From: Janibacter corallicola NBRC 107790
GTDB lineage: Bacteria > Actinomycetota > Actinomycetes > Actinomycetales > Dermatophilaceae
NCBI RefSeq assembly: GCF_001570965.1
Contig: NZ_BCSR01000029.1
Coordinates: 1-39,072, forward strand
DNA: 39,072 nucleotides
Direction: 5' to 3'
The position numbers and the translations under genes were made by a program. Every line of letters starts with the position of its first letter. The stretch's first letter is position 1. Below, one piece after another: positions 1 to 39,072 of this stretch. Under the pieces are notes generated by a model that searched no databases, was not told the DNA's origin, and saw only the letters and a list, made by a program, of their open reading frames with translations.

Positions 1-2
1 CG

Positions 3-83
3 GGTGCCTACGAGGAGGCGGGCTTCGACCCGCCGACATCCTTCATCGCCCGCCCCGGTGACGGGGCCACGCGGGTGGGATGA
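3..83 (+). CDS. C-terminal end of an upstream gene, possibly a GNAT acetyltransferase
   Basis: Frame 3 is open from the left edge to a TGA at 81-83 and encodes 26 residues. They contain YEEAGF, which resembles the Y-x-x-x-GF element near the C-terminus of GNAT N-acetyltransferases. The rest of the gene lies outside the window, so the family is an inference from a very short stretch. A CCCCCTTCG block lies directly after the stop. Confidence 0.4.
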   Translation, partial: GAYEEAGFDPPTSFIARPGDGATRVG

Positions 84-168
84 CCCCCTTCGCCGGGACC
101 CGCTCAGCGAGCGAGGAGCGCCGCACGTCGCTAGGGTCGACGCGCACCCCGACGTCACGGAGGTCGAC

Positions 169-984
169 ATGTCGACTTACGCCCTGGCCCGCTCGGCCGC
201 CACACTCCTCGGTGCCCTCGCCCTCACCGCGGTGACCGCCGCTCCCGGGGGTGCCGCGACCGCTGCCCCACCGGACCGGCCGGAGGCACCGGACGGGATC
301 GTCGACCTGCGCGACGTGGCGCCGACGGTGCTCCACGACATCCGCTACTCGACGAAGCACAACTTCACCGGGGAGCGCGTCGACGGGTACCAGCAGTCAC
401 GCTGCCTGCTCAGCAGCGAGGCCGCGACCCAGCTGGCGAAGGTCCAGCAGGACGTGCTCGCGAAGGGGTACTCCCTCAAGGTCTACGACTGCTACCGGCC
501 GCAGCGGGCAGTGGATGGCTTCGTCCGGTGGGCGGAGGACCTCGAGGACCAGCGGATGAAGCGTGAGTTCTACCCCCGTGTCGACAAGAGCACCCTCTTC
601 GAGGACGGCTACATCGCAGAGAAGTCCGGGCACAGCCGGGCGAGCACGATCGACCTGACCCTGGTGGAGCTGCCTGCCGCACAGCAGCACCGGTGGACTC
701 CCGCGGACGGTCTCCAGCCGTGCTACTGGCCGCAGTCCGAGCGCTTCACGGACAACTCGATCGACATGGGTACCGGGTACGACTGCTTCGACACCCGCTC
801 GCACACCGCGGACGACCGCAGCACCCCCGAGCAGCGGGCCAACCGGCAGCTGCTCGGCGACGCGATGGCCGCGCGGGGCTTCAGCAACTACGAGTACGAG
901 TGGTGGCACTTCACCCTGGACGACGAGCCCTACCCGGACACCTACTTCGACTTCCCCGTCTCGAGGGCCTCACTGGTGCGCTGA
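169..984 (+). CDS. Secreted VanX-type D-Ala-D-Ala dipeptidase (peptidase M15D)
   Basis: This 271-residue protein belongs to the VanX/DdpX group of zinc D-alanyl-D-alanine dipeptidases. The family hydrolyses free D-Ala-D-Ala and so acts on peptidoglycan precursors or turnover products. Every landmark is present: the DIRYSTKHNFTG strand (residues 57-68), Arg110 in YDCYRP, His155 and Asp162 in SGHSRASTID, and Glu244 and His247 in EWWHF. An N-terminal signal peptide of about 30 residues with an Ala-rich cleavage region makes it exported, whereas VanX of glycopeptide-resistance clusters is cytoplasmic. The ATG at 169 is chosen because it gives the signal peptide directly; the frame stays open upstream, but that part has poor coding character. 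No vanH, vanA, vanR or vanS gene is adjacent, so a wall-recycling role is likelier than resistance. Confidence 0.88.
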   Translation: MSTYALARSAATLLGALALTAVTAAPGGAATAAPPDRPEAPDGIVDLRDVAPTVLHDIRYSTKHNFTGERVDGYQQSRCLLSSEAATQLAKVQQDVLAKGYSLKVYDCYRPQRAVDGFVRWAEDLEDQRMKREFYPRVDKSTLFEDGYIAEKSGHSRASTIDLTLVELPAAQQHRWTPADGLQPCYWPQSERFTDNSIDMGTGYDCFDTRSHTADDRSTPEQRANRQLLGDAMAARGFSNYEYEWWHFTLDDEPYPDTYFDFPVSRASLVR

Positions 985-987
985 CGC

Positions 988-1437
988 TCAGCGACCCTCG
1001 CGCTCCCGCCGGCGGTCCTCGACGTCGTCGTCGGAGCAGAAGCCCCGTCCGCTGCGCTTGAGGCAGAGCAGCCCCAGGCACCTTCCCCGCTCGTCGACGA
1101 CGGCGAGACGGCGGCGCCCTTCGTCGCGCATGCGGTCCCACACCGGCACCAACGCCGCGTCCGGTGCCACGGTCCGCCCCTCGAGGCGACCGATCCCGGC
1201 TGCCGATCGCTCCGGCGGGATCGACTCGGCGAGGTCGGCTCGCTCGACGACGGCCAGGAGCCGTCCGTCGTCGACGACGAGCGCGGCGTGCACGTGGTCG
1301 TCCTCGAAGAAGCGCCGGACCTCCCCCACCGTGGCGGTCGGCGGCAGCGTCTTGGGGGCCCGGATCATGGCGTCACCCACCGCGGCCGCTCGAGCCACGT
1401 CGGCCGGCAGGTCAGGGCTGGGCACCGCGCCGGTCAT
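988..1437 (-). CDS. Tandem CBS-domain protein
   Basis: This 149-residue protein consists of two cystathionine-beta-synthase (CBS) motifs, at about residues 20-75 and 82-130. CBS pairs usually bind adenine nucleotides and regulate a partner. The tail is odd: after the second CBS motif it runs through CLGLLCLKRSGRGFC into an acidic and then arginine-rich C-terminus, with three cysteines in a short span. The ATG at 1437 has a GAGGT Shine-Dalgarno sequence. The frame is open much further upstream, but that stretch is antisense to the MFS gene. The gene ends three bases from the convergent dipeptidase gene, and its partner is unknown. Confidence 0.75.
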   Translation of the reverse strand: MTGAVPSPDLPADVARAAAVGDAMIRAPKTLPPTATVGEVRRFFEDDHVHAALVVDDGRLLAVVERADLAESIPPERSAAGIGRLEGRTVAPDAALVPVWDRMRDEGRRRLAVVDERGRCLGLLCLKRSGRGFCSDDDVEDRRREREGR

Positions 1438-1496
1438 CGCACCTCGCCCCTTCGTGTGAGGTCTGTTCCCGCCCCCATGGTCCCAGCCCGCGGCCA

Positions 1497-1535
1497 CCCC
1501 CTTCGCCGAGCCCCGCCCGATGGCCACGAAGGGGG
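1497..1535 (-). terminator. Putative hairpin terminator after the MFS gene
   Basis: CCCCCTTCG (1497-1505) and CGAAGGGGG (1527-1535) form a perfect 9-bp stem with a 21-nt loop. It lies just downstream of the minus-strand MFS gene stop at 1563 and upstream of the CBS gene. There is no T-run, as is common in high-GC terminators. Confidence 0.45.
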
Positions 1536-1562
1536 CCCGCGCGCAGCGGTCCTCGCGGACGC

Positions 1563-2852
1563 TCAGCGGGGTTCGGCGCCCTCCGGGGGCACAGCCGTGG
1601 TCCAGCGCGGCCGGCGGCGGCCACCGCCGTAGCCCAGCCGCACCCGGGGCGGGCGGTCGACGAGATCGGTGAGGAACATCCACCGCGAGAGCAGGACCAG
1701 CCCCGCGGCGAGGAAGAAGGACGCGGCGGCCAGCCGCCAGGAGGTCTCGTACCCGAGGGCGTCGACGGCCATCCCGAAGAGCAGCGGGCCGGTCGCGCCC
1801 CCGACGAAGGCTCCCGCCTGGACGTAGCCCGAGGCCGCCGCGGGGGCGTCCCGGCCGATCCGGACGACCGCGAAGAGCAGCAGCCCGGGCCAGGACCACC
1901 CGATGGCGAAGGCGACCAGCCCGGCCACGACGTATCCGGGGACCCCTGGGACCGAGAGGACGAGCAGGGCGGCCCCGCCGACGAACATCTGGGCGGCGAC
2001 GACGGGGAGGTTCCTGCCGTGGCGACGGTCGGCGAGGTACCCGGCGGAGAGGCGGGAAAGGATGTTCAGGGCACTGCCGGTGGCCATCAGCCCACCGGCC
2101 CAGGACGGGGTGAGGCCCACCTCGTAGCCCCAGGAGGCCACGAAGGAACCGAAGGAGTTCGCGGCGGCGCTCGCCAGGGCGATGGCCACCATGACGACGA
2201 GCAGGGCAGGCACCGGGGGCGCGTCGCGGCCCGCAGCGGGGGCCGGTCGTGAGGAGCGTTCGGGCGAGGCCGAGCGCAGACCCACGAGGATCACGACGAC
2301 GGCGGCAGCGCCGACCGCCCAGAAGGTGGATCGCCAGCCGAGACGCTCGGTCATCGTGGGCACCGCCAGGCCGGCGAGGACGATCGCGGCCGGGATCGCG
2401 GACTGCTTGATGCCGAACCCGAGGCCTCGGCGATGGGCCGGGATGCTGCGGGCCATCGCGAGGTTCGCGGTCAGCTGGCAGGCGGCGTTCGCCGCGCCGA
2501 GGAGGACCATGCACGCGACGAGGGTGGCCCACCCGTGGACGAGCAGTGCGACGCCGAGGGCTCCGACCGCGGAGAGCGCCCCGGCCACGAGCGTCGAGGT
2601 GCGGGCTCCGAGCCAGTCGGCGAGGCCGCCGCCGAGGACCGCGACGAGCGAGGCCGCGGCGAAGAAGGTCGCCACCGCCACCCCGAACTGCCGCTCACCG
2701 AAACCCAGGTCATGGCGGAGCGGCACCGACTGCGTCGCGAGGAGGAAGACCGGCAGGGTGCCCACCGTGGTGAGCAGACTCGCCCCGAGCACCGTGCGCA
2801 CCGAGGGAGACGCCAGGACTGCTGCCCTCACGAGCGGATCACCTCGACGCAC
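1563..2852 (-). CDS. MFS transporter
   Basis: This is a 429-residue membrane protein with about 12 hydrophobic helices and the Major Facilitator Superfamily layout: two six-helix halves and a loop 2-3 motif of the GGLADWLGAR type around residues 75-84. It resembles the cyanate/nitrate-type and generic sugar-like MFS antiporters, but the substrate cannot be read from sequence. Its start overlaps the end of the upstream DksA-like gene by 14 nt, so the two are probably translated from one mRNA. The final 25 residues are cytoplasmic, basic and proline-rich. The family assignment is firm and the function is open. Confidence 0.82.
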   Translation of the reverse strand: MRRGDPLVRAAVLASPSVRTVLGASLLTTVGTLPVFLLATQSVPLRHDLGFGERQFGVAVATFFAAASLVAVLGGGLADWLGARTSTLVAGALSAVGALGVALLVHGWATLVACMVLLGAANAACQLTANLAMARSIPAHRRGLGFGIKQSAIPAAIVLAGLAVPTMTERLGWRSTFWAVGAAAVVVILVGLRSASPERSSRPAPAAGRDAPPVPALLVVMVAIALASAAANSFGSFVASWGYEVGLTPSWAGGLMATGSALNILSRLSAGYLADRRHGRNLPVVAAQMFVGGAALLVLSVPGVPGYVVAGLVAFAIGWSWPGLLLFAVVRIGRDAPAAASGYVQAGAFVGGATGPLLFGMAVDALGYETSWRLAAASFFLAAGLVLLSRWMFLTDLVDRPPRVRLGYGGGRRRPRWTTAVPPEGAEPR

Positions 2853-3177
2853 ACTCGATGCAGCGAGTCGCCGTCGGGCGTGCCTCCAGCCGCCCCTCGC
2901 CGATCGGCCGGCCGCACTGCTCGCAGATGCCGTAGGTGCCCTGCTCGAGGCGCTCGAGCGCGGCGTCGATGTCGGTCAGGCTCGCCCGGCCCTGTCTGAG
3001 GAGGGCGTCGAGCTGCGAGCGCTCGAAGGCGATCGTCGAGCCCTCCGGGTCGTGCTCGTCGTCGGCATTACTGCCCTCGCTCGCCTCGATGAGGGCGTCG
3101 AAGTCGCCGGTGAGGGTCTCGAGGCGCGCCAGCGTCTCCCTTCGCTCGTCCTCCAGGAGGGTACGGAAGTCCACCAT
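2839..3177 (-). CDS. DksA/TraR C4-type zinc-finger protein
   Basis: This 112-residue protein has a coiled-coil-like N-terminal part (residues 5-80) and a C-terminal C4 zinc finger with Cys85, Cys88, Cys106 and Cys109 (CEQCG and CIECA). That is the DksA/TraR signature; family members bind the RNA polymerase secondary channel or act as general stress proteins. An alternative ATG lies nine bases upstream at 3186. The start at 3177 is preferred because AGGATGGG precedes it at a suitable distance and homologues begin with the MVDF-type sequence. The gene overlaps the MFS gene by 14 nt. A strong hairpin at 3218-3254 separates it from the metallopeptidase upstream, so its promoter must lie in that short interval or transcription must read through. 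Confidence 0.8.
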   Translation of the reverse strand: MVDFRTLLEDERRETLARLETLTGDFDALIEASEGSNADDEHDPEGSTIAFERSQLDALLRQGRASLTDIDAALERLEQGTYGICEQCGRPIGEGRLEARPTATRCIECASR

Positions 3178-3217
3178 CCGACCCATCCTGTCACCGTTCG
3201 GCGCGGGGCTCCCGCCG

Positions 3218-3254
3218 CGTCCGCCCGGGTGACGGACCGTCACCCGGGCGGACG
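3218..3254 (-). terminator. 18-bp perfect hairpin terminator
   Basis: The arms at 3218-3235 and 3237-3254 are exact reverse complements (left arm cgtccgcccgggtgacgg) around a single central A, so the folded loop would be a few bases. It sits 17 nt after the stop of the minus-strand metallopeptidase gene and before the DksA-like gene, as expected for a transcription terminator, although no U-run follows. Confidence 0.65.
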
Positions 3255-3271
3255 GCGGGGGCTGTGGTGGG

Positions 3272-4558
3272 TCAGCGCACCAGCTCCTGCTTCTGGATCA
3301 GCGAGCGGTACTCGTTGACCGTCTCGGGAGCGTCGGGCTTGACGATCAGCGGCAGTGCGTCGTCGAAGCGCTCGGCCAGCGTCAGCGACGGCAGCGCCCG
3401 CATCGGGTTGTCCGCGTAGGCGACGGTGGCCGCGCCCCAGGCGGAGGCCGCCTGGCGCTGGTTCGGGGTGCCGTGGTGCCCGTCGGAGTCGAAGGAACAG
3501 TCCCCGACGTTGTAGAAGGCCTTCTCGGTCTTGAGGGTCTGGGTCGGGTTGAAGCCCATCCCCTTCTTGTGCACGAGGAAGTAGGTGCCGAAGGCGTCGG
3601 CCATGAGCTCGGTGCGGCGGGTCGCCTCCGGGCCGGTCAACGGGCTGTCGAAGAGGTCGTCCTGGTACTGCACGTGGTGGGCCATCTCGTGCCCGAGGAT
3701 CGACTTGGTACCCACCTTGTTCAGGTCCAGCGCCTTCATCGCGTCGATGATCCCGCTGCCGAAGATCATCTTCGGCGGCTGATTCGCGATGTCGGGATCG
3801 CTCTCGCCCTCAGGGCTGAAGGCGAAGGCATTCATCGTGAAGATCGGGTGGGCTCCGTCCTTCAGCGCCGGGTCCTGCTCGACGAGCTCCTTGATCTCCT
3901 CCGCCATCAGGACGGCATCCGCCGGCCCGAGGTCGTACATCCACTCGATGGTGCTCGCCGACCGGTTGAGGTCAGTGAGGACTTCTCCGTCCATGCCCAT
4001 GAGCTGCACGTTGTTCAGACGCACGTCCCAGAACCGGCTGGCCGCGTTGAAGGTCGTCGTCAGGGCCTGTTCGGACCCCGACGGGAGCGGGTGCTGGGCA
4101 TCGCCCTGCGTCCCGTGCAGGATCGCGTCGTACGCCGGGATGTCCAGTGCGCCGTACATGGACAGGAGCAGCAGCGTGGTCTCGTCCACGTCCTCGAGCG
4201 TGGAGTCGATGTAGGCGTCGAGCTGGGTCTCGCCGCACTCGTAGTCGCCGGGGTCGATGCCCAGGGTGTTCAGCTGCCGCTTGGACAAGCGTTGGGTCAG
4301 GTGGGACATGACGGCCCGCTGGAACGGGGACTCCTCGATCCCGGCTCGCTCCATGGCGTCCTGGCGGCGCTGCTGCCAGTCATCGGGCAGCTTGTCGAGG
4401 ATCCGCTTCAGGGCTGCCTGATCCGGTCCCGTCGATCCGGCTGCCGGGGCGCTCTGCCCCGGGGCCGGTGAAGCAGTTGCCGAGGTCGTCGCCGCCCCGC
4501 TGAGTGACACCGCCAGTGCCGTGACAGCCGTGCAGGCGTACGCGCGTGTGATCTTCAC
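3272..4558 (-). CDS. Secreted HExxH zinc metallopeptidase
   Basis: This 428-residue protein starts at a GTG preceded by GGGGAG. A signal peptide of about 29 residues (basic n-region, hydrophobic core, Ala-Ser cleavage region) is followed by a low-complexity Ala/Pro/Gly linker. The gluzincin-like site is LGHEMAHH (His290, Glu291, His294). ELMADAFGTY (residues 317-326) supplies a likely third ligand, as in families related to M48 and putative neutral zinc peptidases. The protein is therefore probably exported and proteolytic, with unknown substrate. It is the only gene between the terminator hairpin at 3218-3254 and an inverted repeat upstream, so it appears monocistronic. Confidence 0.75.
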   Translation of the reverse strand: MKITRAYACTAVTALAVSLSGAATTSATASPAPGQSAPAAGSTGPDQAALKRILDKLPDDWQQRRQDAMERAGIEESPFQRAVMSHLTQRLSKRQLNTLGIDPGDYECGETQLDAYIDSTLEDVDETTLLLLSMYGALDIPAYDAILHGTQGDAQHPLPSGSEQALTTTFNAASRFWDVRLNNVQLMGMDGEVLTDLNRSASTIEWMYDLGPADAVLMAEEIKELVEQDPALKDGAHPIFTMNAFAFSPEGESDPDIANQPPKMIFGSGIIDAMKALDLNKVGTKSILGHEMAHHVQYQDDLFDSPLTGPEATRRTELMADAFGTYFLVHKKGMGFNPTQTLKTEKAFYNVGDCSFDSDGHHGTPNQRQAASAWGAATVAYADNPMRALPSLTLAERFDDALPLIVKPDAPETVNEYRSLIQKQELVR

Positions 4559-4600
4559 GAATTCTCCCCTTGAGTGTGGCGTTGGTCGCGAATGTGCGAC

Positions 4601-4619
4601 GCGTCACAAAGCGTGACGC
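4601..4619. promoter_or_regulatory. Inverted repeat upstream of the metallopeptidase gene
   Basis: GCGTCAC (4601-4607) and GTGACGC (4613-4619) form a 7-bp perfect inverted repeat with a 5-nt spacer, about 43 nt upstream of the GTG start of the metallopeptidase gene. It could be an operator or a leader hairpin; no regulator is adjacent. Confidence 0.35.
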
Positions 4620-4749
4620 CCTTCGTGCCACTTGGCGAGAAGATTGACTGAATTCAGAAGATTCTTACGGATAATCTACTTGGGCATGGTGCTGCGTGCG
4701 GGACCCTTGTCCGGGGTCCGGGCGGGGCGGGTGACGACCGCGGCCCGGC

Positions 4750-5208
4750 TCACCCCGCTACCCGCTCCCACTGCGCGACTCCGCCCGGCACCACCTCGAA
4801 GAGTGGATGGACACCTGGCGACTCCAGCGCCGCAAGGTGGTCCGACCAGTCCGGGGAGCGGGCCGCGATCTTGGCCAGCAGGTGCTCCCACTCGTAGGCG
4901 ACTTGGCCCTCGGTCACAGGCACGGAGCCGAGTACACCGTCTCGCACCTCTGGCACATCACGGCCGTCGCCGATGCGGGACCGGTCGAATCGGTACCCGC
5001 GTCGGGTCGCTTCGTCTGCCAAGACGTCCAGATAGGCGCCGATCGCCGTCAATGGCTGCGAATGTTCGCGGAAGCGCACGAGCTGACTGTGGCTGCGGTA
5101 CCCGCGGGTGCGACCTGCGAGCACCGCCTGGGCGAGGAGGGCCTCCCGCCAGCACCCCGTGAGGCCCTGACGATCCAGGTGTTCAGGATGAAGTGACCAC
5201 AGACGCAT
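4750..5208 (-). CDS. Pyrimidine-dimer DNA glycosylase (T4 endonuclease V family)
   Basis: This 152-residue protein matches the Pyr_excise family, which removes UV-induced cyclobutane pyrimidine dimers and nicks the abasic site. Shared landmarks with T4 endonuclease V are the CWRE segment (Glu22, equivalent to the catalytic Glu23), the basic helix RTRGYRSH, the RRGYRF turn, and the tail EWEHLLAKIAARSPDW, matching the C-terminal KIAQRPTW region of the phage enzyme. The ATG at 5208 gives the usual N-terminus of cellular homologues; ATGs at 5217 and 5220 lie closer to an AGGG. T4 EndoV uses the alpha-amino group of Thr2, whereas here the residue after Met is Arg. The gene is alone and divergent from the IclR gene. 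Confidence 0.78.
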   Translation of the reverse strand: MRLWSLHPEHLDRQGLTGCWREALLAQAVLAGRTRGYRSHSQLVRFREHSQPLTAIGAYLDVLADEATRRGYRFDRSRIGDGRDVPEVRDGVLGSVPVTEGQVAYEWEHLLAKIAARSPDWSDHLAALESPGVHPLFEVVPGGVAQWERVAG

Positions 5209-5307
5209 GCTGCACATCATCGCCCTGCGCCAGTTACGGGCAGTGGAGCAGGCAGGAGTCCCCCGCCATTGAGCCAGTCCGGCCCGAGCGAGCACTGCAC
5301 CCCAACC

Positions 5308-5313
5308 TAGGAT
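5308..5313 (+). promoter_or_regulatory. Putative -10 box for the IclR gene
   Basis: TAGGAT fits the TAnnnT -10 consensus and lies 35 nt before the ATG at 5348. Transcription would start near 5320, which supports the start at 5348 over the upstream ATG at 5312. No clear -35 is visible. Confidence 0.35.
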
Positions 5314-5347
5314 GTTCATATACCGCACGCGAGGACAGGACGCTTGG

Positions 5348-6052
5348 ATGGCTGAACGCACACCGCCCACGGGAGCCCAGACGATCGACCGCGGACTTCG
5401 GGTTCTGTGGCACTTGGCAGAGCAGCCCGAAGGCGCGAACTTGGCGACCTTGAGCCGCGATCTCGGGATGAACCGCACTGCCGTCCACCGGCTCATGGAG
5501 ACATTCCGCGCGCATGACTTCGTCCGCCGGGACGAGAACAAGAGATTCCACCTGTCCTACGGCCTCGTCCAGCTCGCCTCCCACGTCGACCACGACCTGC
5601 ACCGGATCGCGTATCCGCTCATGGCCGAACTTGCGGACTCCACCGGTGGAACCGTGCACATCATGTCGCCGGTCGACGACGAGGAGGTCCAGGCGATTGG
5701 CGTCGTGGAACCACGCAACACACCGGTCCATCTGGCCTTCCGCACCGGCCATCGCCACCCCATCGGCAGAGGGTCCGGCGGGATCGCGATCCTGTCGTCA
5801 CGGCCGCCCCGCGACAACGATCCCGCGGAGGTGCGAGAGGCCAGGAGACTCGGTTACGCGATCTCTTTCGAGCAGATCATCCCCGGGGTCGCCGGGGTCT
5901 CTGCCCCCGTGGCCACCCCACCCCCCATGCCCGAGGCGTGCCTCGGCATCTCCCTCATGGACCGCCGGGCCGCGGAGACGGTCGCCCCGGCAGTGGTCCG
6001 GGCGGCCGAAGAGCTGAGTTCCCTGCTCTTCAGCCACCGCGGCCACCGCTGA
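5348..6052 (+). CDS. IclR-family transcriptional regulator
   Basis: This 234-residue protein has an N-terminal winged helix-turn-helix (about residues 10-70, including LATLSRDLGMNRTAVHRLME) and a C-terminal IclR effector-binding domain (about 85-230). IclR proteins repress or activate catabolic operons in response to small carboxylic or aromatic effectors. The gene converges with the six-gene operon that ends at 6062, only 9 nt away, and no other regulator gene flanks that operon, so it is the best candidate to control it. The ATG at 5348 follows AGGACAGGA; an in-frame ATG at 5312 would add 12 residues but lies inside the likely promoter. Confidence 0.9.
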   Translation: MAERTPPTGAQTIDRGLRVLWHLAEQPEGANLATLSRDLGMNRTAVHRLMETFRAHDFVRRDENKRFHLSYGLVQLASHVDHDLHRIAYPLMAELADSTGGTVHIMSPVDDEEVQAIGVVEPRNTPVHLAFRTGHRHPIGRGSGGIAILSSRPPRDNDPAEVREARRLGYAISFEQIIPGVAGVSAPVATPPPMPEACLGISLMDRRAAETVAPAVVRAAEELSSLLFSHRGHR

Positions 6053-6061
6053 CGGCCACAC

Positions 6062-6547
6062 TCAGCGATAGACGGGGTCCGTCCCGTCACGGGCGGAAGC
6101 AACCCATTCGTCGTCGAGCACGTCGACGACGGGGACGGAGCGGGACTCGTCGAAGACCACCACACGGTCAGCAATGCCCCACCGGCCCTCACGCCGCTCG
6201 AACCGGTCGACATACCTGCAGCGGATGATCGCGAGGTCTTGGGCCTCGGCGCCCTCAGCCCGCTCCTGCCGCAGGAAGCACAGGCAGTAGGACTCGACGT
6301 GGGCACGGTGCTCCCCCTCGAACTCGATCAGCACATTGCTGATGAAGTGCTGCGAGGAGTCGATGGTGCGATGTCGCAGCCGGATGTCTTCCACGAGCCC
6401 GGCAGCGTCACCGGTGTACCCACCGTGGACGTCTATCGCGTCATCGAAGTAGCAGTCGGCGATCCCTGCATGGTCCAGACGATCCACTGCTCGGGCATAC
6501 CTGAACAGGACGTCCTGGATCTCGAATCGGGACTCGATGCGGCTCAT
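6062..6547 (-). CDS. SnoaL-like (NTF2-fold) protein, last gene of the operon
   Basis: This 161-residue protein has the SnoaL-like polyketide-cyclase/dehydratase fold. The N-terminal helix IQDVLFRYARAVDRLD is followed by DCYFDDAIDVHGGY and a C-terminal sheet ending in RFERREGRWGIADRVVVFDESR. Members act as dehydratases, isomerases or hydrolases, or as small-molecule binding subunits. Its ATG overlaps the stop of the flavoprotein gene in an ATGA (6544-6547), so the two are translationally coupled. It is the terminal gene and meets the IclR gene tail to tail. It is only distantly similar to the other SnoaL-like protein of the operon at 8814-9254. Confidence 0.8.
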   Translation of the reverse strand: MSRIESRFEIQDVLFRYARAVDRLDHAGIADCYFDDAIDVHGGYTGDAAGLVEDIRLRHRTIDSSQHFISNVLIEFEGEHRAHVESYCLCFLRQERAEGAEAQDLAIIRCRYVDRFERREGRWGIADRVVVFDESRSVPVVDVLDDEWVASARDGTDPVYR

Positions 6548-7995
6548 GTGGGCACGACCTCCGTGGTCCGGGTACTGCGGGCTGCGCGTCGGGCGCCCTC
6601 TCGGCCGGCGACTCTGCCGAGGACGAGAGCGTGCGCGACGGAGTTGCCACCGCCGACGTACCGCTCGCCCAGGATCCCGCCGGCAGCCTCGCCCGCGGCG
6701 TAGAGGCCGGCGACGACCCGACCGTCGGTGCGCACCACCTGGGTGCGGGCGTCCACCTGCAGCCCGGTGTGCGTGCAGACCAGTTCGGCGGGCAGCATCC
6801 GGACGGCGTGGAAGGGGCCGGTGGCGATGGGCGCGAGATGGGGGTCGACACCCTTGCCACGGAGGGTCTCGTGCCTCAGGAAGTCCTCATCGACCCCCAG
6901 ACGAAACTGCTCGTTGAAGCGGGCGACACTCGTCGTCAACGCATCAGCCGGAACCTCGATGAGGTCAGCGAGCTCCTCGAGCGTCGCCGCACGACGCACC
7001 GTGCCACGTTCGACTTCCTCGTCGACCCTGTCGGGAGTCCAGTCCGCGAAGCCCGCCGGGAGACCGGCACGCGCCTCCTCATCGAAGACTGCCCACACCC
7101 AGCCTCCGTGGTCGCCGAGGATCCCCGGACTCACCGCGTATGGCGCGTCCTCGTCCATGCACCGGCGGCCGTCGGTGGCCACGTGGATGCGCGAAGGGGG
7201 CGGGAAGCCGCTCTGCCAGTGGTGGTACCGCTGGAACTCGGCGGTGACGAGGAGCAGGCCCCACCCGTCACCGAAGAGCGAGAGGTCGTGCCGCGCTGCC
7301 AGGCCGATGTGGTCCCCCCGGGATCCCTCGGCGGCGACGACGAAGAGGGCGTCACCGGCGACCTTCGTCTCCGGGAAGTAGCGCTCGACCAGCTGCGGAT
7401 TGGCTGCCAGCCCGCCCGAGGCGATGACGACGCTGGGAGCGGTGATCGTGGTGCCTTCGACGACGACACCGGCGATCGCCCCTTCGTCCACGACGATGTC
7501 CTCGACGCGGCTGCCGAGCGCAAGGTCGACACCGAGCCGCGCCCGCGCGCGGTCGAGCGCCTGCACGAGGCCGTAGCCCTGGTCCTTCGGTACGTGCCCT
7601 CGCCAGACGTCCTCGACGCCTGCTCGACACAGACCCGGCTGGTGAGCGTTGTGTGAGATCTGGGCCGGGATCTCGACCCCGAGGTCGGTGACCCACTCGA
7701 TGAGGCCGCTCGACTCCTCGCAGAACATCCGCACCGGGCCGGGGAGGACACGCCACTGGTTCAGATCCATGTAGTGCTGGAACATCCGCTCGGGCGAGTC
7801 CTCCACACCGAGTGCCGACTGAACGGTCGTGCCGGCCGCCGTGAGCAGGCCGGCGGACAGCTGGGTGGAGCCACCCACCTCCTCCTGTGACTCGAGGAGA
7901 AGTACCCGCCCGCCAGCCTGGGCGGCCGAGACCGCGGCTGCGAGACCGGCACCACCCGCCCCGACGACGATGACGTCGTAATCGCGCTCAGACAT
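6544..7995 (-). CDS. FAD-dependent oxidoreductase (fumarate reductase / ketosteroid dehydrogenase-like)
   Basis: This 483-residue flavoprotein is of the FAD_binding_2 type. The dinucleotide motif VGAGGAG lies at residues 11-17 and the adenine-binding strand ends at LLLESQ. The C-terminal AAGEAAGGILGERYVGGGNS is typical of the fumarate reductase, urocanate reductase and 3-ketosteroid dehydrogenase superfamily. Such enzymes introduce or reduce a double bond next to a carbonyl or carboxylate. There is no twin-arginine signal or haem domain, so it should be cytoplasmic. The ATG at 7995 lies inside the end of the upstream SDR gene (8-nt overlap) and follows a run of G residues. With two SDRs beside it, a role in alpha,beta-desaturation of a ring or acyl substrate is a reasonable inference. 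Confidence 0.85.
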   Translation of the reverse strand: MSERDYDVIVVGAGGAGLAAAVSAAQAGGRVLLLESQEEVGGSTQLSAGLLTAAGTTVQSALGVEDSPERMFQHYMDLNQWRVLPGPVRMFCEESSGLIEWVTDLGVEIPAQISHNAHQPGLCRAGVEDVWRGHVPKDQGYGLVQALDRARARLGVDLALGSRVEDIVVDEGAIAGVVVEGTTITAPSVVIASGGLAANPQLVERYFPETKVAGDALFVVAAEGSRGDHIGLAARHDLSLFGDGWGLLLVTAEFQRYHHWQSGFPPPSRIHVATDGRRCMDEDAPYAVSPGILGDHGGWVWAVFDEEARAGLPAGFADWTPDRVDEEVERGTVRRAATLEELADLIEVPADALTTSVARFNEQFRLGVDEDFLRHETLRGKGVDPHLAPIATGPFHAVRMLPAELVCTHTGLQVDARTQVVRTDGRVVAGLYAAGEAAGGILGERYVGGGNSVAHALVLGRVAGREGARRAARSTRTTEVVPT

Positions 7996-8821
7996 GCTGC
8001 GACCCCCCGTCGACGGGGATGTTCGCGCCGGTGATGTAGCGAGCACTGTCGGAGAGGAGGAAGTAGAGGGCCGCGAAGACCTCCACCGGGGCTCCCAGAC
8101 GACGCAACGGCACGGTGCTCAGCGCCTTGTCGAGGGCCGCGGGGTCCTCCTGCACCCACCGGGTCATCTCGGTGTCGATGAAGCCCGGGGCGATGGAGTT
8201 GACCCGGATGTTGTCCGGCCCGAGCTCGACGGCCATGCACGTGGTCAGGTGCTTCACCGCTGCCTTGGAGGAGTTGTAGGTCGCTCGGGTGACGCGAGCC
8301 CGCACCGCTGCCACCGAGGCCATGTTGACGATGGCCCCTCCCCCGACGGACCGGAAGTGCCGGGCAGCGGTCTGGCCGCCATATGCCACGCCGTTGACGT
8401 TCACGCCGTACGTCGCAGCGAGCTGCTCGGGAGTGATGTCGGTGAAGTCCGCCTGTGGGAAGACTCCGGCGTTGTTGACCCACATGTCGAGCCGGCCGAA
8501 CTCCCGAAGGGCCGTCTCCGCCATCAGGTCGTGGGCCGCTGGGTCCGTGACATCGGCGGCGACGCCGATGACGCGACCGGCTCCCTCCGTCCCGGAGTGA
8601 TTGGCATTGATCTTGTCGGCCAGGTCGGACATCGCCGTTCCGTCGAGGTCGCCGCCGACGACGTCGACCCCGCGGAGCGCGAGCTCCTCGAGGAAGAGCG
8701 CTCCCATTCCTCGTCCGGCTCCTGTGATGACGGCGGTGCGCCCGACGAGCTCGGGGTTGCGAGCGGGCAATGGGGAGAGGTCGACGCGACCCGGGTTGGT
8801 GGTCGAGGCGAGGTCAGTCAT
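7988..8821 (-). CDS. Short-chain dehydrogenase/reductase (second SDR of the operon)
   Basis: This 277-residue classical SDR carries the cofactor motif TGAGRGMG (33-40), the NNAG motif (116-119), the catalytic Ser169, Tyr182 and Lys186 (TYNSSK), and a C-terminal PVDGG typical of NAD(P)-dependent alcohol dehydrogenases. It should interconvert a secondary alcohol and a ketone. The ATG at 8821 follows GGAG at good spacing. The gene overlaps the SnoaL-like gene upstream and the flavoprotein gene downstream by 8 nt each. An extended 25-residue N-terminus precedes the Rossmann fold. Confidence 0.88.
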   Translation of the reverse strand: MTDLASTTNPGRVDLSPLPARNPELVGRTAVITGAGRGMGALFLEELALRGVDVVGGDLDGTAMSDLADKINANHSGTEGAGRVIGVAADVTDPAAHDLMAETALREFGRLDMWVNNAGVFPQADFTDITPEQLAATYGVNVNGVAYGGQTAARHFRSVGGGAIVNMASVAAVRARVTRATYNSSKAAVKHLTTCMAVELGPDNIRVNSIAPGFIDTEMTRWVQEDPAALDKALSTVPLRRLGAPVEVFAALYFLLSDSARYITGANIPVDGGSQHV

Positions 8822-9254
8822 GGGGTACTCCTTGTGATGTGGGGTCTGGGGTGCCGTCCCGGACGACGAGACGGTGCTCGAGGAGCAGGTCGGGTCGGCG
8901 AACGAAGCGGTCGTGGATGGTGGTGATGCGATCGATCCGGGCGGAGCCGGTGCCCAGGTCGTGTGTCGTGACGATGAGCAGGTTGGCGCGGGCCGTGACG
9001 TGCTCCTCGGTGACTTCGTCGACGGCGAGGTTGGCGACGACGTGGTGCAGGTGTGGGCTGCCCTCGTGCAGCCCGGCGGCGAAGTCGGTGAGCGCGGCGG
9101 CCCCGGTGATCGGCTCGGGATAGGTCGGCGAGTCGAAGACGCCATCGTCGGTGAAGGTGGCCGCCCATCCGGTGGCGTCGCCACCGTCGATGGCCAGGGA
9201 CTGACGGCCGTACAGGTGCATGACCTCGACCCAGGCTTCGGCGAGGGGAGTCAT
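8814..9254 (-). CDS. SnoaL-like (NTF2-fold) protein, internal to the operon
   Basis: This 146-residue SnoaL-like protein has an N-terminal helix with HLYGRQSLAIDGGD, the strand WAATFTDDGVFDSPTYP, and a conserved HLHHVVANLAVDEV block with histidines that could serve in acid-base chemistry. The function may be dehydration or isomerisation of an operon intermediate, or substrate binding. The ATG at 9254 overlaps the upstream SDR stop by 4 nt (ATGA), and the 3-prime end overlaps the next SDR start by 8 nt. The start was chosen from this overlap, because the longer open frame upstream is antisense noise. Confidence 0.78.
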   Translation of the reverse strand: MTPLAEAWVEVMHLYGRQSLAIDGGDATGWAATFTDDGVFDSPTYPEPITGAAALTDFAAGLHEGSPHLHHVVANLAVDEVTEEHVTARANLLIVTTHDLGTGSARIDRITTIHDRFVRRPDLLLEHRLVVRDGTPDPTSQGVPHD

Positions 9255-10045
9255 CGCGCCTCCTCGAGGTCCGTCAGGATCCGGTGGTAGAGCCCGCCCG
9301 AAGTCAGGCCCCCGTCGACGACCAGCTCCGCGCCGTTGACGTAGGAGGCCACGTCCGAGAGCAGGAAGCACACCACCCCGGCGATCTCCTCCGGCTCCGC
9401 GAGTCGTCCGTCCGGCACGGCCCGGAGGCTGGCGTCGACGAAGGTCGTGTCGGCGGCCTGGTGCAGGAGCGGGGTCCCGGTCAGGCCGGGGTGGACCGAG
9501 TTGACCCGCACGCCCCGACCGGCCAGCTCGAGGGCGCCGACCTTGGACAGCCCGCGAACACCCCATTTGCTCGTTCCGTAGGTCGCGGAGAAGTAGCCGA
9601 CCATGCCGGCGATCGACGAGACATTGACGATCGAGGCCCCACCGCCGGCGGCGACGAGCGCCGGAGCGAGGAACTTCATGCCGTAGAAGACGCTCGAGAG
9701 GTTGACCTCCATGACCCGCTGCCAGTCCTCGACGCTGGTGTCGAGGATTCCCAGCCGCAGGCTCACGCCCGCGTTGTTGACCAGCCCGTGGAGCGCTCCC
9801 TCGGCCTCGACCTCGTCGGCCACCTCGGCCCACGACGCCGGATCTGCTACGTCGAGGCGGACTGCGCGGGCGGCCCCACCCGCACCGGTGCACTCGTCAG
9901 CCACCCGAGCGGCACCCGCCTCGTCGACGTCTGCAACCCACACATGGGCGCCACGACCGGCCAGGGCGAGGCAATCAGCGCGGCCCAGGCCCCCAGCACC
10001 GCCGGTGACGACGACGGAGCGCCCTTCGAAGTCCTTCGTACTCAC
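9251..10045 (-). CDS. Short-chain dehydrogenase/reductase (first SDR of the operon)
   Basis: This 264-residue classical SDR has TGGAGGLG (14-21), NNAG (90-93), the active-site Ser143/144, Tyr156 and Lys160 (TYGTSK), and the C-terminal VVDGG. It resembles hydroxysteroid and cyclic-alcohol dehydrogenases of the 3-alpha/20-beta group. The GTG at 10045 is preceded by GGAG eight bases away and overlaps the transporter stop in a GTGA. It probably performs one of two alcohol-to-ketone steps in the operon. It is clearly a different paralogue from the SDR at 7988-8821. Confidence 0.88.
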   Translation of the reverse strand: MSTKDFEGRSVVVTGGAGGLGRADCLALAGRGAHVWVADVDEAGAARVADECTGAGGAARAVRLDVADPASWAEVADEVEAEGALHGLVNNAGVSLRLGILDTSVEDWQRVMEVNLSSVFYGMKFLAPALVAAGGGASIVNVSSIAGMVGYFSATYGTSKWGVRGLSKVGALELAGRGVRVNSVHPGLTGTPLLHQAADTTFVDASLRAVPDGRLAEPEEIAGVVCFLLSDVASYVNGAELVVDGGLTSGGLYHRILTDLEEAR

Positions 10046-11361
10046 AGCTGCAGCTCCGTCCCCTTCGTCTCCGGGAGGAAGAACGTGGCGAGCAGGGACA
10101 GCAGGGCGGTGAAGAGGAGGAAGGCCGCTGGAGTGAGGGTGTTGTCGGTCACCTTGATGAGGAAGGTCGCGATGAAGGGGGCCGTGCCACCCAGCGTCAT
10201 GTTCGTGACGTTGTTGGCCAGCGCGATACCGCTGTAGCGGTATCGCGCCCGGAACAGCTCGGCATAGGTCGCGAAGGAGACACCGTTGTTGCAGCCGATG
10301 AGGAAGGCGAGGACGGCCTGGGCGGCTACCGCTGCGACCACGGGTCCGTCGCGCATGAGCATGAAAGCCGGGACCGCGATGATGGCCACCACTGCGCTCG
10401 TCGTGAAGAAGACCGGCTTGCGACCGTAACGGTCGCCGATCCAGCCGGCGACGGGAAGACTGATGACAGCGGCAACCATCGCGATGCACGTGGACGCGAA
10501 GGCCACCGTGGAGGAGTGACCGCCGGCCGTCTGCAGGTAACTCGCCGCGTACACGGAGCAGATGTAATAGCCACCCACGATCATCGCGCCCAGACCGATG
10601 ATGAGGAGCACCTCGCGCCATGCGTAGCGGACGACATCGGTGACGGGGTAGCGCGCCTGCTCGATGTCGTCGGCCTCCTGGACGTCCTCGAACTGCTCCG
10701 TCTCGTGCAGCTGGCTGCGGATGTACAAGCCGACGAGACCGATGACGAGGCTGATCACGAACGGGACCCGCCAGGCCCAGACGGAGATCGTCTCCTCGGA
10801 GAAGGTCGTGCTCAGGCCAAGGGCCACCAGCGACGCGACGAGGGAGCCGAGGTAGGTCCCGGTGTTGACGAACGAGGTGTGGAAGGCCCGACGCTCACGG
10901 GGTGCGTGCTCTGAGACGAAGGCATTCGCGCCACTGAGCTCGCCGCCGGCGGCGAATCCCTGCAGGCACCGGCACAGGACGAGGACCGCGGTGGCCCAGG
11001 CCCCGAGCGTTGCGTAGGTCGGCAACAGCCCGATGCCGGCCGTGGCGAGCGCCATGAGCAAGATCGTGTAGGTCAGTGACTTCTTGCGTCCGTACCTGTC
11101 CCCGATGTGTCCGAAGAAGATTCCACCGGGCACGCGGAGGAAGAAGGCGACCGCGAAGGCCGCGAAGGTGCTCAGCAGAGCCGTCGTCGGGTCGCTCTTC
11201 ACGAAGAAGTGGGTGGCGATCATTCCGGCCATGTAGCCGTAGATGCCGAAGTCGTAGTACTCGACGATCGTACCGAGCACGGCCGCCCGGATCACCTTGA
11301 CGGTGGACTGCGGGGGAGCAGCGCTCGCCGCGGGCGTCGCCGTAGCTGTGGAAGGGGACAT
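10042..11361 (-). CDS. MHS-family metabolite:proton symporter
   Basis: This 439-residue, 12-helix carrier belongs to the MHS branch of the MFS, which includes ShiA, KgtP and ProP. Landmarks are VEYYDFGIYGYMA in helix 1, the loop 2-3 motif GDRYGRKKSL, RCLQGFAAGGELSGA in helix 4, and GWIGDRYGRKPVF in the central loop. MHS proteins import carboxylates such as shikimate, dicarboxylates or aromatic acids with protons. It is the promoter-proximal gene, so uptake is the first function expressed. The ATG at 11361 has GAGAGG at good distance; an upstream ATG at 11379 is inside the likely promoter. Confidence 0.88.
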   Translation of the reverse strand: MSPSTATATPAASAAPPQSTVKVIRAAVLGTIVEYYDFGIYGYMAGMIATHFFVKSDPTTALLSTFAAFAVAFFLRVPGGIFFGHIGDRYGRKKSLTYTILLMALATAGIGLLPTYATLGAWATAVLVLCRCLQGFAAGGELSGANAFVSEHAPRERRAFHTSFVNTGTYLGSLVASLVALGLSTTFSEETISVWAWRVPFVISLVIGLVGLYIRSQLHETEQFEDVQEADDIEQARYPVTDVVRYAWREVLLIIGLGAMIVGGYYICSVYAASYLQTAGGHSSTVAFASTCIAMVAAVISLPVAGWIGDRYGRKPVFFTTSAVVAIIAVPAFMLMRDGPVVAAVAAQAVLAFLIGCNNGVSFATYAELFRARYRYSGIALANNVTNMTLGGTAPFIATFLIKVTDNTLTPAAFLLFTALLSLLATFFLPETKGTELQL

Positions 11362-11386
11362 CGTTGGCCTCTCGTGCATTCATATA

Positions 11387-11403
11387 GTGAACGTACTGTT
11401 CAC
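11387..11403. promoter_or_regulatory. Operator-like inverted repeat at the operon promoter
   Basis: GTGAAC (11387-11392) and GTTCAC (11398-11403) form a perfect inverted repeat with a 5-nt spacer, in an AT-rich island 26 nt before the first gene of the operon. On the minus strand it adjoins a TATATG that could be the -10. A related GTTCATATA occurs in the upstream region of the IclR gene near 5313. Regulation by that IclR protein is an inference. Confidence 0.5.
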
Positions 11404-11602
11404 ACTATGACGACGCTAGTCACCATGACCCGTCACCGCAAGGGCCGCGAGCAACTCGATGTCGCGCAGCCGGCATGTCACGTTCGACCACGTCACGTCG
11501 GCAAACCGCACCTCACGGCACGCTCGCGAACACCCCGAGGCGACGAAAACCGTTGCAGTCGTGGCAGACTCGTGGCTTCATCACCAAAGCAGAGGGGACA
11601 TC

Positions 11603-11863
11603 ATGCAGAAGATGAAGAAGGCGTTGACCGTCGGCGCGACCGCGCTGGGCCTGACCGCGGGAATGGTCGTCATGGCTCCCAGCGCCCAGGCCGACACCCA
11701 TGCGGAGTGGTTCAACCACTTGGGGGCCTGCCAGCAGGCGACCGATGACATGGCGCAGCACCTGCGCAACAAGGGGTACACGGTCAGCGTCCAAAACTAC
11801 TGCAAGGGTGAGCAGTACATCGGGTTCCGCCCGCAGTACTACTCCGAGATCTACTACAACTGA
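11603..11863 (+). CDS. Small secreted protein of unknown family
   Basis: This 86-residue protein begins at an ATG preceded by AGAGGGG. A signal peptide of about 30 residues ends in a SAQA-type cleavage motif. The mature part is about 55 residues, rich in Tyr, Gln and Asn, with two cysteines (in GACQQ and NYCKG) that could form a disulfide outside the cell. The ending QYYSEIYYN is unusual. I do not recognise the family. The gene is monocistronic and followed by a hairpin. Confidence 0.7.
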   Translation: MQKMKKALTVGATALGLTAGMVVMAPSAQADTHAEWFNHLGACQQATDDMAQHLRNKGYTVSVQNYCKGEQYIGFRPQYYSEIYYN

Positions 11864-11874
11864 CACGGACCCAT

Positions 11875-11909
11875 GGGGACCCCGTCGACTCGTGGCGGGT
11901 CGGGTCCCC
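11875..11909 (+). terminator. Hairpin terminator of the small secreted protein gene
   Basis: GGGGACCC (11875-11882) pairs perfectly with GGGTCCCC (11902-11909) across a 19-nt loop, starting 11 nt after the stop codon. No U-run is present. Confidence 0.55.
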
Positions 11910-12129
11910 GCGTGTAGGACGTCGGACGTCAGGCGAGCGGCGCACCGACGTACCCGGTCCTCACCTGACGACGGGGCCTTCTCGCATCGTTCCGCATGGA
12001 GACACGATCTGGTCGCTGGGCTCGGCCTGACAGACCGCCCCTGTCATACCGATGATCCGGGAGCTGTTCGAGCGGCCGGCGTGTGCGCCGAAAGCTGGCA
12101 GTTCTCGCCCGAACAGTCTCCTCAGCGGC

Positions 12130-12324
12130 GTATGGATTCACGACACGGTGCGCGTGGTGGACGCCCCCGGCAGCGGCGACGACGAGATCGTCCGCGTCGT
12201 CGAACGGCTCGCCGCCGACGACGGCGGTGTCGTCGTCGTGACGGCAGACCGGGAACTCCGGCATCGGGTCGCCGATCTCGGGGGATCAGTCACCGGCCCC
12301 ACGCTCGTGCGGTGCACTCGATAA
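12130..12324 (+). pseudogene. Remnant of an NYN/PIN-like nuclease-domain gene
   Basis: The frame encodes VRVVDAPGSGDDEIV, then VVVVTADRELRHRVADLGG and GPTLV. This matches the C-terminal half of small actinobacterial NYN-domain proteins, which have an acidic metal site (GDDEI and TADRELR) on a PIN-like fold. Full-length members begin with an LVVDGANVVGSRPDGWW-type strand about 80 residues earlier. I find no such strand in any frame of 11930-12130, and the frame's own upstream residues look non-coding. The gene is therefore probably 5-prime truncated. A short functional protein starting at the ATG at 12052 is a less likely alternative. Confidence 0.5.
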
Positions 12325-12395
12325 CCCGAGGGCTGCGCCCTTCGGCGATGGCACATCGCGCTGCGGACCTCGCTCGTCACCGCACTGCTGGTCAC

Positions 12396-12644
12396 TCAGC
12401 TGGGGGTGGCCGCTCGCACCGTCGGTGGGCCACTCCCTTCGTCCTCGGTGATCGCGTCGATCTCGCTGACGAGCCGGGTGAACTCGTCCGCGTCGACGCT
12501 CACTCCGGCGGCATCCAGACCCTCGCGCAACTTGTCGGCGATCTTCGTCTCACCGGCGCTGTAGTCCCAGGATGTCGCCGTCTCCACGGCCTTCTGCGCG
12601 GCCTCGCGCGCGGCGTCCAACTCCTCGTCGGAGTACTGGCTCAT
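12396..12644 (-). CDS. Small acidic protein of unknown function
   Basis: This 82-residue acidic protein has an excellent AGGAGG Shine-Dalgarno sequence before the ATG at 12644. The N-terminal half is an amphipathic helix (DEELDAAREAAQKAVETA), followed by WDYSAGETKIADKLREGLDAAGVSVDADEF and an acidic end. I do not recognise the family. There are no cysteines and no signal peptide, so it should be cytoplasmic. Part of this gene (codons for TSWDYSAG to DAAGVS) has a diverged second copy at 30871-30950, which shows that it belongs to a family duplicated in this genome. Confidence 0.7.
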   Translation of the reverse strand: MSQYSDEELDAAREAAQKAVETATSWDYSAGETKIADKLREGLDAAGVSVDADEFTRLVSEIDAITEDEGSGPPTVRAATPS

Positions 12645-12690
12645 CGTGGCCTCCTGTCGCTGGCCTTGTGGTGGACACCACGCACCTACC

Positions 12691-12750
12691 CGGGCCTCGG
12701 CGTCCCCACGCCGGCGAGGTCCGGTCTTTTTTTCCGTCGCGGAGCCGCGA
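12691..12750. terminator. Double hairpin flanking a T7 run
   Basis: GGCGT-cccc-ACGCC (12699-12712) lies 14 nt before a run of seven T (12727-12733), as in a plus-strand intrinsic terminator. The palindrome TCGCGG-AG-CCGCGA (12737-12750) sits on the other side. Both flanking genes are on the minus strand, so the direction of function is uncertain. Confidence 0.35.
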
Positions 12751-12779
12751 TGACGGCGCTCCGTGCGGCGCCCGTGGGG

Positions 12780-13646
12780 TCAGCCGGCCGGGAGCAGCTT
12801 GTAGTGCAGTCGCACCGCGGTGGCCGACCACATCCGCAGGTCGTGGTCGCAGCGCAGGACACCCTCGTCGTCGACCTCCAGACGGAATGTCTCGTGCACC
12901 GGCACACGCGCACCGTGCGCGCCGGTCGCCGAGTCCACCGTGACGTAGGCGCCGTCCTCGCCGAACGCGCCCGCGGGCGACGTCAGCTCGAGCCCGCAGC
13001 CCGGAAGGGTCCTCGGACGAAGGAAGACCTGCACGTTGCCGGACTCCAGCGGGAAGGTGACGTGCACGCTGGGCCGCGAGGCCCCGGGCAGGGTGCACGC
13101 GGTGTAGCAGCCGGAGAAGACGTACTCCCCGCTCGAGCGGATCGTGCGGATCCAACCGGCCGCCTGCTGCTCCCCGTCGGCGTCGAGGATGGCCGCGACG
13201 CGGCTGTCCATGCCGTGGGCGACATCGAGGGGGCGCATCGGCAGGGAGAGCTGGTGGACCCGGCGGCCGAAGAGCCGCGAGACGAGCTCCCCGCCGGGCG
13301 CGAAGAACGGGTTCCACTGCGTCCACACCTCCATCCGCCACGCCGAGGTGTGCTCGTAGAAGTCGCGGACCTGAGGACGCAGGTCCTCCGCCGCGAAGCC
13401 GGGGCCGTCCAGGCAGGCGAGGTCGGGCAGCAGACCCTCGCCCGGGCCCTCGCGCACCTGCCCGCCGAGGGCCGCCGCGCTCGCGTCCAGCCAGGCGCCC
13501 GCGACCGCCGAGCCCACGTTCGTCGGCGCCTCCAACCAGGCATGCTCGCCGTCGGTGTCCAGGGGCCGGCCGGCGACGCGCCAGAAGGCACGGGTCGCGG
13601 CGTCCACGCGAGGCATCAGCACGGGGGCGAGCAGATCGGGGATCAC
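12780..13646 (-). CDS. Conserved hypothetical protein, 288 residues
   Basis: This is a soluble protein without signal peptide or membrane helix, recognisable only as an actinobacterial-type conserved hypothetical. Conspicuous blocks are EHTSAWRMEVWTQWNPFF, GELVSRLFGRRVHQLSLP, DVAHGMDSRV, GWIRTIRSSGEYVFSGCY and FPLESGNVQVFLRP. The composition is rich in aromatic residues and beta-strand-like. The GTG at 13646 (VIPDLL) is preceded by AGGA; a second GTG at 13688 would add 14 residues with poor coding character. The downstream neighbour on the same strand is the small acidic protein, 135 nt away and beyond a possible terminator. No function is proposed. Confidence 0.65.
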   Translation of the reverse strand: MIPDLLAPVLMPRVDAATRAFWRVAGRPLDTDGEHAWLEAPTNVGSAVAGAWLDASAAALGGQVREGPGEGLLPDLACLDGPGFAAEDLRPQVRDFYEHTSAWRMEVWTQWNPFFAPGGELVSRLFGRRVHQLSLPMRPLDVAHGMDSRVAAILDADGEQQAAGWIRTIRSSGEYVFSGCYTACTLPGASRPSVHVTFPLESGNVQVFLRPRTLPGCGLELTSPAGAFGEDGAYVTVDSATGAHGARVPVHETFRLEVDDEGVLRCDHDLRMWSATAVRLHYKLLPAG

Positions 13647-13743
13647 GGATGGACATCCTGCCCGAGGCGGCCCACGAAAGGTGCGCACGGGACCGCCGCG
13701 TGACTCCGGGGTGGTGGGTGCGGAGGAGCACTACGCTGCGCCC

Positions 13744-14133
13744 ATGTCGAGTCGCATCGCCCAGGTGGCCATCGAGGCGGAGGATCCCCAGCTGCTCAGC
13801 GACTTCTGGTGTGCGGTCCTCGACTGGGTGGTCCTCGACTGGGTGGTCCTCGAGGTGGAGGACGACGCCGTGTGGTGCATCGGCCCCGCCGACGGGAGCC
13901 AACCGGGCATCGACATCGCCCCGACGGCGGAGACGAGGTCAGGGAAGTCCCGGCTGCACCTCGACCTGCGCGCGGACGGGGTGAGCACCGAGGACGAGCT
14001 CGCGCGGCTGCTCGGGCTGGGTGCGCGCAGGGTCGACATCGGCCAAGGCCCCGAGGTCACCTGGACCGTGCTCACCGACCCCGAGGACAATGAGTTCTGC
14101 CTCCTCGGGACCTCGGGTGCGGATGCGGGCTAG
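13744..14133 (+). CDS. Glyoxalase/VOC-fold protein with a 5-residue tandem duplication
   Basis: This 129-residue single-domain vicinal-oxygen-chelate protein is of the Glyoxalase_6-like type. The opening IAQVAIEAEDPQLLSDFWCAVLDW is the usual first beta-alpha unit, and the end WTVLTDPEDNEFCLL is the usual metal-site strand with Glu in NEF. The segment after the first unit contains DWVVL twice in a row, because 15 bp are exactly repeated at 13819-13848; the family normally has one copy. Frame is preserved, so the protein may still fold with an extended loop. It is probably a small metabolite-binding or resistance protein; the substrate is unknown. Confidence 0.72.
   Translation: MSSRIAQVAIEAEDPQLLSDFWCAVLDWVVLDWVVLEVEDDAVWCIGPADGSQPGIDIAPTAETRSGKSRLHLDLRADGVSTEDELARLLGLGARRVDIGQGPEVTWTVLTDPEDNEFCLLGTSGADAG
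13819..13848 (+). repeat. Exact 15-bp tandem duplication
   Basis: CTCGACTGGGTGGTC occurs twice without interruption (13819-13833 and 13834-13848), inside the glyoxalase-fold gene. It adds five residues in frame. Identity at synonymous positions implies a recent event or a variable-number site. Confidence 0.9.
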
Positions 14134-14296
14134 GACGTCGACGCGTGGTCGATGCTGACCTCCACGTCGTCAGGGTGCGGGGCGCCATGGCAGCCGTGGT
14201 CCTCGTCGGCAACCTGCTCCACGTCTTCTCGCCACGGTGGGGACGACGCGACCTGTCCACGCACATACCGCCGCTCCGGAGCAGGATGATGGACCC

Positions 14297-14758
14297 ATGC
14301 TCGAGATCCGACCCGCCCGGCCTGCTGACGCCGATGCCATGGCCGAGGTGCAGAACGCAATCCACCGCGCCGGGCTCAGGGTGAACCCCGTCGACGTGGC
14401 ACTCGTGCGCGAACGTTACCTGGAGCCCGAGCACAGCGTCGCCTGCACCGTCGCCGAGCACGCAGGTGACGTCGTGGGCTTCCAGTCGCTGAAGCGAGCG
14501 TGGCCCGGAAACCCGTACGACGTGGCCGAAGGATGGGGGATCATCGGCACGCACATCCACCCCGACGTCGGTCGACGCGGCATCGGTCGCCGACTCTTCG
14601 CCACCTCCCTGGCAGCGGCGCGGGCCGCCGGACTCCAGCACATCGACGCGACCATCGGCGCCGACAACACACCCGCGCTCGCCTACTACGCGGCCATGGG
14701 CTTCACGCCGTACCGAGCAGGTGGCGACGCCATTCCACACCGCTTCGACGTCGGATAG
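14297..14758 (+). CDS. GNAT-family N-acetyltransferase
   Basis: This 153-residue protein has the complete GNAT architecture: the N-terminal strand LEIRPARPADADAM, a central GFQSLKR strand, the acetyl-CoA pyrophosphate loop VGRRGIGRRLF (R/Q-x-x-G-x-G/A motif A), and the C-terminal NTPALAYYAAMGF. It should transfer an acyl group from acyl-CoA to an amine of unknown identity. GGAGCAGGA precedes the ATG at 14297. It is convergent with the thiol-redox operon, and a long inverted repeat separates them. Confidence 0.85.
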   Translation: MLEIRPARPADADAMAEVQNAIHRAGLRVNPVDVALVRERYLEPEHSVACTVAEHAGDVVGFQSLKRAWPGNPYDVAEGWGIIGTHIHPDVGRRGIGRRLFATSLAAARAAGLQHIDATIGADNTPALAYYAAMGFTPYRAGGDAIPHRFDVG

Positions 14759-14766
14759 GGCCCGCC

Positions 14767-14819
14767 GGTCGTACCGGCGCTCAGTCGGCGAGATTCGACC
14801 GATGAGGGCCGGTACGACC
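14767..14819. terminator. Bidirectional terminator-like inverted repeat
   Basis: GGTCGTACCGGC (14767-14778) and GCCGGTACGACC (14808-14819) are perfect 12-bp arms around a 29-nt loop containing a further TCGG/CCGA pair. It lies between the convergent GNAT gene (ends 14758) and the minus-strand CPVC membrane gene (ends 14866), where a shared terminator is expected. Confidence 0.6.
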
Positions 14820-14865
14820 TCGCGCAGTGCGCGCAGGGTCGGCACGAACTCCGGCCCCAGGGTGG

Positions 14866-15309
14866 TCAGATCGTGCAGTGGCGCTCCCGTCGGACGCGAG
14901 TGGCCAGGGCCCACGCCAGCACGAGGATCGCGGTGGCCGCGAGGAAGGGCTGGACCGGCGCGAAGTACTGCAGGGCGCCGGAGTAACCGAGCGCGAGCAG
15001 GACGATCTTGTTGCACACCGGACAACCGACGGCGAAGAAGGTCGTGGAGGCTCCCAGGGCACCGAGACGCGACCCGCGCCCACCCCCGTCGTCAGGGTCC
15101 CGGCGGGCCACGTAGGTTGCGGCGACCAGGCCGGCGAGGACCGAGGAGACGACGAGCGCCGGCCACGCCCAGACGGTCGTGGGGACGTCTCTGGAGAACA
15201 GCGGGGTCGGGATCATCGCCGTGGGGACGGCGGTCACCACCACCGTGAGCAGGGCGATGCCGACGGCGAACCACCACCGCCGTGCCGGCCAGGTGCGCAG
15301 CTGGTCCAT
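14866..15309 (-). CDS. Small membrane protein with a CPVC motif
   Basis: This 147-residue protein has about four membrane helices (residues 13-33, 47-67, 86-108, 115-136) and a Cys96-Pro-Val-Cys99 pair in AVGCPVCNKI, at the start of the third helix. The placement suggests a membrane thiol pair that could exchange electrons with the DsbA-like and CcdA proteins encoded directly upstream. The ATG at 15309 follows the CcdA stop with a single base between, so the genes are cotranscribed. I do not recognise a named family. It is shorter than, and not obviously, vitamin K epoxide reductase. A role in the thiol pathway is inference from motif and context. Confidence 0.7.
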   Translation of the reverse strand: MDQLRTWPARRWWFAVGIALLTVVVTAVPTAMIPTPLFSRDVPTTVWAWPALVVSSVLAGLVAATYVARRDPDDGGGRGSRLGALGASTTFFAVGCPVCNKIVLLALGYSGALQYFAPVQPFLAATAILVLAWALATRVRRERHCTI

Positions 15310-15310
15310 C

Positions 15311-16180
15311 TCAGCGATCCCGGCCCGCAGCAGTGGGCTCCTGCGAGGCGGTGGAGTCCCCACGTGCATGTTCGGAACGTCCGCGCAGCGACCGCCACGC
15401 GAATGCCCCGCCGACGACGACCACGACGGCGACGACGAACCAGCCGTCGGGGATACTCTCGCTCCACGTCGCGAGCGAGGACTCGGCCGCCTGCTGGGTG
15501 CCGATCGTGAAGAACCCGCCGAGGGAGGCGGTGCCCTCGGTGAGGATCAGCAGCACGCCGATCGCGATCGACAGCAGGCCCGAGACGACCATCGTCCAGG
15601 TGTTGCGCCACGGGCCGACGCGCACCTCCTTCGGGGCGACGAGCACCCGGCCCCGGGTGCCGATCCGCTTCCACACGGCGGCCAGCACGAAGAGGGGCAC
15701 GGTCATGCCCAGCGCGTAGAGCGCGAGGACGATCCCGCCGTAGACCGCGTTGCCACCGAGGGCCGCCACCATGAGCACCGACCCGAGGATCGGGCCGGCG
15801 CAGACACCGGCGACCGCATAGACCGCCCCGAGGGCGAAGACCGACCCGACCGAGGTGGCGTCCCCGCCCCCGCTCGTGCGGGAAAGTCCGGGGACGGGCA
15901 GCCCGGACAGCTGCCACAGACCCAGCAGGATGACCACCGCGGCCGCGACGGTCACGAGGGTCATCCGGTGCGTGGTCAGCAGCGACCCGAGCGACCCCGA
16001 GAAGACCCCGAGCGGCACGAGCGTGACACTCAGCCCGGCGTAGAAGATCACGGTCCGACCGATGAGCTTGGCGGGAGAGCTGAAGGCGTAGGCGAAGAAG
16101 GCCGGCAACAGCATCACCGAGCACGGGCTGAGCAGGGTGAGGATCCCGCCGAGGAAGGCCCCGGTGTACCCGATGTCCAT
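15311..16180 (-). CDS. ccdA: CcdA-type cytochrome c biogenesis / thiol-electron transporter
   Basis: This 289-residue membrane protein of the CcdA/DsbD-beta family has six to seven helices and the two functional cysteines, Cys20 in LLSPCSVMLLPA and Cys127 in AVAGVCAGPILG. CcdA moves reducing equivalents from cytoplasmic thioredoxin to extracytoplasmic thiol proteins. An additional C-terminal helix and a hydrophilic tail follow the core. The ATG at 16180 directly abuts the stop of the DsbA-like gene at 16181. No ResB, ResC or other cytochrome c maturation gene is in the window, so service to the adjacent DsbA-like protein is the more direct reading. Confidence 0.85.
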   Translation of the reverse strand: MDIGYTGAFLGGILTLLSPCSVMLLPAFFAYAFSSPAKLIGRTVIFYAGLSVTLVPLGVFSGSLGSLLTTHRMTLVTVAAAVVILLGLWQLSGLPVPGLSRTSGGGDATSVGSVFALGAVYAVAGVCAGPILGSVLMVAALGGNAVYGGIVLALYALGMTVPLFVLAAVWKRIGTRGRVLVAPKEVRVGPWRNTWTMVVSGLLSIAIGVLLILTEGTASLGGFFTIGTQQAAESSLATWSESIPDGWFVVAVVVVVGGAFAWRSLRGRSEHARGDSTASQEPTAAGRDR

Positions 16181-16927
16181 CTACTGGCCCTCCACCTGCT
16201 CGAGCTCTTCGTCGATGAGGTCCTTGAACGCCTTCGTGGGCTGGGCCCCGACCATCCGCTGGTCACCGAGGACGAAGGTGGGCGTGCCGGTCGCCTTCAC
16301 CTGTGTCGCCGCCTCCTGCGCATCGGCCTCGACCTTCTTGCGCAGGCGCGGGTCGTCCAAGTCCTTCTCGAACTTCTTCATGTCCTCGACGCCGACCTCC
16401 TTCGCCCAGTCCATGATCTTCTTCTTCGTGATCTTCAGGTGACCGCGCTCCGGGGCGTCCTCGTACACGGCGTCGTGGTACTCCCAGTACTTGCCCTGCT
16501 CACCTGCGGCCCGGGCGGCCAGCGCCCCCTCCATCGACTCCTCGCCGAAGACCGGGAAGTCACGCCACTCGAAGCGCAGCTTGCCGGTGTCGATGTACTC
16601 CTCCTTCAGCTCGGGCATGGTGTCGCGGGCGAAGGACCCGCAGAACGGGCACCGGTAGTCGGAGTACTCGATGAGCACGACCGGGGCGTCCACGTCACCC
16701 ATGGCCGTGACGTCGTCGGCGTCCCGACGCACCAGCCCGATCTCCTCCTCGGAGGCGCCCCCCTCGTCGGCGGACTTCCCGCCACCGCCGGAGGACTGCG
16801 CGGACGACCCCGCGTCGGCCGAGCCCTCGTCTCCGCCGTCCTGGGAGAACATCACCCCTGCTGCAAGGAGGACGACAACCGCCACGGCGGCGACTATGGT
16901 CAGGATGCGTTGCGTGGAGCCGGTCAT
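16181..16927 (-). CDS. Membrane-anchored DsbA-like thiol-disulfide oxidoreductase
   Basis: This 248-residue protein has an N-terminal anchor helix (about 8-26), a Ser/Gly/Asp-rich linker (29-60), and a DsbA-type thioredoxin fold with Cys93-Pro-Phe-Cys96 in YRCPFCGSF and the cis-proline loop TGTPTFVLG near residue 218. It resembles the Thioredoxin_4 / BdbD group that oxidises or isomerises exported proteins. The ATG at 16927 has no clear Shine-Dalgarno sequence. An in-frame ATG lies within the palindrome at 16946-16957, ten codons upstream, and could be an alternative start. First gene of a three-gene redox operon, divergent from a GntR regulator. Confidence 0.85.
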   Translation of the reverse strand: MTGSTQRILTIVAAVAVVVLLAAGVMFSQDGGDEGSADAGSSAQSSGGGGKSADEGGASEEEIGLVRRDADDVTAMGDVDAPVVLIEYSDYRCPFCGSFARDTMPELKEEYIDTGKLRFEWRDFPVFGEESMEGALAARAAGEQGKYWEYHDAVYEDAPERGHLKITKKKIMDWAKEVGVEDMKKFEKDLDDPRLRKKVEADAQEAATQVKATGTPTFVLGDQRMVGAQPTKAFKDLIDEELEQVEGQ

Positions 16928-16945
16928 GACGACGACGGTACTCTG

Positions 16946-16957
16946 ATGTCTAGACAT
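16946..16957. promoter_or_regulatory. GntR/HutC-type operator palindrome
   Basis: ATGTCTAGACAT is a perfect 12-bp palindrome placed 18 nt from both the DsbA-like start (16927) and the GntR start (16976). Its core GTCTAGAC equals the core of the DasR site and fits the GT-N-TA-N-AC consensus of HutC-subfamily GntR proteins. Control by the adjacent gene product, including autoregulation, is a strong inference. Confidence 0.65.
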
Positions 16958-16975
16958 TTCACAGGAGGGGTGGCC

Positions 16976-17737
16976 GTGCGAACACTGCCGCGGTGGCGCC
17001 AGATCAGCGACGACCTCCTGCGCCGGCTGCAGGACGGCGAGTTCGTCGACGGCTTCCCGGGGGAGCTCGCCCTCTCCGAGCGCTACGAGGTCAGCCGCGG
17101 CACCATCCGGCAGGCGCTGGCACCCCTGCGCGAGCAGGGCATCGTCGGTGGTGGCCGCGGGCGCCCGTCCTACGTGATCAACACCAGCCGCACCTCCGGC
17201 TTCGGACCGATGTACAGCCTGCGGGAGGCCATCACCGCCCGCGGCGGCACGGAGAGCTCGCACGTCCTGGCGCAGCGGCTCGTCACCAGCAAGGAGGTCG
17301 CCACCGCGCTGGACCTCGACCTCGACACCCCCTTCGTCCAGGTGACGCGGGTACGGACGGCCGACGGGACCCCCTTCGCCCTGGACCGGCTGTGGATCAT
17401 CGCCTCGATCGCGCGGCCACTCCTCGAGGCGGACCTCACCGAGACCTCGGTCTACGGGGTCCTGCGCTCCCGCTGCGACGTCGAGTTCGACGCCGGCGTC
17501 GAGTACACGAGGTCGGTGCCGGCGAGCGCCGGGATCGCGGCCAGGCTCGAGGTGGCCGAAGGGACCCCCCTGCTGACCATCCGCCGCAAGTCCTGCCTCG
17601 CCGGACGGCCGGTCGAGCTGCGCGACACCTGCGCGGCCGGCGACCGGGTCACCCTGACCCACGTCTTCGGCGACGCCTCGGCGGTCCTGGGCTGCGGGGG
17701 CAGCAACGGGAAGCCCATCGAGATCCCCTGGGACTGA
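16976..17737 (+). CDS. GntR-family regulator of the HutC/UTRA type
   Basis: This 253-residue protein has an N-terminal winged helix (about 5-70; LALSERYEVSRGTIRQALAPLREQGIV) and a C-terminal UTRA ligand domain (about 90-235). UTRA regulators commonly sense sugars, amino-acid derivatives or histidine intermediates. The GTG at 16976 is preceded by AGGAGGGG at ideal spacing; an in-frame ATG at 16946 falls inside the operator and is unlikely. It is divergent from the thiol-redox operon and followed by an MFS gene 129 nt away, either of which may be its target. The effector is unknown. Confidence 0.87.
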   Translation: MRTLPRWRQISDDLLRRLQDGEFVDGFPGELALSERYEVSRGTIRQALAPLREQGIVGGGRGRPSYVINTSRTSGFGPMYSLREAITARGGTESSHVLAQRLVTSKEVATALDLDLDTPFVQVTRVRTADGTPFALDRLWIIASIARPLLEADLTETSVYGVLRSRCDVEFDAGVEYTRSVPASAGIAARLEVAEGTPLLTIRRKSCLAGRPVELRDTCAAGDRVTLTHVFGDASAVLGCGGSNGKPIEIPWD

Positions 17738-17793
17738 CCGCGGCGTCGCTCCCGACCACCTTTCCCGTCGACGCGTCCTAGCCTGCTGCTCGA

Positions 17794-17809
17794 GAGGCGA
17801 CGTCGCCTC
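17794..17809. promoter_or_regulatory. 16-bp perfect palindrome upstream of the MFS gene
   Basis: GAGGCGACGTCGCCTC is a perfect palindrome 57 nt before the MFS start, just downstream of a TAGCCT that could act as -10. It may be an operator or a leader hairpin, and it differs from the GTCTAGAC site of the neighbouring GntR. Confidence 0.4.
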
Positions 17810-17866
17810 GACGACCACTCCCCTGCCCCCTTCGCCCCACAGCGGGCACGCTCGAGGACCACGCCC

Positions 17867-19153
17867 GTGACCGAACCGCGCACCGACGCTCTGCCCACCG
17901 ACGCCACCCGGGCCGAGCCACTCCGGATCGACGCCGCGCGGGTGCAGCGCCGCACGATGACGGTGCTCGTGATCTCCCAGGTCATCGGCACCGTCGGCGT
18001 CGGCGTGGCCCCCTCGATCGGTGTCCTCGTCGCCGGCGCGGTCACCGACAGCGAGGCGTGGGCGGGTCTGGCCCGCACGGCCAGCACGCTCGGCGCCGCG
18101 CTCGTGGGCCTCCCGCTGGGAACCCTGGCGGCCCGCCGGGGACGACGGGTGGCGCTGTCCACGGGGTGGTGGACCGCCGCCGTGGGTGGGGCACTGCTGG
18201 TACCGGCCGCCCAGTGGAGCCTGGTGGTCCCCCTCTTCATCGGCCTCCTGCTCATCGGTGTCGGCAGCGCCGTCAGCCTCCAGGCCCGCTTCGCCGCCAC
18301 CGACCTCGCCGAGCCCCGGCATCGGGCGCGTTCGCTCGCGCTCCTCGTCTGGGTGGGGACCCTCGGCTCCGTGCTCGGCCCCAACTTGGGTGTCCCCGGC
18401 GAGGTCGTCAGCCGGGCCACGGGGCTGACCGTCTTCGCCGGCGCCTTCCTCATCACGGCGGTCTGCCTCGCGATCGCCGGTACCGTCGCCTTTGCCTTCA
18501 TGCGCCCCGACCCACTGATCACCCTCGGCCGGATCGCGGGGACACCGACGGTGACGGGCGGCGCACGTCCCGGTCGGTTCGAGCAGATCATCGCCGAGCT
18601 GCGCACCAACCGCCCGGCCCGTTACGCCCTCGTCGCCGTGCTGACGGCGCAGATCATCATGGTCTCGGTCATGACCATGACGCCGGTGCACATCGTCCAC
18701 CAGGGCGGGTCGGTGACGATCGTCGGCATCACCATCAGCCTGCACATCGTCGGCATGTACGGCTTCTCGCCGGTCGTCGGCATCATCGCCGACCGGTGCG
18801 GTCACCGGCTGACGATCGCCGCCGGCATCGGCGTCTTCCTCGCCTCGCTGCTCGCCGGGGCCCTCGTACCGGACGACATGACGTGGATCGTCGCCTCGCT
18901 GATCCTGCTCGGTCTCGGGTGGTCCTTCGTCAACGTCGGCGGGTCCGCCCTCTTCTCCGCCGTGGTGTCCGACGAGACCCGTGCCTCCTCCCAGGGCGGG
19001 GTCGACGCGCTGGCCAACCTCCTCGGCGCGACGGCCGCCTTCGCCGCGGGTCCGCTGCTGGCCGTCTCGAGCTTCACGACGCTCAACGTCGTGGCGATCG
19101 TCTTCCTCGTGCCGCTCGCCGTCATGACCGCGAGGCGGCGCCTCGCAACGTGA
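17867..19153 (+). CDS. MFS transporter, drug-efflux type
   Basis: This 428-residue carrier has about 12 helices. The first half has the loop 2-3 motif LPLGTLAARRGRRVAL; the second half has FSPVVGIIADRCGHRLT. It resembles the group of MFS permeases that includes multidrug-type exporters with a long N-terminal cytoplasmic lead (residues 1-30 here). The GTG at 17867 follows GAGGA at good spacing. It is downstream of the GntR gene on the same strand, with its own likely promoter and a 16-bp palindrome between them. The substrate is unknown. Confidence 0.82.
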   Translation: MTEPRTDALPTDATRAEPLRIDAARVQRRTMTVLVISQVIGTVGVGVAPSIGVLVAGAVTDSEAWAGLARTASTLGAALVGLPLGTLAARRGRRVALSTGWWTAAVGGALLVPAAQWSLVVPLFIGLLLIGVGSAVSLQARFAATDLAEPRHRARSLALLVWVGTLGSVLGPNLGVPGEVVSRATGLTVFAGAFLITAVCLAIAGTVAFAFMRPDPLITLGRIAGTPTVTGGARPGRFEQIIAELRTNRPARYALVAVLTAQIIMVSVMTMTPVHIVHQGGSVTIVGITISLHIVGMYGFSPVVGIIADRCGHRLTIAAGIGVFLASLLAGALVPDDMTWIVASLILLGLGWSFVNVGGSALFSAVVSDETRASSQGGVDALANLLGATAAFAAGPLLAVSSFTTLNVVAIVFLVPLAVMTARRRLAT

Positions 19154-19227
19154 CCGGCCCGGTGGTCAGAGCAGTGCCGACGTTCAGGCCGACTGGGAGG
19201 ACAGCAGGGGGCACGCAAGGTTCCTGG

Positions 19228-19252
19228 CGGGGCCGTCGGGAGCGGGGCCCCG
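19228..19252. terminator. GC hairpin between convergent genes
   Basis: CGGGGCC (19228-19234) pairs with GGCCCCG (19246-19252) over an 11-nt loop, between the plus-strand MFS stop (19153) and the minus-strand stop of the small Cys-rich gene (19258). It could terminate either transcript. Confidence 0.4.
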
Positions 19253-19257
19253 GCGAG

Positions 19258-19437
19258 TCAGCCGCGACCGAAGAGGCGGGCGAGCGGGTTGCGGACGGCT
19301 GTGCTCCCCTTCGTCGGGGTGGCGTGGCCGGGGCAGCGCTCGCTGCTCGGCACCCCCCTCATGACCTCGTCGACGTGCTGGCCGCATCCGGCCCAGGTGG
19401 TCCTGCCGCACCGGCGGCAGGTGGTCTGACGGCACAC
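19258..19437 (-). CDS. 59-residue Cys-rich zinc-ribbon-like protein
   Basis: The GTG at 19437 with a GAGGAGAT Shine-Dalgarno sequence opens a 59-residue protein. Its first 40 residues carry CRQTTCRRCGRTTWAGCGQH and later ERCPGH: six cysteines plus histidines that could bind one or two zinc ions. Similar very short proteins with a C-K/R-x-C-G-K/R-TTWAGCGxHVDxVMxGV core are widespread hypotheticals in actinobacteria. The C-terminus is basic (RNPLARLFGRG). It begins 28 nt after the cstB stop, so it belongs to the persulfide operon and could be a sulfane-sulfur or metal-responsive accessory; that is inference. Confidence 0.75.
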   Translation of the reverse strand: MCRQTTCRRCGRTTWAGCGQHVDEVMRGVPSSERCPGHATPTKGSTAVRNPLARLFGRG

Positions 19438-19465
19438 GGGATCTCCTCGGTGTGGACGAAGGGGG

Positions 19466-20842
19466 TCAGGCTGCGGTGACCATGGGCAGGCCGGCAGCAG
19501 CAGCGTTGTCGAAGGCGTCGTCGACGAGGACGACCGCGTGGTCGCGCGATGCGAGGACGGAAGCGGCGATCGAGGCTCGGTAACCGCTGCCGCAGTGGAC
19601 CCACAACTCGCGCCGTGGGATCTCGTCGAGGCGCTCCAGCAGCCCGCCGAGAGGGACGTTCTGGGCGCCCTCGACGTGGCTTGCCCCGTACTCCCCCGAG
19701 AGGCGTACGTCGAGGACGTGCACCGGGCGGTGGTGGCGCACCTGGGACAGGTCGGCGAAGGTCGCGGTCTCGAGGGTCGCCGGCTGCGTGTCCGTCCAGT
19801 CGCGGGGACCACCCGTGGCGGCCCCGGCGATCCGGTCCAGGCCGATGCGCGCCATCTCCCGCTGGGCCTGATCGACCTGCTCGGCACTCTCACCGAGGAG
19901 GGTGACCGCGGCGTCCCACGGGATGAGCCACCCCAGATAGGTGGAGAACTGGCCGTCGAGGCCGAAGTTCAGGGTGCCGGTGACGTGCCCGGCGGCGAAG
20001 GCGGTGCGGGTGCGCAGGTCGACGACCCATTCGCCGGCGGCGATGCGCCCGGCCAGGGTCTGCTTGTCGGCACGCTCCGGCGGGCTCAGGTCCGGCCGTC
20101 CGGGCCCCGCTGCATTGGCCGGCTGCATGTGCACGTAGTAGGCGGGGTAGGCGTCCAGCCCGGCGAGGGTGTCCGCGACCCACTGCTCCTCGGTCTGGGT
20201 GAGGGCGGGGTTGATGCGCTTCTCCTGCCCGATCGTCGACGCGGTGGAGCCACCGGTCGATCCGGCCGAGCAGAAGGACCCGAAACCGTGGGTCGGCATC
20301 ACCTCGGCGGCCTCGGGCAGCTCGTCGGCGAGCCGGTGGATCGAGGAGAACTGGTGGTGCACGAGGTCGCTCGTGTGCTCCTCGCCGAGCAGGTCCGGTC
20401 GTCCGGTCGCCCCGAAGAGCAGCGAGCCGCCGGTGAAGACCGCCGTGGCGGTGGCGCCGGAGTCGGTGAGCGACTCGAGCGCGTAGGACAGGTGGGTGAA
20501 CGTGTGCCCCGGGGTCGCGATGCCCCGCACGCGCATCCTCGGGGAGACCTCGACGACGTCGCCGTCGCGGATCGGCTGGCGCTCGAAGGAGACCTCGTCC
20601 TCGCCGTTCACGTGGTACCGGGCATCCAGGTGCCGGGCCAGGGCGAGCCCACCGGTGAGGTAGTCGTTGTGCAGATGGGTCTCGAAGACGTCGGTGATCC
20701 GCACGAGAGCTTCGCCTGCCGCCGCGAGCACCCGGTCGATGTCGCGCTGCGGGTCGATGACGAGGGCGACCTCGCCGTCGTGGGCGAGGTAGGAACGATC
20801 GCCCAGGGACGGGGTCTCGATGGTGATGATCGTGGGTTCCAT
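19466..20842 (-). CDS. cstB: CstB-like persulfide dioxygenase-sulfurtransferase
   Basis: This 458-residue three-part protein has an N-terminal metallo-beta-lactamase-fold persulfide dioxygenase (about 1-240; THLHNDYLTGG with His56, His58, Asp60), a central rhodanese-like domain without an active-site cysteine (about 265-340), and a C-terminal rhodanese with Cys417 in VHCGSGYR. This is the domain order of CstB, which oxidises low-molecular-weight persulfides and produces thiosulfate. A cysteine in FGSFCSAG of the dioxygenase part could be the counterpart of the CstB dioxygenase-domain cysteine. The ATG at 20842 is preferred because the promoter places the transcript start beside it; ATG 20848 is in frame. 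It is divergent from cstR. Confidence 0.85.
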   Translation of the reverse strand: MEPTIITIETPSLGDRSYLAHDGEVALVIDPQRDIDRVLAAAGEALVRITDVFETHLHNDYLTGGLALARHLDARYHVNGEDEVSFERQPIRDGDVVEVSPRMRVRGIATPGHTFTHLSYALESLTDSGATATAVFTGGSLLFGATGRPDLLGEEHTSDLVHHQFSSIHRLADELPEAAEVMPTHGFGSFCSAGSTGGSTASTIGQEKRINPALTQTEEQWVADTLAGLDAYPAYYVHMQPANAAGPGRPDLSPPERADKQTLAGRIAAGEWVVDLRTRTAFAAGHVTGTLNFGLDGQFSTYLGWLIPWDAAVTLLGESAEQVDQAQREMARIGLDRIAGAATGGPRDWTDTQPATLETATFADLSQVRHHRPVHVLDVRLSGEYGASHVEGAQNVPLGGLLERLDEIPRRELWVHCGSGYRASIAASVLASRDHAVVLVDDAFDNAAAAGLPMVTAA

Positions 20843-20850
20843 GACCATCA

Positions 20851-20879
20851 AACTAATACCCCCTGGGGTATACTGTCAA
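20851..20879 (-). promoter_or_regulatory. cstB promoter
   Basis: On the minus strand TTGACA (20879-20874) is followed by a 17-nt spacer and TTAGTT (20856-20851). Transcription would begin around 20844, next to the ATG at 20842, which implies a leaderless or near-leaderless message. The spacer contains the CstR-type operator. Confidence 0.6.
20856..20871. promoter_or_regulatory. CsoR/CstR-type operator
   Basis: ATACCCC-CT-GGGGTAT is an exact 7-bp inverted repeat with a 2-nt spacer, matching the C/G-tract operators of CsoR and CstR repressors. It fills the spacer of the cstB promoter and overlaps the probable cstR -10 TATACT (20869-20874), so one bound repressor could close both promoters. Confidence 0.75.
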
Positions 20880-20950
20880 TACGGTGCCGCACCCGACAGG
20901 GACCGTGACCGAGAATGGGCGAAGTGCCCTGACGACGAAGGAGAAGGCAC

Positions 20951-21217
20951 ATGGTCACCCTGGACATGGACGACATGGGTCCCGTCATCAACCGACTGCG
21001 TCGCGCGCAGGGGCAGATCGGCGGTGTCATCCGCCTCATCGAGGAGGAGCGCGACTGCAAGGACGTCGTGACCCAGCTCGCGGCGGCCAGCCGGGCGCTC
21101 GACCGGGCCGGCTTCGCCATCGTCTCCTCGGGCCTGCAGGAGTGCCTCTCCTCGCCGGAGGGGGTCGACGAGGACGATCGGGCCGCGATGGAGAAGCTCT
21201 TCCTCACCCTCGCCTGA
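20951..21217 (+). CDS. cstR: CstR-type persulfide-sensing repressor (CsoR family)
   Basis: This 88-residue all-helical CsoR/FrmR-family protein has the family core RLRRAQGQIGGVIRLIEEERDC. Copper sensors of the family use Cys36, His61 and Cys65. Here Cys36 and Cys65 are present but position 61 is Gly, which removes the copper site and leaves the dithiol pair used by CstR to sense sulfane sulfur. AAGGAGAAGG precedes the ATG. It is divergent from cstB with the operator between them, so repression relieved by persulfides is the natural model, and it should also autoregulate. Confidence 0.85.
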   Translation: MVTLDMDDMGPVINRLRRAQGQIGGVIRLIEEERDCKDVVTQLAAASRALDRAGFAIVSSGLQECLSSPEGVDEDDRAAMEKLFLTLA

Positions 21218-21300
21218 CCAGGGCGACCACCCGACGAACCCCTGTTGCCCGTGCCCACCGTTGGATACGCTCGAGGCATCTGATCGAGGGGGCGGTACCC

Positions 21301-21762
21301 ATGGGTGCGACGGACGAGACCGAGCAGCTCTCTGCTGACACGTGCTGGGCATTGCTGCGCACGACGACGGTCGGTCGGCTGGCCGTGATCGTGGGGGACC
21401 ACCCGGACATCTTCCCCATCAACTACGCGGTCGATCGCGGTACCGCCGTCTTCCGGACGGGCGAAGGGAGCAAGGTCGCCGGCGCCCTGTCCGGCACCGC
21501 CGTCGCTCTCGAGGCCGATGGCCACGACCCGGAGACCGGCCGGGCGTGGAGCGTGGTGCTCAAGGGGCGGGCGCGCACCATCACCGAGGTCAACGACCTG
21601 ATGGACACCGTCGACCTGCCGCTCTTCCCCTGGCAGGGCGGTAGGAAGGACCGGTTCGTCCGCATCACGCCGGGCGAGGTGACGGGCCGGCGTTTCGCCG
21701 TCGTCGACCCGGGCCAGTGGACGACCCTGCCTGCGGGTACCCCTCGCCGCCCCGTGGAGTAG
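21301..21762 (+). CDS. Pyridoxamine 5-phosphate oxidase-like flavin-binding protein
   Basis: This 153-residue split-barrel protein of the PNPOx-like superfamily has VGRLAVIVGDHPDIFPINYAVD, the FRTGEGSKVAGAL cofactor-facing segment, and VVLKGRARTI. Such proteins bind FMN, F420 or haem and reduce diverse small molecules; the precise cofactor is not determinable here. A GAGGGGG lies before the ATG at 21301. It follows cstR by 83 nt on the same strand, so cotranscription is possible, but no operator-like repeat is visible between them. It is convergent with the VanZ-RDD-YdcF gene. Confidence 0.8.
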   Translation: MGATDETEQLSADTCWALLRTTTVGRLAVIVGDHPDIFPINYAVDRGTAVFRTGEGSKVAGALSGTAVALEADGHDPETGRAWSVVLKGRARTITEVNDLMDTVDLPLFPWQGGRKDRFVRITPGEVTGRRFAVVDPGQWTTLPAGTPRRPVE

Positions 21763-21819
21763 TCACCTCCGGTGACCCGGTGGCTGCCGGGCGGTCGGGT
21801 GACTGGCGAGCCGTGACCG

Positions 21820-23865
21820 TCAGCGGGCGCCGAGTGCGAGGAGGCCGGCCAGAGCGGCGATGAGCGTGACCACGGCGAGGTGTGGCCACGGGTGGCGCAC
21901 CAGGACGCCGATGAACTCGCGCAGGATCGCGCTCGGCAGGAAGTAGCGTGCCGTCGGTGCTCCGACGACCTGGGCCACCAGGCCCTGCTCGCGGGTGATG
22001 ATCGCCGCGCGGAAGGCGTGGTAGTCGTTAGTGGCGACCACGACCCGCTCGCCCCGACCCTCCGCACGCAGCAGCCGCAGGCTCAGCAGCACGTTCTCGT
22101 CGGTGCTGGTCGAGGCGGTCTCGCGGCGCAGCACCGTGGGGCGGGCACCGGCCGCCAGCAGGTGGTCGGCCATGGCGACCGCCTCGGGCACGTCCTCCCC
22201 GGGTCCCTGCCCACCGGAGCAGACGAGGACGGCGTCGCCGCCCCGGGCGAGCTCGGCCTCGAGCACCTCACGTCCCCGCGTCAGCCGGGCGGCCAGGAGC
22301 GGTGGGACCCGGCTGCCGAAGATGCCCGAGCCGAGCACGATGACGGCATCGGCGCCGGGCGCGGGGTCACGTCGGGCGTAGAGCAGTCCGAAGAGGACGA
22401 AGGACCAGAAGAGCAGCCCGAAGTAGGCCAGGAGCACCCACACGGCGCCGACGAGGACGGCGACGCTCGGTGGGCCGAGGACGATCGTCGCCACGGTCAG
22501 CACCGTCAGGGCGATGACGGCGAGCCCGAGCAGCAGCGTCAGCATGTTGCCGAGGGTGCGACCCTCGCGACGCGTCATCGCGAGACCGTTGAGCATGAGG
22601 AAGGCGACCTGGGCGACCGCCCCCACGAGGAGCACGACGAGCACGGCACCCGCAGCCAGGACGCTGGTCTGCATGACGTCCAGCAGCGCCACGACGAGCA
22701 GGTGGAGCACCGCGGCACCGGCGGCGACGGCGAACCCGAGCCGACGCACCTCGGGCATGGCCGCCCAGCGCTCGGCGTCGGTGAGTGCGGCCCGGGGGAC
22801 CCGGGAATCGACGACCCTGATGCGCGCCACGGTGCCGGAGAGCCCACGGTGGTCGCCCAGCGCTGCGACGACGAGACTGGCCACGCCGAGCGCCACCGCG
22901 GCCCCGTCGAGGAGCGAGGACCCGGTGACGGAGCCGAGCACGTCGAGCAGCACGTAGCCGCCGGCGCCGGTCACCGAGCGCACCAGACGCTGCGCGGGCG
23001 AAGGGGGTTCCCCGCCTTCGCCCTGCGGGCGGAGCATGACCAGCTGCTGGCCGATGGTCGCACCACGGCCGGCCAGGGGCACCACGACGAGCAGGGCGAC
23101 GGCGACAGCGAGTCGCAGTCCGCCGCGGAGGAGGTCAGCGTCGGCGACCTCGGTCCTGGTCATCGCGCCGGTCGACAGCAGCACCGACCCGGTCGGCAGC
23201 CACAGCAGTGCCCCACCGAGGGTCACGAGCAGGACGTCCGCGACCATGCCGAGCACTCGTCGCCACGCGGTCACCGGCTGGGGCTCGCGGATGTCGGCGA
23301 CGTCCTGACCCGGCACCCGGCGCAGGGCGGGCGCAAGGAGGATGCCCAGCGCCGCACCCGTGGTGTTGGCGATCAGGTCGTCGACGTCCATCAGCCGGTA
23401 GGCGCACGGGTAGAGGCCCCAGGTGCCGGTCAGCTGGGTGAGCTCGATCAGACCCGAGACACCGAGCCCGATGAGCACGGTGCTGACCACGCCGCGACGG
23501 AAGAGGTGGCGCAGCACCATGCCGAGCGGCACGAAGAGCAGCACGTTGAAGGCGACCTGCAGCACGACCGTGGTGCCGCTGCCACCGGTGCGACGCTCAC
23601 GGGCCAGGTCGGCGAGGAACTGGAAAGGGCGCAGCTGCGCGGCGGCCGGATCCGCGCAGACCACAGCCGGGTCCGGCAGCGGGAGGATCGTGTACGTCCA
23701 CAGCGCCAGCACGTACACCGCCGTGCCCGCCACCAGCAGTGCGTGCCCGGGACCGAACCGCCCACGCCGGCGGTAGGACCAGCCCAGGTACGGCGCGAAG
23801 CCGAAGACGATCACGACCAGTCCGCCGGCCACCGCGATCACGGCCGACGCGGAGAAACCGCTCAC
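21820..23865 (-). CDS. VanZ-RDD-YdcF fusion membrane protein
   Basis: This 681-residue protein joins three families. Residues about 40-185 are a VanZ-like domain (LPLPDP, FNVLLFVPLGMVLRH, DVDDLIANTTGAALG). Residues about 195-350 are an RDD-like membrane domain (RRVLGMVADVLLV, GATIGQQLVMLRP). A multi-helix block follows (about 370-500), and residues about 510-650 form a YdcF/DUF218 domain (VIVLGSGIFG, CSGGQGPGED, ENVLLSLRLL, VVATNDYHAFRA). YdcF-type domains are linked to cell-envelope and nucleotide-like ligands; VanZ to antibiotic tolerance. The GTG at 23865 has GGAGG at ideal distance. At least 12 helices are expected. A cell-envelope role is inferred. Confidence 0.85.
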   Translation of the reverse strand: MSGFSASAVIAVAGGLVVIVFGFAPYLGWSYRRRGRFGPGHALLVAGTAVYVLALWTYTILPLPDPAVVCADPAAAQLRPFQFLADLARERRTGGSGTTVVLQVAFNVLLFVPLGMVLRHLFRRGVVSTVLIGLGVSGLIELTQLTGTWGLYPCAYRLMDVDDLIANTTGAALGILLAPALRRVPGQDVADIREPQPVTAWRRVLGMVADVLLVTLGGALLWLPTGSVLLSTGAMTRTEVADADLLRGGLRLAVAVALLVVVPLAGRGATIGQQLVMLRPQGEGGEPPSPAQRLVRSVTGAGGYVLLDVLGSVTGSSLLDGAAVALGVASLVVAALGDHRGLSGTVARIRVVDSRVPRAALTDAERWAAMPEVRRLGFAVAAGAAVLHLLVVALLDVMQTSVLAAGAVLVVLLVGAVAQVAFLMLNGLAMTRREGRTLGNMLTLLLGLAVIALTVLTVATIVLGPPSVAVLVGAVWVLLAYFGLLFWSFVLFGLLYARRDPAPGADAVIVLGSGIFGSRVPPLLAARLTRGREVLEAELARGGDAVLVCSGGQGPGEDVPEAVAMADHLLAAGARPTVLRRETASTSTDENVLLSLRLLRAEGRGERVVVATNDYHAFRAAIITREQGLVAQVVGAPTARYFLPSAILREFIGVLVRHPWPHLAVVTLIAALAGLLALGAR

Positions 23866-23963
23866 GCTCCAACCTCCGTCACTCGTTCGGGTACGGCGGT
23901 CAGTCTCCCCGATCTTGCGGACGAGGATGATCGGTGCGCTCAGGACACTGGCTTGCCACGTGG

Positions 23964-23983
23964 GCCGGCCCTGCCCCGCCGGC
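23964..23983 (-). terminator. Putative hairpin after the flavoenzyme gene
   Basis: GCCGGC (23964-23969) pairs with GCCGGC (23978-23983) across an 8-nt loop, five bases downstream of the stop of the minus-strand D-amino-acid-dehydrogenase-like gene. The stem is short but GC-rich. Confidence 0.4.
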
Positions 23984-23988
23984 GCGTG

Positions 23989-25242
23989 TCAGCGCAGCGG
24001 GTTCAGCGCAGAAGCCCACGCCGGTACGGGTACTCCGGTGATGAGGTCCGCCGAGAGCCGCCCCGTGACCGGGCCCAGGACCATCCCCCACATCCCGTGC
24101 CCTCCGGTGATATGCACCCGAGGGGATGTGGTCGGCCCGACGAGTGGTAGCCCGTCCGGGGTGCACGGTCGTGACCCGACCCACTCCTCGCGCCTGGCTT
24201 CCCAGTCCACGGTGGCGAACATGGGCCGGGCGGCCGCGACCATCGCTTCGATGCGGCGCGGCTCGGCGGGCGAGTCGGGATCGCGCAGCTCCATCGTTCC
24301 GGTGATGCGGAAGCGATCGTGCAGGGGGTTGCACGCCAGGTGCTGGGACGGGAGGTGAACCGGGTGTCGCGGTATGGGGTCGGGGCGCACGGTGAAGCTG
24401 TATCCCCGGCCGGCCTGGACGACCTGCCGCACTCCGTATGGCCGCGCCAGCGTGTTGAGCCACGCTCCGGTGGCGATCACTGCGGCGTCGGCGTGCAACT
24501 CGTGCCCCGCGGGAGAAAGCAGGACGACGCCAGCCTCGCCCCCGTCGCGGACCCGGGAGACGTCGAAGTCCTCGACGATGCGGGCGCCCCGAGCACGGAC
24601 AGCGTCGGCGAGGGCGGCGATGTAGTCGGGCGGGTCGATGTAGCCCTGGTCGTGCAGCAGCAGTCCGGCCTCGACGCGGTCGCTGAGGGCGGGCTCCATG
24701 GCGTGGAGCTCATCGGACCCGATCTGTTCGTACCGGGCGCTGCCGCCGACCGCGACGACCTCCTCGATCTCGCGGACCAGCGGAGCCAGACCAGCAGGTG
24801 AGGTGGCCGCGGAGATCAACGGGCGGTGCTTGACGGGTGCCGTGACCCCGGACTCGGTGAGATGGGCGTAGGCGTCCAGGCTGCGTCGGTTGAGTTCGTT
24901 GAAGATCTGCATGGACCGCCGCCACCTGCTCCTGCGGGAGTGTCGGGCGAACTGCAGCAGGAACCGCCAGAGCCGCATGTCGGCCTGCGGAGGGACCGTG
25001 ATCGACGACGACGGGTCCAGCACCCCCTGCAGGCCGGCCCGTAGCGTTCCTGGCTCTGCCAGTGGAACCGTCAGGGTCGGGTTGAGCATGCCGGCGTTCC
25101 CCCACGACGCACCAGCGGCCACCCCGGCACGGTCCAGCACCGTCGTGCGCACTCCTCGCTCCTGGAGGAACCATGCGGTCGCCAAGCCGGCCATTCCTGC
25201 ACCCACGACGGCCACGTGGCCCGGGCCCGCCGCCCGAGTCAA
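23989..25242 (-). CDS. DadA-like D-amino-acid dehydrogenase / FAD amine oxidoreductase
   Basis: This 417-residue FAD enzyme of the DAO family has VAVVGAGMAGLATAW (residues 10-24), the strand TTVLDRAG, GASWGNAGML as in DadA and glycine-oxidase-type proteins, and the C-terminal GSRPCTPDGLPLVGPT and GHGMWGMVLGPVTGRLSADLITG. Members oxidise D-amino acids or N-substituted amino acids to imines, passing electrons to quinone or oxygen. The TTG at 25242 overlaps the DctP stop as TTGA and follows GGGGG, so translation is coupled. It is the last gene of the TRAP operon and probably processes the imported compound after the M24 hydrolase. Confidence 0.8.
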   Translation of the reverse strand: MTRAAGPGHVAVVGAGMAGLATAWFLQERGVRTTVLDRAGVAAGASWGNAGMLNPTLTVPLAEPGTLRAGLQGVLDPSSSITVPPQADMRLWRFLLQFARHSRRSRWRRSMQIFNELNRRSLDAYAHLTESGVTAPVKHRPLISAATSPAGLAPLVREIEEVVAVGGSARYEQIGSDELHAMEPALSDRVEAGLLLHDQGYIDPPDYIAALADAVRARGARIVEDFDVSRVRDGGEAGVVLLSPAGHELHADAAVIATGAWLNTLARPYGVRQVVQAGRGYSFTVRPDPIPRHPVHLPSQHLACNPLHDRFRITGTMELRDPDSPAEPRRIEAMVAAARPMFATVDWEARREEWVGSRPCTPDGLPLVGPTTSPRVHITGGHGMWGMVLGPVTGRLSADLITGVPVPAWASALNPLR

Positions 25243-26285
25243 CCTCGACCCCCTTCGGCCTGCTTGATCTCGCGGACCAGGGTGCGCAGGATGTCGGCGC
25301 CACGCGGGTCGGCGGAGTGCAGATACTCCTCCCGCGCCTTCATCGACATCTTGCGGTAGACCTCGCGCTGGGAGTCGGTGAGCTCGACCACGGAGATGTC
25401 CGAGGCCTTCATCTTCGTGAGTGCGTCCTCATTCATCTGCTCCTGCACGTCGAAGACCCAGTCATCAAGATCATCCACTGTGGACTCGATGACCTTCCGG
25501 TCCCGAGCGGGCAGTCCGTGCAGGAAGTCGGCGTTGATGATCGTGGAGGTCACGTAGATGTGGTGTCTGCCGAGGGTGAGGTAGTCCTGTACCTCGTGGG
25601 TGTTTCCGCTGTAGATGAAGAACAGCGGATTCACGGTGGCATCGATCATGTTCGTCTGCAGGGCCGTGTAGATCTCACCGGCGTCCATCGGCATCGGGTT
25701 CGCACCCAACGCCTCATACGTGGTCAGGAGCATCGGTGACGTCATGGTGCGAATCCGCAGCCCCTTCATCCCTTCGGGCTCTGCTATCGGTCGGTTCGAC
25801 GTCCACGCCATGAATCCCTCGGTCCAGTAGCCGAGGACCTCCACACCCCGGTCGGAGTAGATCCCGGCGAGGTCCTGGTTGAGCGCCTTGCTGGAGTCGA
25901 GGACCTTGCGATTGACCTGCATGTCGTCGGAGAAGACGAACGGGATGGACAGCGCCTGGTTCTCCTCGACGACGGGGGCAGTGATGCTCGGTGTCGAGAT
26001 CGCCGCCTGGACGGCGTTGTCCTCGACCATCTTCAAGGAGTCATCGTTCGTGCCGAGCTGCCCCGCCGAATAGGTCACCACGTCAACTCGGTGGTCGGTG
26101 CGACGCTCGACCAACTTCTCGAACCTCTCTGCGTACTGCCCCTGCACGTCGCCCGCCCCCTCCTCGTGGACCAGCCTGAGCGTGACCGGCTCGCTCTCCG
26201 CGGCGTCCTGGGCGTCACCGGCGCAGCCACCGAGGAGGCCCAGGAGGATCGCCAGGGACGCGGGAACCGTCAGGTGCTTCTGCAT
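25239..26285 (-). CDS. dctP: TRAP transporter substrate-binding lipoprotein
   Basis: This 348-residue DctP-family protein has a lipobox (LLGGC, Cys21) that tethers it outside the membrane. Family blocks include GQLGTNDDSLKMVEDNAVQ, IPFVFSD, GMKGLRIRTMTSPMLLTTYEALGANPMPMDAGEIYTALQTNMIDATVNP and the AREEYLHS-type C-terminal helix. The Arg in LRIRTM is the usual carboxylate-binding arginine, so an organic acid or zwitterion is the likely ligand. It is encoded after the permeases, 16 nt from dctM, and overlaps the flavoenzyme gene by 4 nt. Confidence 0.88.
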   Translation of the reverse strand: MQKHLTVPASLAILLGLLGGCAGDAQDAAESEPVTLRLVHEEGAGDVQGQYAERFEKLVERRTDHRVDVVTYSAGQLGTNDDSLKMVEDNAVQAAISTPSITAPVVEENQALSIPFVFSDDMQVNRKVLDSSKALNQDLAGIYSDRGVEVLGYWTEGFMAWTSNRPIAEPEGMKGLRIRTMTSPMLLTTYEALGANPMPMDAGEIYTALQTNMIDATVNPLFFIYSGNTHEVQDYLTLGRHHIYVTSTIINADFLHGLPARDRKVIESTVDDLDDWVFDVQEQMNEDALTKMKASDISVVELTDSQREVYRKMSMKAREEYLHSADPRGADILRTLVREIKQAEGGRG

Positions 26286-26301
26286 CGTGGTCTCCTGAAC
26301 G

Positions 26302-27585
26302 TCACGGGGAGGGGAGCACGTACTCGTAGGCGAGGACGATGTCGGGCACGAGGATGATCAGCACGTTCGCTGCCAGCAGGATCGCGATGTAGGGCGCGAC
26401 GCCCTTGGCCACGGTCAGGTACGGAACCCTGAAGATGGCGCTGGCGGTGAAGATGTTGACCCCGAAGGGCGGGGTGACCACGCCGATGGCTGCCTGCAGG
26501 GTGATGATGATGCCGACGTACACGGGGTCCGCCCCCACCTCGAGGGCGATGGGGAAGAAGATCGGGGTGAGGATCGCGATGGCCACGAGGGCGTCGACGA
26601 ACATGCACGCGACGATGAAGAAGGCGGACATGATCAGCAGCACGACCACCTGCGAGGGGTCACCGGCCAGGACGACACCGGCCAGGGACTGAGGGATCTG
26701 TGCGTAGGAGATGACCCACGAAATGGCCCCTCCCGCAGCCAGCAGGATGAAGATCACACTGGTGATGGTCGCCGTGGATGCGGCCATCTCTGCCAGGTCA
26801 CGAAACCGGATGGAGCGGTACACCCCCAACTCCACGATGGCGGCGTAGACCACCGACAGGGCGGCGGCCTCCGTCGGGGTGGCGATGCCGATGTAGATGC
26901 TGCCCAGGATGAGGACCGGCAGGCCCAGGGTGAGCGCCGCCCGGCGAAGTGCCGCCAACTTCTCCCGAGCCGTCGACGTGTCCGAGGTCGGGATCCCCTT
27001 CACCCGTGCCACGACGTGCTCGTACCCCGCGAAGAGGACGAAGATCAATATCCCGGGGATGATCCCGGCCAGGAAGAGGTTGCCCACCGATGTGCTGGTC
27101 AAGGTCCCGTAGTAGATCATCACGGTGCTCGGCGGGATCAACAGCGCGAGAGAACTCGCGTTGACCAGCAGCGCGAGAATGTGCGAGTCGCTGTACCCGA
27201 CCCGCAGCGCTTCGGTGCGCATCGGTGGGCCGATCGCGGCGACGGTCGCCTGTGAGGAACCCGAGACGGCGCCGAAACCGGTCGCGGCTGCTGCCGTGGC
27301 TATGCCGGTGCCGCCACGCATGCGCCCGATGGTCTTCTGGACCAGGTCGAGCAGGTACTTCGAGGTGCGGCCGGCGGACATGATGTCGGCGGCGAAGATG
27401 AACAGCGGGATCGCCATGAGCACGTAGGGCTCCACGCTGCTGACGAGCTGCTGGATGACGATGCTGGGCTCAGTGGTTGGCAGGTAGGTCATCCACAGGG
27501 CCAGCGCGGCGACCAGCATCACGACCATCATCGGGAAGCCGAGCAGCAGCATGGCCAGGGTGATGGCGAGTATGACCCATTCCAT
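26302..27585 (-). CDS. dctM: TRAP transporter large permease
   Basis: This 427-residue DctM-family membrane protein has about 12-13 helices. Typical segments are MAIPLFIFAADIM, ATGFGAVSGSSQATVAAIGPPM, LLIPPSTVMIYYG, NLFLAGIIPGIL and the C-terminal GVVTPPFGVNIF. It forms the sodium-coupled transport path with the small permease. The ATG at 27585 lies three bases after the dctQ stop, so the two are cotranslated. Nothing is unusual in length or motifs. Confidence 0.9.
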   Translation of the reverse strand: MEWVILAITLAMLLLGFPMMVVMLVAALALWMTYLPTTEPSIVIQQLVSSVEPYVLMAIPLFIFAADIMSAGRTSKYLLDLVQKTIGRMRGGTGIATAAAATGFGAVSGSSQATVAAIGPPMRTEALRVGYSDSHILALLVNASSLALLIPPSTVMIYYGTLTSTSVGNLFLAGIIPGILIFVLFAGYEHVVARVKGIPTSDTSTAREKLAALRRAALTLGLPVLILGSIYIGIATPTEAAALSVVYAAIVELGVYRSIRFRDLAEMAASTATITSVIFILLAAGGAISWVISYAQIPQSLAGVVLAGDPSQVVVLLIMSAFFIVACMFVDALVAIAILTPIFFPIALEVGADPVYVGIIITLQAAIGVVTPPFGVNIFTASAIFRVPYLTVAKGVAPYIAILLAANVLIILVPDIVLAYEYVLPSP

Positions 27586-27588
27586 CGG

Positions 27589-28128
27589 TCAGCCCTCCCA
27601 GGACGTCTCGACGTCCGCTTCGGAGGGTCTCCCATGACCTGGTAGTGGCCACAGGTCGGCGACGAACCGCATCGCGGCGAGCAGAAAGCCGACCGGGATG
27701 ACGCTCAACGGCAGGAACATCGGGATGCCCAGCACATTCGAGGAGTCGCCACTGGCGTATATCTGGATGGCGTATCGGGCACCGAGGTAGGCCATGACCA
27801 GCATGGTGGCGGCCGAGACCACCGAGACGAGCCAACCGAGTGTGTCCCGGCCCCTGTCAGCCAGCAGGTCGTACAGAGCGGACATCGCGATGTGTCGCCG
27901 CTGGTGGGCGGCGTAGCCCAGCCCACCGAAGGTGACGACGATGAGCAGCAGGCTGCCGATCTCCTCGGTGAACGCCCAGCTGACGCCGAAAAGGTTGCGC
28001 GAGATCACGTTCCCCACGACGAGCACGCTCATCACGATGATCGAGAGCCCGAGCAGCGTGCGTTCGATGACCCCGAGGAGCCCGTCGCGGGGACCGTGCT
28101 CTTCCTCAGGGGGCCTCTCGTGTGCCAT
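27589..28128 (-). CDS. dctQ: TRAP transporter small permease
   Basis: This 179-residue DctQ-family protein has four helices and a hydrophilic N-terminal extension (MAHERPPEEEHGPRDG). Characteristic segments are VISRNLFGVSWAFTEEIGSLLL, GLGYAAHQRRHIAM and the last helix LPLSVIPVGFLLAAMRF. It associates with DctM in the membrane. The gene is first of the TRAP part and lies 109 nt beyond the M24 gene, with a 7-bp stem hairpin between, which may lower or separate expression. Confidence 0.88.
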   Translation of the reverse strand: MAHERPPEEEHGPRDGLLGVIERTLLGLSIIVMSVLVVGNVISRNLFGVSWAFTEEIGSLLLIVVTFGGLGYAAHQRRHIAMSALYDLLADRGRDTLGWLVSVVSAATMLVMAYLGARYAIQIYASGDSSNVLGIPMFLPLSVIPVGFLLAAMRFVADLWPLPGHGRPSEADVETSWEG

Positions 28129-28209
28129 TCGGTGTGCACCTGCCTCGTTGCAGTGGGTGATGTCTCGTGCTGGGCGTGCGCCGTGGTCGCAGGGTTCGAA
28201 GGGGGACGT

Positions 28210-28234
28210 GGCCGGGACGACTGCCGCCCCGGCC
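28210..28234 (-). terminator. Hairpin between the M24 gene and dctQ
   Basis: GGCCGGG (28210-28216) and CCCGGCC (28228-28234) form a 7-bp stem with an 11-nt loop, four bases after the M24 stop. It may be an intra-operon attenuator or stability element, as all genes run in the same direction. Confidence 0.45.
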
Positions 28235-28237
28235 TGG

Positions 28238-29479
28238 TCAGGTGGCCAGGTGGATCAGATCGGCTGGTCCGTGCGTGAGTACACGGGTCTGCTCCTCCTC
28301 CACGACGAACGTCTGGCTGAGGCCGACTCCCTGCCGGCCGAAAGCGCGGAAGGAGGCCGGGATGTGGAAGACCATGTTGGCCTGGAGCGGCTCGTGGTTG
28401 TCCTCGGTCAGGAAGAAGGGCGCCCCGTCCATCCAGTGCGGCTTGTGGGCCAAGCCGATCGGGTAGCCGAACATCCCGTGGAACATCACGTCCGCTGGAA
28501 GTGGTCCGAGCGCGTTCGCCGCCGCCGCGGCAACCTGTGATGCGGGCACTCCTGCACGCGCGGTCTCGAGCACGGCCGCCACCATGGCTCTGGCGAGGTC
28601 GGCGAGCCTCGCGTCGGTGGCCGCGGGGTCGCCGCGAACGAGTGTCCTCATCACGGGAGCGTGGTACCGGCGACAGGTTCCTGAGAACTCCAGGAATGTC
28701 GGCCCTGGGGCCAGCGTGCTGCCCTCCCAGCTGGAGTGCGGGATGCCCGAGCGCGGTCCGGTGACGACGACGGGACCCCAGGCCGAGATCGAGTCGGATG
28801 CTCGATGAAGCGCAGCTGCAATTGCTGCCCCGACGGATGCGTCGTTCGCGCCCGCGGCCGCCGCGGCGGTGGTGGCAGCGCTCACCCCGGCCGCCGTCAC
28901 CTCGGCCGCCCGCTGGACGCACCGCAGCTCCGCGGGCGAGAGGACCAGCCTCTCGCGTTCGACCATGTGGTCGGAGTCCACGACGACGACATCCTGGGCG
29001 GTCCAGAGCGCAACGGCCCTCGGGGGTGTCGGCTCGCTCATCTCCACGCCCACCCGGGCACCGGAGGTGAGGCTGGATGCCGCATGTGCGATGAAGCGCT
29101 CGAGACTGGTCAACGCGTCGGAGTATCCGCAGAAGCGGATCTGGTCCACGCACGAGCTGGCCAGCGCCCGCCCCACCTCCAGGTCAGGGACGTACAGGAC
29201 GGTTTCCGACTCGGTGATCAGCAGTGGTTGGGCCGCTGTCTCAGCGGTGTGGAACCCGCACAGGTACTCGATGCTGGAGGGACGGAAGACCATCAGTGCG
29301 TCCAGTTCCGCGGCATGCATGCGTGCGCGCACCCTGCTCAACCGCGCAGCGTGCTCCTCCACGTCGAAAGGTGGCCCCTCCAACGCTCGGAGGGTTTCCG
29401 CAGCCTGCGAGTCCAACCATCTGGGCGCCGCAGCTGCGTGCATACCGATGACCTCAGGGGGCTCGTACGTCCGCGCCAT
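28238..29479 (-). CDS. M24-family hydrolase of the creatinase / DoeA type
   Basis: This 413-residue protein has an N-terminal creatinase domain (about 40-170; ALMVFRPSSIEYLCGF) and a pita-bread catalytic domain (about 180-410). The position where M24 aminopeptidases have metal-binding Asp reads FLEFSGTCRRYHAPVMRT, as in creatinase and ectoine hydrolase DoeA, which lack the dinuclear metal centre. HGMFGYPIGLAHKP and FVVEEEQTRVLT match the later motifs. It therefore probably hydrolyses a C-N bond in a small amino-acid derivative, not a peptide. The ATG at 29479 and a GTG one codon earlier share a GGGAGG. First gene of the TRAP operon, divergent from LysR. Confidence 0.8.
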   Translation of the reverse strand: MARTYEPPEVIGMHAAAAPRWLDSQAAETLRALEGPPFDVEEHAARLSRVRARMHAAELDALMVFRPSSIEYLCGFHTAETAAQPLLITESETVLYVPDLEVGRALASSCVDQIRFCGYSDALTSLERFIAHAASSLTSGARVGVEMSEPTPPRAVALWTAQDVVVVDSDHMVERERLVLSPAELRCVQRAAEVTAAGVSAATTAAAAAGANDASVGAAIAAALHRASDSISAWGPVVVTGPRSGIPHSSWEGSTLAPGPTFLEFSGTCRRYHAPVMRTLVRGDPAATDARLADLARAMVAAVLETARAGVPASQVAAAAANALGPLPADVMFHGMFGYPIGLAHKPHWMDGAPFFLTEDNHEPLQANMVFHIPASFRAFGRQGVGLSQTFVVEEEQTRVLTHGPADLIHLAT

Positions 29480-29584
29480 CACCGAATGCCTCCCGGCTGG
29501 TGGTGTCGTTGTCCACAGACAAATCCCATCCGGTTGGTGGGTTCCGTCACGTAGCAGTCTCCGACACGGCGACACTCACGTCTA

Positions 29585-29613
29585 TTGACAGTGTCTGCAC
29601 CGAAACGTTTTAG
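29585..29613 (+). promoter_or_regulatory. Promoter of the LysR gene
   Basis: TTGACA (29585-29590) is followed after 17 nt by TTTTAG (29608-29613). The predicted start is near 29620, only a few bases before the ATG at 29623, and no Shine-Dalgarno sequence is present, so the message is probably leaderless. Confidence 0.55.
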
Positions 29614-29622
29614 TTCTTCTAC

Positions 29623-30534
29623 ATGAACCTGTCGCTACGACGGATGCGTGCGCTTCATGAGTTCGCCTCCCGAGGCACGATCACGCGTGCAGCCGAGGCG
29701 CTGCACTACACCCCCTCAGCGGTCTCCCAACAACTGACGGCCTTGGAACGCGACGTGGGGATCCCGTTGTTCGAGCAGGTCGGACGCCGGCTCCGTCTGA
29801 CGCCCAACGGACGGATGCTGGCCCTGCACGCGGGTCAGATGCTGGCCGCTGAGGAACGGGCCCGTGCAGATGTGGAGCGTGCACAGACCTCATTGACCGC
29901 GTCCTTGACAGTGGGGGTCGTGGCCACCTTTGCCGCCTCGCTCCTGCCGATAACCCTACGAATCCTCGGCGAGCAGGAACCGGGCATCGACGTGAGCACC
30001 CGCGAGGTGAGCCCCGAGGTCGCCTTGGAAGCAGTCCATGACGGCGACTTCGACATGACGTTCGTCCTGGACTACCCGGAGACCCCGGTCGGCCTGGAAC
30101 TGGGACTGCGATCCACAGTCGCCGCCGTCGAACGCCTGTATGTCGTGGTCGCCGATGACCAGCACGAGTCGGACGACCCCATCGACCTGTCCGAGCTCGC
30201 CGACTGGGAATGGATCGCCTCGGGCGCCGGAACGGACTTCGGGCGCGCCTTCCTGGCCACGTGTCGGCGAGCAGGCTTCGAACCTCATGTGCGTCACGAG
30301 ATCGACAGTCAGGCCACGGCACTGTCCATGGCCGCCGCGGGTCTCGGCGCCACGCTCATCGCCGACCTCGGCCTGACACCCCTTCCGGAGCACGCCCGGG
30401 TCCTCCAGATCCGCAATCCCCCGCTGCGAAGGCTGCTCCTGGTCCGGCGCAGCTCAACGGTCGAGCGACCACCCGAGAACGCGTTCCTGCGAGCCACGCT
30501 GGATGCCGCGACCGAGATGGGGATTCATCCGTAG
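29623..30534 (+). CDS. LysR-family transcriptional regulator
   Basis: This 303-residue protein has an N-terminal LysR helix-turn-helix (RMRALHEFASRGTITRAAEALHYTPSAVSQQLTALE) and a C-terminal two-lobed effector domain (about 90-295). LysR proteins typically activate a divergent operon upon binding a pathway intermediate. Here the divergent neighbour is the M24-TRAP-flavoenzyme operon, separated by 143 nt that must contain the shared control region. The opening MNLSLRRMRAL is the classic family start. Several contexts with this subfamily control amino-acid-derivative or organic acid use; the effector is unknown. Confidence 0.9.
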   Translation: MNLSLRRMRALHEFASRGTITRAAEALHYTPSAVSQQLTALERDVGIPLFEQVGRRLRLTPNGRMLALHAGQMLAAEERARADVERAQTSLTASLTVGVVATFAASLLPITLRILGEQEPGIDVSTREVSPEVALEAVHDGDFDMTFVLDYPETPVGLELGLRSTVAAVERLYVVVADDQHESDDPIDLSELADWEWIASGAGTDFGRAFLATCRRAGFEPHVRHEIDSQATALSMAAAGLGATLIADLGLTPLPEHARVLQIRNPPLRRLLLVRRSSTVERPPENAFLRATLDAATEMGIHP

Positions 30535-30839
30535 CGGCCCATATCCTCGAGGACATCACACCCCGGTGGAGGATCCTCCGTCCTCTGTTCCGCGGACCCG
30601 GCGCCCATTTCGCGGACCCCCGCACGGACCTGTCGTCTCAGGTCGTGACCGCGCTCCTCGGACCGCAGACGTCGCCGCCGGTTCAGCTCCCGCTCGGCCA
30701 GGATCAGCTTCGCGCCCTGCTCGCTGCGAACGCGGACCCATTGCCCGTTACCGCTGAGGCCGTGTGCGAGGGCCACCTCCGTCGGCCCTTCTACCGTGAC
30801 AGCGCGCCCATGGCACGACAACTGCGGGGTCCGAAGCAC
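30525..30839 (-). CDS. Doubtful small ORF in the gap after the LysR gene
   Basis: The 30535-30870 interval has no clear gene. The only candidate is this minus-strand frame of 104 codons, with a GTG start and moderately G/C-biased third positions in its middle (EVALAHGLSGNGQWVRVRSEQGAKLILAERELNRRRRLR). It overlaps the LysR end by 10 nt, has no good Shine-Dalgarno sequence and resembles no family I know. It may be a decayed gene like its neighbours. Confidence 0.22.
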   Translation of the reverse strand: MLRTPQLSCHGRAVTVEGPTEVALAHGLSGNGQWVRVRSEQGAKLILAERELNRRRRLRSEERGHDLRRQVRAGVREMGAGSAEQRTEDPPPGCDVLEDMGRYG

Positions 30840-30870
30840 GCCAGGCCTCCCGCCCCAAGGGACATCAGAT

Positions 30871-30950
30871 CCTCCGGCGACATCCAGACCCTCGCACCGC
30901 TTGTCGGCGATCTTCGTCCCACCGGCGCTGTCGTCCCACGACGTCGAGGT
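30871..30950 (-). pseudogene. Remnant homologous to the small acidic gene at 12396-12644
   Basis: About 80 bp align with 12501-12580, with roughly 85 percent identity by eye, sharing for example ATCCAGACCCTCGC and CTTGTCGGCGATCTTCGTC. On the minus strand it reads SWDDSAGGTKIADK, against SWDYSAGETKIADK in the intact gene. Both ends of the gene are missing, and the truncated DUF1838 gene begins directly beside it on the opposite strand. Confidence 0.7.
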
Positions 30951-31542
30951 CGACGGCGGCCTGCGGCTGCTCTCTCGGGAGGCGGCGTTCTACCTCGACC
31001 CTCGCTCCCGGGAGTTCCTCGAGCACTGGGACAACCCCATCACCGGCGAGCGGGTCGACGTGTGCCACGTCTGGAACGACCCGGTCAACCAGGAGTGGCT
31101 CGAGCAGATGCCATGGGGGCCCTTCCGGGTGCCGATGACCGACCTCGGCGCGGCGGTGTGCTTTAACCTGGACATCCGGCTGGCCTACCCCTCTCCGCTG
31201 CCGGTCGCCGCATACCCGGACAACTCCGCGGACGACACCTACTGGGCACTGGAGCTCTTCCAGTTCTTCGCCGCCGCGTCCGACCTGGCCGACGCCGCCC
31301 TGACGAGCGTCCCGTGCCAGCTGTCGTGGTCGCGGGTGTTCCCGTGGCTGCCATGGATGCGGATGGGGCCGCGTCCCGGCGGGCTGATCTTCCACACCCG
31401 AGGCGTCAAGACCGGCTACGACGCCGTCCCCGAGCAGATCCGCACCTACATCGCGGAGAAACGCCCCGAGTTCGCCGAACCGCCGACGGCCTGGTCGGCG
31501 CCGAACGAGACAAGCTGGACCGCCTTCAAGAAGCAGGCCTGA
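30946..31542 (+). pseudogene. 5-prime-truncated DUF1838 gene
   Basis: About 198 codons encode REAAFYLDPRSREFLEHWDNPITGERV, HVWNDPVNQEW and a long C-terminal part ending in TWSAP-type residues and FKKQA. This is the DUF1838 family, whose members are usually about 50-100 residues longer at the N-terminus. Upstream, the open frame runs through the antisense of the small-gene remnant and has no family similarity or plausible start with a Shine-Dalgarno sequence. It is best read as a fragment created by deletion or recombination; expression as a chimera from 30796 cannot be excluded. Confidence 0.6.
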
Positions 31543-31898
31543 TCTGGCCGCTCCGAGTGACGACCGGCGCCTCACGAGGACCGCACCGCGTGAACTCGGC
31601 GACGGGCTCGGTCACGGGGCGCGCCCTGTCGAGCCGCAGGACCGGACAGGCCAAGAAGGTGAGCCCTCGCTCGTGCTGGGCGCGGTTGCGGCCGTCGAAG
31701 TCGGGACCCTCGTAGCCGCTGGCCCAGTCCATGAAGTCGTGGTAAGCGGCCTCCCGCTCCCCGCCGGGGGCGATCGACTCGCCGTAGCGCAGGACCTCGC
31801 GGGGGGGAGACGCTCGCTTCGTGCGGGACGGACCACTCGGTCGCGCGCGCCCGGCCGAGGGGCATGATTCCCGCGCCGCTGGCGCCGGTGATGTGCAC
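31526..31898 (-). pseudogene. Broken P-loop kinase-like gene
   Basis: The start frame reads HITGASGAGIMPLGRARATEWSVPHEA, the N-terminus of a small P-loop NTPase related to adenylate or shikimate kinases. The Walker A lysine position is lost (GASGAGIM, with no GK[ST] or GTT-type end). Near a G7 run at about 31801-31807 the coding continues in another frame: REVLRYGESIAPGGEREAAYHDFMDWASGYEGPDFDGRNRAQHERGL and CPVLRLDRARPV, the family C-terminus. The middle of the protein, about 80-100 residues, is missing. The 3-prime end runs into the DUF1838 fragment. Confidence 0.6.
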
Positions 31899-31930
31899 GC
31901 GGCAGGGGTCATGCGTTCACACTTCCATGC

Positions 31931-31973
31931 GGTGCGGATCGAAGGGGGCGGTTTCTCCCCTTCGATCCGCACC
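31931..31973. terminator. 17-bp perfect hairpin
   Basis: GGTGCGGATCGAAGGGG (31931-31947) and its exact complement (31957-31973) enclose a 9-nt loop. It lies 147 nt beyond the stop of the minus-strand GntR gene (32121) and upstream of the broken kinase gene, so it may terminate the GntR transcript. It may equally be a trace of a mobile or repeated element. Confidence 0.5.
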
Positions 31974-32120
31974 ACGCTCCGGGCCATCGGCGATGACGTC
32001 CGGGACTGACTAGTCGTGCTTCAACCCGAGCCGGGTGGTCGGGCACGTCATCTCACGAGGGGGCCGCTGCACGGAAAGGTGACATGTGGTTTGTTTATCC
32101 CAGGTGCAGAGCGGGCCGAT

Positions 32121-32825
32121 TCAAGGTGCGGCGCGATGGGTCTTGGAGCGTTCGCTCGTTAGGGGAGTGAGGGCGCGCTCCACTATGTCTGCCGTGCATT
32201 GGTAGTGCTTGCGCAGCTGTGCGGCTGCGGTGTCGGCATCTCGTGCGATGGTCGCATCGACGATCGCACGGTGCTCGGCGGCGACATCACGACTGGGTTC
32301 GTGCAGCTGGGACCAGCGGCGATAGAACTCGGCAGCATCACGCAGAGTCCGGGTGATCCCGAGCATCCACTCGCTGGCGCATCCGTCTAGCAGGGTCGAA
32401 TGGAATTGGGAGTGCGCCTCCTCCCAGTCGTCCGAGACCCGTAGCGGCTCGTCAACTGTCAGCAGCGGAGTGCGCTCGAGCCTGTGGTGAGCAGCCACGA
32501 TCGCAGACTCCCAATCCACGCCACCCCGCTCGATCGCCTGGCGCAGGGCCATGACCTCGACGTCGATGCGTGTAGCCGTGAGATCGCGTAGGTCCGCGAC
32601 CGAGACGGCGCGCACGCGGAACCCGATCCGTGGCTCCGACTCCACCAGACCCTGCTCGCACAGCCGCGAGAGCGCCTCTCGGATGACGCTCACGCTGGCG
32701 CCGTACCGCTCGCACAGCGGCATGAATTTCAGCCGGGACCCCGGTGGGTACACGCCAGCCAAGACGTCACCGCGCATCAGCGCATAGACCGTCTCGGTGC
32801 TCGCCCGGGGGCGCTGCTCAGTCAT
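32121..32825 (-). CDS. GntR-family regulator of the FadR/FCD type
   Basis: This 234-residue protein has an N-terminal winged helix (about 10-75; RLKFMPLCERYGASVSVIREALSRLCEQGLVESEPRIGFRV) and an all-helical FCD effector domain (about 85-215). The FCD metal/ligand residues appear in HSQFHSTLLDGC and EHRAIVDATIARD. FCD regulators normally repress catabolic operons and respond to organic acids. It is divergent from the hydroxylase cluster across a 218-nt AT-rich gap and is the clear candidate to control it. Confidence 0.88.
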   Translation of the reverse strand: MTEQRPRASTETVYALMRGDVLAGVYPPGSRLKFMPLCERYGASVSVIREALSRLCEQGLVESEPRIGFRVRAVSVADLRDLTATRIDVEVMALRQAIERGGVDWESAIVAAHHRLERTPLLTVDEPLRVSDDWEEAHSQFHSTLLDGCASEWMLGITRTLRDAAEFYRRWSQLHEPSRDVAAEHRAIVDATIARDADTAAAQLRKHYQCTADIVERALTPLTSERSKTHRAAP

Positions 32826-32844
32826 GCCCGGACCATATCGAAGA

Positions 32845-32895
32845 TGCAGATCTCCCTAATTTTCGAATATTCATTGATCTTTCGATTCTTATGCG
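32845..32895. promoter_or_regulatory. AT-rich divergent promoter/operator region
   Basis: This stretch is markedly AT-rich for the window. It contains the 8-bp palindrome GAATATTC (32865-32872) and two TTTCGA hexamers 19 bp apart (32861 and 32880). It lies between the GntR gene and the aromatic cluster, where promoters for both directions and the repressor site are expected. Exact boxes cannot be assigned. Confidence 0.45.
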
Positions 32896-32948
32896 GGAGC
32901 CTGATGAGACGGCGGTCGCCGTATCCGGACACTCGATGAGGAGGACCG

Positions 32949-33047
32949 ATGACGAGCATCGTGACGGGCCCCGGCGGTTGCACCACGGTCGGGCTGGACG
33001 AGACCACCGATCGACGCCCCGCACACGCACGGCGGGGGGGCTCATGA
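32949..33047 (+). CDS. Small ORF coupled to the hydroxylase gene
   Basis: A GAGGAGG Shine-Dalgarno sequence is followed by an ATG at 32949 and a 32-residue reading frame beginning MTSIVTGPGGCTTVGLDE. Its TGA overlaps the hydroxylase start codon as ATGA (33044-33047). The Shine-Dalgarno sequence is better than that of the hydroxylase itself. It may be a leader peptide that couples translation, a tiny real protein, or the remains of an earlier first gene. The peptide has one cysteine and no membrane segment. Confidence 0.45.
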   Translation: MTSIVTGPGGCTTVGLDETTDRRPAHARRGGS

Positions 33048-34840
33048 GACGCCACGACATCGAGACGGAGGTCCTCGTGGTCGGCGCCGGACCTGCGGGC
33101 CTGACGATGGCTTGCCTGCTCGCGAGATCCGGCATCAACGCCATCACCGTGACCAAGTACCCGAGCACGGCCCACTCCCCCCGGGCGCACATCACCAATC
33201 AACGCACGATGGAGGTCTTCCGCGACCTCGACATCGAGGAAGCGGTCCGTGCGGCGGCAACGCCCAATGAGCTCATGGGCAACAACGTGTGGGCCACGAG
33301 CTTCGCCGGCCCGGAGATCGCCCGGCTGATGACGTGGGGCCGTGGCCCTGAGCGGCGGATGGACTACGAGCAGGCCAGCCCCAGCAGCATGTGCAACATC
33401 CCCCAGCACCTCCTCGAGCCCGTGCTCCGCAGAGGAGCGGAGGCGAAGGGCGCCGACCTGCGCTTCTCCACCGAGGTCGTGGCCGTCGAGCAGGATGCCG
33501 AAGGGGTCACCGCGACCGTCCGAAACCGTGACAGCGGTGCCGAGCAGACGATCCGTACCCGGTATCTCGTCGGTGCCGATGGAGGGCGTTCCACGGTGGC
33601 CGAGCAGTTGGACTTCCCCTTCGAGGGCGAGATGGGGCTGGGCGCTGCTGCGAATGTCTGGCTCGAAGCAGACCTGACGCAGTACACGGCGTACCGACCC
33701 GGCACCCTGTATTGGATGTGTCAGCCCGGCAACGACTACTGGGTGGGCTCCGGTACCTGGATATGCGTCAAACCGTGGACCGAGTGGGTCCTGCTCTTCA
33801 TGTACGACCCGGCCGAGGGAGAGCCCGACCTGTCCGTCGAGGCGGTCACCGCCCGCGCACGGCTGACTCTCGGGGACCCGGACGTGGACATCACGATCAA
33901 GTCCACGAGTCTGTGGCAGATCAACAGCGTCGTCGCGAAGCAGTACCGCATCGGTCGTGCCTTCCTCGCCGGTGATGCTGCCCACCGACATCCTCCGGCC
34001 AACGGTCTCGGGACGAACACCTCCATCCAGGACTCCTTCAACCTGGCCTGGAAGCTGGCGCTGGTCCTTCGCGACCTGGCGGGCGAGGAGCTGCTGTCGA
34101 CGTACCACGACGAGCGGCGCCAAGTCGGGCGTCAGGTCGTCGACCGGGCGATGAAGAGCGTGAGCGACATGCTGCCCATATCCCAGGCGCTCGGGTTCGA
34201 ACCCGGCCAGAGCGCCGCGGAGGGACAACGGGCGCTCGACGGGCTGAACGCCCCCGGCAGCGAGGGGGGACTCCGCCGGAAACAGCTCGCCGACGCCGTG
34301 GAGCTGCAGAACTATCAGTTCAACGCCCACGGGGTGGAGCTCGATCAGCGCTACGCCTCCTCTGCCACGGTCGATGACGGCACACTCTGGCCGGCTCCGA
34401 CACGTGACCCGGAGCTGTACCACCACCCGACGACGCACCCAGGTGCCAGGTTGCCGCACGCGTGGGTGGAGCGCGAGAGGTCACTGGTCTCGACCCTCGA
34501 CCTGACCGGCCACGACGCTTTCACCGTCCTCACCGGCCCCGGCGGCCAGCCCTGGGTCGACGCGGCAACCGGCCTGGCGAGAACCCTGGGGATACCCCTG
34601 GCAGCCCACGTCATCGGCCCGCTTGAGGAGTACCGGGACGTGCTCGGGGACTGGGCACGACGGCGCGAGATCGGTGAGACCGGCGCCCTGCTCGTCCGAC
34701 CCGACCACCACGTGGCCTGGCGCGTTGACGCACTGACGGACGAGCCCGCCAACGACCTCGAGCACGCCCTTCGCTCGGTGCTCGCCCGCGACCTGGACAC
34801 CGCCCTCAAGGAGACGCCTGATGAAGCTCGCCAATCGTGA
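33044..34840 (+). CDS. TfdB-like flavin phenol monooxygenase
   Basis: This 598-residue class A flavoprotein hydroxylase is about the length of 2,4-dichlorophenol 6-monooxygenase (TfdB). Motifs are VGAGPAG (13-19), YLVGADGGRS near residue 180, and GDAAHRHPPANGLGTNTSIQD near 308. The C-terminal thioredoxin-like domain (about 470-590) is typical of the PheA/TfdB group. It should use NAD(P)H and oxygen to ortho-hydroxylate a phenolic ring, making a catechol for the dioxygenase downstream. A G7 run lies just before the ATG. The gene overlaps the next by 20 nt, so expression is coupled. Confidence 0.87.
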   Translation: MRRHDIETEVLVVGAGPAGLTMACLLARSGINAITVTKYPSTAHSPRAHITNQRTMEVFRDLDIEEAVRAAATPNELMGNNVWATSFAGPEIARLMTWGRGPERRMDYEQASPSSMCNIPQHLLEPVLRRGAEAKGADLRFSTEVVAVEQDAEGVTATVRNRDSGAEQTIRTRYLVGADGGRSTVAEQLDFPFEGEMGLGAAANVWLEADLTQYTAYRPGTLYWMCQPGNDYWVGSGTWICVKPWTEWVLLFMYDPAEGEPDLSVEAVTARARLTLGDPDVDITIKSTSLWQINSVVAKQYRIGRAFLAGDAAHRHPPANGLGTNTSIQDSFNLAWKLALVLRDLAGEELLSTYHDERRQVGRQVVDRAMKSVSDMLPISQALGFEPGQSAAEGQRALDGLNAPGSEGGLRRKQLADAVELQNYQFNAHGVELDQRYASSATVDDGTLWPAPTRDPELYHHPTTHPGARLPHAWVERERSLVSTLDLTGHDAFTVLTGPGGQPWVDAATGLARTLGIPLAAHVIGPLEEYRDVLGDWARRREIGETGALLVRPDHHVAWRVDALTDEPANDLEHALRSVLARDLDTALKETPDEARQS

Positions 34841-35675
34841 CGGCCGCGCCGTCCTCATCACCACGGAAGACCACGCCGTCGACGTCCACCGCGCCAGTGA
34901 TGGTCGCTTCGGCCCCGATGTGCCCATGATCTACGACCACTGGGACGAGTTCCGTCAGTGGGCGGCCACCGCCACTGTGCCGCCGGGCGAACCCTTCGAT
35001 ATCACGACCCTGGGCCCGCCCTCTCCGGCACCGCGTCAGGTCCTCGGGGTCGGTCTGAACTACGACGACCACGCCGTCGAGTCCGGGTTCGAAGCGCCCG
35101 GCGATCTCCCGCCCATCTTCCCGAAGTTCGTCAGCAGCCTCACCGGTCCGGTGACCGAGGTGACCCTGCCCGAAGGGGGGAACACGGACTGGGAGGTCGA
35201 ACTCGTCGTCGTCATCGGGAGGGAGGCCACACAGGTTGCGTCAGCTGATGCGTGGGACCACGTCGCCGGTGTCACCGCTGGTCAGGACCTCTCCGAACGG
35301 GTCACCCAGCTGCGGGGCCCGGCACCGCAGTTCGGTCTGGGCAAGTCCTTCCCGGGCTTCTCCCCGACAGGGCCGTGGCTGGTCACCGCCGATGAGTTCG
35401 CCGACCGCGACGACATCGGACTGCGCTGCGAGATCGACGGCGAGATCCTCCAGGACGGGCGCACCCGCAACCTCATTGCCCCGGTGCCACGCCTCATCGC
35501 GGACCTCTCACGGGTGATCACGCTCTATCCCGGAGACCTGATCTTCTCCGGAACCCCGGCAGGAGTCGGGCTGGGCAGGGAGCCGAAGCGCTTCCTGACC
35601 GCCGGGCAGACCCTCGTGAGCACGGTCGAGGGCGTCGGCGAGCTGCGACAGACCTTCGTCTCGGGAAGGCGGTGA
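34821..35675 (+). CDS. Fumarylacetoacetate-hydrolase-family enzyme
   Basis: This 284-residue protein has a C-terminal FAH domain (about 75-280). Markers are VLGVGLNYDDHA, PPIFPKF, the metal-binding acid in WEVELVVVIG, GVTAGQDLSER, LGKSFPGFSPTGPWLV and the ending LIFSGTPAGVGLGR. The family includes acylpyruvate hydrolases and 2-hydroxyhepta-2,4-diene-1,7-dioate isomerase/decarboxylases of meta-cleavage pathways. It likely acts on the ring-cleavage product made by the neighbouring dioxygenase. The ATG at 34821 lies within the hydroxylase gene. Confidence 0.87.
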   Translation: MKLANRDGRAVLITTEDHAVDVHRASDGRFGPDVPMIYDHWDEFRQWAATATVPPGEPFDITTLGPPSPAPRQVLGVGLNYDDHAVESGFEAPGDLPPIFPKFVSSLTGPVTEVTLPEGGNTDWEVELVVVIGREATQVASADAWDHVAGVTAGQDLSERVTQLRGPAPQFGLGKSFPGFSPTGPWLVTADEFADRDDIGLRCEIDGEILQDGRTRNLIAPVPRLIADLSRVITLYPGDLIFSGTPAGVGLGREPKRFLTAGQTLVSTVEGVGELRQTFVSGRR

Positions 35676-35679
35676 GGAC

Positions 35680-36600
35680 ATGCCTCTGCACCGTGTCAGC
35701 CACCTGACCATGGGCGTGCCGGACGTCGCGAGCACCAGCGCCTACTACACGGACTTCGGGCTGGGGCCCGGCGCCGACGGAAAGTTCAGCACCCGTGACG
35801 GGGGCGAACAGCTGAAGATCGTGCCGGCACCTCGCAGACAGCTCAGGGAGCTCGGGCTCGCCGCAGACGACGAGGACGACCTCGCGAGGATGGCAGCGGC
35901 CCTCCGCGAGCTGGGGGCCCCCGTCGACCTCGACGGTGACACGCTCCTGTCGAGAGAGCCCGTCGCCGGATTCACCGTCCGGGCGCGTGTCCTGCCCCGG
36001 CTGGAGCAGGAACCGACGCCGGCGACGCCGTACAACGGCCCCGGCCGGCAGGAACGCAGCGGGCGGGCCCCGGGGGTGACTCGCACCGCGCCGGTCCGAC
36101 CGCGGCGTCTGGGTCACGTCGTCGTCGGCACGGTCGACCTCTCTGCCACGATGCGCTTCTTCATCGATGGTCTCGGCTTCCGGGTGTCGGACTACATCGG
36201 CGACAAGGGCGCGTTCATGCGCTGCTCCACGGACCACCACAACTTCCTGGCGATGGCGGCACCCGTGAACTACCTGCACCACACGAGCTGGCAGGTCGAT
36301 GACATCGACGATGTCGGGCGCGGCGCCCAAGCCATGCTCCAGGGGAACCCTGAGCGACACGTCTGGGGTCTGGGCCGGCACCATGCCGGGTCCAATTTCT
36401 TCTGGTACCTGAAAGACCCCGCAGGCAACTTCTCGGAGTACTTCTCGGACATGGACTGCATCCCCGAGGACGGGGTGTGGGAGCCGGAGGTGCTCGAGGG
36501 AGCACGAGGACTGTTCAACTGGGGCCCACCACCGCCCCCCTCGTTCCTCGAGCCAGAGGACCTCGCCGGTCTGATGACGGGGACCCACAGCAACGGATGA
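35680..36600 (+). CDS. Type I extradiol (VOC) ring-cleavage dioxygenase
   Basis: This 306-residue protein has two VOC modules, an N-terminal one (1-105) without ligands and a C-terminal catalytic one (about 142-262). The metal triad is His146 in RLGHVVVG, His201 in LHHTSWQV and Glu253 in NFSEYFSD, nearly the same numbering as BphC. It should open a catecholic ring meta to the hydroxyls. A proline-rich C-terminus (WGPPPPPSFLEPEDLAGL) is longer than usual. It starts four bases after the FAH stop, with GAGGAC before the ATG, so it belongs to the same operon. Confidence 0.87.
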   Translation: MPLHRVSHLTMGVPDVASTSAYYTDFGLGPGADGKFSTRDGGEQLKIVPAPRRQLRELGLAADDEDDLARMAAALRELGAPVDLDGDTLLSREPVAGFTVRARVLPRLEQEPTPATPYNGPGRQERSGRAPGVTRTAPVRPRRLGHVVVGTVDLSATMRFFIDGLGFRVSDYIGDKGAFMRCSTDHHNFLAMAAPVNYLHHTSWQVDDIDDVGRGAQAMLQGNPERHVWGLGRHHAGSNFFWYLKDPAGNFSEYFSDMDCIPEDGVWEPEVLEGARGLFNWGPPPPPSFLEPEDLAGLMTGTHSNG

Positions 36601-36633
36601 CATCTAGGACAACGAATCACAGGAGGAACCACC

Positions 36634-37269
36634 ATGGCCGGTGAGACGCCGATCCGCCCGAACGACCATCTCTTGAGCCCTGACAACTCGGCGCTGGTCC
36701 TGATCGACTATCAGCCCGAGCAGGTCAACACCGTGAGCTCGATCGAGCATGAGGAGCTGATGCTCAACGTTACAGCCGTCGCCCGTGCGGCTGCGGCCTA
36801 CGAGCTCCCGGTCGTCCTGACCACCGTCGGCGTCGAGATGGGCGCCAACAGCGGCACGGTCGACGAGCTCCGGAACGCGCTGCCGGAGACCGACGAGATC
36901 GACCGCACCAGCCTCAACTCCTGGGAGGACCCCGACTTCCGATCCGCCGTCGAGGCCACCGGCCGCAAGAAGATCATCATGACCGGGCTCTGGACCGAGG
37001 TCTGCGTCGCCTTCCCCACCCTGGACATGCTTCGCGAGGGCTACGACATCTATCCCGTGTCCGATGCCATCGGCGGGATCAGCCGCGACGCGCACGAGCG
37101 AGCCATGCAACGCATGACCCACGTGGGCGCCCAGCCCATCACCGCAATCTCCTTGGTCGCCGAGCTGCAACGCGACTGGGGCCGAGCCAACGCACCGAAC
37201 CTCCGCAGCATCCTGCAGTGGTACTTCCCCCGGCTGCATGACATCCGCACCAAAGATGCCCGACCGTAA
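36634..37269 (+). CDS. Isochorismatase-family cysteine hydrolase (YcaC-like)
   Basis: This 211-residue cysteine hydrolase has the catalytic Asp25 (LVLIDYQPEQ) and Cys124 (GLWTEVCVAF). The DRTSLNSWEDPDF segment corresponds to the R-x-x-x-NAW region of YcaC-like proteins. The family contains amidases and N-carbamoyl hydrolases besides isochorismatase, so it may remove an amide or carbamoyl group. AGGAGG precedes the ATG at ideal spacing, 33 nt after the dioxygenase. Its presence in a ring-cleavage operon suggests a nitrogen-bearing or amide-type substrate; this is inference. Confidence 0.82.
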   Translation: MAGETPIRPNDHLLSPDNSALVLIDYQPEQVNTVSSIEHEELMLNVTAVARAAAAYELPVVLTTVGVEMGANSGTVDELRNALPETDEIDRTSLNSWEDPDFRSAVEATGRKKIIMTGLWTEVCVAFPTLDMLREGYDIYPVSDAIGGISRDAHERAMQRMTHVGAQPITAISLVAELQRDWGRANAPNLRSILQWYFPRLHDIRTKDARP

Positions 37270-37413
37270 GCATCACCGACCTCCTGGCAATGCACTCTGC
37301 CGGTGTCGATCGTGGCCATCGCCCACACGGCTGCAGGCTGATGTCACGGGTCGACCCGGGGTGCAAGGCTGACAAGGCGGTCGGCGTGGTATCGCGATCG
37401 CAAGGAGGACACC

Positions 37414-38119
37414 GTGTCCCAGTTCCAAGGAATGCGTGCGCTCTTCATCAATGCCACGCTGAAGCCATCCCCCGAGCCCAGCAACACCGACGGGCTAGTC
37501 CAGATCAGCTGCGACATCATGCGCGATCATGGCGTGTACGTCCACGAGGTCAGGGCGATCGACCGCGACATCGCCACCGGCGTGTGGCCGGACATGACCG
37601 AGCACGGTCACGACGTCGACGAGTGGCCACAGATCTACCGCCAGATCCTCGCCGCGGACATCCTCGTCCTGGCCGGACCCATCTGGCTCGGGGACAACAG
37701 CTCGGAGATGAAGCGAGTGGTCGAACGCCTCTACTCCTGCTCCAGTGAGCTCAACGACCAAGGCCAGTACGCCTACTACGGACGCGTCGGTGGTTGCCTG
37801 ATCACCGGCAACGAGGACGGGTTGAAGCACTGCGCGATGAAGCCTCCTCTACAGCCTGCAGCACCTTGGCTTCATCATCCCGCCGCAGTCCGACGCCGGC
37901 TGGATCGGGACCGTCGGCCCCGGCCCCTCCTATCTCGACCCCGGTTCCGGAGGGCCGGAGAACAACTTCACCAACCGCAACACCACCTTCATGACCTACA
38001 ACCTCATGCACACGGCAACGATGCTGCGGCAGGCGGGCGGCCTCCCCGCCTACGGCAACCAACGCAGCCTGTGGGATGCCGGCTGCGCCCCGGACCAGCC
38101 CAGCCCCGAGCACCGATAG
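37414..38119 (+). pseudogene. Flavodoxin-fold NAD(P)H reductase gene with a one-base frameshift
   Basis: The GTG at 37414, with AAGGAGG before it, opens a flavodoxin-like protein: MRALFINATLKPSPEPSNT (FMN phosphate loop), AADILVLAGPIWLGDNSSEMKRVVERLY and GGCLITGNEDG. At 37840-37841 an extra A shifts the frame. Removing it gives CAMSLLYSLQHLGFIIPPQSDAGW, then YLDPGSGGPENNFTNRNTTFMTYNLMHTA and a TAG at 38119. The corrected protein has 234 residues and an intact family C-terminus. The event is either a true recent mutation or a sequence error. The role is probably flavin or quinone reduction in the aromatic pathway. Confidence 0.82.
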
Positions 38120-38143
38120 ATCTCGACGACCAAGGGAGATGTG

Positions 38144-39072
38144 ATGACGAGCATCCAGACACATCCGGTTCCATGGCCGCGGCTCGCCGTAGCCGACTGG
38201 AGCGACACCCGCGACACCCTGCACATGTGGACCCAGGTCGTCGGCAAGATCCGGCTCGAGCATGCGCCGCTGCTCAACCACTGGTGGCACGTCACCCTTT
38301 ACGTCAGCCCGCGCGGACTGACGACGTCCGCCATCCCGCACCGCTCCGGTGTCTTCGACATGGAGTTCGACTTCGTCAACCACGTGCTACGCATCCGCAG
38401 CATCGCAGGTGGAGAAGACCTCGTCGCCCTGGAGCCGAAGCCCGTGGCCGACTTCTACAACCAGACGATGGAAGCGCTGGCCGCGTTGGGGATCGAGGCC
38501 ACCATCCAGGCCCGGCCGAACGAGGTGGAGCCCTCGATTCCCTTCGCGGAGGACACGACGCACGAGTCCTACGACCCGGAGGCCGCGCAGCTCTTCTGGA
38601 GGCAGCTGATCCAGGCCGACCGGGTGATGGGTGAGTTCCGATCCCACTTCGTCGGCAAGGTCAGTCCAGTGCACTTCTTCTGGGGCTCATTCGACTTGGC
38701 CTGCACCCGCTTCTCCGGACGCCCGGCGCCCAAGCACCCCGGCGGGGCACCCAACTGCGGTGACTGGGTGATGGTAGAGGGGTACTCCCGCGAGCTGAGC
38801 AGCTGCGGCTTCTGGCCCGGCGGAGGAGACGAGGGCGCCTTCTACGCCTACGCCTACCCCGAGCCCGACGGATTCTCCGGCTACCCGGTCGGGCCGGAGG
38901 GGGCTTACTACAGCACCGAGAACGGCCAGTTCCTGCTGCCGTACGAGGCCGTGGCCGACGCCAAGGACCCCGACGCTGCACTACTGCAGTTCCTGCACAC
39001 CACCTACGAGGCCGCTGCCGACCGAGGCCACTGGGACCGTGCTTCGCTCGAGGACGACCCCACCCGCTGGCA
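38144..39072 (+). CDS. DUF5996-family protein, truncated by the window edge
   Basis: The frame from ATG 38144 (GGGAG upstream; GTG 38141 in frame) is open to the right edge, 309 codons. The protein begins with WPRLAVADWSDTRDTLHMWTQVVGKIRLEHAPLLNHWWHVTLYVSPRGLTT and continues through MEFDFVNHVLRI, ALGIEATI, FWGSFDLACTRFSGRPAP and GGGDEGAFYAYAYPEP, the DUF5996 family, whose function is unknown. It lies 24 nt after the flavodoxin gene, so it may be the last or a further gene of the operon. It is soluble with no signal peptide. Confidence 0.85.
   Translation, partial: MTSIQTHPVPWPRLAVADWSDTRDTLHMWTQVVGKIRLEHAPLLNHWWHVTLYVSPRGLTTSAIPHRSGVFDMEFDFVNHVLRIRSIAGGEDLVALEPKPVADFYNQTMEALAALGIEATIQARPNEVEPSIPFAEDTTHESYDPEAAQLFWRQLIQADRVMGEFRSHFVGKVSPVHFFWGSFDLACTRFSGRPAPKHPGGAPNCGDWVMVEGYSRELSSCGFWPGGGDEGAFYAYAYPEPDGFSGYPVGPEGAYYSTENGQFLLPYEAVADAKDPDAALLQFLHTTYEAAADRGHWDRASLEDDPTRW

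Follow-up and report, generated by a model that had tools for sequence, protein, structure and literature searches.

The 39,072-nt stretch of Janibacter corallicola DNA analysed here (the window) raises the question of what compound is broken down by an operon made up of a symporter, two short-chain dehydrogenases, a flavoprotein and two NTF2-fold proteins. The initial annotation had described these six genes as overlapping at every junction, and the gene set, families, coordinates and overlaps all proved to be as claimed. The operon is read on the minus strand from 11361 or 11379 to 6062, and is accompanied by a regulator gene and a palindrome:

11387..11403, no strand: perfect palindrome GTGAAC-N5-GTTCAC directly upstream of the operon start, a probable IclR operator
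10042..11379, minus strand: MHS-family MFS symporter (Pfam Sugar_tr/MFS_1), starting at 11379, or at 11361, which is preceded by GAGAGG
9251..10045, minus strand: SDR1, NAD-type short-chain dehydrogenase (Pfam adh_short_C2), with a GTG start
8814..9254, minus strand: SnoaL1, NTF2 fold (Pfam SnoaL_4), putative dehydratase/isomerase
7988..8821, minus strand: SDR2, NAD-type short-chain dehydrogenase (Pfam adh_short_C2)
6544..7995, minus strand: flavoprotein (Pfam FAD_binding_2) with a KstD-type tyrosine pair, Y286/Y446, putative cyclic-ketone desaturase
6062..6547, minus strand: SnoaL2, NTF2 fold (Pfam SnoaL_4) with a LinA-type Asp22-His67 dyad, accessory
5312..6052, plus strand: IclR-family regulator (by family assignment), convergent to the operon

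From the MHS gene through SDR1, SnoaL1, SDR2 and the flavoprotein to SnoaL2, successive genes overlap by 4, 4, 8, 8 and 4 nt, and the identical series is found in Nocardioides luteus (L009) and Janibacter melonis (L019). Using our own codon-usage gene caller on rearranged operons, we found the 8-nt SDR2/SDR1 overlap in 44 of 55 and the 4-nt SDR1/flavoprotein overlap in 40 of 54. As 150 of 590 other same-strand neighbours called in these loci also overlap, the operon overlaps support co-translation but are not remarkable alone. The proposal of a co-expressed catabolic unit is supported, with conserved overlaps that are consistent with co-translation even though overlap is common in these loci.

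We then considered relatives in the best 80 of 122 loci, counting genes by tblastn because the gene caller missed some of them. SnoaL1 and SDR1 were each detected in 78 of the 80 loci, SDR2 in 79 and the flavoprotein in all 80, in both Actinobacteria and Alcaligenaceae, whereas SnoaL2 was detected in 33 and the MHS transporter in 52. A neighbourhood search for the full set thus bears out a recurring core, but not the second SnoaL gene or the symporter as constant members: the near-invariable core is SnoaL1, SDR1, SDR2 and the flavoprotein only.

The genes beside this core point to homogentisate. Among the best 80 of 122 loci, 52 carry a divergent gene resembling homogentisate dioxygenase (HGD) 1.4-8.8 kb from the flavoprotein gene, where simple arithmetic (about 20 kb in 3-10 Mb) predicts less than one locus in 80 for a single unlinked gene. 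This HGD gene lies downstream on the same strand in 38 of the 52, upstream on the opposite strand in 7 and upstream on the same strand in 7, and is cut by the end of the locus in 4. Fumarylacetoacetase (FAH) was also detected in 47 of these 52 linked loci, CoA-transferase A was detected in 17 of the 80, and three Streptomyces plasmids each carry the operon together with HGD, FAH and CoA transferase A/B. In Castellaniella, an FAA hydrolase and MaiA (290.8 bits, cut-off 171) are encoded 7-8 kb downstream of the operon. HGD was not found in the fetched flank of the other 28 of the best 80 loci, both named Janibacter relatives included, and in the window's own genome HGD and FAH lie on a contig other than that of the operon.

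In a sample of 394 genomes not chosen for linkage, divergent HGD was present in all 11 operon genomes (the window's own among them) as compared to 160 of 394 overall, and within 6 kb of the operon in 5 of the 11. The hypergeometric probability of this co-occurrence is 4.0e-5, a value that ignores relatedness of the genomes; since HGD is so common, co-occurrence by itself is only moderate evidence. The coupling to HGD and FAH expected of a homogentisate peripheral pathway is therefore seen in the 52 linked loci, on the plasmids and across the 11 genomes. The earlier suggestion of a closed route was not borne out, as the operon is coupled in relatives to HGD, FAH and CoA transferase, encoded here, for HGD and FAH, on a separate contig.

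Does the divergent dioxygenase cleave homogentisate? It scores 52 bits, far below the NCBIfam cut-off of 511, and is remote from solved HGDs, yet it retains the three iron ligands at what we take to be the ligand positions of HGD. In 18 operon genomes 4-hydroxyphenylpyruvate dioxygenase (HPPD) is present and no HGD other than the divergent type was found, and in Rhodococcoides fascians the divergent gene adjoins FAH and HPPD. On the strength of the iron ligands, the HPPD genomes and the R. fascians neighbourhood, we argue that the divergent type probably cleaves homogentisate. Another 2,5-dihydroxyaryl acid, a homogentisate analogue, might instead be the compound on which dioxygenase and operon act, as canonical HGD is additionally present in 8 of 25 operon genomes, the linked copy is the divergent one in two Streptomyces genomes with canonical HGD (G020, G021), and the divergent type is so remote from solved HGDs. 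We consider an analogue unlikely, given that the cluster encodes a complete fumarylacetoacetase (458.7 bits against a cut-off of 375), that the divergent type is the sole HGD found in the 18 HPPD genomes and that it has HPPD as a neighbour in R. fascians. A study on R. ruber Chol-4, which has an hmg cluster of MarR-hmgA-hmgB, describes growth on homogentisate and not on tyrosine (PMC6498646); this too speaks against an analogue, although the hmgA of Chol-4 may not be of the divergent type.

The flavoprotein had been annotated as fumarate-reductase-like, and it matches FAD_binding_2 over its full length (170.5 bits). The catalytic arginines of flavocytochrome c fumarate reductase, which we take to be R402 and R545 in Shewanella numbering, have no arginine equivalent in the phmmer alignments: R402 falls at a one-residue gap beside Tyr286 in 4 of 5 alignments, and R545 falls on Tyr446. 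With these arginines absent and a tyrosine pair in their stead, the fumarate-reductase reading was rejected for the active site. Instead, Y286, Y446 and G450 align with Y318, Y487 and G491 of 3-ketosteroid delta1-dehydrogenase (KstD), in a comparison based on two rhodococcal KstD-model proteins (L126 and L127; L125 and L128 were left out because they had been read on the wrong strand). Tyr318 and Tyr487, the catalytic residues of KstD, correspond to chain positions 338 and 507 in 4c3x, an offset of 20. Both flavoprotein tyrosines are invariant in 78 of 78 sequences. Fold and Tyr/Tyr/Gly positions are thus common to the two, but the solved KstD chains are longer (530 and 561 aa against 483 aa) and belong to a steroid context rather than one of homogentisate, and the flavoprotein stays far below the KstD cut-offs (NF009478, 206.5 of 789 bits; NF005882, 184.1 of 788) and those of NCBIfam for ChcC1 (136 of 1000) and ChcC2 (153 of 900). 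We regard it as a putative cyclic-ketone desaturase.

The flavoprotein superfamily also contains the side-chain enzymes urocanate reductase and vinyl phenol reductase VprA, which were matched at lower score. Given such members and the versatility of the families involved, the substrate could already be aromatic, with the SDRs, the SnoaL protein and the flavoprotein processing a side chain to release homogentisate. We find this improbable: the catalytic tyrosine pair is of the cyclic-ketone dehydrogenase type, and aldehyde dehydrogenase, CoA ligase and thiolase are all absent from the near-invariable four-gene core. That the route would involve no CoA ligation had been proposed at the outset, and a CoA ligase is indeed missing from all six genes.

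Both dehydrogenases look NAD-dependent. With positions assigned via the spacing from the YxxxK motif, SDR1 conserves N115, Y156 and K160 in 76 of 76 sequences and Asp39 and S143 in 74 of 76, and SDR2 conserves Asp58, N141, S169, Y182 and K186 in 79 of 79, so that each has the Asn-Ser-Tyr-Lys set and the Asp ending beta strand 2 of classical NAD-dependent SDRs. The best NCBIfam match of SDR1 is ChcB1, at 198.5 of 400 bits and thus below cut-off. In the Chc pathway (ChcB1/ChcB2, ChcC1/ChcC2), a ring alcohol is oxidised by an SDR, after which flavoproteins of the KstD family desaturate the resulting ring ketone all the way to an aromatic ring, without CoA. The operon has this logic in common with it, but has one flavoprotein rather than two, has SnoaL proteins in addition, contains no ChcB or ChcC equivalog over cut-off, and is linked to homogentisate where Chc leads to 4-hydroxybenzoate.

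These matches, together with the resemblance of the flavoprotein to KstD and ChcC, of SnoaL1 to ketosteroid isomerase (weakly) and of the MHS protein to ShiA, could place the operon in a steroid, chc or shikimate/quinate type pathway, its homogentisate linkage being incidental. Every one of the model matches is below cut-off, so membership in these pathways was not accepted. The linkage to HGD recurs on plasmids as well as in three different arrangements, which makes coincidence hard to argue, and no steroid or quinate gene turned up among the families of recurrent neighbours that were annotated; we judge this explanation very improbable.

For the SnoaL proteins, the reference was the catalytic dyad of LinA, which we take to be Asp25-His73. 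D22 and H67 of SnoaL2 align with it in a match of remote similarity (E 0.002) and are invariant in 15 of 15 sequences; D23 and H71 of SnoaL1 could be matched to it via Rv3472 as a bridge, and are invariant in 39 of 39 aligned sequences chosen from 58. The operon proteins therefore have an Asp-His dyad at positions equal to those of LinA and the NTF2-fold dehydratases (SnoaL_4), while overall similarity is remote. SnoaL1 also has a weak match to ketosteroid isomerase (E about 1e-3), and we designate it a putative dehydratase/isomerase.

The MHS protein matches the TIGR00883 metabolite/H+ symporter model at 392.7 bits (cut-off 443.45), and some relatives carry a TRAP system or a different MFS transporter instead. 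This MFS transporter is near the HpaX 4-hydroxyphenylacetate permease (277 bits, below cut-off). MHS, HpaX-like MFS and TRAP transporters belong to families known chiefly for organic acids. The Castellaniella TRAP solute-binding protein has as its best solved relatives 4pgn and 4nap, whose ligands we take to be indole-acid and tryptophan. Indole acids are named among TRAP ligands in a review (PMC5812351). These relatives give no more than a hint towards aryl-acetate-like acids. The functions first proposed for the operon, namely organic-acid uptake, oxidation of two alcohols, one desaturation and dehydration or isomerisation by NTF2-fold proteins, are supported.

Taken together, these observations lead us to favour, with some reserve, a peripheral pathway leading from a hydroaromatic C8 organic acid to homogentisate. 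Genes, conservation, linkage and active-site residues are seen in the sequence, and from them we infer the reactions, their order and their product. Homogentisate as the predicted product is well supported. Aromatisation of a ring is moderately so; it was among the early guesses, and both the linkage to homogentisate and the residues of the active sites favour it. The MHS symporter would import a cyclohexane- or cyclohexene-acetic acid oxygenated on the ring, in the simplest case at C2 and C5, whose ring alcohols SDR1 and SDR2 would oxidise to ketones with NAD+. SnoaL1 might remove water or shift a double bond, and the flavoprotein would introduce a ketosteroid-dehydrogenase-like desaturation adjacent to a ring ketone, giving a cyclohexenedione or dienone that would tautomerise to the hydroquinone homogentisate. 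From there, the dioxygenase, fumarylacetoacetase and CoA transferase would take over. By arithmetic, the hydrogen balance closes in two ways: dihydroxycyclohexylacetate less 6 H (two SDR steps and one FAD step), or trihydroxycyclohexylacetate less H2O and 4 H, equals homogentisate.

No abundant natural product built on a 2,5-dioxygenated cyclohexaneacetic skeleton is known to us, which weighs against the pathway. Candidate substrates considered were plant quinols (jacaranone, rengyolone), cyanoglucoside lactones and further C8 natural products; literature on three of them gave no lead. As each would have to be rearranged to match the 2,5-oxygen pattern of homogentisate, we propose none of them.

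The operon might alternatively yield 2- or 3-hydroxyphenylacetate, from which a separate hydroxylase, an OhpA-like CYP116B P450 or a FAD_binding_3 enzyme, would make homogentisate. A P450-reductase-Fer2 fusion, likened to CYP116B/OhpA by domain architecture alone, is encoded close to the operon in six loci of Prescottella/Rhodococcus, about 17 kb downstream of it in Castellaniella, and also on contig C24 of the window's genome. Furthermore, 11 of the best 80 of 122 loci have FAD_binding_3-type hydroxylases (families c15 and c24) in the vicinity of the operon. According to the report on OhpA, this enzyme is a proven 2-hydroxyphenylacetate 5-hydroxylase that gives homogentisate, with an IclR-type regulator and sometimes beside hmgA (PMC8449657). 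As described there, the OhpA route likewise feeds the homogentisate pathway peripherally, but consists of one P450 hydroxylation of an aromatic acid, whereas the six genes of the operon include no oxygenase. However, 18 of 26 operon genomes lack such a P450 at E <= 1e-150 (one has a partial match), and among the recurrent neighbour families, which the annotation covered, hydroxylases occur close to the operon in just 11 of the 80 loci. A separate hydroxylase is therefore not likely, though it is the least unlikely of the alternatives to direct formation of homogentisate by the operon.

The window's own IclR gene has a counterpart, 56-79% identical, in loci L009-L011 and L016-L019. The exact GTGAAC-N5-GTTCAC pattern, chosen after the site had been seen, occurred in 0 of 100 shuffles; allowing up to two mismatches, the window has 3 sites against 1.13 expected. 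Five-base arms spaced by five recur upstream of the MHS gene, as perfect TGAAC in L011 and L019 and perfect TGAGC in L016 and L017; the palindrome has one mismatch in L009 and L010, and was not found upstream of the MHS gene in L018. The IclR protein is presumed to regulate the operon through the palindrome at 11387.

In line with the first remark that no named pathway was known for this gene set, a targeted search of the open-licence literature found no description of the operon or the route. We give a little under an even chance to the fuller proposal that an oxygenase-free and CoA-free four-enzyme core (NTF2 dehydratase, two SDRs and KstD-type desaturase) aromatises a ring-acetic acid to homogentisate by an undescribed route, its substrate being probably abundant in soil or plants and not recognised as a bacterial growth substrate. 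If true, HPPD and the hydroxyphenylacetate hydroxylases would be joined by a third type of entry into homogentisate, one spread between Actinobacteria and Alcaligenaceae, with a plasmid-borne unit complete from substrate to fumarate plus acetoacetate. A conserved, unnamed gene set gains a specific product hypothesis, which narrows the hunt for its substrate to ring-acetic acids, and biocatalysis could draw on the core for new NTF2-fold dehydratases and cyclic-ketone desaturases. If the proposal is right, bacteria would be eating a natural hydroaromatic compound so far unconnected to bacterial catabolism.

The six overlapping minus-strand genes claimed in the initial annotation were recovered, with junction overlaps of 4, 4, 8, 8 and 4 nt along the operon. 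They lie on contig C29 (the window) of a 3.1-Mb genome, together with the following features:

11361 (or 11379) to 6062, minus strand: six-gene operon encoding MHS symporter, SDR1, SnoaL1, SDR2, FAD_binding_2 flavoprotein and SnoaL2
5312-6052, plus strand: IclR-family gene, convergent with the operon
11387-11403: perfect palindrome GTGAAC-N5-GTTCAC, immediately ahead of the first operon gene
23989-29320, one strand: DAO-type flavoprotein, TRAP-type transporter genes with DctP binding protein, M24 (creatinase/prolidase-like) peptidase
29644-30534: LysR gene, divergent from the 23989-29320 genes
32121-37269: separate aromatic-degradation-like cluster of GntR/FCD regulator, FAD_binding_3 ring hydroxylase, FAA hydrolase family protein, glyoxalase/extradiol-type protein and isochorismatase-like hydrolase

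The palindrome, a pattern picked post hoc, did not occur in any of 100 shuffled versions of the window; when two mismatches were permitted, the window showed no clear excess over shuffles. Upstream of the MHS gene in related loci, perfect five-base arms at a spacing of five were found in L011, L019, L016 and L017, and arms with one mismatch in L009 and L010; none were found at this position in L018.

Scanning with the flavoprotein revealed 122 relatives, and the best 80 of 122 loci were retained, among which the closest named flavoproteins are those of Nocardioides, Janibacter and Streptomyces albidoflavus (80-83% identity). Synteny was taken from our own gene caller, whilst presence was counted by tblastn within 5 kb of the flavoprotein gene (6.5 kb for SnoaL1 and IclR). 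Across these best 80 of 122 loci we detected SDR2 in 79/80, SDR1 and SnoaL1 each in 78/80, IclR in 75/80, MHS in 52/80 and SnoaL2 in 33/80. The loci fall into two classes differing in gene order: L009-L020 (72-83% identity; Nocardioides, Janibacter, Streptomyces, Saccharopolyspora and Sciscionella), and L021-L088 (57-63% identity; mostly Rhodococcus, Nocardia and Amycolatopsis, but also Streptomyces, Aeromicrobium and others, including Advenella, Castellaniella and one Alcaligenaceae MAG). Overlaps survive this rearrangement, with SDR2/SDR1 sharing 8 nt in 44/55 cases and SDR1/FAD 4 nt in 40/54. The transporter varies, being MHS, another MFS or, in Alcaligenaceae, a TRAP system; the alternative MFS scores 277 bits against the 4-hydroxyphenylacetate permease HpaX model versus 300 against the galactonate transporter model, both below cut-off. 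Distribution is sporadic: counting the window's genome, the operon occurs in 2/248 genomes of its order and 11/394 of its class, and, counting Castellaniella, in 4/268 genomes of that family.

Unprompted clustering of neighbouring genes yielded a divergent homogentisate dioxygenase (HGD), a fumarylacetoacetase (FAH), an uncharacterised protein and a two-subunit CoA transferase. HGD lies 1.4-8.8 kb from the flavoprotein gene in 52/80 loci (38 downstream and 7 upstream on the same strand, plus 7 upstream on the opposite strand); FAH accompanies it in 47 of these 52, and four of the HGD matches are partial. CoA-transferase A was detected in 17/80 loci. HGD was not found within the fetched DNA of 28/80 loci, including the two named Janibacter relatives (L011 and L019); some loci are short. 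On three Streptomyces plasmids a single block unites CoA transferase B and A, FAH, a hypothetical protein, HGD and two HTH regulators with the operon. Castellaniella has an FAA hydrolase and a maleylacetoacetate isomerase (MaiA; 290.8 bits, cut-off 171) at 7-8 kb downstream from its operon. Contig C4 of the window's genome carries HGD, the uncharacterised protein and FAH as one group (HGD and FAH checked by Pfam), unlinked to the operon on C29, with HPPD on C55; in this genome the case rests on orthology.

Co-occurrence was assessed independently of gene neighbourhood in an even sample of 394 genomes of the class, with the window's genome among the 11 carriers. A flavoprotein orthologue (E <= 1e-130) is present in 11/394 and divergent HGD (E <= 1e-80) in 160/394, with both in 11/11 (hypergeometric 4.0e-5, a figure that ignores relatedness). 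The two genes are <6 kb apart in 5/11 (G568, G614, G782, G787 and G842), and not within 6 kb in the other six, including the window's genome.

With only 52 bits, the divergent HGD falls far short of the cut-off of the curated hmgA model (511), but in solved-structure alignments it retains the His, Glu and His iron ligands of HGD. The cluster FAH is a true fumarylacetoacetase by its score (458.7 bits, cut-off 375). Besides the window's genome, all 25 operon genomes examined contain an HGD-family match, divergent in 24 (best 37.7-75.9 bits) and canonical in 8; the divergent match of Castellaniella shares just 30% identity with the actinobacterial type, and in Advenella the only HGD is canonical. 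HPPD is found in 22/26 operon genomes, the window's included, and in all 18 where the divergent enzyme is the sole HGD, so that in these it most likely receives tyrosine-derived homogentisate. A single stretch of Rhodococcoides fascians (L140) encodes MarR, divergent HGD, the uncharacterised protein, FAH and HPPD. HPPD was not found in four operon genomes (G002, G012, G016 and G017), each with two or three HGD-family genes; if these assemblies are complete, homogentisate would come from another source.

The uncharacterised protein (~280 aa; 45/80 loci) is encoded next to HGD and FAH, in most cases with one of the two on each side:

L123:8881-9741 (window genome contig C4); L088:13481-14332 and equivalents: uncharacterised protein
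L124:4943-5830, ~2 kb from HPPD in the window genome: 40% paralogue

One member gave no Pfam, NCBIfam or convincing PDB match. The protein may be a maleylacetoacetate isomerase that does not depend on glutathione; Castellaniella, for its part, encodes a normal MaiA.

We then considered the enzymes themselves. The flavoprotein had been called fumarate-reductase-like, and its best solved relatives are indeed flavocytochrome c fumarate reductases; despite this, it lacks the catalytic arginines R402 (a gap beside Tyr286) and R545 (Tyr446), and we rejected that identity. In alignments with two rhodococcal 3-ketosteroid dehydrogenases (KstDs; L126 and L127), Tyr286 and Tyr446, invariant in 78/78 orthologues, match the catalytic tyrosines of KstD (Y318 and Y487; numbering agrees with 4c3x chain positions 338/507, offset 20), and Gly450 aligns with KstD Gly491. 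This pair appears to equip the enzyme for dehydrogenation adjacent to a ring ketone. SnoaL2, aligned to LinA, retains the Asp-His dyad (D22, H67), whose positions correspond via Rv3472 to D23 and H71 of SnoaL1 (invariant in 39/39). Both SDRs have the catalytic residues, and the Asp with which their second strand ends speaks for NAD+ and hence for oxidation. Read from residues, the net chemistry would comprise a dehydration or isomerisation, two alcohol oxidations and one ketone desaturation.

Both the product linkage and the chemistry are consistent with a route in which an oxygenated cyclohexane- or cyclohexene-acetic acid is aromatised to homogentisate. From 2,5-dihydroxycyclohexylacetate, two SDR steps plus one FAD step would lead to cyclohexene-1,4-dione-acetate, a tautomer of homogentisate; if one dehydration is included, a trihydroxy acid could be the starting point. 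The operon probably feeds homogentisate, directly or via a hydroxyphenylacetate, and we narrowly favour ring aromatisation as its role. The leading alternative is that the substrate is aromatised to a monohydroxyphenylacetate, on which a hydroxylase then acts: reductase-fused P450s of CYP116B architecture occur near the operon of Castellaniella and of six Prescottella/Rhodococcus loci, and FAD_binding_3-type hydroxylases near that of 11/80 loci, yet such a P450 is missing from 18/26 operon genomes, with a partial match in one. OhpA of Cupriavidus, a CYP116B enzyme, converts 2-hydroxyphenylacetate to homogentisate (PMC8449657). The window genome encodes a reductase-fused P450 (G000:C24:40393-42738) 61% identical to that of Prescottella, and so may use 2-hydroxyphenylacetate through homogentisate.

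By curated models, the operon is not a member of the cyclohexanecarboxylate (Chc) pathway, which it resembles in its aromatising mode of action, nor is the flavoprotein a KstD; in action the operon is also akin to other homogentisate feeders. Full-text searches found no description of it, although most subscription papers were outside reach and a published account may exist. Taken together, we rate the operon as a putative aromatising peripheral pathway whose product link and enzyme combination would be new.
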